This document shows, piece by piece, positions 1-64,000 of a DNA stretch of 64,000 nucleotides (positions within the stretch are counted from its first letter, which is position 1; every line of letters begins with the position of its first letter). The notes under the pieces were generated by a model that made no database searches, had not been told where the DNA came from, and was given only the letters and a program-made list of their open reading frames with translations. Source of the DNA: Diphasiastrum complanatum. Its lineage: Eukaryota > Streptophyta > Lycopodiopsida > Lycopodiales > Lycopodiaceae. A program made the position numbers and the translations under genes. The stretch spans positions 2,497,923 through 2,561,922 of the forward strand of contig CM055107.1 of NCBI GenBank assembly GCA_029204225.1, read 5' to 3'.

Positions 1-1585
1 CCTTTCTGGGTGGATATGCAGCAGCTGATCTACTCTGTTCTGAGGCTCGTTGATTGCGAGGGGTGCACGATGGGCCTCATATACAAGTTCATGGACCGCA
101 TAGGCGAGTCTCTCCAGCGTTCTGAGCTGGACCTTGCCAAGTATAACTTTTTCCGTCTCACCATCCTTTCTTCCATTCGCACTCTGTTTCGTCTTGCTGC
201 CTCAGCATGCAACGTGTAATTGTTGCCTCCATATGGTACGGTCCACAGGTTGGAGCCGATTAGGCGGTTGTGGCGGCGACGATGGGATAAGTTTCACCGG
301 CCCATTCACAGTGTGGCCCACATACTGCATCCCCTGTTTCAGAGCGAGAGGCAGTACGACGATGCGGAGCTGCATGCGGACTGGTTCTCATACATTCGCC
401 TCCTCAGCAGCGACACTGGTATCCGCAGCAGGCTCGAGGAGCAGAGGCTCAGTTACCGGTAAACTCTTGCTCTGTCGTTTGCTTTCGTTCGCTCAATTTC
501 CCTACGCGGGCTCAAGTGTGCTCACACACATCGCTGCTCAATTGCAGGCACTGTCTGGGGCTGTTCGGCGAGGACCTTGCACGTGTCCGAGAGAACAGGC
601 TCCTGCCTGTATCATGGTGGGAGAGCTACGGCGTTGGACAGCCAGACCTGAGGACGCTCGCGTTCCAAGTCCTTTCAGAGGTATGTTATCTAATCTCATT
701 CGTCCAACCAGTTTCCACATTGTCTCTACAAGGTTGGTACTCACTCGAGTGGTTGCCAATTAATGCAGAACTGTTCTGCTTGCGTGTGCGAGCGGAATTG
801 GTCAGCGTTCAGCCTTGTTCACACGAACAGGCGGAACCGTCTGACGACTGAGCGATGCAATGACTTGGTGTACTGCAACACCAACACCAACACTAGGGTG
901 CTTCGATGCATCACGGACACTATGAGGGCAGGAGGCGTAGACACTCTACTCTTGTAGGTATATGTCTATGCTCTATCGTTTGCTTTCGAATTAGTTTAAG
1001 ACATTCAGTTTAATGCCCTCACGGTTGCTTCGGCTATTCTCACGAATGATTGACTTGTGCAGGTCAATCCTGATGAGTGTCTGGTTGCAGCGGCCGATCA
1101 TGAGGCAGAGCCAGAGGTTGATCCAGACGATGCCGCTCGGCGTGCTCTGCGGGGCGATCCCTAACACCGAGGAGACCACCCCCCTTCCTACTGACGTTCC
1201 ATTGCCCTCCTCTGATGATGAGCCCACATATGATTCAGACGAGACGGTCGACCTTGCAGGGGATGGTCCACGTGCCCCACCAAGTACTCCTACTTCACGC
1301 CCCCTTTCAGATGATGGCTGGTCAGAGTTTGCGAGGGAGACAGAGGCTGCCGCCCAGAGACAGATCGCGCAGAGACGACTCAGAGCATCACAGGCAGTCG
1401 GTTCTTCTCAGAGACCCTCTCGTGGCAGAGGGAGACCCCCAGGCAGGAGTGTACCACAGAGGGTTCCTTTCGGCAGACCCAGAGGCAGGCCAGCCAAGAG
1501 GGGACGCACCGATGATTTTTCTAGTCGTTTCTTGGCAGGCGTTGGCCCAGACTTGGAGGAGTCTCAGATGCCTCCAGACTCCTAG
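1..1585 (+). pseudogene. hAT transposase, C-terminal half (copy 1, left-truncated by window)
   Basis: This is the 3' half of a BED/DUF659-type hAT transposase, a cut-and-paste DNA transposase acting in the nucleus. Exons inferred from GT-AG sites and alignment with the two minus-strand copies in this window are 1-140, 249-458, 548-680, 769-957 and 1063-1585. They carry the 'GLIYKFMDRIGE' block, the 'PVSWWESYG' block and the hAT dimerisation core 'CERNWSAFSLVHTNRR'. The last exon encodes an acidic stretch followed by two AT-hook-like cores (RGRPPGR and RPRGRPAKRGR). Two lesions break the ancestral frame: a TAG at 955-957 just before the expected donor, and a frame change before a TAA at 1162. 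A donor 4 nt upstream (GTAGGT at 954) instead joins exon 4 to a frame that is open to 1585. The BED finger and catalytic core lie outside the window. Family call is firm; activity is unlikely. Confidence 0.8.
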
Positions 1586-1819
1586 CCAGACTTTGTATTT
1601 GACACCCCTGAGGATGCATCTGGCACGCAGAGGGATGATTTTTTTAGCACAGACTTGTAGATATTGATACACACAGACTATCATGTATACTGGCATCAGA
1701 TGAGATGTATATATTTTTTTATAGTTTATTCGTGTCATGGCTAGTTTATCCCGATTGCTTACAAATGGTTAGCTCTGTGAAATTTGAATGGTTAGTTAGA
1801 AATGGTTTGCTCCGTGCAA

Positions 1820-1914
<95 letters not shown>

Positions 1915-2930
1915 AGCACATCTGCATCTCTCTCATAACATATGCATCATGTTCAACCATTCAACATAACACGCTAAACCCGACACCCTAACAAATCATC
2001 ATAAACCCACAACCCCACAGCCATAACCATCAAAAGAAGCAACAACCATAATCATTATAACCACAGCCATAAACATCATCAACCCCACATCCTCATTGTC
2101 TCGTAGGCATTGCACCACAGGTATGTGCAGATTCAACATCAAAGCAACAATTGTGTAGCATACCCTTAAACTTGTGTAGAATGCATTAATGGTCTAGGAA
2201 CACAGTCCACAGGTCGAGCCTGGCTCGATTCGGGTGTCGTTCGGTCAAAATGGCCCTTCGACGGGAGAGAAACGCAATTAGGTTAAGCGAAATGGACTAG
2301 TTTTGCAGCTTTCCGTCCGACGGCCCCGTTTCTTCAAACGGGGTCCGTTTTAGGTGCCTTCTGTTTCGGCCAGTGGACAACCTCGATAGGAACCTGTGGT
2401 AATAGATGGGACGAGGAACAGACGGCCGGCCGGCCCCAAACGTACATCCGAAGTTCGATGTTAAATAGGGCTTCAGGGACACTTTGTCCAGTAGGAACCT
2501 GAAAACTGGGAGATGTTTTGAAGCCCCCGTATTGGTACGCAAAATTTCGACAGCGTGTTGTAGCCTGTTGAAGTTGTGCCATAGGTAATCAGTAAGCTGT
2601 TGAAATTCCACTTGAAGTCGTGTATAATGCCAAGAATACAATATCTTGCTCAACAGAATCAGAATCTTGGTACTCTTCACCATCATCAGAATCTTGCTCA
2701 ACAGTATATTTGATATCCTTCCTTTGGCTGTTAATCAGGGAGAAGTAAACCTTCAATAATGGGCAGTGAAGCCAATTCCTCTTGACAGCCTGTATGCAGG
2801 CAAATCCTTAACTCAACCTGTATGGAGCCCATAAAACTGTAGAGAAGAACGTGGTTAAAAATTTTCTAGATGAAGGGCATTTCCCACGCACAAAGAACAC
2901 GAGGATACTTCTCCCAAAAAATCTTCTGGC

Positions 2931-2933
<3 letters not shown>
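1586..2933. other. non-coding stretch, hAT copy 1 3' flank
   Basis: I see no credible gene here. A GA microsatellite occupies 1823-1913. Bases about 2,660-2,730 match 10,240-10,290 (both contain 'CAGAATCTTGCTCAA' followed by a 'TATATTTGATATCCTTC' block), so part of this stretch is a dispersed repeat also found on the far side of hAT element 2. No clear end of hAT copy 1 was found. Confidence 0.5.
1823..1913 (+). repeat. (GA)n microsatellite
   Basis: A nearly pure run of GA dinucleotides about 90 bp long. It is the first of several long GA/TC tracts in the window. Confidence 0.98.

Positions 2934-3022
<89 letters not shown>
2934..3022 (+). repeat. (GA)n microsatellite
   Basis: A pure GA run of about 89 bp. 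The Arg/Glu or Ser/Leu repeat ORFs across it are artefacts of the dinucleotide. Confidence 0.98.
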
Positions 3023-3026
<4 letters not shown>

Positions 3027-3039
3027 TCTGTTGTTTGAG

Positions 3040-3250
3040 GAAAGTAAATTTGGACGATTCCTGCCGTGGCACGACATGCAATCTCCCGAGCATTCAGAAT
3101 TCGTCAAAAGCACAAGGACCTTATGCTTTCAAAAAATATCATCCTGCGATCCGATCATCCCATTCTGTTCTGCTGCAACAGTGACAGAATTCCTGTTTCC
3201 TTTCAGTGTTGTTGTTGGAGTTCATCCCAAAACCCTAAACCTATCTCATC
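3040..3250 (+). repeat. dispersed repeat, left copy of an inverted pair
   Basis: This segment matches 8,895-9,180 in reverse complement. Shared landmarks are a 'CATCCCATTCTGTTC' block, a 'TTTCAGTGTTGTTGTTGGAG' block and 'CATCCCAAAACCCTAAACC'. The copies flank hAT element 2 in opposite orientation. I do not recognise a protein in it; the short ORFs on it differ in frame between copies and look non-coding. Confidence 0.8.
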
Positions 3251-3674
3251 ACATAGGCCATATTATTGTGTAGGTCTTGAACTTCCCTGTGTTGAATGAC
3301 ACTATGGAGCATAAGTATTAGTATTTAGTAAGTTGTTGAAGTTCATCCAGGGAGCGCATCGTTTACCTGTATTTATATAATAGTATAATATAGATTTATC
3401 AGGGAGAGAGAGACCGTAAGGGCACGAGACAGAGTTCTGGAGACTCAAAAAATATAAATTGTTGCTCTTTCATGTCCGATTTTGTAGATATCAGACATGA
3501 GAGGCATGGGCAGTGGTTAGGTTTGTTGCAAATTTTTTTGGGTACCGTTTTCCTCTTTTTTAACAGGATGGGGCAGATGGGTGCCAGACACCGTCTGATA
3601 ATTAATTCCGGGGGGCGGGTAGGGGTCATAAATTGTTTTTGTTTCGCTTTCGGGATGCGGGACAGTGAGGATAT

Positions 3675-3684
3675 CATAGTTGCA
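3675..3684 (+). repeat. left terminal inverted repeat of hAT element 2
   Basis: CATAGTTGCA is an exact inverted match to 8348-8357. It is followed by repeated TTTCTGAAACG/CGTTTCGG motifs that have similar, less exact counterparts near the right end. Confidence 0.75.
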
Positions 3685-3943
3685 CTGCGTTTCTGAAACG
3701 CGTTTCGGAAATATGGAATTTTTTTCCAGAAACGTTTTTTTAAATTTTTTTTTTTTTTTTGGGTTTTTTTTTGTGCAATATGGGTATCAGGTGAAAGCTC
3801 TAATTAAGAGCATAATTACTGTGTATTTTGCCGAACGTTTCGGGTGCAGGATGGTCTAGTTTAGGTGCATTAACTCCTAGGTTTACGCTTTAACTCCCAG
3901 GTGCATTAATAAAAAAATATGATGCCCCAAAATTTAACTCCCT

Positions 3944-3969
3944 CTGTCTCTCTCTCGCTCTCTCGCTCC

Positions 3970-4025
<56 letters not shown>

Positions 4026-4033
4026 CTCTCTCA
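3944..4033 (+). repeat. (TC)n microsatellite
   Basis: A TC run with a few GC interruptions at its left edge. It lies inside hAT element 2, beyond the 3' end of the transposase gene. Confidence 0.97.
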
Positions 4034-4168
4034 GATCCAACAAACTAAACAAAAATGCTGAATCATGCTAAACAAAAACCATGCTAAGTGTTCTAAACCA
4101 ATCACCATACTGCATCGTCCTAAACCGTACTAAAGCATTTTTCAACCATATGGAATCGTTTTTCAACC

Positions 4169-4171
<3 letters not shown>

Positions 4172-4206
<35 letters not shown>
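4172..4206 (+). repeat. (CT)n microsatellite
   Basis: A pure CT run of about 35 bp inside hAT element 2, between the transposase stop and the left end. Confidence 0.97.
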
Positions 4207-4209
<3 letters not shown>

Positions 4210-4327
4210 GAACAATACTGAATCGTTACACTGTTGTGAATAGGATCATTGTAATATATAATATCGGGCCACATGGCACCAAAATGGAGTACAATGATGT
4301 TCCATGAACATAATGAAAACTACACAA

Positions 4328-7300
4328 CTAAGGCTCGTCAGAGTCATGGTAGGAACCATCATCTGAATCTGTGCCTGACTGCAGATCCCAAGGGTCTGTA
4401 GATGAATCAGAACTGGAGGGAGCCATATGCCGTGGTGTGGCCCTGGCTCTGCCGTGTGCTCTGGCTCTTTGCTGCGTGCTCTGGCTCTGGATCCTCCCCC
4501 TGCCTCTACCTCTGCCTCTGCCTCTCTCCCCTCCTCCGCCCCCCCTCTGCCTGCCCCCACCCCTGTGTCTACCCCTGCGTGTCTGTGTGTCAGGTGGCTG
4601 TGATCCAACGCCCTGGGATGGCCCTACCCACTGTGATGATGCCTGGCCGACGACTGCCTGTGATGCTCCACTGTTGTCTACAAAAAGTGAACTCAGCCCC
4701 CCCCCCTCCCAGAACCTCTAGGTCTCCCCCTAGGCCTACGTGTAGGAATGGCTGGCTCCTCCTCTATTTCCGCATCAGGGTCCACCAGCAAGTCAGCAAG
4801 GTCATCCCCCTGTGCCTCCGCCCCCATCTCCTCATCCTCCTCCGTATCCCCCTCAACCCACTCCTCCTCCTCCTGATAGTCAGCCCCGAGCTCCTCTCCA
4901 CCCTCCAAGCCCTCATCATCCCCCTCCTCATCCCTAGCCCTCTGCCTGTCTGCCCTCCTCGAACGCCGTAGAGCCCGTGCGTCAGCCTGCGCCTGTCTAT
5001 ATAGATCTATATAGATCTCATCATTCATCTCCTCCTGCGTGGGTGGTGCCCGAGGAGCAGCAGCTGCCGAATCCACCAAGCAAGTGTCAGGGTTCACCTG
5101 CAACCAAAAACAATACATTGTTGTCAGCAATTCATTGCATAATTCAAAAGCAATTCAGTTTGTCAAAGCACAGCAAGAAACAGGGGGTGATGATGTGACT
5201 CACCTCGAGCATCTGTCCCCCTCCTCGTGTGCGCCTCAGCATACGGCCGTTGTTCACAAACACCAACTGCCTACACTGCTCGATGGACAACCTCTTCCTC
5301 TTCTGCGTGTGATACAAGGCCCAGGTGCTCCAATTTCGCTCGCAAGCTCCCGCTGAACAGTCCTGTGCAAGGACTCTCTCGGCCAGTCGTCGCAGGTCAC
5401 CTGTGCCGCGCCCATGGTAGCCCCACCATGAAACAGGCCTCAACATATCCTCCCTCCGCCGACTCTGCTCTCCATCGAAAGGAAACTGGTAGCGCTCAAA
5501 GATCAGCAGCTGATATGCAATGTTAGTGAGCATCGGACCTGTTGGCAGAAGAAAAAACATGGCTCGTGTAAGTCCTCTTGAATTCACACACTAGCAATGA
5601 GCACACTACAGTCACTACTGTAGTACTTAGCCTACCAAGCAATTTATCACACGTACCTGGTCCAGGCCATACGCGCTCCGTGTACTCCACCCATCCCCGG
5701 TGCAGCTCCCGATCGTCCCGATCCCGAGTCTCGCGCCACAAGGGGTGCAATATGTGGGCTATGGCGTGGATGGGTTGGTGGAAGTAGTCCCATCTGGCCT
5801 CCCAGATACGTGAGATCTCGCGCCTCCTGCAGTAGGCAAATCACAACAATCATGTAACCATAGCTGCCATAGCATAAAAGAATCGAATCAGACTTGAGTG
5901 AGAAACAACAAACTAGACACTGAAGAGTCATACCTGTGCTCGACCAAGGCTGACGTCTGAATCCCCTCGCCGATGCGGTCCATGAACTCGTAAACGAGGC
6001 CGAGAGTGCACCCATCACAGTCTACCAGGCGCAGCACTCTGAAAATGGGTAGAAGGACCCCAGTAATCTCCTCAGAATCTCTCCAGAACGGCTCACCAAA
6101 CACAGTGGACCGGAAAAACGCCGCATGTGGGACGTCCATGAACTCTCGGAAGGACTCGTTGGAAACCATCTGCCGCAATGCGTCCTTCACTAATACTAAT
6201 CGCTCTAGCACCAAAAAGTAAAAGGCAAAGCGTGTGGGTGCTGGCTTCTTCAGGTTCAGGTGCGAGAAGGTGCGGAATAGGGCCAGCACACGCCTCTTCC
6301 TGGTAACAAAAGTGACCAGGCGCATGGCCGTAGAAGTGACCTGCAACACAAACATCCAGTGAAACATTTAGACAATAGTTGAGATGTGTTTAGCAGCATG
6401 GAGTAGGCGTCAATCAAGATAGCATAGCAAATGGAGAAACCAATACCTATCTGATACATAGAAGTGCACACAGGTCATGGATGAGCACCCTCCTGACGAA
6501 GCATCCTGCCTCGCAATGCCTCTCGTCTGGGAGGCATCCATGTAGCATCCACGGCTGCGATCTGTGCGCAAAACTCTCTGAACACCCAAGTGTCAGCAAC
6601 AGCAAAGGAAATGCCGCACTCGTAAAAGAACTGGCCAACAAGTCGAGTGCACCGGGCATGCTGCTCTCTCTGCCACCCGCATCGATCAAGGGTCTGCTGT
6701 CTGGGCCTAACCTCTCTGTGCTGTGCACATGGCGATCGTGGTCTAACACGCGAACCGGATGGCTGATCTGTGGGTGTATCACTCTCTCTGGGAGGACCTG
6801 TCGAACCATGTGCTGCATCTGTCGCCGAAGAAGAGGAGGGACGAGAAGGACCCGCTGCTGCTGATCCAACCTGCTCATGTGACGCTCTCCCCTCTGAAGT
6901 AATCCCTGCTGCTGCGGGTGGAACTGGAGTGGCACTGCCTGGACCATGCACTGCACCTAAACCCTGCCAAGAACGTGCTGTACTAGGCTCTGCACCCGTA
7001 GTAGGCCGTGCCTGCATACCTGTGACCCCTGCCTGTGAACCTGCAGCTGCTCCTGCCCCCTGTCCCTGTCTCTGTCCCTGTCCCTGTCCAGAAACCTGTG
7101 ATGCAGCACCCTGTCTCTGTCCCAGTCCCTGTCCCTGTCCAGAAACCTGTGATGCAGCACTGTGCCCGTACGTAATAGACAACCTCTGTCTCTCCTCATC
7201 GGAAATTTTGGGGCAATCAAATATGCCCAATGCCCGACCACCCAGCCCTCTGACCCTCAGTAAGTGAGCCCTAACCCTGGTAAGTGATCCTGTGAAGAGA

Positions 7301-7419
7301 CCACCACAATGCAAGCATCTCCATCTACGGACACCCGAGCCATGTTGTGTAGCCACATCCCCCTCAGTAAGCTCAACCTCGCCCCAAAGGCCTCGGCCCT
7401 GCACCGGCATCGTGTCCAC
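4328..7419 (-). pseudogene. hAT transposase with BED finger, core-deleted (copy 2)
   Basis: Exon 1 (7419 to about 6475) starts at ATG 7419 and encodes a BED zinc finger (CLHCGGLF...RVRAHLL), a Gln/Gly-rich repeat region and the DUF659 start 'FFYECGISFAVADTWVF'. The next usable exon (6340-5934) already encodes 'TFVTRKRRVLALFRTF' and 'GLVYEFMDRIGE', so the catalytic block with the GWTD and TDNASN motifs is missing; only about 135 bp separate the exons. Exons 5826-5657 and 5538-5204 carry the 'CERNWSTWALYHTQKR' dimerisation core. The last exon starts at 5097. A run of ten C at 4697-4706 leads to a stop at 4693, but a neighbouring frame stays open to 4328 and encodes an RG-rich tail ending in acidic residues, so a homopolymer frameshift is likely. 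Not a functional transposase. Confidence 0.8.
7028..7160 (-). repeat. coding tandem repeat in hAT copy 2 exon 1
   Basis: About 51-54 bp units containing 'GAAACCTGTGATGCAGCAC' plus CCCTGTCC/CTCTGTCC hexamer repeats. They encode the repeated 'AASQVSGQGQG' segment between the BED finger and the DUF659 region. The hexamer runs suggest replication slippage. Confidence 0.8.
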
Positions 7420-7699
7420 ACGAGATCAAACCTGCGAACAAAAACAAGCAAACAACCGTTCAGTAGAAGAAAACACACTGCATTGAAAAACATTACCAGC
7501 CTAAAACAGAGCTGAACACATCCGAGCGCGCGTCACATTGATTCTAGCAAGATCATAGCAACTGCCAAAAAACACACGAGACAGGGCGAGGGATAGAATA
7601 ATTCCAGTGCGAGCAAAAACGGGCGACTGACGCTAGCACAGGAGTCCTTGCAGGCGTCTATGAGTCCAATGCAGGCCTAAACCACACTACTGGCGGATG

Positions 7700-7732
7700 C
7701 TTGCACGATGCTCTAACCCTAAACCCTAAAAG
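7700..7732. promoter_or_regulatory. telo-box-like CCCTAAA motif upstream of hAT copy 2 gene
   Basis: CTAACCCTAAACCCTAAA lies about 300 bp upstream of the transposase ATG on the minus strand. AAACCCTAA telo-boxes are known plant promoter motifs, but two units could be chance. Similar short matches near 3,230, 8,910 and 9,410 lie in other repeats. Confidence 0.25.
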
Positions 7733-8347
7733 ACATGGAATTAGGCAACAAGATTGAAATTTGTGCTACGGACGTAGACGGGCAGAACGGAGGTCACAGG
7801 AGTCTGTGCGGGCATGTGGAAATGCATTCTAGGCTTAGACACCACCTGAATCGGTTGCCTAGAAGCCATTTTCTGAAAATGGCAAAAAAAAACAAGCATT
7901 TCGATTGTGGTGTTCAAATCTCACAAGGTGTGCCGTAATGGTTGAAACTGACCCCGTAGGAATCACAGTGGGCATGAAGAAAGGTGGTCTAGAGCCAAAC
8001 TGCGCTTGATTTGGTTGCCTACAGTTCAATGTCAACACTTGCAAAAAAACAAGCCTACACTTACCAAAAATCGAAAACTGATCGTTTCGAGCTCAGATCC
8101 CCCTGGCACCGTGCACACCACCTCCGTATCGCTGAGTAGATGCCTGTCGACTATCCACACGCCAAGATCCGATGCCTACAGCTCAAAACAAAAAAATTAA
8201 CACCTCCACGGCTGGCGCGATTCTGGCCGTGAAGAGGTGTTCAAAAATTTTTATTTACTATTTTTTTTAAAAAACGTTTCTGGGCTGAGAATTGCGTTTC
8301 TCATAAACGCGATTTCCGAAACGCTCAGCCCCAGAATCGCGTTTTGG

Positions 8348-8357
8348 TGCAACTATG
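8348..8357 (-). repeat. right terminal inverted repeat of hAT element 2
   Basis: TGCAACTATG is the exact inverted partner of 3675-3684. CGTTTC/GAAACG motifs lie just inside it, from about 8,273. Confidence 0.75.
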
Positions 8358-8367
8358 ATATATATAT

Positions 8368-8653
8368 CTAAGGAAGCGGATGGCGGACGCGGACGCGCGT
8401 CCGCGTTCGGACGGGGACATGCCAGGGGTGCGTCCCCGTTCGATTTTTTTTTTTTAAATTTTTTTTAAAAATCTTTTAAAAAAAATTTAAAAAAAAAATT
8501 GCGTCCATACCCCAGACGCGTGCGTCCGGGGGTGTCCGGACCCCCGGACGCATCTGTTTTTTTTTTCAATAAAAAAAAAAAAAAAAAAAAAGACGCGTCC
8601 GACCCTGCGTCCGGGTTCGGACGCGGGCAAAACGGCTCGGACCCTCATGTATG

Positions 8654-8656
<3 letters not shown>
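8368..8656 (+). mobile_element. GC-rich GGACGC/GCGTCC short element (instance 1)
   Basis: The edges are AGGAAGCGGATGGCGGACGC and CGGACCCTCATGTATGATAT. The interior alternates GGACGC/GCGTCC-rich blocks with poly-A and poly-T, so it could fold into long stems. The same edges recur inverted at 17,957-18,160 (TCCTTAG side and GAGGGTCC side), which identifies a dispersed non-coding family of a few hundred bases. It abuts a TA microsatellite. No coding potential. Confidence 0.7.

Positions 8657-8657
<1 letters not shown>

Positions 8658-8703
<46 letters not shown>
8658..8703. repeat. (TA)n microsatellite
   Basis: A TA run of about 45 bp between the GC-rich short element and the GGTACC-rich element. 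TA runs also flank the second instances at 17.88-17.95 kb. Confidence 0.97.
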
Positions 8704-8705
<2 letters not shown>

Positions 8706-8892
8706 TAGTTCACTGTGGTACCGCCAGTATGGTACCGCCGTCAGATCCGCGGTACCAGGGCAGTACCATAATAAAAAAAAAATTTAAATTTTTTTCTTGT
8801 GTTATTTTCGCAAATATATATATATATATATTTTTTTTTTGGTATCGCGGTACCAGTATTGTCCTGCGGTACCGGGATCCACGGTACCCAGT
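8703..8892. mobile_element. GGTACC-rich fold-back element (instance 1)
   Basis: Four GGTACC palindromes and a GGATCC site are split into two arms around an AT-rich centre (about 8,768-8,838). The right arm roughly complements the left. A related GGTACC/GGATCC-rich block occurs at 18,162-18,235, also next to the GC-rich element. No ORF. A small non-autonomous fold-back element is the likely nature. Confidence 0.5.
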
Positions 8893-8894
8893 TA

Positions 8895-9180
8895 TCTGAT
8901 GAGATCGGTTTAGGGTTTTGGGATGAACTCCAACAACAACACTGAAAGGAAACATGAATTCTGTCATGGCTGCAGCCGAACAGAATGGGATGATGAGATT
9001 GCAGGATGAGAATTTTTGAGAGCCAGTCTTTGTGAGTTGAAGCCTTCTCAATATTTTTCTCTGCATTTATTTCTCCCACAAGGTGATAAACAAAGACCTT
9101 GTGCTTTTGACCAATTCTGAATTCTTGGGAAATTGCATGTCGTGCCACAACATGAATCCTTCAAATTTACTTTCCTCAGA
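8895..9180 (-). repeat. dispersed repeat, right copy of an inverted pair
   Basis: Reverse-complement counterpart of 3040-3250, with an extra internal segment (about 9,010-9,090) absent from the left copy. Together the two copies bracket hAT element 2 and the short elements. Confidence 0.8.
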
Positions 9181-10514
9181 TGACAAACCAATCTAAGGAC
9201 AGACAGGGATTAATACATATCCCTGTCAATGAGGCCTCTAGCTTCATTCTATTATTTGTACACGTCTTCTCAGGTAATCCAAGTGCCTTATGCTATCCGA
9301 GCATAAGTTTCAAAAAAATTGTGAAGTCACAAATAGCAGGCAAGTTGTCTAGAACTTCTCCTTTATCCTAGCTAACAAAGCCTCCTTTGTCCAAGGTCCG
9401 TTATCCAAGGTTTAGGGTTAGGGGATTGTCATTTTGTACAGTTTGTTATCCAAGGTGCAGGTCAACCAGATTCACATTTTTTGCCTTCTGGGGGCAGTGA
9501 TCAATACCCATTTCACCTAGATATTTGGCCAAGAAGATTTGTAAGAAAGCAATGGTCAAAAAGGTCTTTCCAGTGCTTGGGGAAATCTAGGGTGCAAAAT
9601 CGGGCGTCCTATCTTTGGCACAACTACGTAAACTGCATGCAGGATCAAGCTCAAGACCAGAAGATTTTTGGGTGAAGTGAATGCTCAGCATCTCAAGAAG
9701 GACCAGTTGTGACTCCACTTCTAGAACTACATACGAACATGCAAACAAAAATGTTCTGCTGCTGAAGCTTTCTTGAGAATTGCAGCTTTACTCCTCCATG
9801 AAAAAGGTACGTACACAAGTGAGCTATTTTTCATTCTGATTAGTGGAAGATCTGCTCATTACAACGACACAGACTCTGCAAATTTTGTTTGGAAAGTCAT
9901 TAATTGCTCCTTCAAATCCACGTCAAACATTTTTAGGGTGATTTCAGAGACAACACCCATTGATTTCCAATCAGTGGATTTTCCTGCCGAGGAAGCGAAG
10001 GTCTTGGAGTACCAAGAAAAAGCGGAGCTAGACTCTGCAGAATGGCTTGAAGTTGAGAAATATGTTGAGACTCAACGGAGTGTGTTCAAGGATTGCTGAA
10101 GAGCTTTCAGAAAGGTGCTGGATACAGAGCTCCTGGACCTAGGCAAACACTTCAGACTCATGGAAGAGCTCGAACTTTCTTCCTAATTTCTATCACACTT
10201 CAGACTTATGGAAGAGCTCGAACTTTCTTCCTGACTACCTGAAGGCTTGTACTCTTCATCAGAATCTTGCTCAAGGGTATATTTGATATCCTTCTTTTGG
10301 CTGTTTCTGGAGATGTTAAGAATTGAGTTGTGTCAGCTAACACTCACAATTTGGCGTAGTCATCTGTATTCCTTTTACATATATGCCCGATTCCATAGCT
10401 CGAGGAAAACAACTGCAACAAAGCTGCTGCTCACAATTGTAAACCTCAAGGATCTCCAAGTTCATAGCTGGTCTTTGCACAGTCTAGCTTCATCTCAACA
10501 TTCGAGCTCCCTGT
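9181..10514. other. unassigned stretch with one unrecognised ORF
   Basis: Bases 9773-10099 (+) encode 108 residues including 'VLEYQEKAELDSAEWLEVEKY', an amphipathic, charged stretch. I do not recognise it and only note a loose resemblance to C-terminal parts of CACTA-type transposon proteins. Bases 10,133-10,230 contain a short direct duplication around 'ATGGAAGAGCTCGAACTTTC'. The segment at 10,240-10,290 matches 2,660-2,730. A decayed transposon gene is possible but unproven. Confidence 0.3.
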
Positions 10515-10524
10515 CTGTGTGTGT

Positions 10525-10580
<56 letters not shown>
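10515..10580 (+). repeat. (GT)n/(CT)n microsatellite
   Basis: A short GT run passing into a CT run of about 50 bp. Confidence 0.97.
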
Positions 10581-10581
<1 letters not shown>

Positions 10582-10864
10582 ATTTTCAGCTCATTACTGA
10601 TATTACATATGTTAAACACATACATACATTATGTTATGAGTACAAAGATCGCGTTTCACAAATTTTGTATAATAGCATGATACTACAATGGCTTCGTCTC
10701 TGGAGTATGTATGTAACCTTTCGTTACTTATGGAACAACCAAACATTCATACTTTCCTTTGAAGGATAGTAAAGCCTATTGTATACTGTACCAAACTTTC
10801 ATCCTTTCATATCTATGATAAGGAGTTTGAATCCACACAACCATTCATAAGGTAAGAAGTGCTT

Positions 10865-11208
10865 CATCGCTGGTCATTAAGAAGCTTTTGTCTCAACCTA
10901 CCATATGTGATGGATACCTATCATTATCACGCTTACAAAGTATGTAGAAGGAAGCACTGGTTCATCGCTTGGACAGCTTACCATATATATCCATTTTTTG
11001 AGTATCTAACTCAAGACAAATCGTTGCAGGTCCATCGCTGGACAACAACTCATATATCTTCAAAAAACTTCTACACAGTTGAGCATGTTTCATCGCTGGT
11101 CCATCGCTGGACAGCGGATAGTATTTATAAAAAAAACGCCATACAAAAATGTGTATTAACCCTCGCTGATCCATCGCTGGACAGCGGATTTATACCATCA
11201 CGTTTATC
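10865..11208 (+). repeat. degenerate 69-70 bp tandem array, CATCGCTGGACA core
   Basis: CATCGCTGG-like cores start at 10865, 10963, 11033, 11102 and 11172, with an extra core at 11091. Steps from 10963 are 70, 69 and 70 bp. The core is followed by ACAGC or ACAAC, and CGCTG..CAGCG can form a 5-bp stem. The intervening sequence is poorly conserved. No ORF runs consistently through the array. Confidence 0.75.
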
Positions 11209-11575
11209 ACCTAGGAAGCTTGATACCATTTGTATGTAGCAAAGAGATGAAAGCAATGATATGAAATGAGCAGAACCACATACCATAAAGTAGAAGCAGA
11301 TGACTTCAAGCCAGGGAGGGCGCAATCTCTATTGTGAGCATACCTTCCAACCTTCTTCTCACCGTATAATAGAAAAAACTCATTCGAGAACAGGTTATAT
11401 ATAGTGGTTCCGTAGGAAGTATTGTGGAAGCTCCCTTTCAGCCAAAATTGGTGGAAAAATACTGTTTGAAAAGTGTCATATATGGTTGGGTCGACAACAA
11501 AGGCTAGGAACATCAAATCACATATGTTTATTTATAGCTTGATCAAGGGTGGTAACTTCTGATAAAGAAGAGTCC

Positions 11576-12505
11576 GAGAGAGAGAAGAAAGAAGAAGAAG
11601 AAGAAGAAAGCTTTATTAACATCTTTTGGGCACCCGTGTGTGCATAAGACCAAAAAGAAAATATGTACAAGCAACAGTGGGAGCATCATCCATAGGAGGA
11701 CGTGGCCGTAGAATGCTATAAACTAGCTACGAATGAAAGTAGAATAAAGCAGAAGTGAAAGAAGCCCACAACCCGGGCCAGGTATAACAGAAGAACTATA
11801 GAAAAAGTACCAATTCCCACAACCCGGGCCAGGTGGAGATTAAGTACATATCAGCGAAAGTAAGTGTGAAGTGTTCGCTGAGTGGACCGTACAGTGTGCC
11901 CCGATGGAGGCGAGTGCCGACTACATCTGGGCTTTTTCTGCGGTGGCACAGCGTTAGGAATCTCATCATCGGAGTCATCAGCATGTGCTCGAGTCCAAAA
12001 GAAGCCAGTGAGAAGCAGCTGCCGGGAGTCTAACCCCAGGTGATCTGGTACAGGCAGATGAGACTGACGAAGAGTAAGCATCTCACGAACAAGAAGTCCC
12101 AAGCAACGAGCATCAGGATGGGAGACAAAACTGCGAGGTGTATGCGGGCCATCGCGAAAGAGACAATTATACCTCCCCCGTATCTCATAATACAACGGAC
12201 ATCTGAGGAGGAAATGGGCTTCATCTTCCACCTCCTGCAACGAGCACAAGCGACATAGACGACGCTCCCGGGGGATATTCCATGCACGACCGGCCTCAAT
12301 AGCAAGCTGATGAGAGGAAATGCGCAACTGCCCAAGACGATAGCGCAGGCCGTGTGATAGGGGCTATGAGAGAGATAGAGCGGCAACAATGGCAAACCAG
12401 AAGGATCCAGAGAGAGGAAATGTGTCTGGTAATAGCTCAGTCGAATACGGGAAGGTGGGAGGGAGCTCCAAGTCTGCTGCATATATCGACGGAATAAATA
12501 GGAGG
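11576..12505 (-). pseudogene. LINE 3' end with reverse-transcriptase zinc-binding domain (copy A)
   Basis: Minus-strand reading shows a zf-RVT-type domain: 'RLCRLCSLQEVEDEAHFLLRCPLYYE' spread over 12,180-12,270, with the C-x2-C and H-x4-C pattern, then a C-terminus ending 'TLHTYFR' near 11,851. The protein is split between frames, so it is not intact. The minus strand ends in AATAAAGCTTTCTT followed by a pyrimidine-rich TTC/TC tail instead of poly(A). A close copy lies at 63,000-63,895. Similarity stops abruptly at about 12,500 after 'GGAATAAATAG', as expected for a 5'-truncated LINE insertion. Confidence 0.8.
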
Positions 12506-13486
12506 AGTCTCCTTAACTCATGGTTCCAAGTAGATGATCCACGCTGTCCCGAAGCAAGGTTTCTCTTCAAATTATCTTGGACAGCATGGATTTGTGTAAG
12601 ATAAACGGTTCTTACAAAAGGATTAGAATGGCACGGATCTGCCCTAATACCTTGTAAAAACCATGAGAACCTCACCAATAAGATGAAGCCTATCCGATAC
12701 AAGGTCTTAAAAAACCACGGGTTGGATATGGAGTTACGATAAACGTGAGTTCACTCGTAACTACACTATTCAACCATGGCTTGTGCAAATGTTTTGTCTT
12801 TGACTCAATCTTCAGGAGTATGGACAGTAGTGCGTGACGTTTCTTAAGTCACCAGGGTTAGAATAGCATGGATTTGCTCTGACACCGGCACACGTGTTCA
12901 CACCATTTCTTTTAGCGATAAGCAATATATACGATGAAAAGTTTTCATACTTGTGCTTTAAATGAAATGAACTGATACGGACCAATGCCCAAAAACTGAT
13001 CACCATGGCACTCGCCCTGACACGCTAACGGAGGGGCTTGGCCTATCGCTAAAAAATCGTCTTTGCGTTTGGGAAGACTGGACTATGATTTAAAATGCTA
13101 TTTATGCTGATAAGTAGTATAACTTCTTTTGGACATGGATAACAACTAACGCTCAGCTATGACACATGTCTTCCCCACTGTACTAACTCGTGCGGTTTTG
13201 TGTTGTGGGATGGTGGCAGGTATCAGCTGGACGTTTTGAGAGTGGTTATGCTATATTTACTATACTGTATTTTACTTTTTAGCTTTATTGTACCTTGTTG
13301 GTTTATGAATAAAGGCTTCAAAGGGTCTTGCTTTGTCAAGAGGAACTATGTGAAATTGTGTATCTCTCTCTCTCTCTGCATCCTTGTGGTGTAACTCCGA
13401 CTATTCCTTGGTTGGGATAGTACTAAACCCTTACCTTTTATCCGGTTCATAAGCTGACAAAGGTCTGTTTTCATGTTTTAGTCCAC
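12506..13486. other. non-coding stretch
   Basis: I see no supported gene. Two degenerate copies of an 'AGAATRGCAYGGATYTGC' motif occur at about 12,625 and 12,858. The right part is pyrimidine-rich near 13,360 and leads to a possible splice acceptor (TCCACAG ending at 13,489) before the next ORF. Confidence 0.4.
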
Positions 13487-14883
13487 AGGATGGTTTCAAG
13501 ATGCTGCTCTTTTGGGTTATGGGGAGCCCCTACCTCCACCTAATCATTTTATTCAGACGCTTATTTGTTGTATGAAAAAGGCCGTAATGATGCATTCTTT
13601 TATCATTGACACTGATAGGGCTACTTGTTCTTTTGCTGGACCTGAGGATAAGGTTTTATGTTTGACTGATCTGTTGGGGACTTTGGACTCGGTTAAGATC
13701 TATCGGGAGTTTGTTAAAAAGAAGGATACTTTGAGTCTGGTAGAAGATTTGTATGGCCGGCTCAATGAATTTGTCGAAAGATTTGAAGAAGATGAAAGAT
13801 TTTTTAATCTACATATTAGGAAAGTCTTTGCGTGCCTTGAGAATGAGAATGGTAATTCCTCTGTTGATGTCCCACATACTTCTTCTTATGCACGGCTTTC
13901 ACCACACCCTTTGGTCTTTTTAGATGAGCTTGATGAGGACAGTGCTTCCCAACTTGAATTGTTTTCTCAAGATATCTGTGATATTGGTGATCAATCTTCA
14001 TATGACTTCTGCCAATCCAAAAACTGTCAAATTCCTTTTGTACCTAGCAGAACTATTGAGTTCAAATCTGCCTTTACCGCCTATAAGCATTGGAGCCTAC
14101 CTACTGTCAACTTTCTTGCCCCTGTGCCTATCGACCTTTGGATCTTGATGTCACATCTTACTGAAAAAGAAATAGAAGTTTGTAAGTCCGTTGCTTTACA
14201 CAAAAATCCTTCTCTTGAAGCTCTTGTAGCCTTTGATATTGTTGTTCATGACCAAATTTGAGCCTTCTCGTTGCCCTTCTGAGCAGACCTGGGCCAGAAT
14301 CAGAGGACACTTTGAGACTGGCTTTAATAGGATGAACCTTCACCAAGCAAGAATCTGGAACTGGAAGCGACCATTCTTTAAATGTAGATGTGGTGATAAA
14401 TGCAAAAACAATTCATCCATTATCTGGTTTGACCACGCCATTTGGTATATGATGAACAACCTAGTCAAGTTCTTCCCTGGTGCTTCTCTCCAAAACCAAA
14501 TGAATGCTTTCTTTCTATGGCTACATAAGCCCACCAGAGATGTGGTTAAGGCACACCTTACCTTTCTTTTCATTCGACAGTACATGGTTGATGCCACTAT
14601 TGAGCTTGCTAAAGATTCTTCTGCCAAATTCTTATCACACCTCGGCAATGCTGAAAACATACGAGAGATAGAGCGCCTCCTTAAACGACCAAGCTTTTCC
14701 ACTCTCCAAGATAAATACTTTCAAAACACAAGCAAAAGAACGGGCAAATTTAATCTCAACAATCCAAACTCCGTGGTATCTGCATCAGGGACAGGGAAGA
14801 GAAGGCGGTTTATTGGAAAGGAAGGGCAAAGTAGCACAAAGAGCGACCTACCTATCAAAAGGCTGAATTTTTACCGGGATTAA
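13487..14883 (+). pseudogene. unrecognised protein-coding locus, two overlapping frames
   Basis: Two long ORFs overlap in different frames: 13512-14261 (249 codons) and 14233-14883 (216 codons). The first ends at the TGA of 'CAAATTTGA'; the second is open straight through that point. Together they could encode about 450 residues, with acidic patches in the first half and in the second a Cys-containing 'FFKCRCGDKCKNN' segment and a basic tail (TGKRRRF, then PIKRLNF) resembling a nuclear signal. Codon use looks natural, and the locus resembles none of the transposon families nearby. A +1 change of frame at 14,250-14,260 is needed; it may be a mutation, an assembly error or, less likely, programmed frameshifting. 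I do not know the function. A decayed host gene or an unfamiliar element gene are both possible. Confidence 0.5.
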
Positions 14884-15158
14884 TCGGTGTGCAGGATGGG
14901 GAAAGGACAGAAAGGAGAGAAGTCAGTACCTCAGTGATAGGACGTCTACAACTGACCACTAGCAGTGATTCAGGGAGCTCTTTTTTACATCTATGTTACC
15001 GCAATAGAGTTTTTGAAGCAATCCATGTAAAGACTTTTTACGCTCATGTTTTATTCAGACTATTCGTTGTTGTAGATGAACGCTTTCATGATATTACGTT
15101 TGGTTGGACTTACCTACCAAGTGTCAAAAGTGATTGGTATTTTCCCTATGATGTTTTC
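14884..15158. other. 3' flank of unrecognised locus
   Basis: An open stretch from 14889 to 15188 (+) shows no recognisable protein features and probably represents downstream sequence. Confidence 0.3.
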
Positions 15159-15636
15159 TGTCACAAGCCAGTCTCTCCAAGCTCGTGAATCCTAGAAGCC
15201 GGTGTGTAGAATGAACCTCCCAACCATAGGCACCCCCTCCTTGAGTCCTTCTACCTGCTATTCCCGTCAACTGGCACATGGCATCCACCTGTGGGTGATC
15301 AGTCCACTTGGCATGCATGACCCCTATGACCTGTGAATATTGAGTGACTCATAGGGTACCACCCCCGTGCCCGACAAAGACCTGTGACACTCTTGGTCAC
15401 CCCGACTACTTGCCGGCTAGCATCTCGTCACTGATGGCTAGGGACCTGACGGTCAAGACACACTGCATCTCTGACAACTTGTCAGGCGGCCACACCGGGT
15501 CACTGCTCGTGAGGCACCGGTCCCAACTTGGGACAGATGTCCTCCTCGGTCATTGGCCCTTGCCAATACTTGGCCTCAGGCCCTTTGGTAACCGGCCGTG
15601 CCGAGGTCATGATAGAGTCGTAACTGGACTCTAACA
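15159..15636 (-). repeat. gypsy 3' LTR (putative)
   Basis: On the minus strand the chromodomain ORF is followed by a purine-rich GAGGAGGGAAGGAC tract and then TGTTAGAGTCC, the usual polypurine-tract/LTR junction. Following the LTR to the next terminal TGACA gives 15159 as its possible end, about 478 bp. No second LTR is present, so the outer boundary is a guess. Confidence 0.55.
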
Positions 15637-15639
15637 GTC

Positions 15640-16949
15640 CTTCCCTCCTCTGGCAAGTCATCGGTCCTCGATGACAAACTCTGGGTAAGACTTCTGCAAC
15701 GCCTGTCGCATCTCCCAGGTAGCATCTGACAACGGATGCCATTTCCAGGTTACTAGATACTCTTGAAGGAGACGATTCCGCAATCATCGCTCCCTTCGAT
15801 CTAGGATTCTTTCTGGCCCATAACCTGTGGTGTCTTTCTCCTCAAGAGACACTAGACCTTCCACCAGGCTATCGCCGTCGTGCAACCATCTCTTCAGTTT
15901 GCTAACATGGAATACTGGATGCACCTTGCATCCTACAGGTAGCTGTAGCTTATAAGCTACTTGGCTCACCTTCTTAATAATCAACCATGGTCCACAATAC
16001 CTAGGAGATAACTTGGCGCACTTTCCTGTGCGTAGCACCTTTGACTTCGAAGGGACTAGTAAATACACCCAATCTCCATTCTCAAATTCCCGATAGGTAC
16101 GGTTTTCACGAGCATAACTCTCTGCCCTAGCTACAGCTTTGGACAAGTTATCTCGTGCCAACTCTAGCTTTTGCTGCATCTGAGCCAAAAACTCTACAGC
16201 ACTAGGTACCCTATGCGGAATCCCTATGATTGCAGGACTCAGTGGCCTGAAACCATAGTTGAGCTCAAATGGACTCAATCCAGTGGACGCATGTCTCTTA
16301 TCATTGTACGCGAACTCCAATAGCGGTAAATGCTTTACCCAGTCTGTTTGCGTACTACTCACATATGCCCTAAGCAATCTTCCAAGATCTGATTCACTCG
16401 GTCTGTCTGACCATCCGTCTGAGGATGCTCAGCGCTACTCATCCGCAACTGTGTTCCCAGCTTGGCGAACACCTCAATCCAGAAATTTCCCGTAAACTTG
16501 GGATCCCTGTCAGAAACTATGGACTTCAGAAGACCATGTAACCTGACAATATTCTGAATAAACAACTCAGCCACTTGTGGAGCTGTGATCTTCTTGGTCG
16601 TTGCGATGAAATGAGCCATCTTGGAAAACCTGTCTACCACTACCATAACGGAATTTAATCCATTCTGGGTCTTGGGTAGCCCAACAATAAAATCCATAGA
16701 GATGCTTTTCCACCTTCCTGTAGGTATCTCAAGTGGATGTAGCAAGCCCGGAGGACTTACTCTCTTGGCCTTGTTCACCTGACAAGCCGTGCAACGCTGG
16801 ACGTACTCTCTTACATCCCGCTGCAATCGTGGCCAGAAATAATGCCTTCTCAAAAGCTCACTGGTCTTATCAATACCAGGGTGCCTTGCGCAGGGACTAT
16901 CATGGCATTCATGAAGTATCTTACTATGAAGATCCTTCACGTCTGGCAC
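15640..16949 (-). pseudogene. Ty3/gypsy integrase and chromodomain
   Basis: This encodes the integration half of a gypsy Pol protein. From 16949 down: an H2C2 zinc-binding domain (HDSPCARHPG ... CTACQVNK), then the DDE core with 'SISMDFIVGLP', 'IVSDRDPKFTG' and 'QTDGQTDRVNQ'. A frame change near 16,370 splits the reading, which continues to 15784 with the GPY/F-like module 'LSPRYCGPWLI'. A TGA at 15784-15786 separates this from a chromodomain ('YLVTWKWHPLSDATWE') at about 15,660-15,785. Chromodomains of this type are thought to steer integration to chromatin marks. The two lesions make it inactive. Confidence 0.88.
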
Positions 16950-17450
16950 AAATACTTTTCCGTTTTCTCAACTACATACCTTCCTTCACGGTGTATGTCA
17001 AATAAGTGCTGGTGTGTTCCTCTACGGAAGCGACAGGCGAGGCTGACTCTTCCGCTTGGTCGACTAACTTGCATGCATAGGCTACACACACTGACAATGT
17101 GGGTCCTTTTGTTGAGCCCTCTTGATCTCCTCCATGAGATCACTGTCAACTACAGGCAAGGCTCATCTGATGCAGTACCAACGATAGTGCATTAGCGACC
17201 ACATTTTCCTTCCCTCCTTGGAAGCGAATTTCCAAATGAAATTCCCGCATCAGCTCGGCCCACCGAGCTTGGCGGCCTTACAAATCTGGCTGAGTGCAAA
17301 ATACTTTAGAGTATAATCATCTGTGTACACGTAAAACTCGGCGCCGTATAAATAATGTCTCCACACCTTGAGCGCATGTACTCACATACAGCTCTTGCTC
17401 TTCTTGTTTAAATCCTACAGTTGTGGGTGAGCGTGGCTAAAAAACCCTCC
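16950..17450 (-). pseudogene. decayed gypsy RNase H segment
   Basis: Minus-strand sequence between about 17,160 and 17,440 reads as the end of a gypsy RNase H domain ('RQARWAELMREFHLEIRFQG' then 'NVVANALS') with several stops and frame changes. 16,950-17,150 is the linker to the integrase. Reverse transcriptase is absent, so the element is 5'-truncated. Confidence 0.7.
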
Positions 17451-17765
17451 CAATTAGTCTGCTTTTTGCTGACGTATGCGCGAAGCATATCCTCCAGCAC
17501 CTGATTTACTCTTTCTGCTTGACCGTCCGTCTATGGATGGTCGGTGGTACTCATGTTAAGCTTAGTATGGAGATGATGGAATACTGCCCTCCAAAAATTT
17601 CCATTAAACTTACTGTCCCGGTCGCTGACTATGCTGGAAGGTAGACTGTACAATTTAAATAGCCCATCCACAAACAACCTCGCTAACTCTGGAGCTCTAA
17701 CGGTTGTTTTGTTCGGAATAAAGTGAGCCATTTTGGTCAGACGGTCAACTGTGACCCATATAGCA
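17440..17765 (-). pseudogene. second gypsy integrase fragment
   Basis: Bases 17731-17531 read 'MAHFIPNKTTVRAPELARLF' and 'SIVSDRDSKFNGNFW'; after an in-frame TAG the reading resumes with 'TDGQAERVNQVLEDMLRAYV'. This repeats a domain already present at 16.4-16.7 kb and differs from it, so it comes from another gypsy family. It ends abruptly at the GC-rich short element near 17,765. Confidence 0.8.
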
Positions 17766-17785
17766 TCATTAAAAATAAAACATAA

Positions 17786-17876
17786 AAAAAAAAATGGGTG
17801 CGTCCGACCCCGCGTTCGGGGGTCGGACGTCAGACGCAGACGCGAAAAGCCCGCGTCCGCCCCGGACCCTCATGTA

Positions 17877-17915
<39 letters not shown>

Positions 17916-18160
17916 GATATATATAGATACATATATATATGTATATATACATACCAAACACGAGGGTCCGGGCCGTTTTGCCCGCGTCCGGCGTCCAGAC
18001 CCAGACGCGTCCGACCCGGACGTAGGGTCGGACGCGTCTATTTTTTTTAAATTTTGTTTTTTTTGTAAAAATGTAAAAAAATTAAAAAAAAAAATCGGAT
18101 GCGTCCGGACGCGGACGCACCCCTGGCGCGTCCGCGTCCGCCATCAGCTTCCTTAGATAC
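17786..18160. mobile_element. GC-rich GGACGC short element, inverted pair (instances 2 and 3)
   Basis: Bases 17,786-17,875 carry GCGTCC-rich sequence ending in CGGACCCTCATGTATGATAT. After a TA-rich spacer, 17,957-18,160 carries the reverse arrangement, beginning near GAGGGTCCGG and ending GCCATCAGCTTCCTTAG. The second arm matches 8,368-8,656 in reverse complement with a shorter interior. The two arms could pair into a large hairpin. No coding content. Confidence 0.65.
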
Positions 18161-18161
18161 A

Positions 18162-18235
18162 TACCATAGATCCAGCGGTACCAGGATCCGCGGATCCCGA
18201 TATCGCGGATCCCGGTGGTACCGCGGATCCATACT
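18162..18235. mobile_element. GGTACC/GGATCC palindromic element (instance 2)
   Basis: The core is CGCGGATCCCGATATCGCGG-like sequence with GGTACC on both sides and GGATCC near each end; the whole is close to an inverted repeat centred near 18,202. It is related in composition and context to 8,703-8,892. Confidence 0.5.
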
Positions 18236-18361
18236 ATATATAATATATAATATTTTTTTTAAATTTAAAAAAAATTAATAATAATAATAATAATTGAGTG
18301 GGCAATATGGGTATCTGCTTGAAGCTATTGACAAGAGCAATGCATTTATGCAGGTTGCAGG

Positions 18362-18536
18362 TTATTTGGCCTTTAGCTATAAGTAGGGAATCTGTGTCAT
18401 TTGTTATTCAGCTATGATATTGATCTCTCTCCTCTTTAGTCTCTTTAAGCTCTCTTTCCTGCTTTCTAGGGTTAACTCTTGCTTATGTGATGCTTTCATA
18501 TTTAGCTCTAGATCAATTGTGGTTGCATTCTTAACT
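18362..18536 (+). repeat. partial LTR (family L1), 3' part with TATA
   Basis: It matches the right half of the LTR at 27,792-28,228 ('CTATAAGTAGGGAA' at 18,377, then 'TGTGTCATTTGTTATTCAGC' and the CT-rich tract). It is followed directly by a PBS. The left half of the LTR is missing. Confidence 0.8.
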
Positions 18537-18548
18537 TGGTATCAGAGC
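18537..18548 (+). other. LTR element primer-binding site
   Basis: TGGTATCAGAGC, the standard complement of the initiator tRNA-Met 3' end used by plant LTR elements, lies directly after the LTR fragment. Confidence 0.85.
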
Positions 18549-19060
18549 ACTTTCCTGATTGCTGAATTTCAGATCTGATTTTTTGATTGGGCGCCCATTT
18601 TCCGTGCTAATTTTTTTTTTCTCTTTGTTGAGGGCTTTCATCTCTTTGCTTCAGCAACATTCAGCACAGTTTGGAGGACCAGCGCTCATCAAGAGCATTT
18701 TCCTTGGCGGAGCTTTAGCGGATAGTTAGCGGAAGTACTTTCGCTAAGTTTGGCGGCTAGAAATTTCTTTTTTTTTTGGCAGATTATTTCTGGCGCCCAA
18801 ATTCAGCTTGTTTGTAGGCAATTCCCTCATATCTTTCGTCTGTTTCTCCTTCCATTTTCAGCCCTCCCTTCACTTTTGTTTGCAAGCTGTCCAACCCCTT
18901 CATACTTGTCACTTTCGTCCGTTTTTGTCTCCGTTTGCAGCCGTTTTTCACACCTTGTTTGCAGGCTGACCATGCCCCTCCAATTTTTATTTCGTTCCGC
19001 CTCCGTTTGCTACCCCAAATCACGACTACACACCTAGCTCTTCAGATTCAAATGTCTACT
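18549..19060 (+). other. LTR element leader sequence
   Basis: Pyrimidine-rich untranslated leader similar in composition and phrases (CTTTCGTCCG-like, 'TTTGCAGCC') to 28,246-28,850 of the second element of this family. ORFs on it are not credible genes. Confidence 0.5.
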
Positions 19061-19065
19061 TCAAA

Positions 19066-19252
19066 GCAGTGCAACAGTCTTTTATCATTATCACTTTATA
19101 CGTGGATGATACATTGCTTTTTAGCAACAGTACTGATCTGATAAAAGAGGCCAAGACAATGCTATCTTCCGAATTCGACATCACTGATCTGGGCGAAGCT
19201 CATTTCTGCCTTGGTTTACAAATCCACAGAGACAAAATAGAAGTTGGTCTAC
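19066..19252 (+). pseudogene. Ty1/copia reverse transcriptase scrap
   Basis: The plus strand reads 'FIIITLYVDDTLLFSNSTD' and 'SSEFDITDLGEAHFCLGLQI', the YVDD catalytic box and downstream block of copia RT. Only about 60 codons remain. It is joined directly to gypsy integrase at about 19,252, so it is a chimera or nested remnant. Confidence 0.88.
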
Positions 19253-20180
19253 ATTACGCCTGCATGGGTTTCCTCGTACTATCCTTTCTGATCAAGATAG
19301 TAAGTTTACATTCATATTCTGGACAGAGCTTATGCGTATCTTGGATGTAAAGCTTTTTATGGGTTTTGCTTATCACTCTACTTCTGATGGGCAGTCTGAG
19401 GTCCTTAACAGGATCCTTGAGGATTATTTACGCCATTTTGTTACTCCTTCTGGGAAGGTTTGGGATCAGCATCTATGTTTAGCAGAGTATAGCTATAATA
19501 GCTCTGTTAGTAGCACATGCGTCTCACCATTTTTATTATCTCATGGCTATGCACCTCTTTTACCTGGGAGGATACACCTGTGACACTTGCATCCTTTCTA
19601 TCAGGTGCTCGGGTTTTTCATTTACAGCATGTTCAGTAGCGTTATCAGACTTCAGTTGATCGTCACCACCGCCATGTTGAGTTTCAGCTTGGAGATATAG
19701 TTTATCTACACCTACGGTTTGCACGTGATCATTTTGTCCAGGGCCATGCTTCTACTGAGAAGCTTGCACAACGTTATTATGGGCCTTATGGCATTTTGGA
19801 GGTTCTTAGTCCAGTTACATATCGCTTACAACTTCCTGCTTCCACACGTGTCTGTGATGTATTCCATGTCAGTTTCTTACGTGCTGCTATTGAATATGAC
19901 GCTCCTTGTGATGCTGAGTTTCCTACTGCTCTCGAGTTGTTTCCATTTTTACCTGCTGCTACATTATAGGTTCGTCTATATCATAGTCGACGCCGCCGAC
20001 AGATTCAGTTTTTGGTTCAGTGGGATGGTCGTCCTGTTGAGGAGGCCACATGGGAGCCTATTGATGTCTTTTATCATACACCATCACTTGCGGATCAGGC
20101 TCGTGCTCTTGCTACACCTGTTGATTCCTCTACATCAGATGTTGTTTCAGATGTTGATCCACCAGGGCTTGCTGCTATAT
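19252..20180 (+). pseudogene. gypsy integrase C-terminal half and chromodomain (family L1)
   Basis: The reading begins with the block equivalent to 'TILSDRDSKF' and continues 'YHSTSDGQSEVLNRILEDYL' and 'VWDQHLCLAEYSYNSSV' (19,332-19,580). Then come a GPY/F-like region ('RYYGPYGILEVLSPVTYRL') and a chromodomain-like 'FLVQWDGRPVEEATWEPIDV' near 20,005-20,065. Frame changes and a stop are present. It supplies just the part missing from the related element at 36.8-38.1 kb, with about 70 bp of overlap. Confidence 0.85.
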
Positions 20181-20232
20181 GATCCACTTTCTTTTCGGTA
20201 CTTGGGTCTTATTTTTGTGTCCGGGAGAGTTA

Positions 20233-20384
20233 TGAACTCGGCTCATTACATTCGCCATGTCCATTTACATTTACTTTACTTTATGCATAAGCAGGCCTTG
20301 GGCCCTTTTTTTATTCATTATTGACACATAGGCTATATGGTTGGCTTTGGGCCTTATTTGGACATTTGGACATATTACTACTGC
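20233..20384 (+). repeat. LTR fragment (family L1), 5' part
   Basis: TGAACTCGGCTCATTACATTC and following sequence match the start of the LTR at 27,792 and 38,155, preceded by the same GGGAGAG purine tract seen at 38,146. It is truncated after about 150 bp where a hAT fragment begins. Confidence 0.8.
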
Positions 20385-20560
20385 CAGTAGTTGCTCTAGA
20401 TCCAAGAAGTAGTAGGCAAAGCGGGTGGGTGCTAGCTTCTTCAGATTCAGCGGCGAGAAGGTGCGGAATAGGGCTAGCACGAGCTTCTTCTTGGTGATGA
20501 AACTGACCACGCGCATGGCCTGAGAAGTGATTTGCAACACATACATCCAGTAAAAGACTG
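20385..20560 (-). pseudogene. hAT transposase fragment (copy 2-like)
   Basis: The minus strand reads 'VVSFITKKKLVLALFRTFSP' and 'LKKLAPTRFAYYFLDLEQLL', close to the corresponding exon of hAT copy 2 at 6340-6200. As in copy 2, no intron interrupts the APTRFAY point. Only one exon's worth remains. Confidence 0.8.
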
Positions 20561-20869
20561 AAGTACATCTCAAGTTTGTCATAACCATAGGAACATACAA
20601 AACGTCTCCATAAATAAGAATAGTAAGGTATAAATAACTAAACTATACTATCGTAAAATAGAATCCTTATCAATCGATACTAAGCTCTCTCAAATAGAGC
20701 ACTATTAAATTATTATAAACAAATAAGAAAACTCTCATGACTCTATCTATCACTATCAACTCTCCTACAGAAGGATGTGATGGTGGTTTCATCATCTTTG
20801 GAACCATGTTGTCGAGTCATGTGTTTGTAATGAGGCTAAACAAGAGGTCTAGTCTGTTGCTGCTATTGC
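20561..20869. other. non-coding AT-rich stretch
   Basis: No gene or structured repeat is seen between the hAT fragment and the LINE relic. Confidence 0.4.
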
Positions 20870-23580
20870 TATATCTGTCACCTACTTTGTCTTGTCCTGG
20901 AAACATGGCCTGATTTGATTTGCTGATGTTTGACATGATGTTGGTCTCTTATTGGAATGTCGATCTCTTCCTCTAATCTGTCCTTTGTATCGTCTGTCGA
21001 TCTCTGCCTACGTCTAGTAAAGAACTTTGTGATACTCATCTGGTATGTGTAAAAATATGACTCGGATAAGTCTCGTGTCAAAATCAGCATCTCTTATATC
21101 ATCGAAGCTACAACCTGGATCCTCATATGTAATCAAAGAGTGGAGTGTCATGGGTGTATCACCATCTAAGCATCAATATCTCCCCTTGATCTCATAGTAC
21201 ACTTGACATGTGAAGATGAAATGATCCTCGTCCTCAATCTCTCCAAGTTCTTAGAACTGCCAAACCTTGTCCTCTTAGGGTATATTATGAAGATGTCGTA
21301 TCTCGATACAAAGTTGATGTGATGATACTCTGAACTGTCTCAATATATACCTCAATCCTTGTGATGATCCTGTATCTAGTTATCTAGGGCAAAGACGACC
21401 GCCCACACAGTCGATCTCCATGAAACAAGATTCATAGTGAAGGGGTTTCACCCTAAGCTATCCATCCTAGACTCTATGCACATAAGATCTGTATATAAAC
21501 TGACGAATATAATGGAAGCGATGATATAGAGATACCAAGAGAGTTGAGTAGACGCACTACCTAGGAATACCACGAGAAATGATTTGACTATGCAATAGTC
21601 GTGAGGACATGAGAGCCACATAGGAGTATTTGGACTCACTACCATCCATCTGTGCCTGTCTTTGAATAAAAATAATGAGTCAAAAACACTACTTCTACTT
21701 GAAGTGGAAGAACTACAAAGTATACCGATATAATCTGACATGTCACCAAGGGCTTCGCACGAATCATCCATGAAAGCATAGTGATTTGTAGACGGGATAT
21801 ATCCGACCACTCTGAAGAAGTGAGACCCGTACACCAAGTCTCAGCTGCATACATGGCTGTTGGGGTGACCATAGTATCAAAAAGGTGACACTTACTTTAT
21901 GTACCGTCTGCAACAAAACCTCTCCAACTGAACCAAAGATGCATGTCCCTTTCCTAATCTGGCTAGGGCTGCCTATCTCATAGTGAAAGTTGGACCGGTG
22001 AAGAGGACCCCAGGATATGTGCATGAAGAGACTACCTCCAAAGGCTTACCATCCCATAAAAGCACCTGTCTTTGCATGAATGCTCATGAGGTATTGAAGA
22101 CCATAACTTTGGTCTTCTCAATGTTCACTGTCAATCCCCAATGTGAACAAAAAGAGCATTATACATCTAGATGTCTCTGCAATCCCCTCTCGACCGTGAC
22201 ATGAGTACCATCATCAACATGAAGCAGGATAGAGATCAGCAGATCACATAAAGTACAACCCTCCCCTCCATCTTGCACAATCAGCCTCTCCAATTCATCA
22301 GTGTAAACTCGAAACAGGGTAGGGGATAGTGAGCATCCCTGCTTCACTCCAATGGTACTATCAACTTGCGGTGTGATACCCTTCGCTGATTGGAAACAGC
22401 CTATCACTTTTTCATATAGTGCCATAACTGCCAATACCATGTCTGATTGGAAACCAAGGTCCTGTAATCGTTGGATAAGTAAATGTCTAGGAACAGAGTC
22501 AAAAGCCTTCCAGAAATCCAGAAAGTAGCAGTATACATGCTCTCGCCCGTTTCTAGCCTCCTCAATAATGGATCTCAGGATAAAAGTATGACTAGAAGTG
22601 GAGTAGTGAGTTCAGAAGCCTGCCTGCCCAAAGCATGTAGATATCTAATCTTTGATTCGCTGCTAATTGTTGACTGTCGGACTGATCCATATACTTTGGC
22701 CATAATGTGTTCGACCATGATAATGCAGTAGTTTCCTGGTTTCATGGGATTACCCCCTTGTGAATAGGATGTATGACATACGTCCACCATGAAGTGGGAA
22801 AGCCCTGAGAGATTGCATGGTTAAAGAGATCAGCCAAGATGGGGGAGAGTATCTCGTTTTTATAGGTCCTAAGAAGTCCTACTTCTAGATCCTCGATATC
22901 TCTTTCACGATGGGATTCTCAATGGCTTCGGTGCTCATGCTGGGTGAAAAAAGGCTGAAAGTTGAAGGTCAGGGTGAGATAATGATGGGAGAAGTAATGG
23001 GGATGGTATATAAAGTTTTGTCATACTCTATTCATATGTGTAAGTCGGCTAATGCGGGAGGTGGTGCTCGAGAAATGAATTCCCCCCATTAGAAGGAAAA
23101 GAAAGGGAAGCTGTAGAGTGCAAAGCCTTCACAAGAAAGGTGGATTTGTTTTCAATGGTGGAATCATATGGAAAATACTGTGGAAGGGAGATTAACGAGA
23201 GTGGTCAGAAAGAAGAGTACGCGTGATAGGGTGATCCCATGAGTTAGTCAACCACACTATGTCCACCACTATGTGGGTGACAGGTAAAATCAATAGATGA
23301 AGGCCACTGAGGTAGACCATTTAGAATGGCTAGCTCATACTTTGTAATAGGCCCATCCTCATCTGCAGAGTGCCTTGAATGCCCAGCTCATCATTGTCTA
23401 AAGCCCTGATACATATAGGATCCTAAATTGCTGCATGAAATGGTGTCTGTCGTGATCCTATCCTAGCATTAAAATCCCTCAATCAGAAAATCTGATGATA
23501 TCCATTGAAAGACTCGTATATGGTGACCATCTCGATCTGAGTATGAAGATGTGTCTAGTGGAAAATAGCACACAACGATG
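20870..23580 (-). pseudogene. decayed LINE ORF2 (endonuclease to zinc-binding region)
   Basis: Reading on the minus strand from high to low coordinates: 23,580-23,210 parallels the endonuclease DNA at 61,660-61,260. 22,620-22,159 encodes the RT blocks 'VYCYFLDFWKAFDSVPR', 'TIGVKQGCSLSPTLFRVYTD' and 'ISILLHVDDGTHV', where the catalytic YADD is degraded to HVDD. 21,872-21,730 carries the post-RT block 'YAAETWCTGL'. 21,260-21,180 matches the zf-RVT segment ('IEDEDHFIFTCQVYYEIKGR'). Stops and frame changes are common. It is the same broad family as the LINEs at 11.6, 60-62 and 63 kb but much older. Confidence 0.82.
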
Positions 23581-24430
23581 AAAGAGACGATGTGGATCAA
23601 GAAACAAATGTTAAAGAATTGAGAATAGAAATAGAAAAGGATCTTTAAATCAAGGTTTACCAACCTAGGAATCCTCAATGGTCTTCTACAACTCAAAATA
23701 AATCAAAACCACTAACATGCATTCGACATGCAAGCAATTACGGCAATATGCAAGCAATCTGGAAAAATCAAAAGCCATGCATGCAACATGCATGGACTAA
23801 TACTTGCACATGCAAAAGTAAATTGCTTAGCAAATTGTAAATTTGTCGACATGCAATGAATAGATCACTTTTGAAGTGATCAGATCTGCTGGCTATGGAG
23901 GACAGCGAGCTAGCATTAATAAGCAAGAGATTCTACCACACAAGAGAGCAAAACACAATAGCATGTGAGAGAAAGATTTCTCCATCCAAAAAATGCGCCC
24001 ACTAGGAGGAGGAGGTCTCTTTTATAGATTAAGAGCAAACAATTTTGTGATGTACATGGCTTCCAAGTGTGAAAGTAGGTGTAGTAGGTGTCCCACATGC
24101 TAAGCATGCACTTTCTCTCTTCATGCAATGAGACTTGGCATGATTTGCCTTGGTCCACAAGTTTCCTAACTAGGAAAAATGCAGCCTCCTAGAACATGAA
24201 AAAATCATATAGTTGGTAGCATGTGAAATTGCCCCTAGGGTCCCATGTACAACTTATGGGCCTACTCAAGGTTAAAAGAAAACTTTACAATAAATTTTTT
24301 ATAATGTTTTACAAACTTGGAAAGCGTATTTGTACTTTGAGAGAATACAATGTTGCGCGACACAAATTTGCGTGGCACCAGAATACATGGTGAAATTGAT
24401 CCAAACTTAAACCATAACAACAAATTGGCC
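23581..24430. other. non-coding stretch with ATGCAAGCA motifs
   Basis: No gene seen. Bases 23,710-23,830 are rich in CATGCA/ATGCAAGCAA words, a local low-complexity patch. Confidence 0.4.
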
Positions 24431-27400
24431 TTATGATACATGCAAGAAAGTAATGATGAAGAGACTAGCATGAGCTTTACTCTTGACGAAGTCAAGGCTA
24501 TTACACTATGGATGCTGGTTAACGCCCAACAGAATTTCAAGGAAGTTGGACAAATTTTGCTAAGAGTCAAAGTTCAAGTATTCAACCCATCATCACGACT
24601 GACGAGGTCGATTGAGGAGTTAGGACTAGTTGCATGGGTGATGAGTTAGGGCTGCCACGCGCTATTGGTGTAAATTAAGACATGTCAGAATTCATGGAGA
24701 TTTTTGGTGTTAGAATTGATGAATGTCTAATGAATAAGATGGAAGTTTGGTTAATAGGTGGGAGCAAGAGAGGATGTTGGCCAAACGGTGGAGAGTGCCG
24801 CACGAGTGGAAAAACTTTCTACACTTGGAAAGAGTTCAAAACCACCATTGAGATAAAGTTTGCACCTTTCAATAAGGTCACAAGGGCTTGATAGAAATGG
24901 CTTGAGATGTAGGTAACATGATGTGTCAATATGCACTGTGATTCGTTGATGGTAATTCTTGACATGAACATTAGTCCTCAACAATGTATTTGTCATGTGT
25001 GAATGACTATTCAGAGGTATAGAAAATTGTCTATTTGTCTATATGCTAAGTCTATGTGTGGAACGGAGTGTTACGGTTTGGTATATGAACCATATGGCTG
25101 CCACAAAGGGAAAAACGCATGTGAACTTCTTGTCATTTTAAGCAATAATACAATTATTTTGCAAAAACCCACTAGTTGTGGAAGAACTGATTAGGTTGGC
25201 CAACACCTTGAAACACAAAGTTGTTTATTTGCGGAATTTGGAGATGGATAGTATGGAACAAGCTTCTGCTATTGAATAGAAGGCTTCCGTATTGCTAATA
25301 ACAAATGGCACGTAGAATGTTCAGAAAATATAATTGCTACATGCATGTGAGGTGTTTGATGACTCACCAAAGTCATTCCAAAAGTTCTACTAAAGTTGTT
25401 AAGAGAAAACCATGTTGACTTCGATGCTAGAATTTAAAGACACATTGTTAGTCTTGGTGATATACATCATTGTGCTTTAACAAAAAGAATTTCTCAACAT
25501 GTGTGTGGATCTGTGTTATTGAGCTATCAATATTTATTTTTATCCAACCTTGTGTTTTGTTGCATATGGATACAAATGTTTTTTGCATACTTCAAAGACT
25601 TGTACGACAACAAAGTTCCACACATATAGAAGAATGGTGGCAAGATTGGTACTTAGGGGATTGCAAGCTTTAAACTTCTTAGTCGAACGGTTGAGCTTGT
25701 CATAATTTATGATGATCAGAGAAGCAATGACAAGTCATGAGAAATGTGATTCAAGAGCTCCTCATGAAGGTTAGTCAAAGCGTTCAAGCTAAATTTTTGG
25801 TCTAGAAGTAAGTACTTTAAAGGGATAGGATAGTTTTCGCCAAAAGTGGGTAGAAGGCCTACATGGTCATGGTCATAACATAACTACATAAATTGCATTT
25901 TATCAATGTGGAATACTAGGCCTCCTTGTGAGGGACTATGGATCCACAGACAAGGGTGATAATTTAGGTGTAGATGACACTAGATTTATAGCAAGGTTAT
26001 AAATAAGGCAATGAAGGCCAAGTTAGAAAAAATGTACCAGAGCGTAGGCTTTCCTATGATGCAATTAGACATTATGCATCCAATGATACAGGCCTAAAAA
26101 GATCTGGTATCAGTTAGGGATGTAGTGGTACTTTTGTATACGACTCGTCATTGACTTCAGGACGCTCAAGTATACGTTGGAGTGGAACCAAACACAAAGA
26201 GGAGATACATGGTGAAGACATTCTTCCAAAGCTGCTAATGATGTCTTTTGCGTTGCAACTACGACATATGCTCAACTTGAAACAGGTAAAGTCTTGTCTT
26301 TTCTTTTTCATCTCTTGTACTCATCATGTTTCAAATCATCGTTTGATTCTAGTAGGAAATGAGGGAAATTATAGTAATGAGAGAGAAAAGAAAAATATGG
26401 ATGCTCTTTTGCTTTGATGTTTTTCCAAAATTTTTGCTTGTAGTTTTCCTCCCTGTCTCGTTGAACATACACTAAAGATAGTGCTTGATAGTAAACATGT
26501 GTTTAGGGCAACCTACTTACTATCTCAGATAGAAGAGGAAATTAAATAGAAACTAATTGAATATTCATGGAAATGTTGGATTTAACCCAATAATTCTCCT
26601 TCCAATGCTTCTATTTTGATATCATGGAAGAAGGATGGATCCTTTTTGCTTTGGTTTGGATTATAGAGGGCTAAGAAGATCATTTAACACATTCAAGCCT
26701 TATGCCTAGGATTGATGATGTTGATTGATATGCTGAGAGATGCTCGATACTTCTCCAAGATTGATCCAAGAATTGGGTACTGGAAGGTTGGATGCCTTCT
26801 AGACAAATTTCTACATTATCGACAAGTTTTGATTTACGATGAATTATGTCTTCTAAATTCATATTGATAAGTTTGTGGTCATGTTTTGGACGATCTACTT
26901 ATTTTTAGTGGGATATTGCATGAACAAGTTGTGCATTTGTGAGCTATTTCACAATCGTTACAAAATAACGAACTATATGTTAAGGAGTCTAAGTGATAGT
27001 TCCTTATATAAGAGGTTACCTTGAGCATTTCATTTCTAAGGATCAAGTGTATATGGTTCTACAAAAATTGGAGGTTAATCTTAACTAGACCATAACTCAC
27101 ACTGTTTGAGATGTGAAGCCTTTCCTTGGGATGGCCAACAAGGGCTACTCACACATTGCAACACTTTGGTAGGTCCGGCAAAAGAGGGTCTCAAGAATCT
27201 ACTCCTCGAGGATAAATGGGCAGCCCTGATGAGTAAGATCCCTTTGATAGCATGAAATGCCCATTGCCTTTGTGTTGCAAATAGTGTATCCAAGGCATTT
27301 TTCAAAAGAAAGCTAGTAACAAGACCATAGTTGTTGTGTTGAGTCAAGGTGGTAGATCTTGCACACCAACTCAAGATAGGGTTATATGCAATTATTGAAG

Positions 27401-27785
27401 GTAGGACATCACTCTGTCTACGGTGCTCAATCTACTATTCTACTGGTCACTTTATTTCAAAGTACTTATATGATTAGCCATATCAAAGCATTTCCATGGA
27501 CTTATTACTCATCTCTCAAGGAAAAAGAGGGGATATGATGCCTTGTGGGTTTCATCCCATAAAGACTAAGGTCCAAGAAGATGAGGTTTTGGATTAATTT
27601 GTGGAATAATTCTTCCATTCATACGAATTGCCATGCGTTATCGTGAGCCATTAGGACCCCAAGTTTATATCAACTTTTGGGGTGTGCTCGTCAAGTTGGT
27701 CAAAGACAAGACTTGCTATGAGTAGTGGGTACTACTCAAAGTTAGACGGGCAAATTAAATAGCTAATCCAAGTTGTTGGGGGTTA
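24431..27785 (+). pseudogene. ancient Ty3/gypsy relic
   Basis: The clearest part is 26,690-27,050: 'MPRIDD', then 'MLRDARYFSKIDPRIGYWKV' in another frame, and near 27,010-27,060 'YLEHFISKDQVYM', all gypsy RT landmarks. Near 27,610-27,700 an integrase echo is readable (around 'LPCVIVSH.DPKF'). A gag-like 'TWKEFKTTIEIKFAPFN' sits at about 24,820-24,880. Stops and frameshifts are everywhere. The relic is cut at its right edge by the LTR starting at 27,792. The stretch 24,900-26,550 is assigned only by position. Confidence 0.6.
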
Positions 27786-27791
27786 TAGTTA

Positions 27792-28228
27792 TGGACTCGG
27801 CTCATTACATTCGCCGCGTCCATTTACATTTACTTTATTTTATGCATAAGCAGACCTTGGGCCCTTTTTTATTCATTAGTGACACTTAGACTATATGGTT
27901 GGCCTTTGGCTGTATTACTCATTATTAGGCCATTTGGACATACTACTGGAGAGTGAGGGCCTTCTTGGAGGGCGCACTATTTTCCCTCCCAGTTGGGCCC
28001 TAGCCACCGGAAGCTTCCTTTTAGGGCTTCCTCTTGGCTATAAGTAGGGAAACTGTGTCATTTGTTATTCAACTGATGATATTGATCTCTCTCTTTAGCC
28101 TCCTTAATCTCTCTCTTTCCTGCTTTCTAGGGTTAAGTCTTGCTTATGTGCTGCTTTCATAGCTTAAGTCTTGCTTATGTGATGCTTTCATAGCTTAGCT
28201 CTAGATCAGCTGTGGCTCTATTCGTAAC
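27792..28228 (+). repeat. 5' LTR (family L1)
   Basis: It starts TGGACTCGGCTC and runs to just before the PBS at 28,230. It shares its first part with 20,233 and 38,155 and its last part with 18,362. It contains a TATA motif (28,038) and a CT-rich tract typical of a plant LTR leader. A 31-bp segment is tandemly duplicated at 28,133-28,163 and 28,164-28,194; the homologous LTR at 18.5 kb has a single copy. Confidence 0.82.
28038..28046 (+). promoter_or_regulatory. LTR TATA box
   Basis: CTATAAGTA, preserved at 18,377 and 38,401 in the other LTR copies. It is the probable core promoter of the element. Confidence 0.6.
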
Positions 28229-28229
28229 T

Positions 28230-28241
28230 TGGTATCAGAGC
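28230..28241 (+). other. primer-binding site
   Basis: TGGTATCAGAGC directly downstream of the 5' LTR, complementary to the initiator tRNA-Met 3' end. Confidence 0.88.
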
Positions 28242-28904
28242 ACTTTCCTGAGCACAATCTGGAAACTTTTTTTTTTTGCCTTGCCTTGCTCCTCCATCGC
28301 TGTTCCTACAGCTCCATTGCTGCCTTGACAGCCCTGCTCCTTCCACTCCTTCCTGTCCAGCACTCCCCCTGCCTTGCCCCCTCTCTTCCTTGCTGCCCAG
28401 CGCTCCTCCTCCTTCCTTCCATCGTTGTCCCTGCCTTCCGACCTGTCACTTTCATCCGATATTTTTCCAGTTTGCAGCCATCTTCCACAATCAGTTCCCA
28501 GACTGTCCAGCGCCCATCCTCATCCAAGAATTACCCAATTCCAACATCGTTTGCTATTCCAAACCGCCAAAATTCTTCAACCTGTACATCGCTGCCCCAG
28601 CACTTCCGACTTGTCACTTTTGCCTATTTTTTTCTCCGTTTCCAGCCATCTTTTACAGCTTATCATAAGGCTCTCCAGCGCCCATTCTTCACCACATTTC
28701 ACGGAATTCTGACTCCGTTTGATCTTTCAAATTGACATTTTTCCCCTGGCTGTAGCGCATTTTTACAACCTTCGTGTTTCCCACTTTTCAATTGTTAATT
28801 GCTGCCCTTTTTTAGTTGTGATAATATTGGTTGTAATAAGCTAATTTGGGGTGACGACAAGAGTCCGCTCCCTCAAGTTTTCGTCTATTCCTTCCACTAT
28901 CATT
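28242..28904 (+). other. gypsy leader, C/T-rich
   Basis: Untranslated leader rich in CCTTCC/TCCAGC pyrimidine words, similar in style to 18,549-19,060. Overlapping proline/serine/leucine-rich ORFs on it reflect base composition. Confidence 0.55.
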
Positions 28905-29365
28905 ATGGCACATTCACCTACCCCGAGTGAGACTACTCAAGAAACCTTATCCGATCAGTTTCGTCGCATGGATGAGACCCTTTCTGGCCTCGTTCATCGC
29001 TTCGATATAGTTATGACGGGCTTTGCTACTATGCAATCACAGATTGATTCTTTACAGCCTCATGGTCCTGGCAAAGCTCCTGTTTTTCCTTCATTTGGGA
29101 CTCCCCCTCCATTGGGATTTCCATCTTCCTCTGCTAGTCCGCCTGGTGGTGGACCGTTTGTTCCACCTAACCCACCTCCTGGTTTCTTTTCACGTCCCCC
29201 ACTTCCTGAGCCACACTTTGCTCGAGACTTTCGTGATATGGTACAACTTGCTACCTATTCCGGTTCCTCTAATGGGAACTTATTAGAGAATTGGTTTGCT
29301 AAGCTTGACACATATTTTCAGATCTACCCTAAGACTGATCCTCAGAAGATCCAGTTGGCTGCTTT
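28905..29365 (+). pseudogene. gypsy Gag N-terminal part, interrupted
   Basis: ATG 28905 (context CATTATGGCA) opens a Gag reading frame. It has a polar N-terminus, a Pro/Gly-rich linker (SPPGGGPFVPPNPPPGF) and the capsid-like start 'LATYSGSSNGNLLENWFAKL' and 'IYPKTDPQKIQLAA'. At 29,358-29,365 the frame meets the target duplication of the hAT element. The frame resumes at 35,049 with 'ALHLDGRAATWWQFI', the usual next block of plant gypsy Gag. Capsid proteins of this type package the element RNA in the cytoplasm. Confidence 0.85.
29358..29365 (+). repeat. hAT target-site duplication, left copy
   Basis: GCTGCTTT, repeated exactly at 35049-35056. Eight base pairs is the hallmark length for hAT insertions. 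Confidence 0.93.
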
Positions 29366-29440
29366 CAATGTTTCGAGGGCTTGTTTCGAAATGCGTTCGA
29401 AACGCGTTTGAAACGACTGGTTCTGGTTCGAAACGGGATT
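29366..29440 (+). repeat. left terminal and subterminal repeat of hAT element 3
   Basis: Begins CAATGTTTCG and contains several (T)TCGAAACG copies and GAAACGACTGGT. It pairs imperfectly with 34,965-35,048. Confidence 0.85.
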
Positions 29441-30309
29441 ATTTTTTTAGGGTTTTTTTTTTTTTGAATGTGTTTTTGAGGGTTTACACATGTCATAGAC
29501 AGTCTAGTAACAAGTAGATACATCCAATTTCATGAGAATGCTCTAGAGAATGCAATTCAAGAGGAGAAGCTGTAGTATCAGGATTCAGTATGCGGTCATT
29601 GCCAACTGGTCACGACTTAGTGCTCACTTGACACTTTCCTCAGTCAATTGTTGATATTGTCACACCATTCATCATACATATTACAATCTCAATTTTCAAA
29701 CATCCAGGAACTTCCAAAAATTGTAAAGTTTAAACAGTAAAGTTACAAACTAATAACTATTATCTATAGAAGTTAGAACTTTCAACTTTCAACTTACTAC
29801 TTACTACTTAGAAGTTACTAGTGAGTACTTACAAGTTTGAAGTTAGAAGTTACAACTTACAAATTACAAATTGCAATGCACTGACCAGTGACCACTAACT
29901 TGAAAGTAACTTCAAGTTGGCAGTGGGCACTAAGTTCTAACTTCTAAGTAGTAAGTAGTAAGTTCTAACTAGTATTAAGTAATAAGTAACTACTAACAAT
30001 TTTGAATATACAAATCAGACTTCAGTGAATCACAAATTACAAAAGTTTAAACTTTAAAGTTTAAAATAAACTGTAAAAGCAATGATGTTATCAATAATCA
30101 TGCTGCATAAATAACAAGAGTGTCAAGCGTGGCCTCGGCCCTCAAGGCTCAAGCCTGAGGCCCCATGAGTCTGAAGTCAACTGTCATATGTAAACAGTAA
30201 TATGTATAACTACTATGCTAGAGCCCTCAGCCTAGAGTATGCCACTAATAACTATCATCTATGATCTATGCTGAGCAGTGAGTGCCCCCCCTCAATGCCC
30301 ATCCAGGCT
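29441..30309. other. 3' non-coding region of hAT element 3
   Basis: Low-complexity sequence built from AAGTT, AACTT, TACTACTTA and ACAAATTACA words, between the transposase stop and the left end. No ORF. Confidence 0.6.
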
Positions 30310-33300
30310 CTAGCCTCTAGCTGCCCGCCTCGGACGCTGTCGTCGTGGAGGCACTGGCATGTCCTCAGGCTCAATGTCATCCTCCCCATCATCAGAGTCA
30401 CCCTCATCCTCCTCATCCGATCCCTCACCCTCAGTGGTGGATTCCTCATCTGACTCAGAGCTAGAGGGACTCTTAGAGGTGTCTGAGACTGCTGCATGGC
30501 TCGGGCCCTCTCCTGCGCTCCTGGTCCTGCGTGCTGCAGCTCGAGTGGTAGGCCCTGCGCAATGCACACAAGGAAATTGGAATCAGGACTTAGGCTCGAC
30601 TCTCGAGTCTCGACATGTCATATTACTTTTAAGTTTTAACTTACAATTTACAAATTACAAATTAGCAATTACAATTTACAATCTAGTAATCTACTATCTA
30701 GTATTTCTACAAAATTTCAAAGTACTGAAAGCCTACTAATGTAACGCAGTGAATCGGGGAATTGGGCATCGAAATCAACCTGCAGCTGCTAAGGCCTCCT
30801 GATGGAGTAGAGCATAGACATCCTCCTCCTCTTGTGATCTTGGTGGCAAGTCCGGAACCTTTGCCACATCGATCTCATCGGGATTAATCTACGAAAATTG
30901 AAATTAAACCAAGATCTTGATTCTCAATAGTAAGTACTGGTAAACGATTAAAAAAAAATAGCAAATTTGAAATGTAAATGTTGAAACTTGAAACTTGAAG
31001 CCTGAAGGTTCTAACTTCTTAGTGTAGAGTCTAGACTTTACTATCTAGACAAATCATGATTCATGGTACATACTAGACTCTATAGAATTCAGATTAATGA
31101 TTTAATCATGAATCATGATTCATTACTTGTATGGGCTCCCCAGTCTCTCTCAGCTTCTTCACAAGCCGTAGGTTGGCATGCACATACACCAACCTCTCCA
31201 GCTGCGCAGTAGAAAGTTTGTTCCTCCTCTTCGTATGAATCAGAGAGAACACGCTCCAATTTCTCTCACATGCAACTGCTGCGCAATCTTGTGAGAGGAC
31301 GTGGATGGCAAGTTTCTGCAACTTGGGAACATCATTGGCATACTTCATCCACCATGAAACAGCGCACAATTGCCCTTCCCTCAGCATGGCAGCTGCACGA
31401 CCGAAATCGAGGCGCTCGGTCCTGAACATTCAACATTCATCACCATTCAAATTTCAAAATATATTAGTAAATACTAAATGCTTACAAATTACTACTATTA
31501 AGTTTTAACTAGCAACTAGCTTAAGCCTTAGACTTCAAAGTTCATACATATTACATATACATACTACATAGATGAATACATATATGATATTACATACCTG
31601 GGTCCTGAATACATATTACAATTTACTAATTACATAGTACATAGTACATACCTGAATAAATTCAAGTCATCCATGAGTGCATCCTGATCCCTGGGATCAG
31701 GATAGATAGAGGCGACGTAGGAATGCCATCCTTGCCTGAGCTCTCGATCATGGAATTGATCCTCCGTCCTCCATAGTGGATGAAGCAAGCAAGCCACGGC
31801 ATGCAGAGGTTGATGGAACCACTGCCATCTGCCTAGAAATAGGCCCCTTACTTCTTCCAGCCTGCAAACAATCAGGAGTTAGGACTAAGGAGTGAAGTTT
31901 GAGGCTTGAGCATTCAAGTCTCAAGAGTCAAGATTCAAGAACTATTAAGTTTTAACTAAATTCTAATCATGAATGTCAATGAACAATGAACATTGAAGAT
32001 TCAAGAATCAACTTTGAAACTTTTAACGTAGTTACTAGACTCTAGTAATATACCTGTCAGGAGCCATGGTGGTGCAACTCTGAAGCTGCTCTCCCAGCTT
32101 ATCCATAAACTCATAAAGAAGGCCTAAGGTGGAACCCTCTCTATCAGTAAGGCGAAGCACGCTATAGATAGGCTGCATGGATATGACAATGGAGCGTGCA
32201 TCGTCCCAAAATGAAGTCCCCATCACGATCGCCTCAAATCTCCTGGCCTTGGCCTCTCGTGATCGGCCCCACTCTGCCCAATGGGGTGAAACCACTGTCA
32301 TCCTCAGGCTTCCATGCACTTTTACGAGCCGCTCCAAAACAATGAGCATATAGGCAAACCTAGGATGAAAATCATGAAATAAGATTTGTAATTGGTCATA
32401 GCCTATAGGCAACAAGCAAGCTATACTATATAGCAAAATTCAAATTCTATGAGCACTGAAACTTGAAGCTAAAACACAATTGCAATTTTCAAATCAAAAA
32501 ATTGGAAACAGGTTGTCAGGTTGGAAGTTGGAACTTGGTTACCTAGTGGGGGCAGGCCTCAAGAGATCCAAGGTGGAATAGGACCTGAAGATGCTCAAGA
32601 CCCTCTGTCTCTTGGTGACAAATCTCACCAAGAATCGTGCCATGTCTACAACCTCCTTGACCCAGGGTAATCTCCCATTGTCTTCAACTAGGAGGTCAAG
32701 ACAATGTGCAGCACATGGACTCCAGAAAATCCAAGGGTACTTCTCATTCACCATCTTCCCCATGGCAACACAATTGGACGCGTTGTCCGTGACAACCTGC
32801 ATTGGAATTCTGACAAAGGTCGAATCATAACTCATGAACAATGAACATTCACCATTGAGCATTCCGGAAGCAAATGCAAATGCAAATTGCAAATGTAAAT
32901 GGCAAGTGCAAATTGCAACGTTCAAAACAATAATCACGATTCACAAAATGTAAGTTGTCACTTGTAACTTACTAAGTTCTAACTTCAAACCTGAGAGCTC
33001 AATGTCGAAAGTTTTAAAGTTGAAACTTGAAAGTGGCAAGTGGCAAGTGCATACCTGGACAACATTCTCTTTTCCGACCTCCTCAATGGCCTGTGAGATG
33101 TACTCAAACAATCTCCTGCCATCCAATGCCATGCCTGGCTCCGACGTATCAATGGATCTCAAAAACATGGTGCCCGTGCAAGAAGACACCAATATATTCA
33201 CAAGATGGCGCCTCCTTGCATCGGTCCAACCATTTGATATTATAGTGCATCCAAACCTAAAACATTCGACAACACTTTCAAGTTTCAACTACTAAGTTGC

Positions 33301-34349
33301 AACTTGCAATTTGCAAATTTGGAGATTGAAATTTCAAAGTTAGAAACTTCAAACTTGAAAGTACTAATTTCTAAAGTAGTAAGTGGCAAGTGCAAAGGTT
33401 TTGAAGATGTAAGGTAACAGGTTACAGGTATACCTCGCCCATGACTTCCTAATGGGCTGTAGGTCAGCATCCACGGACTGCCGCTCAGCATGTAGCTCTC
33501 TCGTCCTCAGCTGCTCCATGGTCGGGCCCTCCCACTCAACACCGATACGAGATACTGCTCGCATCATATCCCTCCATGCAGGGGTCTGTGCCACATGAAA
33601 AGGGAGGTCACACAAGTAAAAGCACCTCCTAACAGCAATAGCAGCTGCATCCCTATGCGACTGCTGGAAGGTTGTCACAAAAACATTCTTGCCTCTCACA
33701 TGTCCTCGACCCCGTCCCCTAACAGTGCTACCAATAGCACTACTGCCGGCCCCACCAATTGGCACTACAGGAGTCTCTCCAGAAGAAGAAGGTGGAATGG
33801 ATGCTGCAGCGGAGCTAGTGCCGGCTACATGTGCTGGCTGCGATGGGGAATCTTGGCGCTCTGCCGCACCTGTAACAATAACATTGGTTTTACAACTTAC
33901 TACTAACTAGTTACGCAGCAGGCTTTAGGTGATAAATTATAGTCACTGGTCAGTGAGAGAGCTCAGGGAACAGTCACTAATTACTTAATACTCATTAGTA
34001 AATTGTAATCAAAGTTTAAAGTTATAGAATAAACTTTTAAGTTTTAGCTTTAGATCAAATTTCAAATTTTCAATCAATGTCATTGATCAAACAAGATTCA
34101 GGAATCACCTGTGCCTGAAGTAGTGGCAGGAGAGTCGTCCCCGATCCTGGCAATCCTCAGTGACTCTGGGGCTTGAGTGCAAACGGCGATCTCATATCCT
34201 CGAAGACGTAAAAGATGCGCCCTGATTCGAACGGGGCCACCTCCATAAGTGTTCCCGCAATACTTGCAAGTCCACTTCTTCGTGCCTGATGTGCCATAAG
34301 CTGAATTAAGGGTGACGTGATCCCATAAGGGATCCCGCTGTCTGGGCAT
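30310..34349 (-). CDS. hAT transposase (BED + DUF659 + hAT dimerisation), nine exons, open
   Basis: A cut-and-paste transposase acting in the nucleus. Minus-strand exons: 34349-34109, 33869-33434, 33256-33055, 32796-32543, 32359-32054, 31861-31652, 31421-31127, 30888-30780 and 30554-30310. All introns are GT-AG, phases agree, and the total is 2,298 nt (765 aa). Residues 28-57 form a BED finger (C28, C31, H45, C57). Exon 2 has a basic RGRGRGHVRGK patch and the DUF659 start. Residues 235-238 are GWTD and 296-301 TDNASN, the probable first and second catalytic Asp regions. 321-324 is the CxxH typical of hAT enzymes. 'LLYEFMDK' at 458-465 may hold the catalytic Glu. The dimerisation domain spans about 571-636 with ERNWS at 602-606. 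The C-terminus is Ser/Asp/Glu-rich, then basic. No lesion was seen. Exon 8's donor (GTTGAT) is weak, the least certain joint. Confidence 0.9.
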
Positions 34350-34526
34350 TGCTAATAGCTATCTAGTGTCAACAAAACAATAACTGTATTAAATTCAGAC
34401 TTCAAATTAAAAACTAATCCTAAATTCTAATTTCAAAACGGTAAACCTATGCTCTAAGTTCTAACCTCAATCTATCCTCAATCTATCCCTATCCTCTCTC
34501 TCTCTAGACTCTCTCTCTCTCAATCT

Positions 34527-34790
34527 CACACACACACACACGTCACGACAGTCTCAAGACTCACACACACACACACCACACAGTGCACACACACAAACAC
34601 ACAAACAAAAACACAGTTAAAAGTTTAACACACCACCACACACACAAACACACCACCACACTCAAAGTTGAAAGTTCACACACATGTCACACACACACAC
34701 ACACTCCCTCTACTTCACAATGCACACAAACACACAAACACTCCCTCTCTTTCACACACACACACACACACACACGTCACAAACACACAA
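34527..34790 (+). repeat. (AC)n-rich microsatellite cluster
   Basis: Repeated CACACA runs interrupted by CAAACACACAAACA and CTCCCTCT, lying between the transposase start and the right end of hAT element 3. Confidence 0.95.
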
Positions 34791-34797
34791 ACACTCC

Positions 34798-34882
<85 letters not shown>
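34798..34882 (+). repeat. (TC)n microsatellite
   Basis: A pure TC run of about 80 bp directly after the AC cluster, inside hAT element 3 and upstream of the transposase gene on the minus strand. Confidence 0.97.
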
Positions 34883-34884
<2 letters not shown>

Positions 34885-34964
34885 GGGTTTTTCTAACGTG
34901 CCAAAGAGTGAAAACACTCACCTCTCGGGCCCCCGCTGTATCGCAAAACAATTTGCGATTTTTC

Positions 34965-35048
34965 ACCAGTCGTTTCGAAACGGGCCCATTTCGTACGTTC
35001 CGTTTCGAACCCGTTTCAGCGTTCGAAATGCGTTTCGATGAAACACTG
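34965..35048 (-). repeat. right terminal and subterminal repeat of hAT element 3
   Basis: Read inward on the minus strand it begins CAGTGTTTCATCGAAACGC and carries GGTTCGAAACG, GTTTCGAAACG and GAAACGACTGGT copies matching the left end. Confidence 0.85.
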
Positions 35049-35056
35049 GCTGCTTT
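35049..35056 (+). repeat. hAT target-site duplication, right copy
   Basis: GCTGCTTT, identical to 29358-29365. Confidence 0.93.
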
Positions 35057-35230
35057 ACATTTAGATGGACGCGCCGCCACGTGGTGGCAGTTTATCGAGC
35101 TGATCCTGATCGGGAAGGGCTCCATTTATGGCATATCTTTCGCCGTGACCTCCGTCATGCTATGATTGATCCTCAGTGGCTCGACCGCCAACATCAGTGG
35201 ACTGCAGGGAGTTTGCCTTTGAAGATCTTT
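35057..35230 (+). pseudogene. gypsy Gag continuation after hAT insertion
   Basis: It reads 'LHLDGRAATWWQFIEL', then shifts frame near 35,100-35,110 into 'LHLWHIFRRDLRHAMIDPQW', the next Gag block. The frameshift shows that this Gag was dead, or died, independently of the hAT insertion. Confidence 0.8.
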
Positions 35231-36813
35231 ACAAACGTTGCGATAGGGTTTATTGGTGAGGGCGGTTCTAACAAGAAGAGAAAAGATTTGGTAGTGCAAA
35301 ATATGCGGAGCACTACTTTTGTTAACCTAGTTTCAGCACATCTGAAAAACTTCATCAAACATAACTTTGTGTTTTGGTGGTGGTCACAACAATTTAAAGA
35401 CTGCTTGTTGAAATTTTCTTTGAATGTTGTTGTTTCGGTCATTGACTTTGTAGAGAATTATTCGTTCAAGATGCAGAATGAGATATAGTCCATGCACTGG
35501 TGGTCTAATCAAGTCATGATACTTGTGCTCATAACGTATGTTAGAAACTCTGTAGGTGCAGCTAAAAAGACTCTTCATTTTTACATATCAGACGATAAGC
35601 TGCATGACACCCTATTTGTACAACACTATCTACTACTGCATGACAATTGGTCGAAAGAGAACAGGTATAATCTGAGGTGTCATTGGTTGTGGTCAGTCGG
35701 TCCGCGGTGTCCCAATTCAAAGCTCAAGGGTCTTTTTTTCTTTGTGGCCAGGTATATTTGTTGGGGTTCTCACTATCTGTTATTATCTGAAGTTTTCAAG
35801 TTTGTTACTTTAGATAGTACCAAATTTGGTACTTAACTATAAGACTTTAAGTAAAATGGTCCGTCGTGTAGTACCAAAATACATTGTTCTGGAGTACCAA
35901 TTTTGGTACCCCTCAAAAATATAGTACCAAATTGGGTCTATACGGGACACCCAAATATAGACTTACCAAATTGGTACTAGATAGGACACTAGATTTGGAA
36001 CTACGGATACCGTTTGCAAGCACTATTTATTGTAGCCTACACAAAAATGAAAAATCTAAGAATCAGTTTGCTTTTTGGCCAAATATTATCACTTGATAGG
36101 TCTATAATTGATGCATAATTTTTCTGCCTCAGGTCATGGAAAAGGCGAGAACGACGGAGCGAGCGTGATCATCAAGGGAACTCTCACTCACAAGGAGTTA
36201 AAACCAGATGGTTGGCCCTTGAAATGTGCAGCAGATGTGGTCGCATATCTGAAAGAAACATTTAGGCCAAAAGGAAAAGGTTACAGCTGCAGTACAAGAA
36301 GGGTTTTCTAGCTGGTCAGCAAGGATGAGGTGCAATGTGATGTGAAATGGGATTGTCACCACATCACAAGATCACGCTCGTTTGTTAGCAGAAGAATTTT
36401 TGTCAATGTTAACAAAAGAATCTTCCTATGTTTGCATTGATTCTACTACTTAGATAACAACGTTTTTGTCTGCTATCAACGATCCTACTTGGCAGCTACT
36501 CGGATAGCTGAGACAGTTAGCTGAGACTCAGATATTCTATGGGTGTTCAAGCAACTATTGTTCGATACAGAATCGGATTTACAGTGGCTCAACCATAGAT
36601 GGCTTCCTATCTAATCTGTCCGTAGTATAATGGTAGTATAATAGTCTTGTACCTACCTATCAAAGGCACAATGACAACCTGATTTTGATCATTTATTGGC
36701 AATGGTAGCTCATCTTGGACATAGGATTTGTCAGGAACTTGTTCTTCTACTTTCTACGGACAGTTTCAGTTCTTTCTTTGTTCTTACAAACTGTAGATTA
36801 TTATTAAACTAAT
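35231..36813. other. unassigned stretch inside the gypsy element
   Basis: No recognisable gypsy domain or gene lies between Gag and the RNase H part. ORFs of 60-110 codons (for example 35,492-35,836) show no known motif. It contains the GTACCAAAT palindrome cluster at 35,811-35,985. Confidence 0.4.
35811..35985. repeat. cluster of GTACCAAATTTGGTAC-type palindromes
   Basis: An exact 18-bp palindrome, AGTACCAAATTTGGTACT, lies at 35816-35833. It is followed by near-palindromic or half copies at about 35,872, 35,895, 35,921 and 35,965, all built on TAGTACCAAAT or ACCAAATTGGTAC. They are spaced roughly 25-55 bp apart. Confidence 0.8.
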
Positions 36814-37950
36814 TTGAGCAAGGAACAGGGAATTAAACTTAATACTCCTACTGAAATCACAGAATCAACACAACGACCTTTAATTGAGATGTTTCTTCCT
36901 TCCGTCCTCTCACACTTGTTGAGGCGATGTCTCTTGCCAGTACTTTACAGCATAAGTACTCTGACACCCTTCCTTCTCGCTTCACTCGTCCTTCTGCTTC
37001 ATCTTTTCCCGCTATGTCCACCCCTACACCTGTCTAGTACTTTTCTTTGGACTTCTGATTGTCAGTCCGTGTTTGATACTCTTCGTCGTGCTGTTGCTGA
37101 TGTTGTCGTTATGTGTTTACCACAGTTTGATCAGAAGTTTCTTGTTGAGACTGATGCTAGTAATGTTGGTTTGGGTGCTTTATTTCGCCAGTCACAATGC
37201 ATTTTTGCTTATGAGTCGCGTCGTCTTCGCTCTTATGAGCAATGTTATTCTGTGCATGAGAAAGAGCTTCTTGCTATTATCTATGCTCTTAAGAAGTGGC
37301 GTCATTATCTTTGTCGAGTTCCATTTGACATTATTACTGATCACCAGTCTTTACGTTATCTGTTTTCTCAACGTGACCTTAGTGATCGTCAATTTCGTTG
37401 GTTGCAGTTTTTACAGTCTTTTAATTTTTCCATATTGTATCATCCTGGTCGTGCTAACACTGTTGCTGATGCATTATCTCATCTTCCAGCTTTGTTGAAT
37501 ACACTCGTTTCTACTATTCCTACATGGTTTGATGATCTACCTGCAGCATACCTTACATGTTCAGATTTTCGTGATGTTTATAGTTTTGCCCCACCTATTT
37601 CGTCCCGTCCTCATCAGGTTTACTCCATTGTTGACAACCGTCTTTATCGTTATGATTCTCTTTGTATTCCTAGTTCCTTGGGTATCCGTTCCCAATTGTT
37701 GTCGGATGCTCATTCCTCTCCTGTTGGGGGTCACTTTGGTTTTCAGAAGTCTTATGCTCGTCTCAAAGACCATTTCTATTGGCCCTCTCTTCGATCTAAG
37801 CTTGCTGTACTTATTCGTACCTGCCCTTTCTGTCTTTGTAATAAGTACTCCCGTGCTAAGTCTGCTGGTTTGCTCCAAAGTTGGCCTATTCCTCATCGCC
37901 AGTGGACTGATATATCTATGGACTTTAGCTTGGTCACGAGTCATGTATGA
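36814..37950 (+). pseudogene. gypsy Gag end fused to RNase H and integrase zinc-binding domain
   Basis: One 378-codon ORF. In a second frame near 36,900-37,030 a Gag-end-like 'SLASTLQHKYSD' is readable. The main frame has RNase H ('KFLVETDASNVGLGALF', 'YSVHEKELLAIIYALKKWRH', 'FDIITDHQSLRYLF', 'YHPGRANTVADALS') and the H2C2 domain ('SSPVGGHFGFQKSYARLKDH' then CPFCLCNK), ending at the start of the integrase core ('WTDISMDF'). The whole reverse transcriptase is missing between Gag and RNase H. A frame change near 37,940 precedes the next part. Confidence 0.88.
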
Positions 37951-38125
37951 TGGTAGTTGACAAGTTCTCAAAACAGGCACATTTTATACCCGTTCGCAGT
38001 ACTATCACAGCAGAGCAGTGTGCATATTTGTTCCTATCAGAGATTTTTCGCCTGCATGGATTTCCTTGTACTATCCTTTCTGATCGGGATAGTAAGTTTA
38101 CATCTATATTTTGGACAGAGCAGTT
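37947..38125 (+). pseudogene. gypsy integrase core, truncated
   Basis: It reads 'MMVVDKFSKQAHFIPVRSTI' and 'TILSDRDSKFTSIFWTE', the second catalytic Asp region, then jumps directly to the purine tract and 3' LTR. The catalytic Glu block and chromodomain are deleted. Confidence 0.88.
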
Positions 38126-38154
38126 GGGTCTATTTTTTGTGCCAGGGAGAGTTA

Positions 38155-38499
38155 TGGACTCGGCTCATTACATTCACCGCATCCATTTACATTTACTTTA
38201 CTTTATGCATAAGCAGGCCTTGGGCCCTTTTTTATTCATTAGTGACACTTAGACTATATGGTTGGCCTTTGGCCTTATTACTCATTATTAGGCCATTTGG
38301 ACATATTATTGGAGAGTGGGAGCCTTCTTGGAGGGAGCACTATTTTCCCTCCCAATTGGGCCCTAGCCACCGGAAGCTTCCTTTTAGGGCTTCCTCTTGG
38401 CTATAAGTAGGGAAACTGTGTCATTTGTTATTCAGCTGATTATATCTCTCTCTTTAGCCTCCTTAATCTCTCTCTTTCTTGCTTTCTAGGGTTAAGTCT
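38155..38499 (+). repeat. 3' LTR (family L1), right-truncated
   Basis: It matches 27,792-28,140 over its length, including CTATAAGTAGGG at 38,401, and stops matching after GGGTTAAGTCT. It is preceded by AGGGAGAG, a probable polypurine tract remnant. Confidence 0.83.
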
Positions 38500-39784
38500 A
38501 CGCAAGAAACTTTGCTTCTTACCAAGGAAAGCCCAAGTCGAGCCCAAGAGGGGTCTAAAACTGATGATGATCAATGTAAGAGACCCTTGGCATTTCAAGA
38601 AAGGGTGTGGGCTTTTTTTTATTGCCTAAGGAATCTTAAGACTCTGTACTGGTAAGTGTTCAAAGTTTTTGTCTTGATTTAGTGAACCTTGGAAGGTTGA
38701 ACAAAAGCTTGGTGAGGTTGCTTTTGAGCTTGAGCTTCTTTAATTTTCATTTGAGTAGACTTAAAATATTGCTTACATGATGGGGGCAACCATGTGGAAT
38801 ATTTGGTCGAGTTGGAAGTGGAAGATAGACCTTTAACTTTATGAAGTATGAGAATAACGGTACTTTCACTTGAAAAATAGATCTTGATTCCTGAATATAA
38901 GTCGTCAAAATGAGTTTCTCTGATTTCTCATCAAAGACGACGAGACGGGGTTACCATGTGAGACCGCACCTGTGAAGTTTCAAAGGTTTGGATCTATCAT
39001 CCTTTATCACTTATCGAAATTCTCATACTTATCCTCTTATGTATATCTAAGTCGCTCATTTTACTTGCTGGTCTGACCTCAAGGTAGTTCACAGATGTTG
39101 CAGTATCTTTTATCTCACTTCAACCTTGAGTCTGTCCAAATGTGTGGTTCTAAGGTCATGGACCAACATTGGTCAATACCTATTGAGTACAAACCTTGAT
39201 TTGCAAGATGAAGGTCAATCAGATCTATCATAATCCAGGTCAAGAAACTCTACTTCTTGAATTTGAAAAGGTGAGGAAAAAGCTTATCTCTAGAAGCTTT
39301 TGTAAGTTGACGGTAGTTCTATTCTCACCTTTGAGTGTCGGCCCTGGAGTCCACAGGGACATCCAAGATCAATCACGTCATCAATGGCTGTGGCGCCCTA
39401 TACTCCCGTGTTCCCTCCCACACAAGAGATGCTTTGCCTAGGACTGAATGATGTATGCTCTTTAATCTGGTCAAGCCTCAACCAATCTTTTACATAAATG
39501 ATGCCAAGCCCTGATCTAAATAGCTATAGCCTTGGCTACCTGCTACTAACTATTCAATGTAACTGAATCTCATTCAAGATGCCTATCCCTAACCACCCAC
39601 TAACTGTTTGAGGTAGACTCCCAGTCATCATAGTCCAACTAAAAGTAATCTTGAGTTTTCTCGAGTTCCCCTCCAAGTAGCACCCAACCTAAATAGGCTT
39701 TCCTAACTTGACGCTAGATGCAAACTAACCTCAATTGTCATAGACATGCATATATTCAAATGAAGTCGGAGTATGCTCATTTTA
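38500..39784. other. non-coding stretch
   Basis: No gene, domain or repeat recognised in either strand. Confidence 0.4.
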
Positions 39785-40930
39785 GGCTTTTGAAGTGTGC
39801 ACGTACATGAGCCTCTCTAGCTGCCATGTGGATGCTTCTCTTTGTATGAATGAGAGAGAAAACATTCCAACTCCTCTCACATGCAATAGCTGTGCAGTCC
39901 TATGAGAGGACTCAAACTGATTATTTTAAATACTTCTCCCACCATGACACTTAAAGGAACATGCCAGCCCTCTGCTTTACCAGCCCACTTTTTGATTTTA
40001 AGGGGCTTGTTCTGAAAAACAGGCAACTTATCCCCGATTACCCTTCTGTGCTAATATCAGAATAGAGCTTGCTGACATAGCTGAACCATCCCTCACTAAG
40101 CTCAGGGTCCTGGAACTGTGTGCCAAGCCTACACAGTGGGTGAAGTATGCTGGGAACAATGCGTAGAGGTTAATAAACCCACTCCCATTTGCTTTGTGAT
40201 GATATTTTTGTTGCATCGAGAGCATGTGAAATGCCAAAATGAGGTGTCAACTAAAGATATTGATCTATTGAAATTCATTATTCAAATGCAAAGCAAAGAT
40301 AACGGTAAACTGTTGTCTCTAGACCATGAACAGAGCCCATAGATACAATCGCAAATGAAACATACCTCTTGGGACTAAGCACTGTGCAAGTCTGCAGCTG
40401 CTCCCTTAGCTTGTCCACGAACTCATATAGAAGGCCCTTAGTGCAACAATATCTACTAGTAAGGTGCAGGATAATGTACACACGCTGCAGCTCTGTGACA
40501 ATAATGCATGCCTCATCCCAAAACAGAGAAAAGAACGACAATCTCAAATCTCCCAGATCGTGGCTCTCATGATTCACCATTTGCTCAAGGGTGTTATTCG
40601 GGGAGGGGCAAAAAGAAACAATTGTCTATGCAAACCTGATGGGGGTAGATCTCAAAATCTTCAAAATATGGCAAGTTCGTTCAATCAGTTGGTAACAAAC
40701 CTCACCATGAGCCATGATGTGCCAACTACCTCACTGGCCCATAGAAATTCTTTATGTCCTCTATCAGTAGGTCTAGGCCATGTGAAGCATACAGTGTTCA
40801 AAGAATGTGGGGTATGCCACACTGAAAAGTCTGCCATAGCGAGGCAGTCTGATGCATTGTGAGTGACAGGCTGTGCAACATTGGCAAAGCAGTCAAACTC
40901 CAAAGAGCTCAAGCTTCGAAGAAAAACCAA
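39785..40930 (-). pseudogene. decayed hAT transposase (relic 4)
   Basis: Segments match element 3 exons in order on the minus strand. 40,868-40,628 matches exon 4 (echo of 'THNASDCLAMA' and 'MVRFVTN'). 40,560-40,371 matches exon 5 ('LLYEFVDKLREQLQTC'). About 40,230-39,960 matches exon 6. About 39,930-39,790 matches exon 7 ('CTAIACERSWNVFSLIHTKR'). Exons 4 and 5 are joined without an intron, unlike element 3, whereas the 5/6 intron is kept. Stops and deletions make it non-functional. Confidence 0.75.
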
Positions 40931-41893
40931 ACCTTAACATATGTCATAACTGGTAGATGGGAATTGCAAGTTTGATACATGGTAAGCTGCCAATAAGTAC
41001 CTTCAAATTGTTGCTAAGATTCGTTACTTAGTTGCCTGTAGATTCACTTTGTGCCTGTAGCTCCAATATACATGATTACCAGCCACTAGAAATACCAAGG
41101 ATATTGTTAGCCGACTCACCACCTGACCACTAGCTCCTTTCCAAGAGCTACTCCCCAGCAAAAAACCTCATTCTCGATGCAGAAGTCATCCCAAGACATT
41201 GGATGCCTAACAAATGCACGTACTGTTACAAGTTGATCCACGGTTCTGTGTCAACTAGAGTTGTGATTCTATTTGTAGGCAACAAATTACAAAGACTCTT
41301 GCCCATCTGGGACACTCCTATGGATGTAACAGTCTAACTGCCGTAGGGAGCTCATATAATCTGCTGGCACTGTTTTCATAGAGGACTCCATATTTGACTT
41401 GGTTTTGCTAAATGAGAACTCCTAATGAGTCATATGTTCTCTGTGTGCACTAATGAGCAATGCTCAGACCGTTGTGGCATTCAAATAGGATTTGGTACCG
41501 TATATCCCAAATGTTTTGCACACAAGCAGTTCTCTCTGAATTGCCTATTGGCCCCGATGTTTACTCTCTGTTACAATGGTCCTAGATCCACCAAGACATG
41601 GTTGTTGGTCCATAAAACTCAAGCGTAAATTAAGATAAATCAGTTCTCCAATCCTCCATATCCGAAGCAGTACAAAAACATTCGTTGTATTTGGAATCAC
41701 CATATTTCTAACTTATTCAAAGCATGAGTTCAACTTTTAGCTTTTTTTCTGGTTGGGCACCCAAGAATATGTATAAACTTGGTCTTTTTGACTAGCAAAA
41801 GGTAGGGGCACCAGAAATTTTCATTTTGCTACTATTTGTCAATTCGTGCTTTTTGTGAAGATCAATGTACCCTTATATTTCCTACAATAGGGT
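40931..41893. other. non-coding stretch
   Basis: No supported gene. It may belong to the decayed hAT relic, since a hAT-like end occurs at 47,302 on the far side of the copia insertion, but no direct homology was seen. Confidence 0.35.
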
Positions 41894-41898
41894 GCTTC
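41894..41898 (+). repeat. copia target-site duplication, left copy
   Basis: GCTTC, repeated at 46665-46669. Five bp is the expected length for LTR element insertion. Confidence 0.88.
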
Positions 41899-42400
41899 TG
41901 TTGGAATGTAAATGGAATTGCTTACATTACCATAGGTTACTTTGACCCAAAAGGTCGAGAGTTGTGTAACCATGGTCATTTATTATATTAGGCCTACTAA
42001 ACTTAGAGTTAGCTAAGTTAGTATGAAATTAACTTGGTAGGGACTCATGGGTCCACTAGGCCTAATTGTGACATTAAGTACCCCAACTTGACATATTGGA
42101 GGTACCTTATTCTTTCTATGTAACTTATAAAAAGTTGGATAGTCAATAGTCAAGTAGTTGGAAAGCCAATAGTCAAGTAGTTGGATAGCCAATAGTCATG
42201 AAGTTAGATAGTCATCTTGGACTATATATATGTGTGCATCCCATTTGTATAAGACACTTTTTTAAGCAATACTGACTGTTCTCCTTGGCTGTCCACGAGT
42301 TTCTACAAGAGGGTTTCTAGCCATCTCTCTCTTTCTTTTGAGAATGCTTTGTGTGATTGAATAGTTAAGATTCTGGATCCTTAGGCTTCTATTTCCTACA
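41899..42400 (+). repeat. copia 5' LTR
   Basis: 502 bp, TG...CA ends. It includes about three and a half tandem copies of an AGTTGGATAGCCAATAGTCA-like unit (42,134-42,215) and a TATA-like CTATATATATG at 42,222. The same features recur in the 3' LTR. Confidence 0.95.
42222..42232 (+). promoter_or_regulatory. copia LTR TATA-like element
   Basis: CTATATATATG within the 5' LTR, about 180 bp before its end and just after the short tandem repeats. It is the likely promoter core. Confidence 0.5.
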
Positions 42401-42414
42401 TCGTATCAGAGCCT
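42401..42414 (+). other. copia primer-binding site
   Basis: TCGTATCAGAGCCT directly follows the 5' LTR. It differs at one position from the common TGGTATCAGAGC tRNA-iMet complement. Confidence 0.8.
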
Positions 42415-42998
42415 TTAGGTGATCATATTGCTTGCAAGAGGGCGCCCAATAGGAAGCTATCTTCTTCCCCTTCTGGTTGCAAAAAATCATCAAGCTGCTG
42501 ATTTTTGCAGGAGAAGAATCTGTTCATCTTCTTATAGCTTTTTTGCAGGAAATTGCAGGGCACCTTCATCTATTTGGGAGCTAGCAGTAGGGCGCCCATG
42601 CTCAAACCAATTGCACGTGATCTTGACTCAATTGCATGCTGAAAATTTCAGATTTATTTCTTAAATGAAGATACATGTGTTTTGGACACATTTCTTGCTG
42701 AAATTTCCCTGTTGGTGAGCTTGGAGTAGGGCGCTACCATCAGCTCTATATGCACATAGTGTGCACTCTTTTCAGCCACAAATTTTTGGTTTTGGTTTTG
42801 GCTTCATTCGAAGTCTACCTATTTGTGAGCATTCTGTTTTTTTGTGCAGAAATCAGCCACCTATTGCATTACTTGTTGAGCAAATTGCATGTGGAGTATT
42901 GCAATCTATTGTGCTCATAATTTCAGCTTTGAGGTTGCTGCCTTTGAGTAGATTTTGTCTTGTCTATTTCCTATCTACTACAAGCTGATTTTTCTGTT

Positions 42999-43268
42999 AT
43001 GGCTAAAGAATCGGAGTCTATTGGTTCTTTATTTAATGAAGATAGGCTGGATGGCACAAACTATTCCTTGTGGTGCTACATGATAAAGAACCTTCTAATT
43101 GCTAAAGGTTTGTGGGAAGTAGTTAATGGTGACGAAGAAAGGCCGCCTACCTTGGCACCTATTACACCATCTAGAACAACTACTTCTTCAACTACGGAGG
43201 TGTCTTCCGATAAGCAAAAGAAGTGGGATCGACGAGATGCACAAGCACATTCCGTCATTGCATTATGA
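42999..43268 (+). pseudogene. copia Gag N-terminus, truncated
   Basis: ATG 42999 starts 'MAKESESIGSLFNEDRLDGT' and 'NYSLWCYMIKNLLIAKGLWE', the conserved N-terminal region of plant copia Gag. It ends after 'AQAHSVIAL' with a stop created at a deletion junction. The capsid remainder and zinc knuckle are missing. Confidence 0.85.
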
Positions 43269-44233
43269 GTGAAGAGATCCATCCTTCCACAAAGCTTGTG
43301 AAAGTGCATGATGGAAGCAAAGTTCAAGGTGTTAATAACACCTCTTATCCTATCAAAGGTATTGGAGTGATCCCCATTATCTTACCCAATGGTGAGGAAA
43401 AGTACATTCGTAATGTACTTTATGTTCCAAAAATAAAAAAGAATCTCATTTTGGTCTCTACAATTATGAACCAAGGATTGGTTGTGGAATTCAAAGAAGA
43501 CAAATGTCTTATCAAAGACCCAAAGAGATCTCTTATGATCATTGCTTCGGGAACATTACGTGGTGGATTGTTCCTTATGGATACCTATGAGCGAAGAGCT
43601 TCATCATCTTTTTGTCTTGTTGCATCAAGTTCACATTCTTTGGAGTTGGCTGAATTATGGCATGCTAGGTTTGGACATCTCAACTTTGCTAGCTTGAAGA
43701 TGTTGAAAAGATTCAATATGGTTGAAGACATTCCTAATATTGAGCATTCCGAAGGACATGTATGCAAAGGATGCATACTTGGAAAATTTCAAAGGCAAGC
43801 TTTTCCAATTGATGGAACTATTCGAGTTGATGGCAAATTTGATTTGGTTCATAGTGATGTATGTGGTCCAATGAGGACCGAATCCATTGGAAGGTGTAAG
43901 TACTTTGTTACTTTTATTGATGACCTTTCAAGATTTACATGGATTTATCCTATGAAGGCAAAATCTGAAGTTTTTCAACGCTTTAAGGATTTTCTAGCAA
44001 TGATAGAAAACCAGTTTGGGCACTCTTTGAAGATCTTACGTACCGACCGAGGAGGGGAATATATAAAGAATACGTTTGGTACTTATCTTCAAAGCAAAGG
44101 TATCCATCATCAAATGACAACCCCTTACACACCTCAACAAAATGGTGTTGCAGAAAGAAAGACTCGCACTATCATGGAGATGGCTCGATGCATGCTCAAG
44201 GCAAAGGGCCTACCTCACAAGTTTTTTGGCTGA
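43268..44233 (+). pseudogene. copia protease end, GAG-pre-integrase and integrase core
   Basis: The frame is open to 44233. It starts inside the protease ('VLYVPKIKKNLILVSTI' marks its end). The GAG-pre-integrase zinc domain follows ('ELWHARFGHLNFASLKML', CKGCILGKF). The integrase core has 'FDLVHSDVCGPM', 'YFVTFIDDLSRFTWIY', 'LKILRTDRGGEY' and 'TPYTPQQNGVAERK', so the D, D and E catalytic blocks are all visible. A homopolymer T6 near 44,222-44,227 shifts the frame and ends this ORF. Confidence 0.9.
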
Positions 44234-45242
44234 AGCGGTTATAACGGCGGCTTACATTAGTAATCGGTGTCCTACTAAAGCCTTGAAGGTATTAACTCCT
44301 TATGAAGTTTGGTATGGTAAGAAGCCTATTGTTTCTCACTTACGCATCTTTGGATGCACGGCTTATGCTTTCATTCCCGATAAGCTAAGAACCAAGCTTG
44401 ATGATAAAGGAGTTAAATGCATATTTGTTGGCTATAGTAGTGAAAGCAAAGGCTATAGGTTGTTCAATATGGATACTAATAAAATCATAGTACGTCGTGA
44501 TGTTCATTTTGATGAAAAGACCTCCTATGATGTTGCACCCACTCATGTCATGAACGGGGACTTCCCCCATGATGCATATGTTGAAATATTTACAGATTTG
44601 GTTTTGCCGTCTAATCATGAAGAGAAGGGACTGCCATCTACTTCTAGTGGACAGCCCACTACTCCTTCAATTTTGCAGCCCATAGTTCATCAAGAAGAAC
44701 CTATTTATGGTGAAGAGCAGCCTGTTGAAGACATTGGACAGCAAGGTCCAATTTCGGAAAACATTGGACAACAAGGTCCAAGTTCGGAACACTTTGGACA
44801 GCAAAGTGTTGACAAAGGTAAGGCTATTGGACAGCCCAAACCAATCCCTAAATGGTTGTTGCAGACTTTGCAGGACAGCAAAGTGGATCATTTTTATGAA
44901 GGGAAGACTTGTGCCTCTACTAAATCAGTAGAATTTGCTGATTTTTATACTTTTGCTCTTATTTCTATTGAGGATGGTGCAATAGAACCTGTTTTTTATG
45001 AGCAGGCCAGCGGAGTAAAATGTTGGGAGGATGCGATGCAAGAGGAGTACAACTCACTCATGAAGAACCACACTTGGGTTCTTGTTGATCTTCCACATGG
45101 GGCTGGAATCTTCATCTCTCAACAACGATACATTGCGCAGATGTTGAAGCAATTTTTTTTTTTAAGTCACCGCAAGTTGATGCATGCAATGGATGCATTA
45201 GTGAAAAGTTTCATGCGAAACCTTTTCAATTTGATGTTTTAG
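44234..45242 (+). pseudogene. copia integrase C-terminus, linker and RT scraps
   Basis: After the frame change the reading continues 'FLAEAVITAAYISNRCPTKA' and 'GYSSESKGYRLFNMDT', normal for copia. The linker has repeated IGQQGP motifs. RT begins with 'CWEDAMQEEYNSLMKNHTWV', then jumps from 'LVDLPHG' to 'GIFISQQRYIAQMLKQF', so the whole catalytic part of RT with its YVDD box is deleted. Confidence 0.88.
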
Positions 45243-45268
45243 CAAAGGCTGAAAAATTCAAGCACTCT

Positions 45269-46141
45269 TTGGAACCTTTTTGTACTAATCGAGGAGGGAG
45301 TCAACATGTGTCAATTAGTACTTTTGTTCAAAGTGTTAAGAGTGAGCATTTGTTTGGAGAGAATTTTTCATTATTGGAAAAATCTTCTATGTCATCCCAT
45401 GCCTCTTCGAGGGACAGCTTTGATGACGCCATCGTTGATGCATCTCTTGATAGTTTGCTAAATTTTTATGATGAAGATATTGGACAGCAGGTTCAGTCAT
45501 CTTCTTTTGGTCATTTACAGCCCATTTTACATCATGAGCAGTCCATTATGCTTCAGGAACAGCCTGCGGAAGATTATGGACAACATGGTCCATGTTGGGA
45601 ACACTTTGGGCAGCAAAGTGTTGAACAGCCCATAACAGTTCCTTGTTGGCTATTGGAGACTTTGTAGGACAGCAAAGAAATATCTTACTACGAAAGGAAG
45701 GCACATGCCTCTTTAAAATCAGTACCTCTTGCTGATTTTTTTGGTTCTACACTTACTCTTCATCATGATGTTTGTACATTGCCTATTCTATGTGAGCAAG
45801 TCATTGATGGTAAGGTTCGGGAGAATGTGATGCCAAAAGAGTTTGGTACTCTTTTGTATTGTCCTTATGATAAGAAGTATTTTCGAATGATGTGGGAGCC
45901 TATGATGGATTACAAGTCCATGTTTCGACTTATTGCCGAGTTTATGTTGGTTCCCTACTTCGGATGGAGCATGCAAATCCTCACCCTTCGACTTGATGCT
46001 TCATTATTACGCATTCTTTTCCTTTTATATGTTGGACATGATTGGAGATGAGATTTCGACTACTTCGGAGCGAAGTTTATTTGGCGACATGAAGTTCGGA
46101 CAGCAAGTTGCATTTTCGAAAAGTTACTTCATGTTATGTTA
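45269..46141 (+). pseudogene. copia 3' remainder with duplicated linker segment
   Basis: Bases 45,480-45,760 repeat the linker at 44,640-44,960: EQPxEDxGQxGP, EHFGQQSV, a WLLxTL end, then DSK and SVxxADF. The copies have diverged and the second has a TAG after 'LLETL'. No RNase H domain is identifiable in the rest. Confidence 0.7.
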
Positions 46142-46162
46142 TGCATTTCCATGTAAGGAGGG

Positions 46163-46664
46163 TGTTGGAATGTAAATGGAATTGCTTACATTACCATAGG
46201 TTACTTTGACCCAAAAGGTCGAGAGTTGTGTAACCATGGTCATTTATTATATTAGGCCTACTAAACTTAGAGTTAGCTAAGTTAGTATGAAATTAACTTG
46301 GTAGGGACTCATGGGTCCACTAGGCCTAATTGTGACATTAAGTACCCCAACTTGACATATTGGAGGTACCTTATTCTTTCTATGTAACCTATAGAAAGTT
46401 GGATAGTCAATAGTCAAGTAGTTGGAAAGCCAATAGTCAAGTAGTTGGATAGCCAATAGTCATGAAGTTAGATAGTCATCTTGGACTATATATATGTGTG
46501 CATCCCATTTGTATAAGACACTTTTTTAAGCAATACTGACTGTTCTCCTTGGCTGTCCACGAGTTTCTACAAGAGGGTTTCTAGCCATCTCTCTCTTTCT
46601 TTTGAGAATGCTTTGTGTGATTGAATAGTTAAGATTCTGGATCCTTAGTTTTCTATTTCCTACA
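46163..46664 (+). repeat. copia 3' LTR
   Basis: 502 bp, aligned without gaps to 41,899-42,400. The differences I see are at the TATGTAAC(C/T)TATA(G/A)AAAG block and the TTAG(TT/GC)TTCT block. Confidence 0.95.
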
Positions 46665-46669
46665 GCTTC
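46665..46669 (+). repeat. copia target-site duplication, right copy
   Basis: GCTTC, identical to 41894-41898. Confidence 0.88.
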
Positions 46670-47235
46670 TACTGTACTTTACAGATCTCGATTTGAATTT
46701 TGGATCCTTAGACATGGAGTTATTAAGATTTCTAGCTTGTATGATTTTCACTACTTTTTGACACCATCTTTTTTGCAATTTTGTGTAATTTCTTTTTATG
46801 AAAAATTGACCACTATTCCTCTTATAATAGGGCATCTTCGACTTCCTACTATGAATTTCTCCTCCCCTTGCACTTTACAAGGGAGAAGAATGTTGTAGTT
46901 CCTTTGTAGGACGACTTACACACTAGCATAGCAGTTATTGTACTAGCAATTCTTTGTGAATTGTTATATAATGATATTTTCAAGCCTTCATGAACTTCAA
47001 AATGTAACCCTAACCAAGCATAGAAAGATTCATTTTGAACTAGAATAAGACTTATGTTTTGATGTGAATCATGAAAATAGGTGGGACTCAAGAGTTTGAT
47101 AATTGATTCAAGATTGATCATTAAGTGATTATAATGTACATTGCAATTTAAACACTAAAAAAGCACTTGCCTTTGCTATAATAAAAGGCTAGAAAAAAAT
47201 TCCCCGCAAAGAAAAAAACAAAAACCGTAAACCGA
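46670..47235. other. non-coding stretch
   Basis: AT-rich, no gene. This is the continuation of the sequence that was split by the copia insertion. Confidence 0.4.
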
Positions 47236-47302
47236 TTCACCAATTCTTTCCTGTTTCAAACCCTTTTCGAAAAGGCATTTCGAAAAGGTCCATGAAACAT
47301 TG
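47236..47302 (-). repeat. possible hAT terminal sequence
   Basis: The bases end CATGAAACATTG and contain CATTTCGAAAAGG-type repeats, resembling the right end of hAT element 3 (GATGAAACACTG with TTCGAAA motifs). It could be the right end of hAT relic 4, with the copia element nested inside, but the matching left end was not found. Confidence 0.4.
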
Positions 47303-49904
47303 CAGTGTGAATTGTCATATGCACTTCAATGAAACGTAAAAGGGCTTGCATTCTTATCATAGTCCAGTGGTAGAACGTGTTCTGAAAAATTTATCAGAAA
47401 TACCATCTATTGAATCCTGACAGACAACTTACCTGAATTCAAGTTTGGAAAATTGATATACATATGAAGTCACTTTATCATATTTTCTGTCCACAAAATG
47501 AACGAGAATTCATCACCAGCATTTTAGTACCTGCAAAATGGGATTCAAGTAAAATATACCTTGCCACGATATACTCCTGAAGTTATTTCGTAACTTTATG
47601 TTCTTCTATTCGGTTTAACCTTGCATTATACATACGGCTATTTAGAAAGAATTTTAATTATTTCATAGCCTTTTTTAAAACTAGCTGGCTAGACTTTATT
47701 TGTTGGATTTGTGCAAGAATTTATCAGTGACTAAGGAACTCAACAATGCATTCTAAGTTTTGTTACAATAAGTTACCAAAATTTTATTCAAGAATTCAAA
47801 CTTTTGACAGTCCATACCATTGTCATTCTTGATAGATAGATCAAGAAATCTAGCATACCTTCTTCATGAACTTCACTGATGTCTCAAGAAAAACACTCAA
47901 TCTGTTCCTACAACAAAGCTAAATTTGCTATTGAAGGACTTGTTTCCAACCAATCAATCTTGATTAACAAAAAACTGAAAATGAAACAACTTTCTTGACA
48001 TGGTGGAACATGATCTCCCTCTTTCCTCTTTACTGGCTCTGCACGAGTTCTTGAATTATTGTCATTTTCCACACTTCTAGGGCCACAATGATTCCACTAG
48101 GCCTTTCATGCATGCTGGTGAGCCAGAAGTTCATCAAGGATGCCACCCTCATGCGGACATGTAGTACTTGTTTGAGCCATGAGACAAGTATTTCTGTTTG
48201 CAACCTTGTACTTGAGTGTGTATAAATCTTTCTCACACCACTTTACTATTACTGACAAGAATCACCTTTTGATCTTGCATTGATCTAAGGAATAGAACCT
48301 GACGCATGGCTAATGCCATGGTTTATAGCCATAATTGAACATCATACAGATATTTTTGTTTCTCATCCAGCTCATATCCAAACCTGTAGACTTCCAAGCA
48401 GACAATATTGGATCTTTATTTAGCAGAATAGGGGTACTTTGCATGAACAAGAGGATTAATCTATTCAAGACTTAGCATCAGATCTGTTCCGAACATGGGA
48501 ATGCTAATAGCCAGGCACTGAACTGCCACTTGGAATGAGCACATACGATGGTGTAAAGCAAACAACAAGATATGAATGAAAGAAAACAGGGGTTGTACCT
48601 TTGTTTTTTTCTTCTGCTGGGCACATGATTATCACAGGAGGAGGTTGGCTACTTGTAACCTAAATCAACCAATGCTCCAGCACTGAGTGCACTGCATAGG
48701 CTTCTAGATGCCCACGAGTTGCTTGCTTGTCATTTTTAACTGAAGGCTTGGCCATACATGATCCCTTCTGCTTGCCGTCTGTTTGCTAATCAGCTGTGGT
48801 CAGCCCATTGACATATGTGCTAGCTCAGCCAGGCGCGCAGCAAAAATCGAGCAGGTACTAACATCACAACAAAAAGAGATCCCCTGCCTGGAATAAGCAT
48901 GCTGCCGATCAGCGTCCTGTCAATCTGCATGAGACAGCTCTGAACCAGAGCTCCGTTGCCTAAGAAACTCTCTTGTACTGTTATTGGGCTGGCTCATGCA
49001 TCCTATGGATCTGCTAGGCTGGGCTACCTTGCAACACAGGCCTGCAGGTGGAGTCATGGATAATTTATGCACCCAAAATCCAGCCTCACGAATCCATGAG
49101 AAGCAACAGTTGTTCTACTGATGGTGTTCGTCAGTTTCTTAGCTGGCCATCAGATTGATGTGTTCAGGCTGACTGCACCACAGAACTTGGGAAATGTGCA
49201 TGTTCTTCATGTTGCACGCATTGAGTTTCTTGTAGTGCAGGCCTGAAAATGGCATGCTGAAGCTGAAACAAAGTGATTTGAGCTAAACGTTCAGCATTCC
49301 ACTCCAGTCATGAGGACCCATGCAAATTCTATTACTGATAGATTCTTAAGAAATTTTAATGGGCTTTCTAAATCACACAAGGCAGAAACATTGAGCCTTC
49401 GGATTGCTCAGGCAATTGCCACATATGCTTGAGAAAAACTTGGAAAGTCCTTTTGTGTGTGAATGCACAACATGGATTCAGTACACTTACAATGCTTGAC
49501 CTGCAATCAACAATCGTTTTCCACAAGATTCTGCACTTCCACATTTCATCCAAACAAGACCTTGTCAAATTCAAACTTCCACGGGATTCTGTTCTCATAA
49601 ATGAACCAAATGTGCTTTTTCCTAGCCCACCAAAACTTGGATTCCATTCACATGTAAATATGATTTCACAAGATGCTGTTCCACAAATAAATCTAACCAC
49701 GAAGTCAACCATTGATCCCATAAAGCTCGGATACTCATTCAAACAAATGAAGTGGTAAACTCTGTGACCTACTTATTTATGGATTTACATTATAGTGCTT
49801 CTACTGTCTACAAGAATGAATCCTCTCTCAAGGCTTGACGTGCTTATGTAGCCTTGCAAGAGCTATGACATTAGGTGCACTTACCCCTAAAAGTAGGTGA
49901 ACCA
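47303..49904. other. non-coding stretch
   Basis: No recognised gene. A 109-codon ORF at 49,429-49,758 (+) shows no known motif and overlaps an antisense ORF; it is not supported. Confidence 0.4.
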
Positions 49905-50240
49905 AGTTTCCCTCCTTTTGAGCATGAATACCGACCCAATACATGGACCAAACCTGTTATGTCTATTCGGGACATAACATTCCAATCTGCTACTGTGCTT
50001 GCCTCAAAAGTGCTGATGACTTTCAGAAATAGCATGCCCATGCATGAAGACAACCAATTTGCTTATCATATGGCGCTTCAATCAATTGAGATATTGCTAC
50101 ATCAATACTTTTCCAATGACTTCTTAGAAGCTCCAAGTCCCTAGTCATAGAGTCGACGTTATCAATCGACTCTCACATCCTCAATTGCTCCGTGTTGGGC
50201 CCTTCTCACTCCCACCAATGGGAACAATAGTCGAAGCGTG
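49905..50240 (-). pseudogene. decayed hAT transposase fragment (relic 5)
   Basis: The minus strand matches element 3 exon 3 (echo 'MSSCMGMLFLKVISTFEAS' against 'VSSCTGTMFLRSIDTSEPG') and passes straight into sequence like exon 2 (around 'GPNTEQL' and the following block). The exon 2/3 intron of element 3 is absent here. Too decayed to be coding. Confidence 0.6.
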
Positions 50241-51355
50241 ATGGTATTGTTACATTCTTGTGGTATGCAAGGTCTATTGGATTGGCTTGACACAAGATGT
50301 ATATGATTGATAGCGCTAGCTTGTTCATCCAATTGGCATTGCTAGAGACTTTTTTAGTATTTGGCAACCTCATTCTTCATTCTTATTTGAGGTATTAGGT
50401 ACTCATTGATACTTTGTTGGTGTTCTTGAGCATTGGTACGATGATATGATCTATTAGCAACAGCTGTATTCTTATTGATAGAGCTACATCATTTGTCATA
50501 TGGAGTGTGTGCCTTGGTGATCCTGATACCTTTTGGGTCTTATGACTAATTTGGTATGTTCACATATATAACAGCCTTGCAAGAGAGATTTATCATGATG
50601 CCCTCACTTGGCATTCTTGGGCCATATGTGTCCCTTTGACAGATTTTCATGTTTTCATTCAATAAACTACGCTTTTCATGTTGGGCTTTGTATTTTAACA
50701 TGGATACTTTATGTAGTAGCTTATTAGCATATGCACTTTTGCAGCTTGTACAACAGCTTCTGTTAACGACATTTTCAACAAATGCAGTTTCATTCTTCTA
50801 TCTTGTAGCAAGTACATTAGTTTAGTTTCATTTTAGTGGATAATTTCTTACAACCCACAGGAAGGCCATGTTGTTGAGTGTGGGATTGTTATGGACATAG
50901 TTCCATATTTCTCTATAAATATGATTTCCAACTATTTGTGCACCATTATTTCTAGTCCCAACCACTAAGTTTGAAGTATCAACTAATAGTTGGACCTAGA
51001 ATGTAGTGCACTACAATAGGGGGACATACAAAGTTCCTACGTCTTTATTTTTTGCTCTTTGGATCCTTCTAGAAGTTTCTAGATTGGTATGAATAGTAGC
51101 AGGAGACTCATCGATTAGTCAACTGATTTTTGTGTCATTTATATTCTTTGTAGAGTTCCATTTTTGGAGATTTTAGTTGGAGATCTTCTTAAATCATCAG
51201 TAGCCTATGAATTTTATTGAGTTTTCTTAGTTGGAGAATGCCCTTTGCTGCTTTTATATTTCATTTCCTATAATAGTTGATTAATTGAGGAAACTTTGAA
51301 TTTACTTGAGATCTTTTAGTATTGGCCTCTCCTAAGGTCAAGTTTAGAAAATTAC
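50241..51355. other. non-coding AT-rich stretch
   Basis: No gene, domain or structured repeat recognised. Confidence 0.4.
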
Positions 51356-51762
51356 TTGGCTTCAAACAATCTACCAATTATATCATCAATTCTAGGCATA
51401 GGGTGTGCCTTTATTCAAGGCACTATAATCTACACGCATCCACATATATCCTTCATTCTTTTTCACAAGAATGGATGCTCCATAAGGTGATTTACTAGGA
51501 GTAATAAATCCATTATCTAGAAGTTGTTTGATCTGTCTCTTGACTTATTCTTGCTCTAGCAAACTTGGTCTATATGGAGTACAAAGACAGTTCTAGTATT
51601 AGTCTCCATCTCAATCTCATGCTCAACAACTCCAGAAGACAAAACGCCATTAGGCAATTCTTTAATATTGACATCAACAAAATTAGATAGAAGGCTAGAC
51701 TCTTCTGAGAGTTGAGACTTGGAGTGTAACATCTCTAGTATTGGCGAAATATGTGGGCTCAT
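51356..51762 (-). pseudogene. old gypsy protease-RT relic
   Basis: The minus strand reads 'NGFITPSKSPYGASILVKKN' near 51,460-51,530 and 'PMPRIDDIIGRLFEAK' followed by 'FSKLDL' near 51,330-51,400, the standard start of gypsy reverse transcriptase. Stops and frame changes interrupt it. Upstream, 51,762-51,556 reads as a protease/linker-like stretch. Confidence 0.7.
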
Positions 51763-53058
51763 TGAAGCAGAATTTCCTTTTCCTTTTACCTAAAGGTAGT
51801 TGTATGCATCCTCTAATGTACTATAGGGTTGACGCACCAAGACCACTTGTTTCCAAGCAGGTGCTGTATCTTTTAAAATGCATCATGTCAAAAGATATAA
51901 TGTCTTGGCAATGTCCAATGCTAAATTTGAGGTGAGGCACCCTCAAAAATGAGGCTCAAAGTAAAATAGTAGGCAGCCCAAGTTACACCACAAAAGACTT
52001 AGAAACAAAGTTATTTCTAGATATTAATAAAATATGGTGAAATAATCAACATGATGAAGTTCATCAATAAGACCATCTATTCAAGTAACAATACCAACTA
52101 TTTATGGTATACTTGTACAACTTCATGTACTCCACATTAATCATGAATTATCATATTTTTTGATTTTTTGATAATATTGGCTCCTTTCAAGGATAATGAA
52201 AGGCAAACTTGTGTGCATCTTCCCATGTAATAAATATTGTCTAGTCTGTTCTAAAACATTTTAACGACTTAAAAATGCTTTTGTTCTAGCCATTGTACGC
52301 TAGTAAATGAAACTTATTGACAAAATTTAACAAGTTTGCTTTTATTGGCTAAAATTGGGTTCTTTGTACTACACTAAATCATGTACAATTGAAATTGTTT
52401 TGTTTAGCTGCATGAGTTTTCACTATAGATAGGCACTCAAACATTCATAGTGAGGCTATTAGATTGAGCTCAAATAACTTTGAATTTTCCACAAGAAAAT
52501 TTTTCTCCTTGAGTAAGAAATAGTAGCCTGGCATCACATACTTGCTCATTATCTATCTTCAATGCTTTTATCATATGCCTAAACTTTCCATAGTTTGTGT
52601 TTCTCCTCACTAATGGATAGCAACGTTTTCACAGGAACTGGGAAGACAATTTGGAGTTGGGCAAGCAATTGAGTTGCACAACAAGCAACATCAAGTCATA
52701 AATCATAGAATTCTAATCACTTTTGCAAATTTTAAGCCTTTCATCGCATCGCCAGTAAAACGTGGCCGTGATCTCTTATGTCAAGGTACATTGCTTGGAA
52801 GCCGCTTTTTAGCTCAAAGCTCCAAGGGCCTTGTTCTAAGGAGCATCAACTCCAAAATACCATCAACATGATTTTGAGGATTGAGAACGCCTTTGTTAGT
52901 TGTGAACCTCCTCCTTTTCTTCATGAAAAGAGCTTGCATTTGCATGTGAACATTTTATTGCGGATCAAGACTCATGGCTATGGTAGACTACTCTCTCCCC
53001 CTCCTTCTCTCTAAATCCCATCCTTTTCTCCTCTTTTTTTCCCCCACCTCATTGTTTC
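51763..53058. other. non-coding stretch ending in a pyrimidine-rich leader
   Basis: No recognised gene. From about 52,985 to 53,058 the sequence is strongly C/T-rich (CTCTCTCCCCCTCCTTCTCT), which suits a plant 5' untranslated leader for the ORF that follows. Confidence 0.35.
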
Positions 53059-53254
53059 ATGGCCTCTTTGCCACCTCCTCCACCTTCACTTCATTCGATG
53101 TCAAGTCATTCACAACCCTTAACTTCTCCTTCCTCTTCTTCACCTCTACTCTCTGGCACCACCGCTGATGCCCCTATCACTATTGGAATTTCCACACGCC
53201 CCGCTCCCTCTACCAAGCGCAAGCGTCGTCTCGCAGATCTTACTTCTGAAGAGG
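53059..53254 (+). CDS. possible first exon of an unknown gene
   Basis: ATG 53059 has a good plant context (TTTCATGGCC) after a pyrimidine-rich leader. About 65 codons follow: a Pro/Ser-rich segment, then 'APSTKRKRRLADLTSEE', a basic nuclear-signal-like patch. The reading meets CTGAAGAG|GTGAGAAG, a strong splice donor, at 53,255. No downstream exon could be identified, so this may be a gene start, a transposon gene start or chance. Confidence 0.3.
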
Positions 53255-54416
53255 TGAGAAGTGGACATTTTATTGGGACGCTTTGAAATGTGTTGAATAA
53301 CAATTCTATTTTGAATATTGTTTCTCATGGTCATTGTCTTTTTTGTTCTGCAAGACTCCTTGTTGCTTTTCAAAGAAAGAAGTGCATAAGAATTTGTTCC
53401 TTCATTTGTCAATCAAACCATCTTTCCATGTACTACAATGTCATATGTTGTTGTATTTTTATTTTTGACATTTCTCATTCATTTCATGATGCAATTATCA
53501 TTCTAGTTCTATATTTAAATTTGGCAACTTGATTGGGGCTGTATTTCCATTTGATAGTTGTGTTTTTTTCACCCCATTGTTTTGTGAAAATTTAGAAAGT
53601 TCGTTGAGGCTCATTTGTATTTCCATGTTTTGGTTATGGCATTGTTCACCTCCAAACATAGATTCTACATGTTGCAACTCTTCTTTGGTGCCATCGTCCA
53701 GTGTTATCTTGGATCCACAATGTTGAAAGATATGGTGCTCTTATTCAATCTTTTTTTTTCCTAATCTTAATAAAGGCTTGTTCAATACCGTTTTCTCTTA
53801 TGTAGCAAAATATTTCTCTTATGTTCAATACCGTTTTCGAATATCAAATGTTTGTTGGCAAAGAATTCATGTTGGAAAAGCTCTAGGATTCAAGTTTACA
53901 AGTTCCTTCATGTCTTGGAGCATTTAGCAAGCACATTTTACAAGCTTGTTTGTGCTCATTACTAATGAAATTAGTGGCAAGTTATTTTCAAATGCCGACA
54001 TGATGCCCCTTCTTTATGAAAGATAACTCCATGTGCATCAATATTTGGAAGTTCCTTAAAAATCTAAAAGAAAGTAGTTTTAAGAAACTACTTTCTTAAG
54101 ATTGGAAAAGATGTTTTGTGATTATACCACTTCCTGTCCCTTTTGGGTTATTGATGTATTTAAATCCATTTTCACAATGCTTAAATGGATCTTTTAGTAG
54201 GAAAAGACCTTACTTGATGAAAGAAATACATTTTTTGATTTAAGCCTTTTTTATTTAGATGCAAAAGATAATATGCTTATATGTTGTGAAGAGTTTGTTT
54301 CTTTCAATGCCTAAAAGCTTACATTCAAATGCTCCTAAAGCTTCTTTTAATTATTTTTAATAGATTAGGATGTTATGAAAGCAAAAGAAAGGCAAGCAGT
54401 TACGAGTTTTTGAAAT
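53255..54416. other. non-coding stretch
   Basis: No exon continuing the 53-kb ORF was recognised. AT-rich. Confidence 0.35.
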
Positions 54417-54582
54417 CATGTCGCATCATCCTATTGACTATTGTTGGAGCATTTTTTAAGCTAGTTGGTAATAGTTAACCTAAAATGTTGTTCTTCATTC
54501 ATGTCGCATCATCCTATTGACTATTGTTGGAGCATTTTTTAAGATAGTTGGTAAGACTTAACCTAAAATGTTGTTCTTCATT
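54417..54582 (+). repeat. 83-bp direct tandem duplication
   Basis: Two adjacent 83-bp units (54417-54499 and 54500-54582), both starting CATGTCGCATCATCCTATTG. They differ at only a few positions (CTAGTTGGTAATAG against ATAGTTGGTAAGAC), so the duplication is fairly recent. Confidence 0.92.
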
Positions 54583-57500
54583 CTAGCATAATTGAGGCAA
54601 ACCAATCTCTTGAACCGAATCTATTAACCCTAATGTATTTGATGTTGATGAATCTGCTCCCTTAGTTGACTTGTTGTCCATCTGCAAGCAACCCTCCTTT
54701 GTTGCTTGACTTGGAGACCATCAACTAATCCGGAAACCGCTCGTCGCTTCATGCAACCCACTTCCCTACTTGCCCCAATTGGAATTTGTTGATCTATCGT
54801 AGCAAATTTATTAAATACCCAAACTACATGGTCCAATAATATAATAAAACGTGGGAGATGTCCTTGTGTGTGATTTTGAACTATAACTAGCACAACACTT
54901 GGTTTAAACTTTTGACATAAGGCAAAAGTGACATATAAGAAGTGTTCCCCCCTCCACCAGAAAATCATTAGATTAATGTTATCCTTAGCGTTGTACCACT
55001 TTGCAAGCCTCTATACATGATTGATCGTGCCCAACAAGAAAAGCCCACCTTTTGGTAGGTGAACGAGTAGATAATGCCACATAGGTCATTGTCACTAGAA
55101 GATTTGACTCGATTCAATTCCAAGGGAATTCAAAAATTTCAAATTGAACTACAAAAAAAATAACAATCACTTCATCTTTTTGGAAAAATCATGTTTTGTA
55201 AGGTTTTAGAGAATTAGGATACTCGATCATGCTAAAACTTTAAACATTACCAATAACACTAAATAGAGATAGAAATGGGAGATGGAGACCCTAACATGAA
55301 GATCTAATCAACAATAAATTGCATGCAACCTATGATAACACCAATTTTATTGATCCATTGACATTTGAGGACCAATTTCCAAGAAAACATTAGTTTTTGA
55401 AAATTTTGTTTCGAGTCCAAATTGTTTCGGAATGGTTGGAATTGCGATTCTTTGTGACTATGACATAACTGCCTATAAAAACACATGTAATAATTGAGAG
55501 ATGGTTACTTCTTTTTTGATTGGGTGGGTGATCAAACATGGAATAATATAAGCATTGTAAAAAGTATCTTCTTGATCCTAGCGTTGAATGCATGCGTGAT
55601 TGCTTGCAACAATTGAGAACCTTCAACGAGATTGTTTGAAGAGCAAATAGTCATAGTGGTTCCCAAAAACTGACAAGACGTCTTTTAGAAAAAAATAAGA
55701 TGTCTTTCAAATTAATATTTGCTAAATGATGGTAGTCTCTTCTGTTTTGAAAGTACTGAATGAAGTTTCTTCTGTACCAAAATGCACAAAATAGGATTCT
55801 ATGGTTCGATTTTCATTTTTGTTGGGCGCTAGAATTGTTCTATTTAACTAAAATCAAACCCTCTTTTCTTGTTTTGGCTCTAGTGTTTTGTACAATGGCC
55901 ATGTTTTTATTCTTTGTGCATATTTGAGTTCCTTACTGCTACTAGGCACTTAAGAATATGTTACCATTTTTTATTCATAATTGCAAAAGGTAGGGTGATT
56001 TCATATTTTCTAGGTTTGAAAGTTTTTTTCACTTTTACTTTTTTGTGGATCTTTTAGAAGATCTTTATCTCATCAGTCTTTCTATTGTAGGACGCACTTT
56101 ATGGATCATCATTTGGATCATTAGAAGTTGAGTAATGAGATGTCAATTTATTAAGTTTTTGGTGCTTCAACTTTTGCATACTTGTAGAATTTCAAGAACT
56201 TATATATCACTTTGTGTCATATGGATGGTAGGACACTTCTATTGCACTTTATAGATCATGATATGGATCAATCGAAGTTTAGTTACTAAGTTTTCTGGTT
56301 CCTAAGGGCTTCATCTTTTTTGCACATTTTGTTATATTTTAGGAGATTATTATGTCATTCTCATGTACGGGAGGGCACTTCACATCCTATTTACAAGTGG
56401 TTAATGAAATATTCTGGAAGTCATATACATTAGTGTCCTTCCTATAGTAGGTCATTGCAGTTACCTTTTACAACTTGTCAATTAGATGTCTATAGATTGA
56501 GAGATTGAGTTTTTGTTATTAAAGTCCAATATCTCTACTATTCAAGAAACAATGCAAAAAGAATTCAACAAGTTGGGCAAGGATGGTATAATTGATATAC
56601 TATTCTAGAGACAATCTCATTGTAACAGTGATTTGCGACAGTTTGGTGCTTTAGAGTCTATTTCTACATCTATAGATGATTGGCATGCACAAGTATTTGT
56701 AGCTGCAATAGAGATGTCTACATATGAGGCATACACTTTGGGTTTGACCTCTGTGACATCATCGGGGTACATGCAACTTTTAAGTTTCTCTTTTCTAGCA
56801 TAAACATTTTCCTGATACTGAGATTGAGGGCTACTTTTTGTGGAGTTATTTTTAGGGTAAGTATCATACGGAAGGAGTCTTATATAAACCATTGGTCCGC
56901 GCTTGTTAGTATTTGTTATTTGGACCATATAATTTGCATATCTGGACTCATCAATTAGTATGAGACATTCATTGGTCATTTGTTCAATATGAAACTATGA
57001 AGGTTCAATGCTTCTTTAAGCTACCTTCTGGGTTCTTAGACAATATAAATAGGCCTAGAAGCCGTAATATCAATGATTGGATGATTAATCAATTGCTTGG
57101 CTTGTAGTCAATCAATTGTGGCTTCAACATAGCACTGATTTGGCTTTTTGAATTGAGTACAATACTTGTGCGAGATCACTATACTTCTATCATGATTTTT
57201 CTTCAGTGTTTAAGAGTATTATCTCATTCGCATCCCTTGATTCTCTTTGCTCCATGGATGCCTTTTTGTGTTTTGTGATGTTTTGATCGTAATTTCTCTT
57301 CGTAAGTAATTGAGGGTAGTACATTATTTTTCTCGTACATCTTCAATGAACTTATGCCCCATGAAAAACTGAACCTTGTCAGTCAATATAGTCTTGAAGT
57401 CGAATCATTGTTTCTCCAACTATCTATTGAAGCATAAGGTCAATCCAAGTACCACTCACCTTTTGATGTAATGTGGACTGCATTTACGCTTGCAAAGGAT

Positions 57501-57964
57501 CCAATCAATTTGTGAACAATCCAATGGTTTATGCATGCAAAATGTGTGGCCTTCTTAAGTAAGATTCTGCTAGGAAATGCAATGAATGCAAACAATGGAA
57601 AAACTCCAAGCTTATGAAGGGAAGATCACAATGTGCAAGATCTTGGCAAGATCCTAGCTTGTGAAAAGCAAAGAGCAATGCGTGCAAGAGTAGAGTTTTG
57701 AGAGAGAAAAGAGATAGAAATATTAGCATGAGAGATTCCCAAAATCTCCTTTGCCGCAAGATTAAAAAGTGCAATAGAAAATTATTTGAGGTGTCACACA
57801 GAGTTCATTGAGTGATGTGGCAAGTGGAGTGCATGCGAGGAGTACATCTATCTCTTTTATCTTTCCCCACTCTAGCATAGACCACTAGCGTTGCCTTGCT
57901 GTTGGAGTTCTTAAATGCTGTAGAGCTCCCATAATTGTTGATTGCCAATTCCATAGCTTGGAGG
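54583..57964. other. non-coding AT-rich stretch
   Basis: About 3.4 kb with no gene, domain or strong repeat that I recognise on either strand; short ORFs are consistent with chance. Confidence 0.45.
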
Positions 57965-58460
57965 AGTGTAAAGTCCTACACATAGGATACAATCCTAAGC
58001 ATGCCAATACAAGCAACCAACAAGGGGACGGATGGTGGACAAACCAACCCAGCCAAACCTAGATCGAACGGATCTAGTCCCCAAAACTATGGATCAATCT
58101 TAATGAGGAATGAGGAATCACTCTAGCAGCATGTAGCTATCAATCATGCAATCAAGCATATACTAGTGAGAGCCCAATAGGTATACTTATACCCTCCAAG
58201 GCCCATGCACCACTAGTAGTGCACTATGACATCTCATTGGACACCTCAGCAGCCTATCTGGGCCACGTCATCCAGTTCCCTAATGACTCACTGATAGACC
58301 CATACAAATCCACCATCATGAGTTTAGGCCTACAACCATTAATTATGACCTTATGCACATAAAGGCCCCAATTCCCTTATAGTCACAATTAACTTACGGG
58401 TTGTTGGTCTACTGATCCCTAGCGTGGATACGCTACCCGAGACCAGTCGTGGGCATGACA
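57965..58460 (-). repeat. gypsy 3' LTR (putative)
   Basis: On the minus strand a purine tract (AAGGGGGGAAGAA) is followed by TGTCATGCCCACG, a typical gypsy LTR start. A TATA-like GGGTATAAGTATACC lies near 58,185. The outer end is placed near TTTACA at about 57,972 by guesswork, since no second LTR exists in the window. Confidence 0.6.
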
Positions 58461-58488
58461 TTCTTCCCCCCTTATTCAAGTTCTATCC

Positions 58489-58720
58489 TCAGAACTTAAA
58501 ATTGCGGAAGTTCCTCCTTAAGCTTCCTTCTTGTTCCCAGGAATCATCATCGTCTGTGTGGTCCTTCCATAGAACTAGATGCTCGGTAATTGTACGATTC
58601 CTCAATCGTTTAGTTCTTGTATCCAAGATCTTTTCGGTTTCAAGTCGAGACACACTCGATGATTCATCCAACAAGTTCAATTGGTCTCCAGAACCAAGAT
58701 GCTCACCTTCACGTAGACTC
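58489..58720 (-). pseudogene. gypsy chromodomain
   Basis: The ORF at 58680-58489 reads 'RTITEHLVLWKDHTDDDDSW' then an E-rich end; the aromatic pattern and the SWE position fit a gypsy chromodomain. It is separated from the integrase ORF by a frame change near 58,700. Confidence 0.75.
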
Positions 58721-59524
58721 TTCTTGAGTCGGCTTACATGAAAAACCGGGTGTTCCTTCCGGGAGTTCCAATTGGTAAGCTAAGGATCCGATCTTTTTCA
58801 AGATCTGATATGGTCCTCTATACCTAGGGGACAATTTATAATGCTTGCCGGTATGCATTACACTAGAATCCTTCGGGATTGTCAAATATACCCAATCCCT
58901 TACCTGAAAGTCTCGCGGTGATCTTTTCAGATTTGCATAATGCCGGTCCCTATCCTGGGCACACTGGACATTTTCATGTGCAATCTGTAGCATTTCTTGC
59001 ATATCGTGTAGGAAATCCGCTACCTTTTGAAACTTGATCGTCCAAGTCTCTACTGCAATGGGTGACCTAGGCTCAAAACAGTACATAAGCATAAACGGGC
59101 TATAACCCGTAGCCGAATGCTTACCACTATTATAGGCAAACTCAATTAATGGAAGATACTTCTCCCAATCAAATTGCCGTCGAGAAACATATGCCTGAAG
59201 CATTTGTTCCATCGTTTGATTTGTTCTTTCCGTCTGACCATCTGTTTCAGGATGATCAAAAGAACCCAAGCTCAGGGTCGTCTCTAGTTTAGCAAACACG
59301 GCCGACCAAAAGTGACCAGTGAACTTCGGATCGTGATCGCTCACAATATCACTTGGTAATTCGTAAAGTCTAAACAGACGCTCTACAAATGTCTGAGCTA
59401 AATCAGAAGCCTTCGCGGTGGTCTTCACCAGAATAAATGTAGCCAATTTGGTAAGACAGTTGACCACAACCCAAATTGCATCATGTTGTTTATTCGTCCA
59501 CGGTAACCCAACCACGAAATCCAT
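58709..59524 (-). pseudogene. Ty3/gypsy integrase core and C-terminal domain
   Basis: A 271-codon open frame: 'MDFVVGLPWTNKQHDAIWVV' (first Asp), 'SDIVSDHDPKFTGHFW' (second Asp), 'ETDGQTERTNQTMEQMLQAY' (Glu block), then 'YKLSPRYRGPYQILKK' (GPY/F module). The core is nearly intact, but a stop at about 59,537 separates it from the zinc-binding domain upstream and the chromodomain is out of frame. Confidence 0.9.
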
Positions 59525-59536
59525 GGATATACCATC

Positions 59537-60208
59537 CTATCTTTTATCTGGGATATCCAATGGATGCAACAATCCACCAGCCTTATGGCGCTCTGCCTTA
59601 TTCGACTGGCATTGGTCACACTTGACCACATAAGATTCTACAAAGGGCTTGTGTTTTGGCCAATAAAAGTCCCTTCGTACCAAATCCAATGTACGATGTA
59701 TGCCGGGATGTCCTGCGCATGGTGAGTCATGACATTCATAAAGAATTTTATTTTTAACAACATCCACATCAGACACACAAACCTTCCCTTTTTTGTACTG
59801 ATCTCAGTGAAGGAAAGTTCGTTCACTTCACCAATTCGACTAAGTGGATCAGCCACCTGATTAGAGGTGCCTTTGATATACCACACTTCAAAGTCAAATT
59901 CTTGCATGAGTTCTGCCCATCTGGCCTTACGACTTCTTAAATCATTCTGATTACAGAAATACTTTAAAGGATAGTGATCCGTGCTAATCACGAACTTATT
60001 ACCATACTGGTAATGTGTCCATGATTTCAAAACATGGATCACCGCAATAAGCTCTTTTTCTTGCATGGTATATCTGACCTGCACATCGGTTAGTTTTTTA
60101 CTTTCAAAGACAACGGGCTGGCCCTCCTGTAAGAGAACAGCTCCAATAGTCGTATCACTCGCGTCAGTGTTAATGACGAACGACAAATCTGGATCCGCTA
60201 TCCTCACA
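59537..60208 (-). pseudogene. gypsy RNase H and integrase zinc-binding domain
   Basis: From 60,208 down: 'LSFVINTDASDTTIGAVLLQ', 'MQEKELIAVIHVLKSWTHYQ', 'KFVISTDHYPLKYF' and 'GTSNQVADPLSR' form RNase H. A frame change near 59,780 leads to the H2C2 domain 'ILYECHDSPCAGHPGIHR' with CDQCQSNK. Reverse transcriptase is absent; LINE sequence begins instead at about 60,209. Confidence 0.88.
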
Positions 60209-60776
60209 TGTATGTATAGGAAGGGACCACCTCTAGAACCTGCCCACCCAAAGTAAGCTCTTGTCGCTGCATGAATGCTCTCGAAGTGTTGAAGACCATA
60301 ACCTTGGTCTTCCCAATGTTCACCCCTAGGCCCCATCTGGTACAAAACTCATGCAAGCAATCCAACTGTCACTGTAGACCCTCTCTGGTCGGTGAGACCA
60401 ATATCACATCATCGGCATAAAGGAGGATAGCAATAAAGATGTCACCAAGCCTGCAGCCAGGACCACCACCCTGTGTAATGACTCTCTCCAACTCATCAAT
60501 ATACAAGCCAAATAGGACTGGTGAGAGAGAACAACCCTGCTTCACCCCAATAGTGCTCCAGATGTGATCAGATATGCCACTGCTATGTCGGAAACAGCCC
60601 AGGACCCGCTCATAAAGTGCCATCACAGCAAGAACAATGTCGGTGGAGAAGCCGAGGTCTCGAAGTCTCTGGATGAGCAATGAGCGAGGAACAGAATCAA
60701 AGGCTTTCCTGAAGTCCACAAAACAACAGTAAACCCTCTCTCTCCTATGCTTAGCCTCCTCAATCAAGGCATGCAA
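60209..60776 (-). pseudogene. LINE reverse transcriptase fragment
   Basis: The open frame 60776-60369 contains 'YCCFVDFRKAFDSVPRSLLI' (motif A), 'TIGVKQGCSLSPVLFGLYID' (motif B) and 'IAILLYADDVILVS' (motif C with the YADD catalytic box). It continues in another frame ('GLGVNIGKTKVMVFN') to the junction with gypsy RNase H at about 60,209. The RT N-terminus is missing (60,777-60,890 joins the endonuclease region directly). Confidence 0.9.
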
Positions 60777-60890
60777 TGTGAAGATGTGATCATCAGTAGA
60801 ATAATGGGCTCAAAAACCAGCCTGACCCATGGCATGTAGTCTCTGCCTCTGTCGGGAAGATTGAAGCAAATGTGGGGCGTGGATGCATGA

Positions 60891-61938
60891 CTAGGTTACT
60901 GATTGATGAAGAGAACGGCACTCGGTATCATACCAAGGAGGGTGTAGTGGTCGAGATGTGCGTCGGGTCTTTCTGGGGTGGGGTTTTGTGGGGAGGGTTA
61001 ATGATGCGGCCGTGTGGAGAGAGGTGGTGAGAAAATCAGCTTGGGTGTCGATTGGACTGTCATGAGGAAAGGAGTGTAGAAGTGAAGCCAAGGACTGCCG
61101 GTATAGTGGCATGTAAGTGGGATCAAATGTGTACGTGGGTGCTCGGGTAAGCATGGGTAGTGTAGGTGAATGAGTGGGTGGAAGGTGGCCGATGTCGAAG
61201 GAGAGAAATGAGTGATCAGAAAGGGCGGTGGGGGAAAACGCGGAAGTCAGAAACTGTGGGTACAAAGGATGGTGACCCCATGAGATAGTCAACGACACTA
61301 TGTCCACTGTGAGGGTGGCATGTATAATTGTCTAAATGTGGCCAGCAGGGTAAGCCATTATAAATGGCTAGCTCATGTGCCTCTCCAAACTGCAATAAGT
61401 GCTCACCATATGAAGTAGTGGTTCCCAAAATGTCCGCGGAGGTCCTGGTAACTCCAAGCATATCACTGTCCAGGGCACGAACACGTAGCTGATCAGTGAT
61501 GTCGAAGAACTCTGTCTGTCGTGAAGATGTCCGGGCATTAAAATCCCCTGTGAGGAGAATATGCCCCCACTCTGAGAATCTGATAATGTTTGGTGAGATG
61601 ATATGGAGATCCAATACCCTCAACAAAAGACGAGGACTCTGGTGGAAAGTAACATGCGGCAATGAAAAGATCTTTATCCAAGCCAATATCCTGACCCACG
61701 ATGTGAGTCCATATGTAGAGGGCCTGCACGTCATGTCGGATGAAGTCAATACTCGAATGAAGAGCCTCTCTATACAAGCAGGCGACCCCACCTGAACCTC
61801 GTCCACTAGCAGATCTAGTCTCTCGTCAAAATATTGAGTCCCATCTGTATCCAGGCACAATTCCACACTCCTATCCGAAGGTGGTGTGGATGGGGCCCCG
61901 GGGTGCTCCCACCCCCAGGCACCCCAAATCCCTAGCAC
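60891..61938 (-). pseudogene. LINE apurinic-type endonuclease domain
   Basis: Minus-strand frames carry the endonuclease landmarks in order: 'DKDLFIAACYFPPESSSF' (61,640-61,700), 'ILLTGDFNART' (about 61,540), 'HSVVDYLMGS' (about 61,270) and 'ALSDHSFLSFDIG' (about 61,200). At least two frameshifts separate them. This domain nicks the target DNA to prime reverse transcription. Confidence 0.87.
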
Positions 61939-62566
61939 TGGGATCTACTAGGTGCACTATCAAGAAAGCGCACTCGTCCATCTCGGTAAATAACTCGTCT
62001 GCCAGACTCACGGGCTGCCTGAAAGGCCTTACGCCTCTCCTCCACCTGGATATATGTGAGGTCATCATCCATATAGATAGTGGTGCCACGAAGCTTAGCT
62101 CTGCACCGCAAAGCACCTCGGCGACTTTCTAGAGAAGTGAAACGCATAATGAGTGTAGTTGCATCTCTGGTGGTCCTCCAAGCTATATCTAGCCCTTCTG
62201 TCATATGTCCTAGAGTGGTCTTTCGTGGCTTCGGCAATGGCATCTTGTGTGTCCGGTATCCCACGAACCCTGATGTTGTGGGCCTTTTGCTTCCTTGACC
62301 TCTCTTCTGAAATGGTGGCTGAGATGACGGAGGAGATGGGTGCGCTAGGCTTGGTGCCTTTGCAAGACTGTTTGCTTGAGGATTGAAGCAGTCTCTTCAA
62401 CCTGTTTTTCAAGTGATGAGAGTTTGCTGCCCTCCGATTTAAAAAGAGCTGCCCATGTTTTTGTCTCTTCAACATGTTTCTCCAAGCAAGAGTTTCCTCC
62501 GAGACATTATTTTCTGCAAATCGTTGCTTGAGAAACACATTTTCTTGTTCAAGCCGCTCCATTCGC
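61932..62566 (-). pseudogene. LINE ORF1 protein (coiled coil, RRM-like, C-terminal domain)
   Basis: It starts near 62,562 with a coiled coil ('MERLEQENVFLKQRFAE'), then the RRM-like strand 'NIRVRGIPDTQDAIAEATK' (about 62,290-62,230). After a frame change comes the L1-type C-terminal domain: 'DDDLTYIQVEERRKAFQAAR' and 'YRDGRVRFLDSAP', ending at a TAG around 61,932. ORF1 proteins of this type bind element RNA. Confidence 0.82.
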
Positions 62567-62909
62567 TCATTAACACGACATAGATCCCAAACCAGCTTGC
62601 CATTCTCCGTTTCAAAAAAGTGAATTGTCTCTTGAGGCCGAGGATTTCTTGCCGGATGAAGCTGAGGTCATAAGCAAAGAGGCCTTCAGTAGGTTAGAAG
62701 GGGTATAATCAACAAGCGGATTCATAATCATCGGGAAATTCCGGTAGCAGATGCGGTAGGTATGCTGGAAAGTGCGGTCAAAGCTGATTCTGAGGTGGAG
62801 CCGGGCAGCGGACAGGCTAGGAAATGCGATGGAGCCCTGAGGTGGAGCGATGGCAGCAGCGGAGCTGTGTGGTGGAGCGACGACGGAGCTAGGTGTTGGA
62901 GCGATGGCA

Positions 62910-62913
<4 letters not shown>
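62567..62913 (-). other. LINE 5' leader region
   Basis: Sequence upstream of LINE ORF1, rich in GCTCCA/CTCCATCGC words on the minus strand. Whether the open stretch here (62,612-62,900) belongs to ORF1 is not clear. Confidence 0.4.

Positions 62914-62986
<73 letters not shown>
62914..62986 (+). repeat. (GA)n microsatellite
   Basis: A GA run of about 73 bp immediately beside the 3' end of the LINE at 63,000. On the minus strand it continues the pyrimidine tail of that LINE. Confidence 0.97.
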
Positions 62987-62989
<3 letters not shown>

Positions 62990-64000
62990 AAAAAGAAAGA
63001 AAGCTTTATTAACGTCTTTTGGGCACCCGTGGGTGCATAAGACCAAAAAGAAAATATGTACAAGCAGCAGTGCGAGCATCCTCCATAGGAGGACGTGGCC
63101 GTAAAATGCTATAAACTAGCTACGAATGAAAGTAGAACAAAGCATAAGTGAAATAAGCCCACAACCCGGGCCAGGTATAACAGAAGAACTATAGAAAAAG
63201 TACCAATGCCCACAACCCGGGCCAGGTGGAGAATAAGTACATATCAGCGAAAGTAAGTGTGAAGTATTCGCTGAGTGGACCGTACAATGGGCCCCGATGG
63301 AGGCGAGTGTCGACTACATCTGGGCTTTTTCCGCGGTGGCACAGCGATAGGAATCTCATCATCGGAGTCATCAGCATGTGCTCGAGTCCGAAAGAAGCCA
63401 ATGAGAAGCAGCTGTCAGGAGTCTAACCCCAGGTGATATGGTACAGGCAGATGAGACTGATGGAGAGTAAGCATCTCACGAACAAGAAGTCCCAAGCAAC
63501 GAGCATCAGGATAGGAGACAAAACTGCGAGGTGTATGCGGGCCATCGTGAAAGAGACAATAATACCTCCCCCGTATCTCATAATACAACGGACATCTGAG
63601 AAGGAAATGGGCTTCATCTTCCACCTCCTGTAACGAGCACAAGCGACATAGACGACGCTCCCGGGGGATATCCCATGCACGACCGGCCTCAATAGCAAGC
63701 TGATGAGAGGAAATGCGCAACTGCCCAAGACGATAACGCAGGCCGTGTGATAGGGGCTGTGAGAGATAAAGTGGCAACAATGGCAAACCAGAAGGATCCA
63801 GAGAGAGGGAGTGTGTCTGGTAATAGCTCAGTCGAATACGAGAAGGTGGGAGGGAGCTCCAAGTCTGCTGCATATATCGACGGAATAAATAGCCTCAGAT
63901 ATATGAATGTGTACCACGAGGAAGATCCATGATAGAGATGCCCAGTTGTAAGAGATCAAACGCCTGCTGGTACCAGGATAGCTTGGCATGGGAATCAGCT
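62987..64000 (-). pseudogene. LINE 3' end with RT zinc-binding domain (copy B, runs off window)
   Basis: It matches copy A (11,576-12,505) closely over about 900 bp and continues past the point where copy A is truncated. 63,873-63,415 is open for 152 codons, carrying 'RLCRLCSLQEVEDEAHFLLR' and 'CPLYYEIRGRY'. A TGA near 63,418 stands where copy A has CGG, cutting off the C-terminus. The minus strand ends in AATAAAGCTTTC and a TTTC/TC tail. Confidence 0.83.

What the first reader, a model, noticed from the sequence alone, without database searches (positions are those of the whole stretch)
29366..35048. Complete hAT transposon with an uninterrupted nine-exon transposase gene
The ends (CAATG.../...CACTG), an exact 8-bp target duplication (GCTGCTTT) and a transposase gene that reads in frame across eight GT-AG introns (765 codons, with BED, GWTD, TDNASN, CxxH and ERNWS blocks) are all present. 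Every other hAT copy in the window is broken. This looks like a recently inserted, possibly autonomous member of a BED/DUF659 hAT lineage.
Basis: partly seen in the sequence, partly recalled or inferred. Interest (0 to 1): 0.88.

Follow-up and report, generated by a model that had tools for sequence, protein, structure and literature searches.

The report
Intact-frame hAT transposon, enzyme probably dead
A jumping gene of a well-known plant type sits here whole, with its enzyme gene unbroken, but one of the three amino acids the enzyme needs to cut DNA has been replaced, so it probably cannot move by itself.

Summary
In detail: a 5,683-bp hAT element (29366-35048) with an exact 8-bp target duplication lies inside a Ty3-type retrotransposon. 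A nine-exon minus-strand gene (34349..30310) gives 765 aa with BED, DUF659 and hAT-dimerisation regions and eight GT-AG introns.

The genome search returned 23 other distinct insertions forming a near-star tree. This copy has the fewest private changes of 13 near-complete copies (0.57% against 0.98%), so 'recent' holds relatively. 'Possibly autonomous' is not supported. Aligned to Hermes, the catalytic triad is residues 234, 297 and 602, not 238, 297 and 461. Residue 234 (Hermes D180) is asparagine here but aspartate in 101 of 105 homologues and in 19 of the 21 insertions covering it. One other insertion shares the asparagine, so the change may predate this insertion and the element may have been moved by another copy's enzyme. 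The '99% copy' about 39 kb away is the same insertion repeated across an assembly gap.

Verdict: ordinary new member of a known kind; open frame, probably dead enzyme.

The parts
29358..29365 (.). left target-site duplication GCTGCTTT
29366..35048 (-). hAT element, 5,683 bp (transposase on the minus strand)
29366..29374 (+). left terminal repeat CAATGTTTC; three subterminal TTCGAA words begin within the first 70 bp of the element
35040..35048 (-). right terminal repeat CAGTGTTTC (read on the minus strand); three TTCGAA words within the last 80 bp
35049..35056 (.). right target-site duplication GCTGCTTT
34109..34349 (-). exon 1, BED zinc finger (C28, C31, H45, C57)
33434..33869 (-). exon 2
33055..33256 (-). 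exon 3; codon 234 at 33232-33234 is asparagine where Hermes has D180
32543..32796 (-). exon 4; D297 (Hermes D248) and C321-x-x-H324
32054..32359 (-). exon 5; R378-F379 in place of Hermes R318-W319 (the R codon spans the exon 4/5 joint)
31652..31861 (-). exon 6
31127..31421 (-). exon 7, hAT dimerisation region; E602 (Hermes E572)
30780..30888 (-). exon 8
30310..30554 (-). exon 9, acidic tail and stop codon
34508..34884 (.). (CA)n/(CT)n simple repeats upstream of the transposase start; gapped against other copies (seen in L038)
27787..38499 (+). host Ty3-type retrotransposon; LTR pieces 27787-28140 and 38150-38499, 15 mismatches in 350 aligned bases; RNase H and integrase zinc-binding domains in 36808-37947

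Best explanation
This is a full-length hAT DNA transposon of the plant BED/DUF659 lineage. It inserted by cut-and-paste into the gag region of an older Ty3-type retrotransposon, leaving an 8-bp duplication (shown by the sequence; the word gag is inferred). It belongs to one burst of at least 24 insertions in this genome and has the fewest private changes of the 13 near-complete ones compared (shown). Its transposase gene is still open from start to stop across eight introns (shown by sequence; splicing inferred). The encoded enzyme would fold like Hermes transposase, with an RNase H-like core (predicted on its closest relative), but the first of its three catalytic acids, residue 234, is asparagine (the letter is shown; its role rests on alignment and a model). 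It therefore most likely cannot cut and join DNA normally (inferred from mutants of Hermes and Kat1). The same asparagine in one other insertion suggests that the change arose in their common source, so that this copy was probably moved in trans by a sister's working enzyme and is now a drifting passenger (inferred).
Against: The Hermes alignment over the first catalytic block is weak by itself (domain E 0.0069; 0.48 with the smaller profile) and leans on the D-x-W motif and the model. The mutants I read of were to alanine or cysteine, not asparagine, and Hermes D180C could still form hairpins and join targets with Mn2+ (PMC2533014, passages). Under neutral decay an open frame in this copy had a chance of about 0.05, so some recent constraint cannot be excluded. 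L038 covers only part of the element; the four changes it shares exclusively with this copy are all C to T, so recurrence is possible, and other pairs share as many or more over longer stretches (L012 and this copy 4, L017 and L035 7).
Confidence: 0.78

Rival explanations
1. One reading: a recently inserted, autonomous hAT whose transposase works; asparagine 234 is tolerated or another acid (D238) takes over the metal.
For: Open frame with eight GT-AG introns; fewest private changes of 13 near-complete copies; residues 297, 321, 324 and 602 kept; D238 is D in 83 of 106 homologues; Hermes D180C kept some activity with Mn2+.
Against: Position 234 is N in 0 of 105 homologues; D238 aligns with Hermes D184, not D180; neutral replacement ratio; a second position conserved in 71 of 73 homologues (578) is also changed; no near-identical independent copy among the loci returned.
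Confidence: 0.12
2. The open frame is kept because the protein, though unable to cut, is used: as a repressor that binds element ends or as a domesticated host factor.
For: Frame open although chance was about 0.05; zinc finger, dimerisation region and ends all present.
Against: Replacement ratio neutral; still flanked by ends and a perfect duplication inside a retrotransposon, unlike what I would expect of a domesticated gene; best homologue in one protein search 46% identical.
Confidence: 0.06
3. The asparagine or the open frame is an assembly artefact.
For: The assembly repeats this stretch across a 10-kb run of N at the window's end, and the repeat is rich in single-base indels near the gap.
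Against: Both versions read the same codon at 234; the window version reads an open frame of 765 codons, which random errors would not create.
Confidence: 0.04

Closest known systems
Plant DUF659 (PF04937) hAT transposases; closest sequence P0001 (unnamed source, 46%), then Ceratopteris richardii proteins (37%, 34%)
   Same: CCHC-type BED finger, DUF659 catalytic block, D-x-W, TDNAS, CxxH, TRF, CERNWS and dimerisation region
   Different: Window copy has N at the first catalytic position; 46% identity at best
Hermes (housefly hAT; 6dww, 8edg)
   Different: About 15% identity; F in place of W319 in 111 of 114 plant-lineage homologues; first catalytic D missing in the window copy
Kat1 of Kluyveromyces lactis (hAT-derived)
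   Same: Catalytic D-x-W ... D ... E layout with BED domain and CxxH (PMC4763223, passages)
   Different: Kat1 is domesticated and active; this is a transposon copy that is probably inactive. No sequence comparison with Kat1 was run here

Membership tests
hAT superfamily | 8-bp target-site duplication | tested here: met
   Exact at the window copy and at 5 of 8 other distinct insertions with both ends found; 2 with one mismatch, 1 with four
hAT superfamily | short terminal inverted repeats (CA[A/G]TG type) with subterminal repeats | tested here: met
   CAATGTTTC / CAGTGTTTC; 6 of 7 TTCGAA words of the element lie within 80 bp of an end
hAT superfamily | C-terminal hAT dimerisation region PF05699 | tested here: met
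   2.5e-11 in exon 7, 5.6e-10 in the spliced protein, over the curated cut-off
hAT superfamily | RNase H-like core with helical insertion, as in Hermes | tested here: met
   Met for the closest relative P0001 by predicted fold; the spliced window protein itself was not folded
DUF659 (PF04937) plant hAT lineage | DUF659 domain over the curated cut-off with BED finger | tested here: met
   DUF659 6.4e-51, 172.5 bits against cut-off 34.7; BED 22.8 against 20.6 in exon 1 alone, not listed for the whole protein
Autonomous hAT element | open transposase frame between two intact ends | tested here: met
Autonomous hAT element | complete catalytic triad D-D-E (Hermes D180, D248, E572) | tested here: not met
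   Residues 234, 297, 602 are N, D, E
Autonomous hAT element | near-identical copies or empty sites showing recent movement | tested here: inconclusive
   The 23 other distinct insertions differ from this one at 2.1-3.4% of compared sites, and the 99% neighbour is the same insertion repeated in the assembly; but only the 30 best of 4,874 candidates were scored and empty sites elsewhere were not searched
Autonomous hAT element | transcription, splicing and transposition | not testable with these tools
   No RNA or assay data at hand

The most novel reading that the evidence does not exclude
A sublineage of a plant hAT transposon lost its first catalytic acid yet kept an open frame and went on spreading in trans, with its cutting-dead but end-binding transposase acting as a brake on its own family.
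Probability: 0.07. Interest if true: 0.4.

Novelty: new member of a known kind. Interest (0 to 1): 0.2.

Why it matters
It is a clean example of why an open transposase frame plus perfect ends does not make an element autonomous: the active site has to be checked against a solved structure. It also describes the ends, gene structure and copy tree of a DUF659 hAT family that I found under no name in the searches made. A side point of some use: this lineage carries phenylalanine where Hermes has W319 (111 of 114), so a survey that demands W319 as a mark of activity (PMC6027215, passages) would set the lineage aside.

Tried and rejected
Rejected: the 99% copy at C16:2571923-2576333 as a second insertion; its downstream flank equals the window's at 99.87% over 1,500 bases, and window 30170-30648 and 31111-58561 recur beyond a 10,000-N gap, the last figure being where my fetched stretch ended. 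Rejected: the identities printed (92-97% for most long matches) as a measure of age; counting substitutions only and leaving out the simple-repeat stretch, the 23 other insertions differ from the window copy at 2.1-3.4% of sites. Rejected: D238 and E461 as catalytic. Led nowhere: an open frame at 13482-14258 tried to name the organism (451 candidates, none at E 1e-5); the genome paper PMC10823260 is not held. Not done: searches for end-only (non-autonomous) relatives were sent and never answered; a search for empty sites elsewhere was planned and never sent. In the structure comparison ISCth4, P-element and retroviral-integrase entries follow Hermes at much lower Z (11.3 and below against 21.7-27.0). 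Literature: DUF659 with hAT and transposase gave 5 papers, hAT transposon with lycophyte 2; I saw these as listings and read passages of one (PMC3985635); none of the titles or abstracts shown describes this family. Most subscription journals are not held.

Dropped before counts: for the tree and the change counts I kept 24 of the 29 non-window loci, one of each near-identical pair (leaving out L016, L019, L023, L025) and merging L036 into L035; L020 was kept in the tree but left out of the majority. The private-change count used 13 near-complete copies of 24. Bases 5091-5526 of the element (simple repeats) were left out. In one search, stops were read column by column without regard to frameshifts, and some splice losses are alignment gaps at the donor, so lesion counts are approximate.
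Full report
What is there. The element runs from 29366 to 35048 and is bounded by exact copies of GCTGCTTT. It interrupts an open frame of a retrotransposon; with the flanks joined, that frame continues across the site to a stop at 35165. I take the frame for gag by position and motif (recalled); Pfam named no family in its first part. Downstream, 36808-37947 holds reverse-transcriptase-type RNase H and integrase zinc-binding domains. LTR pieces at 27787-28140 and 38150-38499 differ at 15 of 350 aligned bases, about 2% per side, so the host element is older than the hAT copy's own private change of 0.57% suggests for the insertion.

Gene. On the minus strand nine exons from 34349 to 30310 give 765 codons and a stop, with GT-AG at all eight introns and phases that keep the frame. 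Single open frames match BED (exon 1), DUF659 (exons 3 and 4) and the hAT dimerisation region (exon 7) over Pfam's cut-offs; the spliced protein matches DUF659 at 6.4e-51 over residues 196-347 and the dimerisation region at 5.6e-10, while BED is not listed for the whole protein. The closest relative, P0001 (761 aa from a 2,718-base contig, so perhaps a transcript), aligns across seven of the eight joints; the first joint lies in a linker that does not align well. No RNA was available.

Relatives. 120 proteins scored at E 0.001 or better among the 7,987 candidates that were scored; the best are P0001 (46%) and Ceratopteris richardii (37%, 34%), followed by others from ferns, conifers and flowering plants. 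DUF659 is described as an RNase H-like family that includes hAT transposases and is found mostly in green plants (PMC3985635, passages). The genome has 1.74 Gb in 5,176 contigs, and the listed hits with coordinates above a megabase lie on contigs numbered up to 23. I suspect a clubmoss such as Diphasiastrum complanatum; that is recall (chromosome number and genome size) and no call tested it.

Copies in the genome. The element search scored the 30 best of 4,874 candidates and returned 30 loci, one being the window itself. Of the other 29, L020 is the window's own insertion repeated across a 10,000-N gap that starts exactly at the window's end; L035 and L036 adjoin on one contig and were taken as one insertion; and four pairs (L013/L016, L018/L019, L022/L023, L024/L025) are 99.2-99.8% identical over 5.6-7.1 kb, consistent with alternative haplotypes. 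That leaves 23 other distinct insertions. Both ends could be placed in nine distinct insertions including the window's: six have exact 8-bp duplications, two differ at one base, one at four. L010 and L012 carry the same word in flanks without detectable similarity. The tree is nearly a star, with terminal branches of 0.9-2.1% for the other copies and 0.8% for the window copy with its repeat.

Is the frame special? Eleven loci (nine distinct insertions) cover all nine exons, and each of the 11 carries at least one stop, frameshift or lost splice site; the nine distinct ones have 2 to 6 such lesions, mean 4.1 (approximate, see Tried and rejected). L038, which covers exons 1-3 and part of 4 only, shows none in that part. 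Scaled to this copy's lower divergence, an open frame by luck had a chance of about 0.05, and that at least one of ten copies would be open about 0.18. So the open frame is mildly unexpected, not strong proof of use. The window copy has 30 private changes where 51 are expected from 12 near-complete sisters (Poisson P 0.001), and differs from the majority at 1.09% of sites where the 23 others differ at 1.14-2.40%: it is the youngest of those compared, though not by a wide margin on the second measure. Its changes against the majority are 18 replacing to 7 silent, against a neutral 2.39 to 1 computed from the copies' own spectrum; private changes are 10 to 3, pooled sisters 187 to 65 with 11 stops. 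No purifying selection is visible, though the numbers are small.

At 234 the window copy has asparagine. Of 46 positions conserved at 90% or more it departs at two, 234 and 578; of 118 conserved at 75% or more it departs at 16. Of the 24 insertions, 21 cover codon 234: 19 have D, and this copy and L038 have N; L020 repeats the window's reading. Kat1 D310A is inactive in cleavage and joining, and changes at Hermes D180 affect transposition (PMC2533014, passages). Against this, Hermes D180C could still form hairpins and join targets with Mn2+, and I saw no test of asparagine. I conclude that the enzyme is most likely dead, or at best crippled.

How it probably got here. L038 sits elsewhere with a different downstream flank and shares four changes exclusively with this copy within the 1,906 bases compared, codon 234 among them, against a mean of 0.6 per pair of copies; however all four are C to T, L012 also shares four with this copy over about 5,180 bases, and one other pair shares seven. 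If the sharing is common descent, the asparagine predates both insertions and they were moved by the enzyme of another copy. That is an inference of moderate strength.

Verdict. The sequence observation is confirmed; the reading as hAT of the BED/DUF659 lineage is correct; 'recent' is correct in relative terms; 'possibly autonomous' is contradicted by the active site. It is a new member, unnamed in my searches, of a well-known kind.

Noticed in passing
window 64000 / G000:C16:2561923-2571922 and beyond: The window ends exactly at a 10,000-N scaffold gap; beyond it window 30170-30648 and 31111-58561 recur at 99.2-99.9%, with single-base indels concentrated near the gap: an unmerged assembly repeat that could be mistaken for a recent duplication.
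   Followed up: yes
L010 and L012: Two distinct insertions carry the same 8-bp duplication ACCTTCAC in flanks without detectable similarity; chance or target preference.
   Followed up: partly
window residue 379 and homologues: The DUF659 lineage has F (111 of 114) where Hermes has W319, a residue implicated in hairpin formation in Hermes but not essential in Kat1.
   Followed up: partly
window 41899-46664: Copia-type element with integrase at 43214-44230 and direct terminal repeats 41899-42400 / 46163-46664 that are 99.2% identical: probably a young insertion.
   Followed up: no
window 7410..5198 (-): A second DUF659-lineage hAT remnant, 38-46% identical to this transposase in four blocks (BED, central, dimerisation), with no detectable match to residues 52-337, which hold the DUF659 stretch.
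   Followed up: partly
window 11576-12501 and 62969-63892: A 0.9-kb repeat at 95% identity on the same strand.
   Followed up: no
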